The notes under the pieces are model-generated. The model was given only the letters and a program-made list of their open reading frames with translations, was not told where the DNA came from and ran no database searches. Positions 1-22,559 of a stretch of 22,559 bases of DNA are shown one piece after another. Position 1 is the stretch's first letter. Every line of letters starts with the position of its first letter. The position numbers and the translations under genes are program-made. Origin of the DNA: a virus; the IMG/VR virus record IMGVR_UViG_3300032298_000771, positions 1 through 22,559 of that record, one strand, 5' to 3'.

Positions 1-569
1 ACCTCGGCGGCAATAGGCGCACGGGCATCGTTAAGTTCCGCAATGGACTTCTGCGACTGTAGTATTTCATTTTGAAGTCTAACACGCTCTTTCTGCTGGG
101 CTCTTCGCAAAGCCACAGCCTTGTCGGCACCTTTTTCATCTGTTGAGCGGCCCAATACCGAGTCCACTCCCTCATCCATCTGTTTAAGTGCCTTACGGTT
201 TGCTTCAATATTGTCCTTCTGGGATTGAATTTTTTCATCATATATCGCAATCTTGCTTTGTACATCTCCCGATACCAGACTTTGATCCGTGTGTGCTTTG
301 GATAAGAAACCAAAGATGCCCATTGATGTGATCACCATGAGCATGAACACTGCTGGCACCAAATAACACTTCATCAGCAGTCTACAACGGTGCCAGTATT
401 CATGCAACCATACTGTGACAGTGACCTTGGCCACTTCCAGGATACCACCCATGATTATGATGGGAATCACTGCTGATGCAAAAATAGCAGTAAGGCCCAG
501 GATACTGTACCAGGCCGCAACCACGCTCAATGAAAGAGCGGTTAATAGTGTAAAATAACTTAGAAACAT
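1..569 (-). CDS. Membrane and coiled-coil phage protein, partial
   Basis: This gene runs off the left edge of the window, so its C-terminus is missing; about 189 codons are visible. It starts at ATG 569, four bases after the stop of the 105-residue gene. Residues about 4-22 and 25-45 are strongly hydrophobic (MFLSYFTLLTALSLS..., then ILGLTAIFASAVIPIIIMGG), and a third hydrophobic stretch lies near residues 68-88. After that comes a long Gln/Lys/Glu/Ala-rich region with heptad-like spacing, consistent with a coiled coil facing cytoplasm or periplasm. I recognise the layout of three membrane segments followed by a coiled coil from T4-like phages of aquatic bacteria, where the function is unknown. 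No enzyme motif is visible. An AATAAATA stretch (575-582) lies just upstream but is too close to the ATG to be a good late promoter. Confidence 0.8.
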   Translation of the reverse strand, partial: MFLSYFTLLTALSLSVVAAWYSILGLTAIFASAVIPIIIMGGILEVAKVTVTVWLHEYWHRCRLLMKCYLVPAVFMLMVITSMGIFGFLSKAHTDQSLVSGDVQSKIAIYDEKIQSQKDNIEANRKALKQMDEGVDSVLGRSTDEKGADKAVALRRAQQKERVRLQNEILQSQKSIAELNDARAPIAAE

Positions 570-573
570 AGAT

Positions 574-891
574 TTATTTATTGGGTGTTATACGGACTGT
601 GACGGCTAGTTTAACAGCCAACCATGTGGCAATCTTCTCATCAGGCACATCAAACCAAACCCAGAGAGTCTTGCTGTCGTCCCAGATCAGGTTTTCTAAT
701 CGACGTCGAACATGATTTTGACCGCGCCAGTGGTTGGCACCAAACACTTGATTGAGTTCACGGATTACCGCATACCAGACTTTGATGTCACGCAGTTCCA
801 CTTTAATACGGTGCATGACCAAGGGCGTTGCTCTAAGAGAGTCAAGGGATTCAAACATACTCAACGCAGAGGTTTCAATTTCGACAGACAT
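574..891 (-). CDS. Small conserved-looking phage protein, 105 aa
   Basis: I do not recognise a function. I chose ATG 891 (MSVEIETSAL...) because it has a good GAAGGA ribosome binding site; an in-frame GTG at 906 would place that site inside the gene. The protein is Trp- and Arg-rich in the middle (residues about 40-80, with NHWRGQNHVRRR and TLWVWFDVPDE), has no signal peptide and no membrane segment, and looks like a small soluble domain. It is the first gene after a sigma70-like promoter and a 190-base structured leader, and it is followed after four bases by the membrane/coiled-coil gene, so the two probably share a transcript. Confidence 0.7.
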   Translation of the reverse strand: MSVEIETSALSMFESLDSLRATPLVMHRIKVELRDIKVWYAVIRELNQVFGANHWRGQNHVRRRLENLIWDDSKTLWVWFDVPDEKIATWLAVKLAVTVRITPNK

Positions 892-921
892 TGCTATCCT
901 TCTCACTGTTTTTATCTACAA

Positions 922-1010
922 GGCATACTCCCCAGGGTACCAGCCTGGGTTTTGACCTGTTGCCAGGTCTAGCCAGTGTCTCATCCTACGGGATTTATGT
1001 TTCTGATGCC
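922..1010 (-). promoter_or_regulatory. Candidate structured 5' leader RNA element
   Basis: Between the promoter at 1090-1118 and the start codon at 891 lies a leader of about 190 bases. On the transcribed strand it can form an outer stem GGCAU/AUGCC (1010-1006 with 926-922) enclosing three hairpins: AUCC-CGUA-GGAU (994-983), GACCUG-GCAA-CAGGUC with a GNRA-type loop (969-954), and CCCAGG-CUGGUAC-CCUGGG (949-931). The pairing is perfect in each stem, although the outer stem is 5 bp and the first hairpin only 4 bp. A multibranch fold of this kind fits a cis-regulatory RNA or a stable phage RNA. It matches no riboswitch or ribozyme consensus I can recall. The pairing is read directly; the function is inference. 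Confidence 0.45.
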
Positions 1011-1057
1011 ACGGCGCACGGCAGGACCGGTTGCAGATCTATTCCTACAGTGCCCAT
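995..1057 (-). CDS. Possible 20-aa leader peptide
   Basis: In the leader, ATG 1057 opens a 20-codon frame (MGTVGIDLQPVLPCAVASET) ending in TAA at 995-997. An unusually strong purine-rich site AGGGAGGTGGG (1065-1075) lies about 8 bases upstream, better than most ribosome binding sites in the window. An in-frame ATG at 1081 would sit almost on the predicted transcription start. The stop codon falls just before the first leader hairpin, and the frame covers one strand of the outer stem, so ribosome passage could alter folding. The peptide has no run of one amino acid as in classical attenuators. The purine stretch may instead be part of an RNA structure. Confidence 0.25.
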   Translation of the reverse strand: MGTVGIDLQPVLPCAVASET

Positions 1058-1089
1058 TAAACAACCCACCTCCCTGGTCATGCACAGTG

Positions 1090-1118
1090 ATTATACTGCA
1101 ACTGTCAGGCTTTGTCAA
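1090..1118 (-). promoter_or_regulatory. Sigma70-like promoter, TTGACA-17-TATAAT
   Basis: On the minus strand TTGACA (1118-1113) is followed after exactly 17 bases by TATAAT (1095-1090), a full consensus match. Transcription should start near 1083. The -35 box lies immediately beyond the stop codon of the 155-residue gene at 1105-1107, with that stop in the spacer. It would drive the structured leader and the genes at 891 and 569. Confidence 0.8.
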
Positions 1119-1572
1119 CTTGTTTTTTAGTTAATTCGCACACAAGGAGAAACTGCTCGTAGGCCAGTTTCACAGCAGGATTGGTCATGAGTTTATCTGC
1201 TTCCTCTTGCAAGGCCTGGACGCCGGCTTCGGCATGATCTCTGGCACTGCCCATACTCAGTGTGGCCAAGTCATCGCCAAACTCTTTGGCTAACTTTTTC
1301 CAGGCCCGTTGTTGTCCAGAAGTAATAGGAGTTCGCTGTGGACGCATTTCGCTGGCCTTGCTAATAGATCGACAGATAGCATCTTCAGCCACACGGCCAG
1401 CGGCAATCATTGCGGCGTAGTTGGGTTCGATGTTGTACCGGCGACTTTGGCCTCCTGGGTAGCACATCACAAGGTGTGTGCCCTTGGAGAAACTGTCCAA
1501 GTACTCACTATCATACTCACTCACAGGCACATATCTGCGTCCACGTTTTTCGTAGTAGATTTTCTTGGTCAT
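1105..1572 (-). CDS. Conserved T4-like phage protein, 155 aa
   Basis: I recognise the N-terminal text MTKKIYYEKRGRRYVPVSEY as a protein family common in T4-like phages of aquatic bacteria, of unknown function. ATG 1572 is preferred over an upstream in-frame start at 1608 because its ATGA overlaps the stop of the preceding gene and GGGAAG lies upstream. Residues 1-60 are basic and aromatic (YPGGQSRRYNI), the middle has SISKASEMRP, and residues about 95-150 look helical. There is no membrane segment or known catalytic motif. It is the last gene of the coupled ligase, cyclotransferase and 90-residue gene run; the next promoter begins in its stop region. Confidence 0.8.
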   Translation of the reverse strand: MTKKIYYEKRGRRYVPVSEYDSEYLDSFSKGTHLVMCYPGGQSRRYNIEPNYAAMIAAGRVAEDAICRSISKASEMRPQRTPITSGQQRAWKKLAKEFGDDLATLSMGSARDHAEAGVQALQEEADKLMTNPAVKLAYEQFLLVCELTKKQVDKA

Positions 1573-1841
1573 AGATGCACTTCCCAGGCACCTGTTTCTG
1601 GATTCCAATGACGAGTGTCGTATATCCGAAAGCTCATGCTACGACCCAACACGGCCAGTTCTACGGTTAGCCCTGCATGACTTTGTCGCCGAGTGTAACT
1701 GAATTCAAATCCAATCAGTGTGCGGGTTTGCAGTAGTTCTACTTCCCAGGCCTTGTGGTTGGTGATCAGCCCTGATCTGTTCCACAGATTGTCAAAGGAT
1801 CGACCCCAAGGATTGCTCAATCCAAAACTAAGATGAATCAT
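1569..1841 (-). CDS. Conserved T4-like phage protein, 90 aa
   Basis: This small protein (MIHLSFGLSNPWGRSF... RHWNPETGAWEVHL) resembles a family seen in T4-like phages with the pattern NPW..F..LWNR near the start and (F/Y)D.RHWN..(E/T)G.W near the end. The function is unknown. The middle has alternating hydrophobic residues (GFEFSYTRRQSHAGLTVELAV as seen at about residues 44-64), suggesting a small beta-sheet domain. The gene is coupled on both sides by four-base ATGA overlaps, so its expression should follow that of the ligase and cyclotransferase genes upstream. Confidence 0.8.
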   Translation of the reverse strand: MIHLSFGLSNPWGRSFDNLWNRSGLITNHKAWEVELLQTRTLIGFEFSYTRRQSHAGLTVELAVLGRSMSFRIYDTRHWNPETGAWEVHL

Positions 1842-2245
1842 GATAACTCCATTGTGGCAATCAGTTGGTCCACAGGCACACTGTTTTGTACGTAGCCTTC
1901 TGTGACCATGTTGTAGTAGTGACTGCTGGGAGATTGCTCAAATGATTGGTCCACCATTTGATATACCAAGGCAATGTCGCTACCGCGGTCGGTATGCACC
2001 AGCACCGAAAAACGAGTGTAGTGATAGGGATAGCCTTCCAGTGCATCCAAGGCCACTAGGTTGTCTTCTGTGATTTCCCACAGCACACCATAACAATAGT
2101 TTTCTACCGCAGGCTCAATGTCTGCAAAATGGCGGAACACCAAAGCATAGCCTTCAATCCATGCTGGACCCAGACAAACAGCACCCGGGCATCGGGCAGC
2201 CATTTGATCCAAGTTGGTGTTCATGCCATATGCAAAATATTTCAA
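1838..2245 (-). CDS. Gamma-glutamylcyclotransferase-like (AIG2/GGCT) protein
   Basis: The protein has the GGCT fold signatures: N-terminal YFAYGMNTNL (residues 3-12), the central YGVLWEIT (52-59) and LDALEGYP (66-73), with Glu70 in the position of the family's catalytic acid. Members of this family cyclise gamma-glutamyl groups, releasing 5-oxoproline from gamma-glutamyl amino acids, gamma-glutamylamines or glutathione derivatives; the substrate here cannot be read from the sequence. Length (135 aa) is normal for the small bacterial/phage type. The start is TTG at 2245: it overlaps the ligase stop as TTGA and has GGAG 9-10 bases upstream, and no other start would keep the YFAYG motif. Similar proteins occur in other T4-like phages without a known role. 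Confidence 0.85.
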   Translation of the reverse strand: MKYFAYGMNTNLDQMAARCPGAVCLGPAWIEGYALVFRHFADIEPAVENYCYGVLWEITEDNLVALDALEGYPYHYTRFSVLVHTDRGSDIALVYQMVDQSFEQSPSSHYYNMVTEGYVQNSVPVDQLIATMELS

Positions 2246-3630
2246 ACTTTTTCTCCGGCTTCAAAATCTCTAAAACGTAAAAATCTTGGGAATCTTAAAC
2301 TGTATGATCCGTCTTGGTTTTGCGTGACTGCATCAGCTTGGATCTCAACCAAGTGACCAAGAAGAAGATCCCGGCTGCGCCAATACTCATCCCTGTCGCC
2401 ATCAGACAAGCCGCTGCCAACATTAACACAGATATGTCTTCCATTGTCATCTCCTTCACAGATTATAGCACCCAACCGGCCCAGATTGCGACCAGTACCT
2501 TGTTCGAAACCCACAATGTTCAAGTCAACTGTGATTGTGGGTTTCCATTTCATCCACGAGTCAGTGCGTTTGCACAGGTACGGGGCATCCATGCTCTTGA
2601 TCATGATGCCTTCAAAGCCACCTTCCACAGCGGCTTCAGCATAGCGTTGCATGATGTCATGCCCTTCGGCTGTGTCCAAGTCCACATCCAGTCCATTCAT
2701 GATCTGCAAAGGACCATGTTCGGGCAATCGAGCACGAGCACGTTCCAAACTCTCAATTCGTTTGTGTTGTTGTGCGTTGAAGTGACCTTCTTGGAAACTG
2801 GCCAATGGCAACATGTCAAAGATATGATACGTCATGCCTGTGGTCACTGCGTTGCTTTTGCGATGTGCTTGCTTCATCAGCTTCTGAAAACTCTCGCCCA
2901 CAATCTCACCATCCAGCACTACACGTTGATGCACTCTGTGACCACTACCGTCGCCCAGCATGAACTTGGTGCTGTGTTGTTGAATAGCCTCTTCAATTTC
3001 GGGAAAGTTTTCAAACACCTTGCCATTGCGGCTGTACAAGGTAACCGAGCCATCGTCAATCACTGCCAGCACACGCACACCGTCCAGTTTGCACTCCAAG
3101 CGTTTGATGCCTTTCAACTTCTTGGGCTGGTCTGTTGAATCTTGTGCTAACTGGCAAGTGAACACCGGAATACGCCACTCAGTCTTGCCCAGAACTTTGT
3201 TCAAGGTCTTTTCACTGATGCCGCACCGCAGGTCTTTGATTATGACACGCCTACAAAGATTGTTCCATTCCAAACTGTCAAAGCGTTTCATTGTTTCCAG
3301 GATAGCATCTCTAGCACGATGCCCTGAGAATGATCGTGTGCGCAGGCCTTCCAACAAGCCCCAGAACACAGGCCAGGGATTTTCCGCATGCTCAATGCCC
3401 TCGCTCTCAGGCACCTGCTTGACATGGAATGTATAGTAGGGATTGTAGGCTTGGTAGCAGTTGAACAAAAAACACTGTGCGTTGGCACTGCCCAGTTTTG
3501 CTGCCATTAGTGCTTTTTCAATCACTCGTTCTTTGTGCAAGCGACTGTCGGAACTTTCAAGGTCTCTTATCCAATCGGCTGCCACAGTGATACCGTTGAA
3601 TTGTTTGTGTGTGAAGTCAATGCCATTCAT
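2242..3630 (-). CDS. ATP-dependent DNA ligase (T4 gp30-like)
   Basis: This enzyme seals nicks in phage DNA during replication and repair. The nucleotidyltransferase motif I is ECKLDGVRV (residues 179-187) with Lys181 as the likely AMP-accepting lysine. Other motifs follow in order: VLDGEIVGE (motif III/IIIa region, about 263-271), GFEGIMIKS (motif IV, about 338-346) and DSWMKWKP (motif V, about 357-364), then an OB-fold C-terminal domain. Residues 1-160 form the all-helical N-terminal domain typical of T4-type ligases. At 462 aa it is close to T4 gp30 (487 aa). The gene begins 38 bases below a TTGACC-17-TATAAT promoter and heads a four-gene translationally coupled run. Confidence 0.95.
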   Translation of the reverse strand: MNGIDFTHKQFNGITVAADWIRDLESSDSRLHKERVIEKALMAAKLGSANAQCFLFNCYQAYNPYYTFHVKQVPESEGIEHAENPWPVFWGLLEGLRTRSFSGHRARDAILETMKRFDSLEWNNLCRRVIIKDLRCGISEKTLNKVLGKTEWRIPVFTCQLAQDSTDQPKKLKGIKRLECKLDGVRVLAVIDDGSVTLYSRNGKVFENFPEIEEAIQQHSTKFMLGDGSGHRVHQRVVLDGEIVGESFQKLMKQAHRKSNAVTTGMTYHIFDMLPLASFQEGHFNAQQHKRIESLERARARLPEHGPLQIMNGLDVDLDTAEGHDIMQRYAEAAVEGGFEGIMIKSMDAPYLCKRTDSWMKWKPTITVDLNIVGFEQGTGRNLGRLGAIICEGDDNGRHICVNVGSGLSDGDRDEYWRSRDLLLGHLVEIQADAVTQNQDGSYSLRFPRFLRFRDFEAGEKV

Positions 3631-3667
3631 ATATTTACATGCCTTTGAGTTGTTGCATCATGTTTAT

Positions 3668-3696
3668 ATTATAACATTTTAAGAATTATTGGTCAA
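3668..3696 (-). promoter_or_regulatory. Sigma70-like promoter for the ligase operon
   Basis: TTGACC (3696-3691) and TATAAT (3673-3668) are separated by 17 bases, with an extended -10 (TGTTATAAT). The -35 box lies inside the last codons of the upstream radical SAM gene (its last residues and TAA run through TTGACCAATAA). The spacer start AATAATT is shared with the promoter at 6322-6350. Confidence 0.8.
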
Positions 3697-5209
3697 TGAG
3701 TTTTCTACATGCTTCCAGTTCGGGAATGTAGTCCCTTAACCGTACATTTCGGGCGCGATCAAGTTGATCATTGTAGTCAAAGAATGCTCGAAGATCTTGT
3801 AAATTACATTCTGGATCAGTTGAATAATAATTCAGCAAAGAATCAATTGAAGTACGATTGCTTTTTCCATCTATATAATAAGTTTTTGTTTGTTGACAAC
3901 GAGTCATTGACTCCACAACCAATTTGGAGTTAGGATGGTTGTATGCTGATTGCATACCAACGTGATTAATTTGTAAGTAAATTCCTGCATGTGGAAATTC
4001 TTGATCAAGAAATTCATATAATAAATGCAAATTAGTGACATTGTATATTCCAGGAACACAATTAATTGAAATTGTGTGTCCTTGATCTTTTAAAATATGT
4101 GCGTTCTCTATCACAGTATTCCAACTAGATCCCCATCTCCAGTAATCGTTTATTTTTCCATATCCATCCAGACTAACTGAAAAATTCATATTGGTAAAAT
4201 GGTTGGATAGTTTTAAGAACTTAGAACTCAATTTGGCAGCATTTGTTCCAAGAGTAAAATCAAAATCAGTTTGTTTTAGAGAAATACATTGCTCCATAAA
4301 CGACAAAACTTCTGACATCACTGTGGGCTCGCCGCCAGTGAGGTACACTCGTGTAGTCGGAGTCAATTTATCTATGTCCACATGAGCCAAACTTGAATAT
4401 TTGAAAGTTTGCATGTCAGCGTTGGGGTATTCAATTTTGAATTTTTTGTATTCTTGATCTATTAAATGACTATGCTCCGGTTTGCATGAACGACACATCA
4501 AATTACACTTGTTACTCAGGCGTATTTCATAATAATAAGGACGGTCAATTTTGTGAAGATCTTCTATGCTAGAGATATTTAATTTGGATAGCCACTCTTT
4601 GGTTTCAAATTGTCGATAACTTTCAATGCCTTTTCTTTCATAATTGTAGCAGTACTCACAATGGTCAGGCAACATTTTTCCAGCCAACATGTCCTGTCTA
4701 ATTTTTGTATAGTTGGAATCTGTTTTCCAGTCCTTTAATTCTTTAATTGTTGTGACTTTTTTTAGAGATCTGGCACAAACATTAAGGTGCCCTTGTTCTT
4801 CTATTAAGTTTATCCAAGGGTAGATGCAAAAACTTTTATTGTCCTCGAGCATCTGAGAAAATGTCAGATATTGTTTGATGTTGTCATTGTGTTGATAAAC
4901 TGTATCATACCCTAGTTGTTCTAACTCTAACATAATTTTGTAAGTAGACAACATGGGTTTCCAATGACTCCATTGGGAGGCTGGTTGATCAAAAAATATT
5001 ATTTGATTAAAACATTTTGCTAGTTCGACTATGTTGCCAAAAGGTAAATCTAATATAGTGGTATGATAATAACCGTGATGTATGGGCACCAAAGTAGAAT
5101 CTGTTATCAACCCATGATTGACCGTGTTGTTTTCCTTTGCCAATCTAGTAGTACGATGATCTGTGTCTTCGTCGTTGTTACCCAAGCATAAAATCTTTTT
5201 ATCAAACAT
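3686..5209 (-). CDS. Radical SAM protein with N-terminal twitch/SPASM-like cysteines
   Basis: The radical SAM cluster motif is CNLMCRSC (Cys235, 239, 242 from ATG 5209), followed by the GGEP motif (YLTGGEP) and NINFSVSLDG-like strands of the TIM barrel. Upstream, Cys128 (FCIYPW), Cys145, and Cys184/187 (HCEYC) form a SPASM/twitch-like set that could bind an extra Fe-S cluster; in most enzymes this domain is C-terminal. Residues 1-110 (KILCLGNNDEDTD..., FFDQP) form a further N-terminal domain that I recall from other T4-like phages. Substrate unknown. ATG 5209 is preferred to GTG 5233, which would overlap the previous gene. The gene is AT-rich (17/60 GC in 4021-4080) unlike its neighbours. Confidence 0.85.
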   Translation of the reverse strand: MFDKKILCLGNNDEDTDHRTTRLAKENNTVNHGLITDSTLVPIHHGYYHTTILDLPFGNIVELAKCFNQIIFFDQPASQWSHWKPMLSTYKIMLELEQLGYDTVYQHNDNIKQYLTFSQMLEDNKSFCIYPWINLIEEQGHLNVCARSLKKVTTIKELKDWKTDSNYTKIRQDMLAGKMLPDHCEYCYNYERKGIESYRQFETKEWLSKLNISSIEDLHKIDRPYYYEIRLSNKCNLMCRSCKPEHSHLIDQEYKKFKIEYPNADMQTFKYSSLAHVDIDKLTPTTRVYLTGGEPTVMSEVLSFMEQCISLKQTDFDFTLGTNAAKLSSKFLKLSNHFTNMNFSVSLDGYGKINDYWRWGSSWNTVIENAHILKDQGHTISINCVPGIYNVTNLHLLYEFLDQEFPHAGIYLQINHVGMQSAYNHPNSKLVVESMTRCQQTKTYYIDGKSNRTSIDSLLNYYSTDPECNLQDLRAFFDYNDQLDRARNVRLRDYIPELEACRKLIDQ

Positions 5210-5226
5210 TGGGTACTTATTGGCAC

Positions 5227-5652
5227 TTACCACGAACTATTGTAAAACACTTTGAGTCCCAAGAACATTTCTGCACGGGCTTCCTGGATAAACTTCAAAT
5301 CGCTGGGCTTGTAGTAATCATCAGCACCGTCCCCAAAGAAGAAACCAGACGTTGCGGGCAGTTGATCGTTTTGTACTGCATACTCCAAGTTGTCCAGGTC
5401 CTCATACGTGAGTTCAAGTTCAACACCGTTGAAGTTGTCTGTTTCTCGTAGTTCATTGCCTTCACGTTGAAGCCACAGTTGTGCCATCCAGCCATGCAGG
5501 TTAGGATGCTTGCGCCAGTAGGCCAGTTCACGTGGGCGGTTGACATTGGGGTTGCGATGTTCTTTATGATCTGGATCCCACTCTGACCCTTCGTAAAATT
5601 CTGCTTGCTGGCCTGCCTTTGCGGCCACGTATGCGTACATGTCTAGTCCCAT
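5227..5652 (-). CDS. MGLDMY-family conserved phage protein, 141 aa
   Basis: The N-terminus MGLDMYAYVA and the internal AYWRKHPNLHGWM are hallmarks of a family widespread in phages and prophages, sometimes misannotated as phosphoglycerate kinase; the true function is unknown. I chose ATG 5652 because the family always begins at this MGLDMY and because TAATATG joins it to the 41-residue gene with GGGGG just upstream; an in-frame ATG at 5688 would add 12 residues of unrelated sequence. The C-terminal half (ELELTYEDLDNLEYAVQNDQ) is acidic and likely helical. No membrane segment. The protein is probably cytoplasmic and lies just before the second radical SAM gene, though no functional link can be read. 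Confidence 0.85.
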   Translation of the reverse strand: MGLDMYAYVAAKAGQQAEFYEGSEWDPDHKEHRNPNVNRPRELAYWRKHPNLHGWMAQLWLQREGNELRETDNFNGVELELTYEDLDNLEYAVQNDQLPATSGFFFGDGADDYYKPSDLKFIQEARAEMFLGLKVFYNSSW

Positions 5653-5653
5653 A

Positions 5654-5779
5654 TTACCCCCAAATACTTTGAACAATGGCTTGCACAAACACCGCCATAC
5701 TCACAAAGAATATTGCGGGTTGAAGAACAATGAACCATAAAAATTGTAAAATAAAATCTGGATTTAAATATTGTTTCAT
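5654..5779 (-). CDS. Small single-span membrane protein, 41 aa
   Basis: A short open frame from ATG 5779 to TAA 5654 encodes MKQYLNPDFILQFLWFIVLQ followed by PAIFFVSMAVFVQAIVQSIWG. Residues about 9-36 are almost entirely hydrophobic and could span the membrane once or twice as a hairpin broken at Pro21. The frame fills the gap exactly between the 72-residue gene (12 bases upstream) and the MGLDMY gene (TAATATG junction), which supports it being real. The ribosome binding site is weak (GACAGAGAC). There is no evidence that it is a holin, but size and hydrophobicity would allow a small membrane regulator or toxin-like peptide. Confidence 0.65.
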   Translation of the reverse strand: MKQYLNPDFILQFLWFIVLQPAIFFVSMAVFVQAIVQSIWG

Positions 5780-5791
5780 TGTTTGTCTCTG

Positions 5792-6010
5792 TCAATCAAG
5801 TGGAACATTTTTCATTGGCTCGGTGCCCATCCAGTGTGCCTGCGTGACACACACGCCTCGGTACTGTACACCCATTGGGTGCTCGCCTTTTTTGGGCAGT
5901 GTTTTGATTGCTCGTTCGCATGCAGTTTTGGTGGGCATGGTCACAGGCACTTTGTCCATGAAGTTACCACCAGGGCTGATAAAGGCCACAAGTAAGATCC
6001 ATTCATTCAT
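5792..6010 (-). CDS. Small phage protein with hydrophobic N-terminus, 72 aa
   Basis: ATG 6010 is chosen because GGAGG lies seven bases upstream and the TAATG junction overlaps the previous stop; an upstream start at 6046 would lose this site. The protein begins MNEWILLVAFISPGG, a hydrophobic segment that could be a weak signal or membrane anchor, then has a basic centre (PTKTACERAIKTLPKKGEHP) and GVCVTQAHWMG with the second cysteine. The two-cysteine pattern (residues about 32 and 53) could form a disulfide if exported. Similar short phage proteins with VCV.QAHW near the end are familiar but uncharacterised. Confidence 0.7.
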   Translation of the reverse strand: MNEWILLVAFISPGGNFMDKVPVTMPTKTACERAIKTLPKKGEHPMGVQYRGVCVTQAHWMGTEPMKNVPLD

Positions 6011-6291
6011 TATGCGGCCTCCAACATGTTGGCTGGCACCTTCCACAGCGTCACACCGTCTTTGACTGTGACATACTTGATGGCAACCTTTGTGACTGTG
6101 CCAGTTACTGTGACACCACGTTTGATGCTGTGAAACTTTACTGTGTCACCTTTGGTGAATGAGCGGATCTTTACCGCACGAAGCTGGGCACGAGCATACT
6201 GTACCGCATCATTGATGCTGTTGAGTTGTTCGTTTGTAAAATTGCTGAACATGATAGAAGTGTTGACTTCTTGAATTGTTGCGTATGTCAT
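6010..6291 (-). CDS. Small phage protein with SH3/KOW-like C-terminal domain, 93 aa
   Basis: The N-terminal half is helical (NFTNEQLNSINDAVQYARAQL). The C-terminal half has the pattern KGDTVKFHS...GVTVTGTVTKVAIKYVTVK...WKVPANML, alternating hydrophobic strands typical of a small SH3-like barrel; I recognise this layout from many uncharacterised proteins of T4-like phages. A nucleic-acid or protein-binding role is possible but not shown. The gene has an AAAAGGAGCC ribosome binding site and follows the promoter at 6322-6350, and it starts the run 93 aa, 72 aa, 41 aa, MGLDMY, radical SAM. Confidence 0.8.
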   Translation of the reverse strand: MTYATIQEVNTSIMFSNFTNEQLNSINDAVQYARAQLRAVKIRSFTKGDTVKFHSIKRGVTVTGTVTKVAIKYVTVKDGVTLWKVPANMLEAA

Positions 6292-6295
6292 TTCG

Positions 6296-6379
6296 GGCTC
6301 CTTTTGTTACAATATGTCCATATTATAGCATTTTGGCAATTATTGGTCAACCACCAAAACTGTAATACTCAAGTATTAC
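6296..6379 (-). repeat. Gene-boundary cassette, copy A
   Basis: This stretch matches 6655-6738 with at most short indels. Both contain, in transcription order, a hairpin overlapping the upstream stop codon, TTTTGGTGG, TTGACC-17-TATAAT, and an AGGAGCC ribosome binding site. The core GGTTGACC and GCTATAATAT is identical in both. Confidence 0.75.
6322..6350 (-). promoter_or_regulatory. Sigma70-like promoter, TTGACC-17-TATAAT
   Basis: TTGACC (6350-6345) and TATAAT (6327-6322) are 17 bases apart, with an extended -10 (TGCTATAAT). The predicted start near 6315 leaves a leader of about 24 bases carrying the AAGGAGCC site of the 93-residue gene. It lies inside boundary cassette A. Confidence 0.85.
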
Positions 6380-6380
6380 A
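6361..6380 (-). terminator. Weak hairpin terminator, cassette A
   Basis: TGTAATAC-TTGA-GTATTACA forms a perfect 8-bp stem with a four-base loop on the transcribed strand, followed by GTTTT. The stop codon of the 91-residue gene is within the stem. The stem is AT-rich and the T run short, so termination may be inefficient. Confidence 0.45.
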
Positions 6381-6651
6381 TGGCCCAGAATGATTCTGAG
6401 CTGGGTGAACAGAAGTGCGGTGTGTTGACATCTTCCTCAAACTTCTCACCTGTCATGATGTTGACACGTTCAACCATGCGTGGTTTGTAGTACTTGGTGG
6501 CAATGATGCTGAGTTGGTCCACACTCCACCCTGCTTTGCGGCACAGGCGTGTTCGGGTGGCACGTGCGGCGCCGAAAGTTTTGTACGCACGGGTTTTCAT
6601 GGGACCATCTGTCACAATAAGTCCAGTACCTTTTGAAACAATGTAATACAT
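6376..6651 (-). CDS. Small conserved phage protein, 91 aa
   Basis: The protein MYYIVSKGTGLIVTDGP... has a basic centre (KTFGAARATRTRLCRKAGW) and ends in a distinctive block, YYKPRMVERVNIMTGEKF followed by NTPHFCSPSSESFWAM. I recall this C-terminal block from T4-like phages of aquatic bacteria; function unknown. It is small, soluble and probably expressed early, since it is the only gene between two sigma70-like promoters and has an AAAAAGGAGCC-type ribosome binding site. Its stop codon lies within the hairpin of boundary cassette A. Confidence 0.8.
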   Translation of the reverse strand: MYYIVSKGTGLIVTDGPMKTRAYKTFGAARATRTRLCRKAGWSVDQLSIIATKYYKPRMVERVNIMTGEKFEEDVNTPHFCSPSSESFWAM

Positions 6652-6681
6652 CTTGGCTCCTTTTTGCTACTCTATGTCTAT

Positions 6682-6710
6682 ATTATAGCAAAATGGCGAT
6701 TTTTGGTCAA
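6682..6710 (-). promoter_or_regulatory. Sigma70-like promoter, TTGACC-17-TATAAT
   Basis: TTGACC (6710-6705) and TATAAT (6687-6682) are 17 bases apart with an extended -10 (TGCTATAAT). The predicted start near 6675 gives a short leader with the GGAGCC site of the 91-residue gene. It lies inside boundary cassette B, just after the end of the virion-like gene. Confidence 0.85.
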
Positions 6711-6720
6711 CCACCAAAAA

Positions 6721-6738
6721 GTACTACTTGAGTATTAC
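6721..6738 (-). terminator. Weak hairpin terminator, cassette B
   Basis: GTAATAC-TCAA-GTAGTAC folds with one mismatch in a 7-bp stem and is followed by TTTTT on the transcribed strand. It overlaps the stop codon of the 282-residue gene and would close the virion-gene transcript before the next promoter. Confidence 0.45.
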
Positions 6739-7583
6739 ACCAATGCCCGTGCTTGTGCAGGGGTATATTCACTGTCGCTCAGCGTGGCCTGTGGTGGTAC
6801 CGCATTGGGCAGTTGTGGAACATCGTTGTCCGCTTTGAGTCCAACAGCATTGATGCCTGCGGTGTTGCGTCCTTCACGTAGCGCACCCACCATAGCCTGA
6901 CCTGATTGGTTGGCTGTGTTGGCAATAGCTTCCAAAAATTCAGCAGCCATACCTGTTTGTGTTTCTTGCCCGTAACCGGCCAAGGCAGGAATAAAAGCAG
7001 TGATGGGCAACTGAGCACCGGCTGTGAGTGTGGCATAGTTGATACTTGCTTGTGTTTGAAATGCAGCCTCGTTGGCACTGTGCTGGGTCATTGCTGTCCA
7101 GGCAGTGTTCAATGTTGTGGTTGCAGTGCCCATGGCAGTGATGGCTGTGCCGATCTCAGCGTCAGCGGCTGTGATCAATACCACCAACGCCGCATCATAA
7201 GATGCATATGGATTTCCTGTGTTGTAAGGTGCCGGAAGAGCGATTGCACCCGGCAACCCATACACATCTGTGATGAGATTTACCATGTAAGAATACACAG
7301 TATCGAGTGTGGTTAGTGTACCGGCGGTGAGTTGCGCTGAGATGGTCGAAGTTACAGAGGTCAAATAATTGTTGTAAGGAATACCGGCTGCTGATCCAAA
7401 AAAATCTGTGGTCAGGTATGTGCCATTGGGTCCTGATCCTTTGGCCAAATTGGTTTGATAATATGTGGCCACTGCGGCAGGCACAGGAGTTGTGGTGTTG
7501 GCCACCAAGGGCAGACCTTTTAGTGTGCCTAGTTTTTGTGAATATGCTGCCGTTTCGGCTGCTGTTTGTGCCAGTGTGGTCAT
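6735..7583 (-). CDS. Ala/Thr-rich virion-like protein, 282 aa
   Basis: I do not recognise a named family. The protein is dominated by Ala, Thr, Leu and Asn with very few Lys, and has long low-charge stretches (TAADAEIGTAITAMGTATTT at about residues 138-157) that look like amphipathic or coiled helices. The C-terminal 60 residues (ALREGRNTAGINAVGL, then NDVPQLPNAVPPQATLSDSE) are Pro-rich and probably extended. ATG 7583 overlaps the stop of the 414-residue gene (ATGA), so the two proteins are translated together and likely belong to the same virion part. Position downstream of a PAAR-like protein suggests baseplate or spike-tip association; this is inference. Confidence 0.75.
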   Translation of the reverse strand: MTTLAQTAAETAAYSQKLGTLKGLPLVANTTTPVPAAVATYYQTNLAKGSGPNGTYLTTDFFGSAAGIPYNNYLTSVTSTISAQLTAGTLTTLDTVYSYMVNLITDVYGLPGAIALPAPYNTGNPYASYDAALVVLITAADAEIGTAITAMGTATTTLNTAWTAMTQHSANEAAFQTQASINYATLTAGAQLPITAFIPALAGYGQETQTGMAAEFLEAIANTANQSGQAMVGALREGRNTAGINAVGLKADNDVPQLPNAVPPQATLSDSEYTPAQARALV

Positions 7584-8824
7584 TGTAGTATTGCCGCCAG
7601 TTGTTGTGTGGTTGTGCCTGTGATGCCTTTGATCTGTTGGAACGCAATTTGCAATGCACGATTTGCCGCAGCATTGGCTTGCGGAATAATTTTGGCCAAC
7701 TCATCACACCCTGTGGGACTAACAGCCCCTGAATTTAAAATAGGTACTATAACAGAATTCACTGCACCAGTTTCGTCGTATATCAACACAGGACCATTGG
7801 GTGTGGGCAATGTTAGACTGCTAAAACTTGTGGGAAACAGTTTTATAGGATTCAACAGGTCTGCCATGGTTTCAATACCAGGTGTGGTACAGTCTAGTAT
7901 GTCTAACACATCTTGTAAGCAGTTACTAGTAGAGGCAGTGTTATCATCTTGCACCACACCTGCATTCCTTATTCTAGTAAGCACATTACCAAGACTGCCG
8001 GTGATTTTGGTAGTACGAGTGATTGTAGTAAATGCAGGATATGCACGTTTTTGTAAAGTATCAAATTGATTTTGTGTAAGTCCATTCTGGTTGTACAGGC
8101 TTTGCACATTGTCATTCACAAGATCTGAAATATCTTGGTCAGTCAATCCTTCAGATTTTAATGCGGCAGTTACACAAGGAGTGGACCCATTCAACATGTT
8201 GCCACATTCAGCTAAATTTTGCAACAATCCAGCAGGGGTGCCAATACGTTCTAATCGAGTGAACTTGATTGCACAACCAATGTTGGCAAGATCTGCACCA
8301 AATGCCGGAAATGCCAAATTGACTTGTGCTATGTCACCTGTGATCAAATTGTTCATGTTGGTGAATGTGGGACCAAGATAATCATCGCTGTTGGCATTGA
8401 CTGCACTGTTGATAATATTGTTTGTGAGACTGATGTATCCTTGTGCGGCACCAAATGCCTGAGCAAACTTGCCAAAGTCTCCACCGCCCAAATAAGTGCT
8501 GGCTGATGTAGAAATAGTTGTGGCATAACCAGCGTTGCCCACATTCCAGGAAACATTGCTGGGTACACTGTCTCCCAGAGCAGGGCAGTAATTGCCTGCA
8601 ACATTGGCACCTAATGTTTTGAGATTGGTTATTGTGCCTGCACTGATACCAAGACTGACATTGCTTGTGGCTTGGCTGATAGTGTATAACAAGTTGGCTA
8701 TGGGTGCCAATGCATTGTAACTGGCAACACTGCTGGCCAATTGGGTATTGGCTGTGATGGCATTGCCTGCGTAAAATCCCACACCTGCTGTGAGTTGTAG
8801 TGGTGTTGCTGTTGACTCTGCCAT
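7580..8824 (-). CDS. Virion-like protein downstream of PAAR, 414 aa
   Basis: ATG 8824 (MAESTATPLQLTAGV...) is chosen because TAATG joins it to the PAAR-like gene; an upstream in-frame start at 8872 would overlap that gene by 48 bases. The protein is rich in Asn, Thr, Ala, Leu with seven or more Cys, and has alternating helical and beta-like blocks, including TPNGPVLIYDETGAV and FDTLQKRAYPAFTTI. No enzyme motif is visible. It follows a spike-tip gene and precedes another Ala/Thr-rich gene, so a tail or baseplate component is the best guess. I recall proteins of this length after PAAR genes in aquatic T4-like phages but cannot name the family. Confidence 0.75.
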   Translation of the reverse strand: MAESTATPLQLTAGVGFYAGNAITANTQLASSVASYNALAPIANLLYTISQATSNVSLGISAGTITNLKTLGANVAGNYCPALGDSVPSNVSWNVGNAGYATTISTSASTYLGGGDFGKFAQAFGAAQGYISLTNNIINSAVNANSDDYLGPTFTNMNNLITGDIAQVNLAFPAFGADLANIGCAIKFTRLERIGTPAGLLQNLAECGNMLNGSTPCVTAALKSEGLTDQDISDLVNDNVQSLYNQNGLTQNQFDTLQKRAYPAFTTITRTTKITGSLGNVLTRIRNAGVVQDDNTASTSNCLQDVLDILDCTTPGIETMADLLNPIKLFPTSFSSLTLPTPNGPVLIYDETGAVNSVIVPILNSGAVSPTGCDELAKIIPQANAAANRALQIAFQQIKGITGTTTQQLAAILQ

Positions 8825-9108
8825 TATGCTGCTCTCACTGTGCTGGAACCTGCCACACGACTGTGACCACAAGTATCACTGTCGCCATCACGTATGACTG
8901 GATTTCCACCAGCACGTACTGTGCCCGACCCTCCTGCGGTCACTGCTGAACAGTGTATGCCACAACCAGGTTGCCCACAACAAGGATGTGGTGTTACTGA
9001 AATACCAGGTATAACAATAGGACGACCGTTCACACGCACAGAAGCCACACCTGATGTGTTTACACCCCCTGCCCCATTAGGATCACCCTGTCGTTGTACT
9101 GCTGGCAT
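8824..9108 (-). CDS. PAAR-like spike-tip protein (T4 gp5.4-like)
   Basis: PAAR proteins cap the central spike of contractile tails and sharpen it for membrane puncture; T4 gp5.4 is the phage example. Here MPAVQRQGDPNGAGG, VRVNGRPIVIPG, GSGTVRAGGNPVIRDGD and SSTVRAA show the short Gly/Pro beta-repeats of the family, with Val-Arg-Val-Asn-Gly and Val-Arg-Ala-Gly-Gly units. A Cys/His-rich centre (HPCCGQPGCGIHCSAV, residues about 41-56, plus Cys and His near residue 80) could bind the structural metal ion seen in PAAR tips. At 94 aa it is normal length. AAGGAA lies ahead of ATG 9108. It overlaps the end of the SGNH-like gene by 26 bases. Confidence 0.85.
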   Translation of the reverse strand: MPAVQRQGDPNGAGGVNTSGVASVRVNGRPIVIPGISVTPHPCCGQPGCGIHCSAVTAGGSGTVRAGGNPVIRDGDSDTCGHSRVAGSSTVRAA

Positions 9109-10027
9109 ACGGTTCCTTGTTCAAATAAGATTGAATTCTGTTGAAATATTCTGTGGCAATCATGTTGTGAATTGTATCATCGTGTATGTGATATGTAGGT
9201 TCACTCATAAAATCACACCTTGGTAGATACCAAAAGTTTATGTTTGTTTGGTAAGGCTCTAGTTCTGCTGATATCATTTTTGCGCAGTCTTTATTTAGGC
9301 GTAGAATTTTTTCTTCAACTAGCCCGCCTAGACTAAAAACCAATCCAACACCTTTGGCAATTATTTTGTAAAACTTACCTTCAAGCAATGCAAAATCTCG
9401 ATTCCAATGTATATTGATATCAAATTCTAGTTCAAAGAACTGTTTTGAATATTCATATATTTCGTCAGAAAATCTTGGCTCCAATTGTGTATTTTTTTCT
9501 AGTCTAGATTTTTTTTCAAAATATAAGGACACAGGGCCCATTGTTTCATACAGCGGTTTTTCAGCAAAATATTCTGGCAGATATGAGCGACCCACGTGAT
9601 CTAATAATTCACTTCCAAGAAACATTCCATTAACCATGGTATCATGCAAAAACGGCTCGTGCAGCATGGCATGATAACTTTCATCAATTATACCTTTATG
9701 TTTCCAAAAATACTTGCTGACTCTGCGGCATCCTCGGGTAGGCATCAGAGTTTTGAATATTTCTGTGCAATTAATAATGATAAAAATAGTAGCTGGATCG
9801 GCCAGTGCTTTTTCAATCTGCAAAGAGATTGCAAAATTGGTACATGACGGTATGGCAACATTATGAATTTTGGCGCCTGGTAAAATACGAGCCACTTGTT
9901 GTTTTAATTTAGCCGACCAATGAGACCTGGCGTTAGGATCTGGTGAAACGTAACTAAAACTATCACCACAGATATACACAGCATTTTTTTGCTGTGACTC
10001 TGTTGTTGACAGTTTTCTTTTCTTCAC
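9083..10027 (-). CDS. SGNH/GDSL-like hydrolase domain protein
   Basis: The protein has the spaced blocks of SGNH hydrolases: block I CGDSFSY with Ser23 as likely nucleophile, block II VAIPSCTN (58-65), block III IIINCTE with Asn86, and block V HDDTIHN with Asp284 and His287 near the C-terminus. This superfamily cleaves ester bonds, often on acylated sugars or lipids; in a phage it could deacetylate surface glycans, but the substrate is unknown. It is 314 aa, with a long middle insert between blocks III and V. The start is GTG 10027, since no ATG exists before block I. The gene is AT-rich (17/60 GC in 9421-9480) unlike the genes around it, suggesting later insertion. Confidence 0.7.
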   Translation of the reverse strand: MKKRKLSTTESQQKNAVYICGDSFSYVSPDPNARSHWSAKLKQQVARILPGAKIHNVAIPSCTNFAISLQIEKALADPATIFIIINCTEIFKTLMPTRGCRRVSKYFWKHKGIIDESYHAMLHEPFLHDTMVNGMFLGSELLDHVGRSYLPEYFAEKPLYETMGPVSLYFEKKSRLEKNTQLEPRFSDEIYEYSKQFFELEFDINIHWNRDFALLEGKFYKIIAKGVGLVFSLGGLVEEKILRLNKDCAKMISAELEPYQTNINFWYLPRCDFMSEPTYHIHDDTIHNMIATEYFNRIQSYLNKEPYASSTTTG

Positions 10028-10030
10028 TAA

Positions 10031-10330
10031 TTATCCCATTAAGATTTTACTGCGCACAGGCTTGATACCTGTTGTGGCTTCCAAATAACTGTCCCCAACG
10101 TCTTCACGCACAGGAGCAATCATGGCCACGCTAGATATATTTACCGTGACTTCTTGCTCGGGATCTGCAGTGAACAAACTATTCATCAACTGTATACCTT
10201 GCTGGCCGGGCACCACTGCCACGGGCTTGCTCAGTGTGTAAGTACTGCTGTCAAATGCTGTGACCTTGGCCACAATCTCTTCACCATAGCCCATGCGCAT
10301 GGTGTATGTTTTTCCTATTTCAACGCTCAT
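10031..10330 (-). CDS. Small conserved phage protein, beta-barrel-like, 99 aa
   Basis: The protein starts MSVEIGKTYTMRMGYGEEIV with strands of alternating hydrophobics (VAKVTAFDSSTYTLSKPVAVV) and ends DVGDSYLEATTGIKPVRSKI. I recall this pattern, strands up to a VxPGQQGIQL turn and a DSYLE.TTGI tail, from T4-like phages of aquatic bacteria; it looks like a small Sm/SH3-like barrel and has no known function. ATG 10330 has AAAAAGGAAC upstream and overlaps the methyltransferase stop (ATGA), so it is translated with that gene. Confidence 0.75.
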   Translation of the reverse strand: MSVEIGKTYTMRMGYGEEIVAKVTAFDSSTYTLSKPVAVVPGQQGIQLMNSLFTADPEQEVTVNISSVAMIAPVREDVGDSYLEATTGIKPVRSKILMG

Positions 10331-10932
10331 TCTAGTTCCTTTTTAACTATTGCCAACTGATAATTTACCAAGCCCAACTTGAGCCTGTGATAAAACATGT
10401 TTACAAATGCATCGATGCTTTGTTTGCAACGACCCAAATAGTGCTGATCATCTTCCCACAAGTAGTCATCAAACAGCATGACACCACCGGGACGCAACAA
10501 TCCAAAACACATCACGGCATCTGCTAGAGCATCATCTGCATTGTGACTGCCATCCACGTAGATGAAATCATATTGTCTTTTGTCCACAATCAGTTGTGCC
10601 AGTGCAGAGAAACTCATGTTGGCATGTACTTCAAGTGTTTGTCCTGACTTTTTGACTTCGGCTGTGTTGGCACGGAAGCGTTGTTCAATACTGCGATCTT
10701 CGGGTATTGAATCACCACTGAAAGCTGTGACCGGACGATCAGCAAATGGATCAACGCAAGTGATTGTGCCTGTGTCACTCAGCATGTTTTCCAACATCCA
10801 GCAAGTGCTGCGGCCTTCATGGCTGCCTATTTCTAGTATGCTATCAACTGTTTTTTGTTTTTGTAAGTAGTTGGTGATGTAATCAAAGTTGACCAGTGCA
10901 TTGCTGAACCAGTCAGATGTGAATTGTGGCAT
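10327..10932 (-). CDS. Class I SAM-dependent methyltransferase, 201 aa
   Basis: The SAM-binding motif I is ILEIGSHEGRST (residues 32-43), followed by TCVDPF (58-63, acidic post-I residue Asp61), YDFIYVDGSHNADDALAD (121-138) and LLRPGGVMLFDDY (145-157), a layout of the Methyltransf_24 family, many members of which act on sugars or small molecules. Substrate is unknown. The whole protein is one Rossmann-like domain with no target-recognition insert, which argues against a DNA methyltransferase. It sits between glutaredoxin (TAATG overlap) and the 99-residue gene (ATGA overlap), at the end of the ribonucleotide reductase block. Confidence 0.85.
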   Translation of the reverse strand: MPQFTSDWFSNALVNFDYITNYLQKQKTVDSILEIGSHEGRSTCWMLENMLSDTGTITCVDPFADRPVTAFSGDSIPEDRSIEQRFRANTAEVKKSGQTLEVHANMSFSALAQLIVDKRQYDFIYVDGSHNADDALADAVMCFGLLRPGGVMLFDDYLWEDDQHYLGRCKQSIDAFVNMFYHRLKLGLVNYQLAIVKKELE

Positions 10933-11153
10933 TACATCAACCTTTGGCGCAGTTCGTTAAATCCGCCCACATACTCATCATCCAAAAAGATCTGGGGTAC
11001 TGATCTGGCAGTTGGTACTGCTTCTAATAATTGCTCACGAGTCCAGTCTTGACTGATATTGCGTACTTCGTAGTCAATGCCTTTCATTTCCAATAAACCT
11101 TTGGCTTGTTCGCAGAAGGCGCATTGGTCTTTTGACCATACTATGGCTTTCAT
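10932..11153 (-). CDS. Glutaredoxin
   Basis: A minimal glutaredoxin of 73 aa. The redox motif is Cys11-Ala-Phe-Cys14 after a first beta strand (MKAIVWSK), the cis-proline loop is SVPQIF with Pro53, and the glutathione-binding GG pair is at 63-64 (YVGGFNEL). It most likely reduces the disulfide formed in the phage class I ribonucleotide reductase at each turnover, using host glutathione; T4 carries NrdC for the same job. It lies in the same transcript as nrdA and nrdB and is joined to its neighbours by ATGA and TAATG overlaps. The CAFC centre differs from the common CPYC and would change the redox potential. Confidence 0.93.
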   Translation of the reverse strand: MKAIVWSKDQCAFCEQAKGLLEMKGIDYEVRNISQDWTREQLLEAVPTARSVPQIFLDDEYVGGFNELRQRLM

Positions 11154-11377
11154 GTTGTTTTCCTTTTGGGCTCTACTTTAATAATGCATGGTGAATCAAT
11201 ACGATCCGACATGGCTTTGACACCGTCTGCCCAGGCATGCATCTTAACTGACAACCAGTCTAAAAATTGCACTCTCAGGCAGCGATTCTTTTCTTCAATC
11301 CGTTCAAACTTTTGCATCACGTTGCGAATGTTCTGAAAGTCTTCAGAATCTCTTATTGGAGTATTGGGTTTGTACAT
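11150..11377 (-). CDS. Small helical protein of the nrd block, 75 aa
   Basis: I do not recognise it. ATG 11377 (MYKPNTPIRDSEDFQNIRNV) has AAAAGGAAAA just upstream; an in-frame start at 11425 would overlap nrdB by 38 bases and lacks a site. The protein is highly charged and almost all predicted helix (VMQKFERIEEKNRCLRVQF, residues about 20-38), ending in a basic tail (VEPKRKTT). Position between nrdB and glutaredoxin, with an ATGA overlap to the latter, suggests co-expression with ribonucleotide reduction, but nothing in the sequence shows a role in it. Confidence 0.7.
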   Translation of the reverse strand: MYKPNTPIRDSEDFQNIRNVMQKFERIEEKNRCLRVQFLDWLSVKMHAWADGVKAMSDRIDSPCIIKVEPKRKTT

Positions 11378-11387
11378 ATTTTTCCTT

Positions 11388-12500
11388 TTATAAATTTGGT
11401 AATTCGTCGTAGTCCAGTTGATCACTCATGACGCCGATAACATAGTTAGTTGATTCATTCTCTTGCAGTGCAGTTTGTTTCTTCGACGTGTCCACATGCT
11501 TCATGAACCAAGGGATAGGTGTGCTTCTAGGTGCAGGTTCCTGATATTTGACGCCAATTTCTTTGAGTGCGCCCACTGCTGTGTAGTCCACAAAGTCTTT
11601 GAGAATGTTGGCGTTGAGTCCAATCACAGGACCTTTCTGGAACAAGTAATCGGCCCAGGCCTTTTCCTCACGGATCACATCTAGGTACAACTGATACACT
11701 TCGGCTTCGCATTCTGCCTTGGCTTGTGCAAAACGTGGATCTTCTTTCACAACCTGGTTGATGATCCAAGCAGTCCAGTCCTTGTGCAGGATTTCGTCTT
11801 GCAGGATCAGGCTGATGATGTTGCCGTTGCCAATAAAGATACGGTTCTCAACCATGGCCAAACTTGTGGCAAAACTTACCATGAAGCGGAATGCTTCCAG
11901 TGCGTATGACGCATTCAGTGCCAACCAAATTGCTCGGATATGGTCTTGTTCGCGAACCATACCTGTCATTTCACTGCTGAGTTCTTTATGGCAATTTATT
12001 CTGTGTAGTTCGTCGTAATATCGGCCAACACTTGACGCCATGTCCACAATCTCTTTGGTGTCATGAATGGTGTTGAACACATCCTTGGGCACGTTGTAGA
12101 TGTTGCGAATGATATGACTGTAGCTACGACTGTGAATGTTGGTTTCAAAGAAACTCCAGTTGTACATCAGTGCTTCCAGTTCAGGAATGCCCACCACAGG
12201 AGTAAACACCTGTGCTGGTCCGCGCCCTTGTAAACTGTCAAGGGCTGTTTGACGCAACAGGTTGGATGTAAAGATATGTTTCACAGTGTCACTTGATTCT
12301 TTGAAGTCGTTGGCATCTTTGGTCAAGGATACTTCTTCAGGAATCCAAAAAAAGCCACGTGCCTCTTGTTCAAACTTCACAAGTTTATTGTACTTGACTT
12401 CTTCAAAGCGTTGGATAGTAACTGGACCTGCTGGATCAAGAAACATCTTGCGATGTAAGTAATCTGTTTTGGTGGCTAGGTTGTATTGTGCTTGGCTCAT
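11388..12500 (-). CDS. nrdB: Ribonucleotide reductase class I beta subunit
   Basis: This subunit holds the diiron centre and tyrosyl radical that start ribonucleotide reduction in NrdA. Visible ligands by comparison with E. coli NrdB: Asp88 (LDSLQGR), His123, Glu202 (LEAFRF), Glu236 and His239 (DEILH); the radical tyrosine is Tyr127 (HSRSY). At 370 aa the length is normal (E. coli 376). The first helix ligand region reads FFETNIHSRSY, with Glu119 four residues before His123 where other class I enzymes have three (ExxH), so Glu119 may not be the exact equivalent of E. coli Glu115. The C-terminal tail (DYDELPNL) should bind NrdA. ATG overlaps the PRMT-like gene as ATGA. Confidence 0.95.
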   Translation of the reverse strand: MSQAQYNLATKTDYLHRKMFLDPAGPVTIQRFEEVKYNKLVKFEQEARGFFWIPEEVSLTKDANDFKESSDTVKHIFTSNLLRQTALDSLQGRGPAQVFTPVVGIPELEALMYNWSFFETNIHSRSYSHIIRNIYNVPKDVFNTIHDTKEIVDMASSVGRYYDELHRINCHKELSSEMTGMVREQDHIRAIWLALNASYALEAFRFMVSFATSLAMVENRIFIGNGNIISLILQDEILHKDWTAWIINQVVKEDPRFAQAKAECEAEVYQLYLDVIREEKAWADYLFQKGPVIGLNANILKDFVDYTAVGALKEIGVKYQEPAPRSTPIPWFMKHVDTSKKQTALQENESTNYVIGVMSDQLDYDELPNL

Positions 12501-13411
12501 TTTAGTTCCTCTATTTTGTATGAGATTTTTCCTGTGCGGAGATCATGTTCCACTATTACTCGGCTGTTGGGAGAGTTTATCACAGCAGGATTTGCTGGTA
12601 GTTTCCAATGTCCAGTATCCAAGTAAAGACGATCGCTGCCGTGTTGCATGCCTGCTCTGGGCACAATCAACACTGGCTGTTTGGCTGTGTCAACTTGCAG
12701 TTGACGAATAGGTTGGTCCACAAAAGGGGCGTTGGCATCGAGCACATATCGACCAGTATAGGTGTTGTTGGTAGCCCAGTCTATATAGATTGACATGGGT
12801 GTTAGTTCTGTCACACCCTCAGGCAGGCCCACTTTTGATTTGATGGGTTTGTTGTATTTTTTTGACAGCAACAAGTTGACGTATGCTACAAAACGAGGAT
12901 CAATGTCCACTCCAGGAGAGAAATGATTTTCTTCATGTGCTTGAATCAAACTGCCGGCAATGTCTGTGGATATTGGTATAGCGTATATTTCTAAAAAATA
13001 CTGTCCGGGCAAAAATTGCCGGCCTAGTTGTCTGGGCAAACTGTTGTAGAGCCCTTCGCCCCAGATGTTGTCATCCACAGTTTCGGTAAACACTACTGTT
13101 TGTTCATGTTCGCAGGTATGATCATAGCGTTGATTGATCAACGTGATGCGATCTTGCAGTTTGAGTATGTTAATTACCTTACACCCTAGTTGATAACGAT
13201 CAGGATCTGACTCATAGGCCACAATGCTACAAGCGCCATGCTTCAAAGCCAGCATGCTCAACAATCCAGTGCCAAATCCAATCTCCACACAATCATGATC
13301 ACGAACTTCGGTTAATATTTGATCATAGAACTGATTACGGGCAACATCATTTAGCATGGAGAGGTATACCCCATCGTGATTTTCAAAATCAACGCGATCT
13401 AAGAAGTCCAT
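12497..13411 (-). CDS. PRMT-like SAM methyltransferase between nrdA and nrdB
   Basis: The first 130 residues are a SAM-binding Rossmann domain: motif I VEIGFGTGLLS (42-52), post-I acidic residue in VAYESD (Glu67), and a FTETVDDNIWGEGLYNSLP stretch (108-126) with Glu110 and Glu119 that resembles the double-E loop of protein arginine methyltransferases. The remaining 170 residues are beta-rich (PMSIYIDWATNNTYTGRYVL), like the PRMT barrel. It probably methylates a protein, but the target is unknown. The gene lies between nrdA (two bases away) and nrdB (ATGA overlap), so it is made in step with ribonucleotide reductase. Alternatives include a PRMT-shaped enzyme with another substrate. Confidence 0.8.
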   Translation of the reverse strand: MDFLDRVDFENHDGVYLSMLNDVARNQFYDQILTEVRDHDCVEIGFGTGLLSMLALKHGACSIVAYESDPDRYQLGCKVINILKLQDRITLINQRYDHTCEHEQTVVFTETVDDNIWGEGLYNSLPRQLGRQFLPGQYFLEIYAIPISTDIAGSLIQAHEENHFSPGVDIDPRFVAYVNLLLSKKYNKPIKSKVGLPEGVTELTPMSIYIDWATNNTYTGRYVLDANAPFVDQPIRQLQVDTAKQPVLIVPRAGMQHGSDRLYLDTGHWKLPANPAVINSPNSRVIVEHDLRTGKISYKIEELK

Positions 13412-13413
13412 GA

Positions 13414-15735
13414 TTACAGTTTACAAGATTCGCAGTCTTCTACATCATCAAAGTTGATCACTTCCAATGGTGCTTCTTCTTTGGCTGCTTTGGCGCCTTG
13501 CTTGTTGATCAGGCTGTAGTAGAATGTCTTGATGCCCCAGTGATGTGCTTGCATCAAGTTCTTGGCAATCAGCGTTGTGGGCACTTTGCGATCTGCAAAG
13601 TGTGCAGGATTGTAGAATGTGTTGGTTGATATCGACTGATCAATGTATGCTGCCAACACCGCGGCTGTTTTCAAATAGCCAACACAATCCTTCTGCGCCC
13701 ACATCAACTGATATTTGTTTTTTAGTTTATGGTACTCAGGTACAACTTGTGTAAGACTGCCTGCTTTTGATTCTTTGACACTGATCAAACTCATGGGCAT
13801 TTCAATGCCATTGGTTGAGTTGATAACAACACTACTTGATTCAACAGTTGCCACTGCCATCAGTGTGGCATTACGCACACCATATGCTCGCATGTTGCCA
13901 CGCAGGGTATTCCAGTCCAAGGCAGGATCAGGTGTAAAATCTGTGAGTTCATTCACGCCTTTGGCTCTGCGTTCCCAAGGAAAGATGCCTTGTCCATAGC
14001 GTGTTTTGTCCGAGTCTTGGCAACGACCACGTTCTTTGGCCAGTTCCACTGTGGCTTCAGTCAAGTAGTAGGCTTGATGTTCCATCCACGTCTTGACTTC
14101 AGACAGGGCATCCTTCTCACCGTACTCCAAGCCACGTTTGGCGTGCCAGTAAGCAAGATTTGTAATGCCAATACCTAGTGGCTGGATCTCATCGTTGGAT
14201 AACTGACTTTGTATTGATAAGAAATCTTGGTAGTCCAAGATGTTGCAAAGGCTGCGTTGCAGTACACGACAGGCTCTGCGCATGTCTTCAGGATGACGGA
14301 ATGCACCCCAGTTGATTGACCCCAGCGTACACAGTGCAATACGTCCTTCAACATCATCCAGTCGCTTGAATGGTTTTGTGGGCAACAAGATTTCACAGCA
14401 CAAGTTGCTTTGATAGATAGTATGATACTCAGGATCAAATGGTCCTTGGTCCATGACATTGTCAATGAACACTAGATAGATACGTCCAGTATCGGTTCGT
14501 TCCTTGAGAATACCACTTTTGAAAACTTCCTCCGCAGCCATCGTTTTCTTACGGAGGCTGCTGTCTTTTTCGTATTTTACGTATAGTGTTTCGAAAAGGG
14601 CAGTGTCTTTATAGAAGGCTTCATAAAGGTCAGGCACTTGGTTGGGATCAAAGAATGTAATGTTTTCTTTGTTCTTGAAACGTCTCCAAAAGAACGCACT
14701 CAGCACCACACCATAGTCCATGTGTCGCACACGAGTCTCTTCCGTGCCTTGGTTGTTTTTAAGCACGATTAGATCGTCAAACTGTAGATGCCATATGGGA
14801 TAGAACACCGTGGCCGACGCATTGCGAATACCACCTTGTGAGCATGAACGCAGGTCGCCAAACCATTTCTTAAGGAAAGGAATCATACCTGTGTGCATGA
14901 TTTCGCCACCGCGAATGGGTGAACCTAGTGGACGTAGACGACCAATCTCCAGGCCAATGCCAGCACGTTTGCTGGCATACTTGGCCATCATCTCACCGCT
15001 GGCAAATATGCTATCGAGATCATCGTCTGATCTAATAAGAACACAACTGCTAAACTGCTTAGTAGGAGTACCAAGGCCAGCCAACACAGGTGTGGCCAGA
15101 GTGAAGAGCCCGTCGCTGGCTGCTGTGTAATATTCTTTGATATAACGCATCCTAGCTGTGTTAGGTTCTTCTTTATGGAATACAGTGGCAGCAGCCACCA
15201 TGTATCTAACTTGCGGAGTTTCATATGTTTGTCCTGTGCTACGATTCTTTACTAGGTATTTTTCAATCAACTGCTCTACTGCGGCATAACTGTATGATTC
15301 GTCCTTGGCATGATCAATCATGTCATGCATACGGTTCCAGTCGTCCTCTGAGTACCACTCCAGCAGTTCGGGAGTGTACAGGCCAGTGGCCACGTTGGTC
15401 TTCACAATGTCATACAAGTGGGGAGGATCGTATGATCCGTATACGTCTTTGCGTAGCATGCTTAGACGTTGCTTGCCTGCCACGTACTGATAGTTGGTAT
15501 GCCCAACATCAGGGTTTGATTCTACGTCGATCAAGTCCACAATAGCACGTAAGGTAATACCGTCAATTTCCTTAGTGGTAATGCCATCATAAAAATGCAA
15601 CTGTGCTTTGATCTCCACCATGCTCTGGCTAACATCTGCTATGCCTGCGCATACTTTGGCAATTTGGGTTTGCCATTTTTCCAAGGCGAGTGGTTCTCTA
15701 CGCCCACTGCGCTTTACAACTGTAATGCTTTTCAT
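13414..15735 (-). CDS. nrdA: Ribonucleotide reductase class I alpha subunit
   Basis: This catalytic subunit makes deoxynucleotides for phage replication from host ribonucleotides. It is 773 aa (E. coli 761). An N-terminal ATP cone (VVKRSGRREPL, residues 6-16) implies dATP feedback control. Catalytic residues by comparison: Cys231 and Cys469 as the reducing pair, Asn444, Cys446 and Glu448 (SNLCCEILLPT) around the thiyl radical, and Tyr739/Tyr740 (TFYYS) on the radical path. The tail CESCKL carries Cys768 and Cys771, which pass electrons from glutaredoxin, also encoded downstream. AGGATAAG precedes ATG 15735. No separate promoter is visible, so transcription may come through from the tail spike gene. 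Confidence 0.96.
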   Translation of the reverse strand: MKSITVVKRSGRREPLALEKWQTQIAKVCAGIADVSQSMVEIKAQLHFYDGITTKEIDGITLRAIVDLIDVESNPDVGHTNYQYVAGKQRLSMLRKDVYGSYDPPHLYDIVKTNVATGLYTPELLEWYSEDDWNRMHDMIDHAKDESYSYAAVEQLIEKYLVKNRSTGQTYETPQVRYMVAAATVFHKEEPNTARMRYIKEYYTAASDGLFTLATPVLAGLGTPTKQFSSCVLIRSDDDLDSIFASGEMMAKYASKRAGIGLEIGRLRPLGSPIRGGEIMHTGMIPFLKKWFGDLRSCSQGGIRNASATVFYPIWHLQFDDLIVLKNNQGTEETRVRHMDYGVVLSAFFWRRFKNKENITFFDPNQVPDLYEAFYKDTALFETLYVKYEKDSSLRKKTMAAEEVFKSGILKERTDTGRIYLVFIDNVMDQGPFDPEYHTIYQSNLCCEILLPTKPFKRLDDVEGRIALCTLGSINWGAFRHPEDMRRACRVLQRSLCNILDYQDFLSIQSQLSNDEIQPLGIGITNLAYWHAKRGLEYGEKDALSEVKTWMEHQAYYLTEATVELAKERGRCQDSDKTRYGQGIFPWERRAKGVNELTDFTPDPALDWNTLRGNMRAYGVRNATLMAVATVESSSVVINSTNGIEMPMSLISVKESKAGSLTQVVPEYHKLKNKYQLMWAQKDCVGYLKTAAVLAAYIDQSISTNTFYNPAHFADRKVPTTLIAKNLMQAHHWGIKTFYYSLINKQGAKAAKEEAPLEVINFDDVEDCESCKL

Positions 15736-15741
15736 CTTATC

Positions 15742-16167
15742 CTAACGAATTTTTTGTTTTATTTGTTCTTGACTGACTTGCCGCCGTGGTTTTGACTTTC
15801 CCAGACTGATATTTACGACTTGATCAGGATCCCAATTCAGTATATATTTCTCTTGAGCCACCAGGACTAAATTGTCGCTTTGATACTCGATCATCTGAGC
15901 ATCTTGCATGTCTTCACGGTCTAGCATGCTAATAGTATACATGATTCCCAGGCCTCTTGCAACCGGACAATACTGGTTGTCACTCAATAACTGCCAAGGA
16001 TCGGGCCAATCTGCTTGGTCGTCCCAGTGTAAATGGTAGGCAGTCCAAGGAGTTTGGAACCACCATTGATTGATTTTAATCAAAGCAGGCTCTGGGCTCA
16101 GTTGCCGACATTGCTGTCTCAACTGTGCCCAACTCTCCAGCCGCTCACTGAAGTCTCTAGGCCACAT
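15742..16167 (-). CDS. Conserved T4-like phage protein, 141 aa
   Basis: The start MWPRDFSERLESWAQLRQQC, the centre INQWWFQTPWTAYHLHWDD..WPDPWQLL, and GLGIMYTISMLDRED match a family I recall from T4-like phages of cyanobacteria and other aquatic bacteria, where it often sits near tail-fibre genes. It is Trp-rich, single-domain and has no membrane segment. A role in virion assembly or fibre attachment is plausible only from its place directly after the tail spike gene (5 bases) and before nrdA (6 bases). The C-terminal 25 residues are strongly basic (GKSKPRRQVSQEQIKQKIR). Confidence 0.8.
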   Translation of the reverse strand: MWPRDFSERLESWAQLRQQCRQLSPEPALIKINQWWFQTPWTAYHLHWDDQADWPDPWQLLSDNQYCPVARGLGIMYTISMLDREDMQDAQMIEYQSDNLVLVAQEKYILNWDPDQVVNISLGKSKPRRQVSQEQIKQKIR

Positions 16168-16172
16168 TGTTT

Positions 16173-17924
16173 TTAATAGCTACGACCCAGGTGTGTTAAA
16201 CTGTAGTAAATTACACCAGCAGCCCTGGAAGCACTAGAACTGTATTTTACTGTGATTGTAGTGCCAACATCTGTTACTTGTAGCACAATGTCAGTGTCTG
16301 AGTTTTGCACATAATCATCAACGTAGCTCAACCCATCTCCGGCTGAATCATCAGCATCATTTACCACTGTGAGTGTTCCTGTTCTTGCTGACGTTTCTAC
16401 GGTGATAGTATAGTCCATTTTGAATGCTTTGATCTGTGCAGTACTCAACGTAAACAATGTAGCAGCACTAGCACCTGCACTCAACGCAGCCTGTGTACCA
16501 GTTTCTCTTACAAAACTTCCCATTTGAATTTGTGCAGCACTGTCGACACCAATGCTGGCTGGGATAGTTTGTGTGACAGCGTTAAAGATTTTAATTCTAG
16601 GATAGGTGCCGCTGTATGTTGTGGTGCGCTGAAACATATCGCCAACACTGATGTTGTTGATAGCATCAATTGCAATCACTGCTGCGGCAGGACTAGCAAT
16701 ACCATTGAAGTGATTGGCTACGTCATAAAAAATATTGTATCCTGAAGCATTTAAACTTACATTATTGATTAGAATACCTTCTGAATAAATGTCATCAAAA
16801 ATATTATGCATCATTTTTACACCAGTGGCGCCACCGTTCACTGGACTGGCACCACCTAGAATTACTCCTTGGTACAAGGTGTCTAACTGACTGTTGCTGA
16901 TCACAGCACCATTGATTTGTTGTGCAGTGTTGATGCAATAGGTAAATCCTGAAAATCTACAGTTGTCAAAGTTTACGTGTTGGCAAGGCAAACTTGCAGT
17001 ACTGGACCAATCAATGGCCACAGTGTTGTCTACTGCGGTAGTAAGATCTGCGGTCAGTAATGGACCAATAATATCAACGCTGTTAAAAAAACAATGTTGT
17101 GCATTTTCAATCAACAGTGCATCGTGCTGTTGGTCTGTCACAATAGCCATGGCCGACACTTCGATATTTTTAGGAGGTGTTGCTCCATTGGTGGCAATGT
17201 TTACACCTGTTTGTTGTAAACTGTCAGCAGTTTGAACCACATAACTGGGCAACGATTCTGCTGCCCAATACAAAGCGTTGGAAATCACAATGCCTGTGGC
17301 CGGAACAGGGGCAATAGCTCGATAGTATGTAGTGGTTGGAACATAATATACCAAAACATTTTCAGCGTAAGCCGTGTTAGCTGCCCAATTTTGCACTGAA
17401 AAACTGATAATAGAGCCTTCGGCACCTTCTCCATACAACTTGGCATAGGTAGGAATTTTAATGGTGTCTGTAACAATGTATGTACCAGCAGGAAAAAATA
17501 AACTTCTACGAATCTGCGTGTTGTTCTGTACACAATACAATTGATACAATGCACGATTAATAGCATCAGTGTCGTCCGTAGAGCCATCACCTACCGCACC
17601 AAAGTCTGTGACTACTGCATAACTGTCCAATCTGCTTTGAACACTTTGAGACACTGGACTACCTGTAGTAGCGCCAGTTTGCACTGCATATCCAGCAGCT
17701 TCACCTTTGTAGGTGTACTGGCCAGCAAAGCTCAAGATGTCTGAAAATTCAGTTAAAATCTCAGTGTTGCCAACAACTGGTGCGCCGTCTTCTAATGCAC
17801 CGTTGCCAATGAACAGTCTGCGATCGTCAACTGCCCATCCTAGTTCAGCACCTGCCAGGGGTTGAGGTAAGTCTTCTTGTAGGCCCTTGCGAGCAGTAAT
17901 TCGTGATATTTGTACAATTGCCAC
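16173..17924 (-). CDS. Tail spike or fibre protein with pectate-lyase-like beta helix
   Basis: A 583-aa receptor-binding or glycan-degrading tail protein. Residues 1-60 (MAIVQISRITARKGLQEDLP, ELGWAVDDRRLFIGNG) form the short N-terminal domain used by many phage fibres for attachment. DFGAVGDGSTDDTDAI (107-122) is the signature opening of the Pectate_lyase_3 beta-helix fold, followed by FFPAGTYIVTDTIKIP and repeating short strands with Asn and Gly turns to about residue 450. The last 110 residues (TITVETSARTGTLTVVNDAD onward) look like a beta-sandwich tip. Catalytic activity cannot be read. The start is GTG 17924 with AAGGAA upstream. A GCTAAATAT late-type motif lies 24 bases before the start. 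Confidence 0.88.
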   Translation of the reverse strand: MAIVQISRITARKGLQEDLPQPLAGAELGWAVDDRRLFIGNGALEDGAPVVGNTEILTEFSDILSFAGQYTYKGEAAGYAVQTGATTGSPVSQSVQSRLDSYAVVTDFGAVGDGSTDDTDAINRALYQLYCVQNNTQIRRSLFFPAGTYIVTDTIKIPTYAKLYGEGAEGSIISFSVQNWAANTAYAENVLVYYVPTTTYYRAIAPVPATGIVISNALYWAAESLPSYVVQTADSLQQTGVNIATNGATPPKNIEVSAMAIVTDQQHDALLIENAQHCFFNSVDIIGPLLTADLTTAVDNTVAIDWSSTASLPCQHVNFDNCRFSGFTYCINTAQQINGAVISNSQLDTLYQGVILGGASPVNGGATGVKMMHNIFDDIYSEGILINNVSLNASGYNIFYDVANHFNGIASPAAAVIAIDAINNISVGDMFQRTTTYSGTYPRIKIFNAVTQTIPASIGVDSAAQIQMGSFVRETGTQAALSAGASAATLFTLSTAQIKAFKMDYTITVETSARTGTLTVVNDADDSAGDGLSYVDDYVQNSDTDIVLQVTDVGTTITVKYSSSASRAAGVIYYSLTHLGRSY

Positions 17925-17943
17925 AGTGTGATTCCTTGAGGTA

Positions 17944-18705
17944 TCACATATTTAGCAAGTAATACTGTTCGACCTTTTTCCACCATAGGTCACGATATTT
18001 TTCAAATTCTCGGCCTTCTAACACAAATTCCTGATATTCCGGCTGAGAGACCATGTTCATTTGCTCGTCCAATGCAGGTTTAACACACATCAAAACTACG
18101 CCTTTTTTGATTTTGGTGCCGTAGAGTTCATTGTGTGCTTCTGCATAGGCACAGAGTTGCACAAAATAGTCATCGATCCACTCACGCCGTTTGGGTTTGT
18201 TGGTTTGTTTGTAGTCTAGTATGGCTTCTTCGTTCAAGTGTATGCCTGCGCCATCTGTGGTACCAGCGTAGACCTTGGGGAAATACAACGGAACTTCGAT
18301 ACCCCAAAACTCTGACACATTCTTCAACCCATGCTCCACCACAGTGTGTGCCATAGCATGGCTGGCCCATGAAAAAGGATTTGTACCACGATCTTTGATG
18401 TTACCTTCTTTCACATACTGCTCAAGGTATGTGTGCATGCGGGTGCCACGATTGGCTGCTTCAGTTGTGATGGCTTGAGCTTGTTCTGCGCCTACCCTGG
18501 CTCGCCAGTTCTGCAAGGCCTTCTTGCTTTCTTCACTTTTGGTTTTGTCAAGGATTGTGGTCACACTAGGTAGTTTGTTGCCATCGGGTGTGGCATAATA
18601 TCGTCGGCCTTCGATGGTCACACGAGGCACTGGTTGATAATCAAATCTGGGATTTAACAAATTAAACTCTAAAACTTTCTCCGCATCCACAGCGGTCACG
18701 TTCAT
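17944..18705 (-). CDS. PD-(D/E)XK nuclease (RecB/Cas4-like)
   Basis: Motifs, numbered from ATG 18705, are RGTRMH with His91, TTDGAG with Asp151, LDYKQTN with Asp164 and Lys166, and QLCAYAEAHN with Gln183, in the order of RecB/Cas4-type nucleases. Related single-domain nucleases are common in T4-like phages of aquatic bacteria and probably act on DNA ends in replication or recombination. No Cas4-style four-cysteine cluster is visible. The start is uncertain: ATG 18750 and ATG 18705 both overlap iscA and lack convincing sites, while TTG 18660 begins one base after the iscA stop and would give 238 aa, leaving the conserved YYATPDGNKLPSVTTIL region intact. It ends just before the tail spike promoter. 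Confidence 0.85.
   Translation of the reverse strand: MNVTAVDAEKVLEFNLLNPRFDYQPVPRVTIEGRRYYATPDGNKLPSVTTILDKTKSEESKKALQNWRARVGAEQAQAITTEAANRGTRMHTYLEQYVKEGNIKDRGTNPFSWASHAMAHTVVEHGLKNVSEFWGIEVPLYFPKVYAGTTDGAGIHLNEEAILDYKQTNKPKRREWIDDYFVQLCAYAEAHNELYGTKIKKGVVLMCVKPALDEQMNMVSQPEYQEFVLEGREFEKYRDLWWKKVEQYYLLNM
17948..17956 (-). promoter_or_regulatory. Late-type promoter motif GCTAAATAT
   Basis: GCTAAATAT differs from the T4 late core TATAAATA at its first two bases only. It ends exactly 24 bases before the GTG start of the tail spike gene, the same spacing as the copy at 22484-22492. It overlaps the last codons of the nuclease gene. Confidence 0.6.
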
Positions 18706-18985
18706 TGGGATTGGTGAATTCAAAGCCTTCATTGAGGCCTTGGCGTACATAATCTACCTGTGTGCCTTTAAGGTATACATCATGTTTTTTGTCAACCAAC
18801 ACGCAAAAATTGTTCTGAGCATAATTTATGGTGGCAGCATCAGGTTCATACTCTTTGACATATTCTAACACATAAGCAAGCCCTGAGCAACCAGTAGTTT
18901 TCACGCCCAAACGTATACCAGCATAGCCCTTGGTTTGCACCAATTTTTGTATTTTAGATTGCGCTTGTTCAGTTATGGTTATCAT
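18662..18985 (-). CDS. iscA: A-type iron-sulfur carrier IscA
   Basis: IscA-type proteins carry Fe-S clusters from the scaffold to target enzymes. All three ligand cysteines are present: Cys33 (TTGCSGLAYVLEY), Cys99 and Cys101 (RCGCGESF). The length, 107 aa, equals E. coli IscA, and blocks such as IRLGVKTTGCSG and GLNEGFEFTNPN match it closely, so the protein should be functional. It is separated from iscU by the radical SAM gene, an unusual order compared with bacterial iscRSUA. Eight bases separate it from that gene and no Shine-Dalgarno sequence is visible before ATG 18985 (AAATATTATT), so translation probably depends on coupling. Other A-type carriers (ErpA, SufA) are alternatives; IscA fits best. 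Confidence 0.93.
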   Translation of the reverse strand: MITITEQAQSKIQKLVQTKGYAGIRLGVKTTGCSGLAYVLEYVKEYEPDAATINYAQNNFCVLVDKKHDVYLKGTQVDYVRQGLNEGFEFTNPNERDRCGCGESFRV

Positions 18986-18993
18986 AATAATAT

Positions 18994-20736
18994 TTAATCA
19001 ATATCAGAATGAATTTCGTTCATCATTTTTTGAAATTCAGTTTTGGCGGCCAACCTTAAAAATTCACGTTGTTCTTTTACTGAAAGAAATGTTGATACGT
19101 ATTTTAAAAAAGAAATGTTTCTGACCAACTCCATCCCCATGGTTAAATCTGCAATTTCAGCAGACTGCCCAGAAAAATTCACAGTGTAATAAAAATTATT
19201 GTTTGCAGTCCAATTGAGATAAAGATTGTTGTAGAGATTTTTATAATGTGTGCTTTGTAAAAATTCATCAACAATGTTAAAAACATTCAACATAGGCGCA
19301 TGGTTTTCTTGCAAGGCAAAATTAATTAAACTAAGGGCCAAATAAATTGCAGACAGCACATTCATTTGCACAAGATTTTGCTGGCTGAAAGATTTGCTTT
19401 TTTTTGGGATTTTACTAAGGTAAATAACGCCACCAAGAATTCTATTGCTGTGAATATATTCGTATTGAAACTGTTGCTGATATTCTGGATCGTATATAGC
19501 AGGGCTGGCCGGTAACGGCTCGTTTAAAAAAATTACAGGTAAAATATTTTGCTTGGTCACTTGTTCAAGGGTGTGCCTCCAAGTGTTGGGAGTTTGCCCT
19601 GGCAGGCCATATATCAACTGTGCTTTGACAATCAAATGAGGATGATTTTCTCGCAATTCATTGGCCATGGCCACATGTACATCCCATCCGACATCAGGAC
19701 GATCGATGTTTTTTAATACTTCTTCATTGATATCTTGAACTGAAAAATTCAAAGTTTTATTGACCAACTGTCCCTTTGCCATGATATTAAAAATTTTTAA
19801 GTTGTTTTCTTTCTTTAATTTGCTAAAGTTTCCTCCTACATGAAATCCAACATTTTCTTGCAAATTCTTTTGTGCAAAATATTCTATCATTTCAACATCT
19901 TCATCATACTGCCCAACATTGGCGTCTGACAGATATATGTTTGTGACTCCCAACTGTTGAAACAAATCAATTTCTTGTTGATAGGTATTTTTACGTCTAG
20001 AAACTTTGTTGCCAAGTCCGCTGTTCCAATCACAGAATGTGCAAGAATAAGGGCAGCCTCTAGTGAGTGTGTAAGGCAACCATACAGGTGCATCTTTTTT
20101 CTTGGCATCAGCAACCATGTGCCCAAACAGCTCTGCATTGTGTACAAACGGACTGGTTTCTATCATTTTTACAAACTTGTAATCAGCAACAACAGTTTTT
20201 CCAGTGTTGTGATTTTTCCAGCCACAATTGGATGTGTTGAATGCAATCAAAGGTTTTTTAGTAACCAAGTGATCGACAATGTCTGCAAATGCCTGTTCTC
20301 CAGCACTGTACACTGCATAGTCAATGTAAGGATGTTGGTCAAAAAAATTATGATTATTATTAATATCAACGCTGGGTCCGCCTGCAACAACTTTGATGGT
20401 GTGTTTTAGTTTGTTTCTAACACGAGATAATTGAGATGTTAAAAATGCATGGTTCCAAAGATAATGGCTGGTACATAAAATATCTGTGCCAGTTTGCTCG
20501 ATGTGCTTGATTAATTCTTCATCACTAACTTCTTGTTGTACAGGGATCAACCATTCCAATTGATCAGCAATGTCTTGATAAAATAAATCAATATATGTCT
20601 TTAATTGCAGTGCAGCTGGATACAGCCAAGCTGTGTGACCACCAGCATGATAAAATAGTATTTTTAATTTGTTTTTTGGTGCAGCAACAAAGATGTCTTG
20701 TTCAACAACATCACGTTGTTGAAAGTGTGTCAGCAT
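18994..20736 (-). CDS. Radical SAM enzyme with B12-binding-like N-terminal domain
   Basis: The cluster motif is CPYSCTFC (Cys228, 232, 235 from ATG 20736), in TRGCPYSCTFCDWNSG. Residues about 20-165 form a Rossmann-like domain (LKILFYHAGG, TDILCTSHYLWN, VVAGGPSVD, YIDYAVYSAGEQAF) as in B12-binding radical SAM enzymes of the BchE/RlmN-unrelated class, but the cobalamin-ligating DxHxxG motif is absent. After the barrel come about 200 residues with no motif I know. Substrate unknown. A GTG at 20742 is the alternative start. The gene overlaps the end of iscU and lies eight bases before iscA, so its Fe-S cluster is probably supplied by those two proteins. It is AT-rich (18/60 GC in 19201-19260). 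Confidence 0.87.
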   Translation of the reverse strand: MLTHFQQRDVVEQDIFVAAPKNKLKILFYHAGGHTAWLYPAALQLKTYIDLFYQDIADQLEWLIPVQQEVSDEELIKHIEQTGTDILCTSHYLWNHAFLTSQLSRVRNKLKHTIKVVAGGPSVDINNNHNFFDQHPYIDYAVYSAGEQAFADIVDHLVTKKPLIAFNTSNCGWKNHNTGKTVVADYKFVKMIETSPFVHNAELFGHMVADAKKKDAPVWLPYTLTRGCPYSCTFCDWNSGLGNKVSRRKNTYQQEIDLFQQLGVTNIYLSDANVGQYDEDVEMIEYFAQKNLQENVGFHVGGNFSKLKKENNLKIFNIMAKGQLVNKTLNFSVQDINEEVLKNIDRPDVGWDVHVAMANELRENHPHLIVKAQLIYGLPGQTPNTWRHTLEQVTKQNILPVIFLNEPLPASPAIYDPEYQQQFQYEYIHSNRILGGVIYLSKIPKKSKSFSQQNLVQMNVLSAIYLALSLINFALQENHAPMLNVFNIVDEFLQSTHYKNLYNNLYLNWTANNNFYYTVNFSGQSAEIADLTMGMELVRNISFLKYVSTFLSVKEQREFLRLAAKTEFQKMMNEIHSDID

Positions 20737-21112
20737 ATTCACTGTGTTTCTTTTTGTAATCTTCTACGGCTGCTCGGATAGCATCTTCAGCAAGAATAGA
20801 ACAATGAATCTTGACTGGTGGCAGTGCGAGTTCTTGAGCAATCTCTGAATTTTTAAGAGCTGCGGCCTCGTCAAGCGTTCGTCCTTTAACCCACTCGGTA
20901 ACAAGAGAGGATGAGGCAATCGCACTTCCGCATCCATATGTTTTGAACCTGGCATCTGTTATAATTCCATCTTCGACTTTGATTTGCAGTTTCATCACAT
21001 CGCCACAAGCCGGTGCTCCTACCATGCCTGTACCAACAGTGTCATCAATTTCAAACTTGCCCACATTGCGTGGATTTTCATAATGATCAATTACTTTTTC
21101 TGAATAAGCCAT
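20711..21112 (-). CDS. iscU: Iron-sulfur cluster scaffold IscU
   Basis: IscU is the scaffold on which Fe-S clusters are built from cysteine-derived sulfur. The ligands are all present: Cys36 and Asp38 (ACGDVM), Cys61 (YGCGSAIASS), His103 and Cys104 (KIHCSI). LPPVK (97-101), the motif bound by the HscA chaperone, is intact, so the protein should work with host IscS and HscA/HscB, none of which is encoded here. It is 133 aa against 128 in E. coli, with a slightly longer tail (KKHSEYADTLSTT) that overlaps the radical SAM start. AAGGAA lies before ATG 21112, and a consensus sigma70 promoter lies at 21130-21158. Confidence 0.96.
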   Translation of the reverse strand: MAYSEKVIDHYENPRNVGKFEIDDTVGTGMVGAPACGDVMKLQIKVEDGIITDARFKTYGCGSAIASSSLVTEWVKGRTLDEAAALKNSEIAQELALPPVKIHCSILAEDAIRAAVEDYKKKHSEYADTLSTT

Positions 21113-21129
21113 GTGATATTCCTTCGCTG

Positions 21130-21158
21130 ATTATAGCGTATTTACTAATGCGTGTCAA
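21130..21158 (-). promoter_or_regulatory. Consensus sigma70-like promoter of the iscU operon
   Basis: TTGACA (21158-21153), 17 bases, TATAAT (21135-21130) is a complete consensus match. The start near 21123 leaves a leader of about ten bases with AAGGAA. It lies in the 56-base gap after the 118-residue gene; no terminator is visible there, so late read-through is also possible. Confidence 0.87.
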
Positions 21159-21168
21159 CTGAAATGGA

Positions 21169-21525
21169 TTACTTGTTCATTCCGCGTTGCATAGCGGATT
21201 TGGCCGAGGCGGCCACGATGTCTTGCGCTTTGTTTACGGGCATTTTGGGTGCTACGTCAGGAGCTGCACCTTTGTATTTGATCACTGAGGGATTTTGTGG
21301 ATCCATGGGCTCTAGCACACTGTCCAAAGGAGGCTGACTCACAATGCTCACAATGTTTTTTTCACTAACTGGAAAACCTAGACTACGAGCCGCCGATATA
21401 AATGCATCAGTGCTAATTTGTTTTTGTGCGTTTTCATCATCAGCACGACCTGAAAGAAAAGCCACTAGACCTTGCAGTTTGGCTGGATCTAGTGGTTTTC
21501 TGTTTTCGACTTCGTCGATTCTCAT
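21169..21525 (-). CDS. Conserved T4-like phage protein, 118 aa
   Basis: MRIDEVENRKPLDPAKLQGL, then SGRADDENAQKQISTDAFIS and a C-terminal VNKAQDIVAASAKSAMQRGM match a family I recall from cyanophage and other aquatic T4-like genomes; its role is unknown, possibly a virion or assembly protein. The sequence is mixed alpha-helical with a Pro-rich centre (QPPLDSVLEPMDPQNPSV). It is joined to the 311-residue gene by a TAATG overlap, so both should be made together, likely late from the motif at 22484-22492. Confidence 0.78.
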   Translation of the reverse strand: MRIDEVENRKPLDPAKLQGLVAFLSGRADDENAQKQISTDAFISAARSLGFPVSEKNIVSIVSQPPLDSVLEPMDPQNPSVIKYKGAAPDVAPKMPVNKAQDIVAASAKSAMQRGMNK

Positions 21526-22460
21526 TATCTACGTGCTCGACCCAATGCTGCTTTGGGAGCCGGTGCGCCTGCTTCAAGATCAGCACCCAAGTCAGCACCA
21601 ACATCGGCTCCAATGTCTGCACCCATTTCGGCGCCTAGTTCTTCGCCGGGCACTGATGGAGGCATTGCACCTGGCATGCCACTGGCGGCCATGCTGGTGT
21701 CAAGTGGGGCAGGTTGACCTGTCACAACACCCAATGCTGTTTCTAGTTGTTGCTTGGCACCTTGTAAGTTTTGCACAAGTCCTTGCAATGCCGCAGTGAC
21801 ATCAGCATTGAACTGTGTGGCTTGTTCCATGCCAATTTGATTGCGGATTGAATCTACCAAGGCAGGCAGTTCTTTGAATTGCATTTCTGTGGTGTCTTCC
21901 AACATGCTTTGCATTTTGTCAACCATGTCTTGTGCAGCCAACACCACTTGTGCTTGTTGTACTTCAGATTCTTTCAAGAATTGGTATGCTCTACGCAGAC
22001 GACTTTCGGCAGCCATCATTGCCTGGCCAGCCACCATTTTTTGTTCGTCTGGAGTGAGAGTTTGTCCTGCTGCGCTTTTCTTCAACGCTTGCGCCATCTT
22101 GGGATCTTTGATGTCTACCGTTTTTTGGCTGCCTGATGGTGGAGGTGTAGTGGCAGTACTGGTGCTGGGGTTGGTGTTGGTACTGGATGAAGTAGGCGGA
22201 ATTGGAACTTGTTCTTCTTGAATGCGACTAGACAATGCTTGTTCCATCATCACCAGTTTCAAATAAGCAGGATTGCGCTCGCTGGTATGACGAGTAGTAC
22301 TGCGTTGGTGTTCAGCAATCACACCACGCACACGCTTGAGCATGGCTTGTGCTTCGCGCAATGTGAGCTTGTTCACAGGCATTTTGGTACCAAAGTAACT
22401 TTCGAATACTTGGGCTACTTGGCGGCTCTTTTTTGGTGTGGCCAGTTCAGTTAATTTCAT
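21525..22460 (-). CDS. Structural-like coiled-coil protein with GAD-repeat tail, 311 aa
   Basis: Not assigned to a named family, but helical blocks such as RLRRAYQFLKESEVQQAQVV and DMVDKMQSMLEDTTEMQFKE are familiar from structural-type proteins of aquatic T4-like phages. Residues 1-85 are basic and helical, 86-115 a Ser/Thr/Pro/Asn linker (SSSTNTNPSTSTATTPPPSG), 116-250 a long helical, Gln-rich region, and 251-311 an Ala/Gly/Pro tail with a Gly-Ala-Asp tetrapeptide repeat. No enzyme motif. AGAGGA lies before ATG 22460, and a GCTAAATAT motif 24 bases upstream suggests late expression. The ATGA at its start overlaps the stop of the previous gene. Confidence 0.78.
   Translation of the reverse strand: MKLTELATPKKSRQVAQVFESYFGTKMPVNKLTLREAQAMLKRVRGVIAEHQRSTTRHTSERNPAYLKLVMMEQALSSRIQEEQVPIPPTSSSTNTNPSTSTATTPPPSGSQKTVDIKDPKMAQALKKSAAGQTLTPDEQKMVAGQAMMAAESRLRRAYQFLKESEVQQAQVVLAAQDMVDKMQSMLEDTTEMQFKELPALVDSIRNQIGMEQATQFNADVTAALQGLVQNLQGAKQQLETALGVVTGQPAPLDTSMAASGMPGAMPPSVPGEELGAEMGADIGADVGADLGADLEAGAPAPKAALGRARR
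21575..21640 (-). repeat. Twelve-base coding repeat (Gly-Ala-Asp units)
   Basis: The region encodes about five imperfect tetrapeptides (GAEM, GADI, GADV, GADL, GADL) from degenerate 12-base units near the C-terminus of the 311-residue protein. Codons vary between units, so the protein pattern is maintained rather than freshly duplicated DNA. Confidence 0.6.
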
Positions 22461-22559
22461 TTGGCAAATCCTCTTAGTTGTAGATATTTAGCCGAATTTA
22501 AACATTTTTCAAGTTCTTGATTCAGCAGGGTAAGGTTCTCAATTTTGGGTGCAAGTTTG
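22457..22559 (-). CDS. C-terminal end of a coiled-coil protein, partial
   Basis: The right edge of the window cuts this gene, leaving 33 codons and TGA at 22457-22459. The readable tail KLAPKIENLTLLNQELEKCL then NSAKYLQLRGFAK shows heptad-like Leu/Ile spacing, a probable coiled coil. Its stop overlaps the start of the 311-residue gene as ATGA, and the late-type motif GCTAAATAT lies inside its coding sequence. The function cannot be judged from this fragment. Confidence 0.65.
   Translation of the reverse strand, partial: KLAPKIENLTLLNQELEKCLNSAKYLQLRGFAK
22484..22492 (-). promoter_or_regulatory. Late-type promoter motif GCTAAATAT
   Basis: Identical nine-base motif to that at 17948-17956 and at the same distance, 24 bases, from the following start codon (22460). 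It resembles the T4-type late core TATAAATA. It is inside the coding region of the partial upstream gene. Confidence 0.6.

Follow-up and report, generated by a model that had tools for sequence, protein, structure and literature searches.

Translational riboswitches with a pseudoknot close to the Shine-Dalgarno sequence include the preQ1 and SAM-II types; linkage of an RNA to just one gene family is commoner among autogenous leaders than among riboswitches. In phages T4 and RB69, the gene 32 leader carries a pseudoknot for autogenous control, and the protein represses its own translation; the T4 element is a pseudoknot of about 28 nt followed by a UUAAA-rich stretch, located about 67 nt before the AUG (PMC535899, PMC3014915). 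The autogenous leader of rpsO, the gene of S15, is a pseudoknotted translational operator bound by its own product (named in PMC3014915). Comparative genomics has provided further structured candidate leader RNAs of cyanophages, namely manA, wcaG and PhotoRC-II, of which manA and wcaG occur in T4-like cyanophages ahead of several kinds of metabolic genes (PMC2864571).

The leader RNA described in this study belongs to the known kind of structured regulatory leaders and, within the open-access literature, is a new RNA family of uncultivated tailed phages. The proposal of an earlier note on this DNA, that the leader could be a new cis-regulatory RNA, is probably correct, since homologous leaders covary and match nothing in Rfam.

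Locus and promoter

The window, i.e., the whole stretch of DNA analyzed, is a viral record of 22,559 bases, and the named genes on its minus strand encode a DNA ligase, ribonucleotide reductase subunits, an exonuclease and virion proteins. On this strand, 213 bases (892-1104) lie between the stop codon of the upstream gene and the ATG at 891; together with covariation far beyond chance, this intergenic space bears out the claim of a structured non-coding leader of about 190 bases. Positions in the RNA (n) are numbered as 1084 minus the window position. The features of the locus are as follows:

1108-1572, minus strand: upstream gene, 155 aa
1090-1118, minus strand: promoter, with -35 TTGACA (1118-1113), a 17-nt spacer and -10 TATAAT (1095-1090)
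892-1083, minus strand: structured leader RNA (n 1-192), with 98 aligned homologues, covariation and no Rfam match
897-901, minus strand: Shine-Dalgarno AAGGA (n 183-187), read from the sequence
574-891, minus strand: 105-aa gene, of no known family

The promoter is a perfect sigma-70-type promoter (12/12) and the sole 12/12 match within window positions 1-20000. Its -10 element ends 7 nt ahead of the leader RNA, and from this usual distance transcription would start at about 1083 (n 1). Among the homologous leaders, the promoter is 12/12 in 67/98 and at least 11/12 in 79/98. As it is a consensus host-type promoter, strong RNA synthesis by the host polymerase would be expected.

A recurring promoter of a different type was also observed in the window, where three 47-nt repeats (3650-3696, 6304-6350 and 6664-6710) each carry a minus-strand TTGACC-17-TATAAT. 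By eye, the proteins encoded at 20711-21112 and 18662-18985 resemble the iron-sulphur assembly factors IscU and IscA/ErpA. A search for tRNAs and tmRNAs found none.

Distribution of the leader

From IMG/VR, 98 distinct leader homologues were obtained and aligned, each directly 5' of the same gene family. The first covariance model, applied to 60 loci (384 kb), gave one match per locus, always just before the 105-aa gene, and the second, applied to 99 sources, gave the 98 leaders upstream of the gene plus one chance match at E 0.91. Each of 14 phage contigs (104-364 kb) contained one credible copy, with an extra match at E 0.29, covering 42 bases, in one of them; one credible copy per phage fits a cis element. 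A DNA pattern of the leader core matched 52 viral contigs and had no match in bacterial and archaeal contigs. With a loose core pattern, among the matches listed, the true ones all precede the same gene family, and over half of the new loci were judged to be chance matches, as they lacked the promoter and the gene. The leader was not found in the four regions examined of cultured phages that have a relative of the downstream gene.

The sole relative found with the gene but without the leader and promoter is L326 (780-1080), a natural deletion in which the upstream stop overlaps the ATG (TAATG) and the gene lacks its first codons; the RNA is therefore dispensable for the persistence of the gene. 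In the L269-L277 group, extra sequence separates the leader from the annotated ATG. Members of this group also have a much shortened P2 arm (see below) and a first-codon-like sequence out of frame ahead of the annotated ATG.

The search against Rfam 15 gave no gathering-threshold match in the window, none for the leader even at E<=10 and none at E<=3 for ten divergent relatives. This outcome of the check suggested in the earlier note is consistent with a new RNA.

Fold of the leader RNA

The elements of the fold, derived from the alignment of the leaders, are as follows:

990-1067, minus strand: P2 arm (n 17-94)
n 17-20/90-94, minus strand: P2 base helix; pairs 17-94 and 18-93 formed in 97/98 and 97/97 leaders, with GC, UA and AU types
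n 21-26/81-86, minus strand: P2a; pair 24-83 formed in 97/97 leaders
n 28-30/70-72, minus strand: P2b, from pair counts in the 98-leader alignment
n 31-34/65-68, minus strand: P2c, from the same counts
n 36-41/58-63, minus strand: P2d, from the same counts
1026-1040, minus strand: P2d loop (n 44-58), with two palindromes, AGAUCU and ACCGGU
1007-1010, minus strand: closing stem, 5' strand GGCA (n 74-77), pseudoknotted with P2a
922-925, minus strand: closing stem, 3' strand UGCC (n 159-162)
970-978, minus strand: SD-proximal pseudoknot helix, 5' strand (n 106-114)
904-918, minus strand: SD-proximal pseudoknot helix, 3' strands (n 166-168 and 176-180)
954-969, minus strand: P3 hairpin with GCAA loop (n 115-130; stem 115-119/126-130)
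931-949, minus strand: P4 hairpin (n 135-153; stem 135-140/148-153)

All pairing elements named in the earlier note are present: GGCAU/AUGCC (n 74-78/158-162), the 6-bp stem with the GCAA loop (n 115-130) and CCCAGG/CCTGGG (n 135-153). Four features go beyond it: the promoter with its perfect match, the base helix of P2, a pseudoknot helix that extends to the Shine-Dalgarno, and the crossing of P2 by the closing stem. The closing stem had been proposed to enclose three hairpins. The stem itself holds, since pairs 74-162 and 77-159 have changed on both sides in some clades: the L111 clade has AGCA/UGCU and the L269-L277 group GGCU/AGCC in place of GGCA/UGCC, with few exceptions to this compensatory pattern (L423, L319); however, it crosses P2, i.e., it forms a pseudoknot.

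The covariation indicates a double pseudoknot. One of its pairings joins the UGCC strand to GUGGCA, an internal loop of P2; the other joins the strand ahead of the Shine-Dalgarno to the segment that follows GGAUGAGAC. The latter, SD-proximal helix comprises 106-110/176-180 plus 112-114/166-168, and its pairs 112-168, 113-167 and 114-166 are formed in 290/294 cells with CG, UA and AU types. The two hairpins are paired in 98.8% (P3) and 97.5% (P4) of cells, with both sides changed in 5/5 and 6/6 pairs, respectively. Weakly supported pairs are 21-86 (41/94 paired), 41-58 (32/83) and 107-179 (77/93). Amid these variable helices, the junction sequences GUGGCA and AAAUCC..GUAGGAUGAGAC are conserved. 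The 3' strand of the pseudoknot stops 2 nt before the Shine-Dalgarno in the window leader and 1-2 nt before it in the tabulated leaders; in the folded state, the helix is separated by 1-2 nt from the Shine-Dalgarno and by about 12 nt from the AUG.

Other candidate pairings were tried and rejected. A helix at the 5' end (n 1-5/157-161), which seemed invariant and formed part of the first model, competes with the closing stem, and its pair 3-159 is disrupted in 16/98 leaders. A hairpin in CCCGUAGG was superseded by the P2 base helix, and a kissing pair between the P2 and P4 loops (ACCGG with CUGGU) fails in the L097, L139 and L146 sequences. The 20-codon frame noted earlier (995-1057, minus strand; n 27-89) and the strong site AGGGAGGTGGG (n 9-19) ahead of it do exist in the window; its bases are held by P2 pairing, and as a peptide it is not conserved.

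Covariation and folding energy

The covariation among homologous leaders that the earlier note had put forward as a check was found in two alignments. With 60 leaders aligned by sequence only (MAFFT), standard pairs filled 88.7% of pair cells, 223 cells were double-changed versus 22-63 in slid controls, and 0/500 shuffles attained the observed values. In the model-fitted alignment of 98 leaders, which leans towards the structure, 94.1% of 4139 pair cells were standard and both-side changes occurred at 40/46 pairs; 831 cells, a count that has the one chance match as a row, were double-changed versus 63-113 when slid.

The SD-proximal pseudoknot was further evaluated by a strand-swap test with RNAduplex on 20 leaders less than 80% identical, in which the segment after GGAUGAGAC was combined with the strand ahead of the Shine-Dalgarno. 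Cognate strands gave -7.1 kcal/mol versus -5.1 kcal/mol for swapped strands (permutation p about 5e-5), and the pairings read from the leaders include CACUGU/ACAGUG, AGAC/GUCU, AGG/CCU, UCUCUG/CAGAGA and GUCCUU/AAGGAC. A tree-based G-test with two nulls over all column pairs placed only 117-128, 24-83 and 18-93 at E<=0.05, because one deep split correlates unlinked columns; pairs 108-178 and 109-177 were near 0.1, with an equal score for an off-register neighbour. The helices other than those of these three pairs rest on the pair counts and the strand-swap test.

The folding energy of the window leader was not beyond chance (z -0.18; 78/200 shuffles fold as well), and energy minimization of the window sequence yields another fold (-56.3 kcal/mol) than the supported one (nested part, -36.7 kcal/mol). 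Judged by comparison among the leaders, a conserved pseudoknotted structure is nearly certain.

Palindromic P2d loop

A perfect palindrome of at least 6 bases was present in the P2d loop of about 85% of divergent representatives with a loop of at least 10 nt, versus 19% of shuffled loops (0 of 500), in statistics that ignore ancestry. The palindromes vary in sequence (AGAUCU, AUCGAU, GUCGAC, CCCGGG, CCUAGG, UCCGGA and AUCUCGAGAU), and L172 and the L269-L277 group have only a short loop or none. These palindromes suggest self-association of the RNA.

The 105-aa protein and the following gene

For the 105-aa protein, IMG/VR contains 31 close relatives, and profile searches give 199-207. A translated search of 50,697 phage records gave no match, a collection of bacterial and archaeal genomes yielded no confirmed relative, and sequence searches of Pfam, PHROGs, PADLOC and PDB gave no significant relative; these searches do not identify the protein as gp32, the ssDNA-binding protein. 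An AlphaFold2 model (mean pLDDT 80; below 50 at residues 1-14 and 16-18) predicts a compact alpha/beta fold of the order beta-alpha-alpha-beta-alpha-beta, and the protein of the window is basic (pI 9.2). Foldseek searches of this model against PDB and viral structures gave none below E 0.001 (best 0.13 and 0.011).

At the end of the 105-aa gene (window 574-582 and the relatives inspected), the sequence of the last codons plus the stop is AATAAATAA or GGTAAATAA; it resembles a late promoter of the T4 type that would serve the gene behind it, and the final lysine of the protein is nearly invariant. The next gene encodes a protein of about 460-510 aa in nearly all loci compared, with a weak DUF4407 match below the cut-off in 2/3 proteins scanned. 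In the window, the start of this gene of about 500 aa lies at 3-569; its product is probably membrane-spanning and is distantly related to proteins of Pelagibacter phage Mosig and Xanthomonas phage XacN1.

Proposed mechanism and alternatives

Whatever the trigger, the leader probably acts in cis to control translation initiation of the 105-aa gene. This role is supported by covariation, one copy per phage, gene linkage, the conserved promoter and the fixed position of the pseudoknot, and, as the RNA ends at the ribosome-binding site, it is probably a switch that sets the amount of the 105-aa protein. Observations that speak against it are the differing minimum-energy fold of the window leader, the leaderless gene of L326, the extra sequence ahead of the annotated ATG in L269-L277 and the Foldseek result for the protein. 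After its transcription from the host-type promoter, the RNA would fold into the P2 arm, the two hairpins and the double pseudoknot. Because the SD-proximal helix is so close to the Shine-Dalgarno, its formation should close, and its melting open, ribosome entry to the 105-aa gene. Accumulated 105-aa protein may bind its own leader, which would constitute autogenous control; we regard such binding tentatively as the most likely candidate for the trigger. A small-molecule ligand is the next possibility, and the conserved core that links P2 with the pseudoknot might just as well be a binding pocket for one.

The riboswitch explanation shares this cis-regulatory step and differs in the trigger: the conserved core would bind a small molecule made or depleted in infection, and the pseudoknot would gate the Shine-Dalgarno. 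It agrees with the conserved junctions, the variable helices and the pseudoknot adjoining the Shine-Dalgarno, but we consider it rather unlikely, since the RNA is found with one gene family only and in one copy per phage, one pattern scan and one protein scan gave no bacterial copies, and the 105-aa gene has no recognizable metabolic role. The leader also does not precede several genes of one pathway, a typical riboswitch trait that is not strictly required.

The leader might also be a stable small RNA acting in trans, or part of an RNA-protein particle with the 105-aa protein, possibly as a dimer via the palindromic loop. The stable phage RNA considered in the earlier note could account for the RNA having its own consensus promoter, a compact fold and a palindromic loop in about 85% of long-loop representatives. 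However, no terminator was called between the RNA and the gene, and the long loop has been lost in L269-L277 and L172. A free stable RNA is also made improbable by the constant position of the pseudoknot strand, 1-2 nt ahead of the ribosome-binding site. A combination of ideas, in which a phage-only RNA is both a gated leader and a homodimer via the P2 loop, and in which either the 105-aa protein or a ligand reflecting the infection state closes the double pseudoknot over the ribosome-binding site, is likewise a long shot; if true, such a dimerizing gated leader would be a self-associating phage RNA switch without known relative.

An RNA antitoxin paired with a protein toxin, as in type III toxin-antitoxin systems or AbiF, would explain a structured RNA with a strong promoter directly 5' of a small orphan gene, yet it is very unlikely, as the 105-aa protein has no PADLOC match, no terminator was called between RNA and gene, and no tandem repeats were seen in the leader. 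The attenuator with a 20-codon leader peptide, to which the Shine-Dalgarno-like AGGGAGGTGGG and the ATG in the window had pointed, can practically be dismissed, since the ATG is present in 70/98 leaders, frames opening at its position vary from 2 to 100 codons (17 leaders have 2) without a conserved peptide, and terminator prediction gave none within the leader or immediately downstream of it.

Comparison with known systems

A cis-acting leader, our preferred reading, can be set beside the systems introduced above. Like manA, wcaG and PhotoRC-II, it is a structured candidate leader RNA of phages, whereas its sequence and structure differ, with no Rfam match here; it adds an RNA family absent from Rfam 15. 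With the preQ1 and SAM-II types, it shares a conserved core and a pseudoknot partner strand adjoining the Shine-Dalgarno, and it differs from them in having no family match and a single gene family. As in rpsO, a pseudoknot lies in the 5' leader, and the autogenous binding known there is proposed here, but rpsO is a bacterial ribosomal protein gene, and no relation to it was found by sequence or model.

The RNA also provides a first handle on an orphan phage protein with conserved regulation. As in gene 32 of T4 and RB69, a phage 5' leader carries a pseudoknot ahead of the ribosome-binding site; unlike in T4, the leader here has about 190 nt, two pseudoknots, a branched P2 and a helix 1-2 nt before the Shine-Dalgarno, and it precedes an unrelated gene. 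This large, strongly covarying leader, with about 200 relatives of its gene, represents a testable second, more elaborate case.
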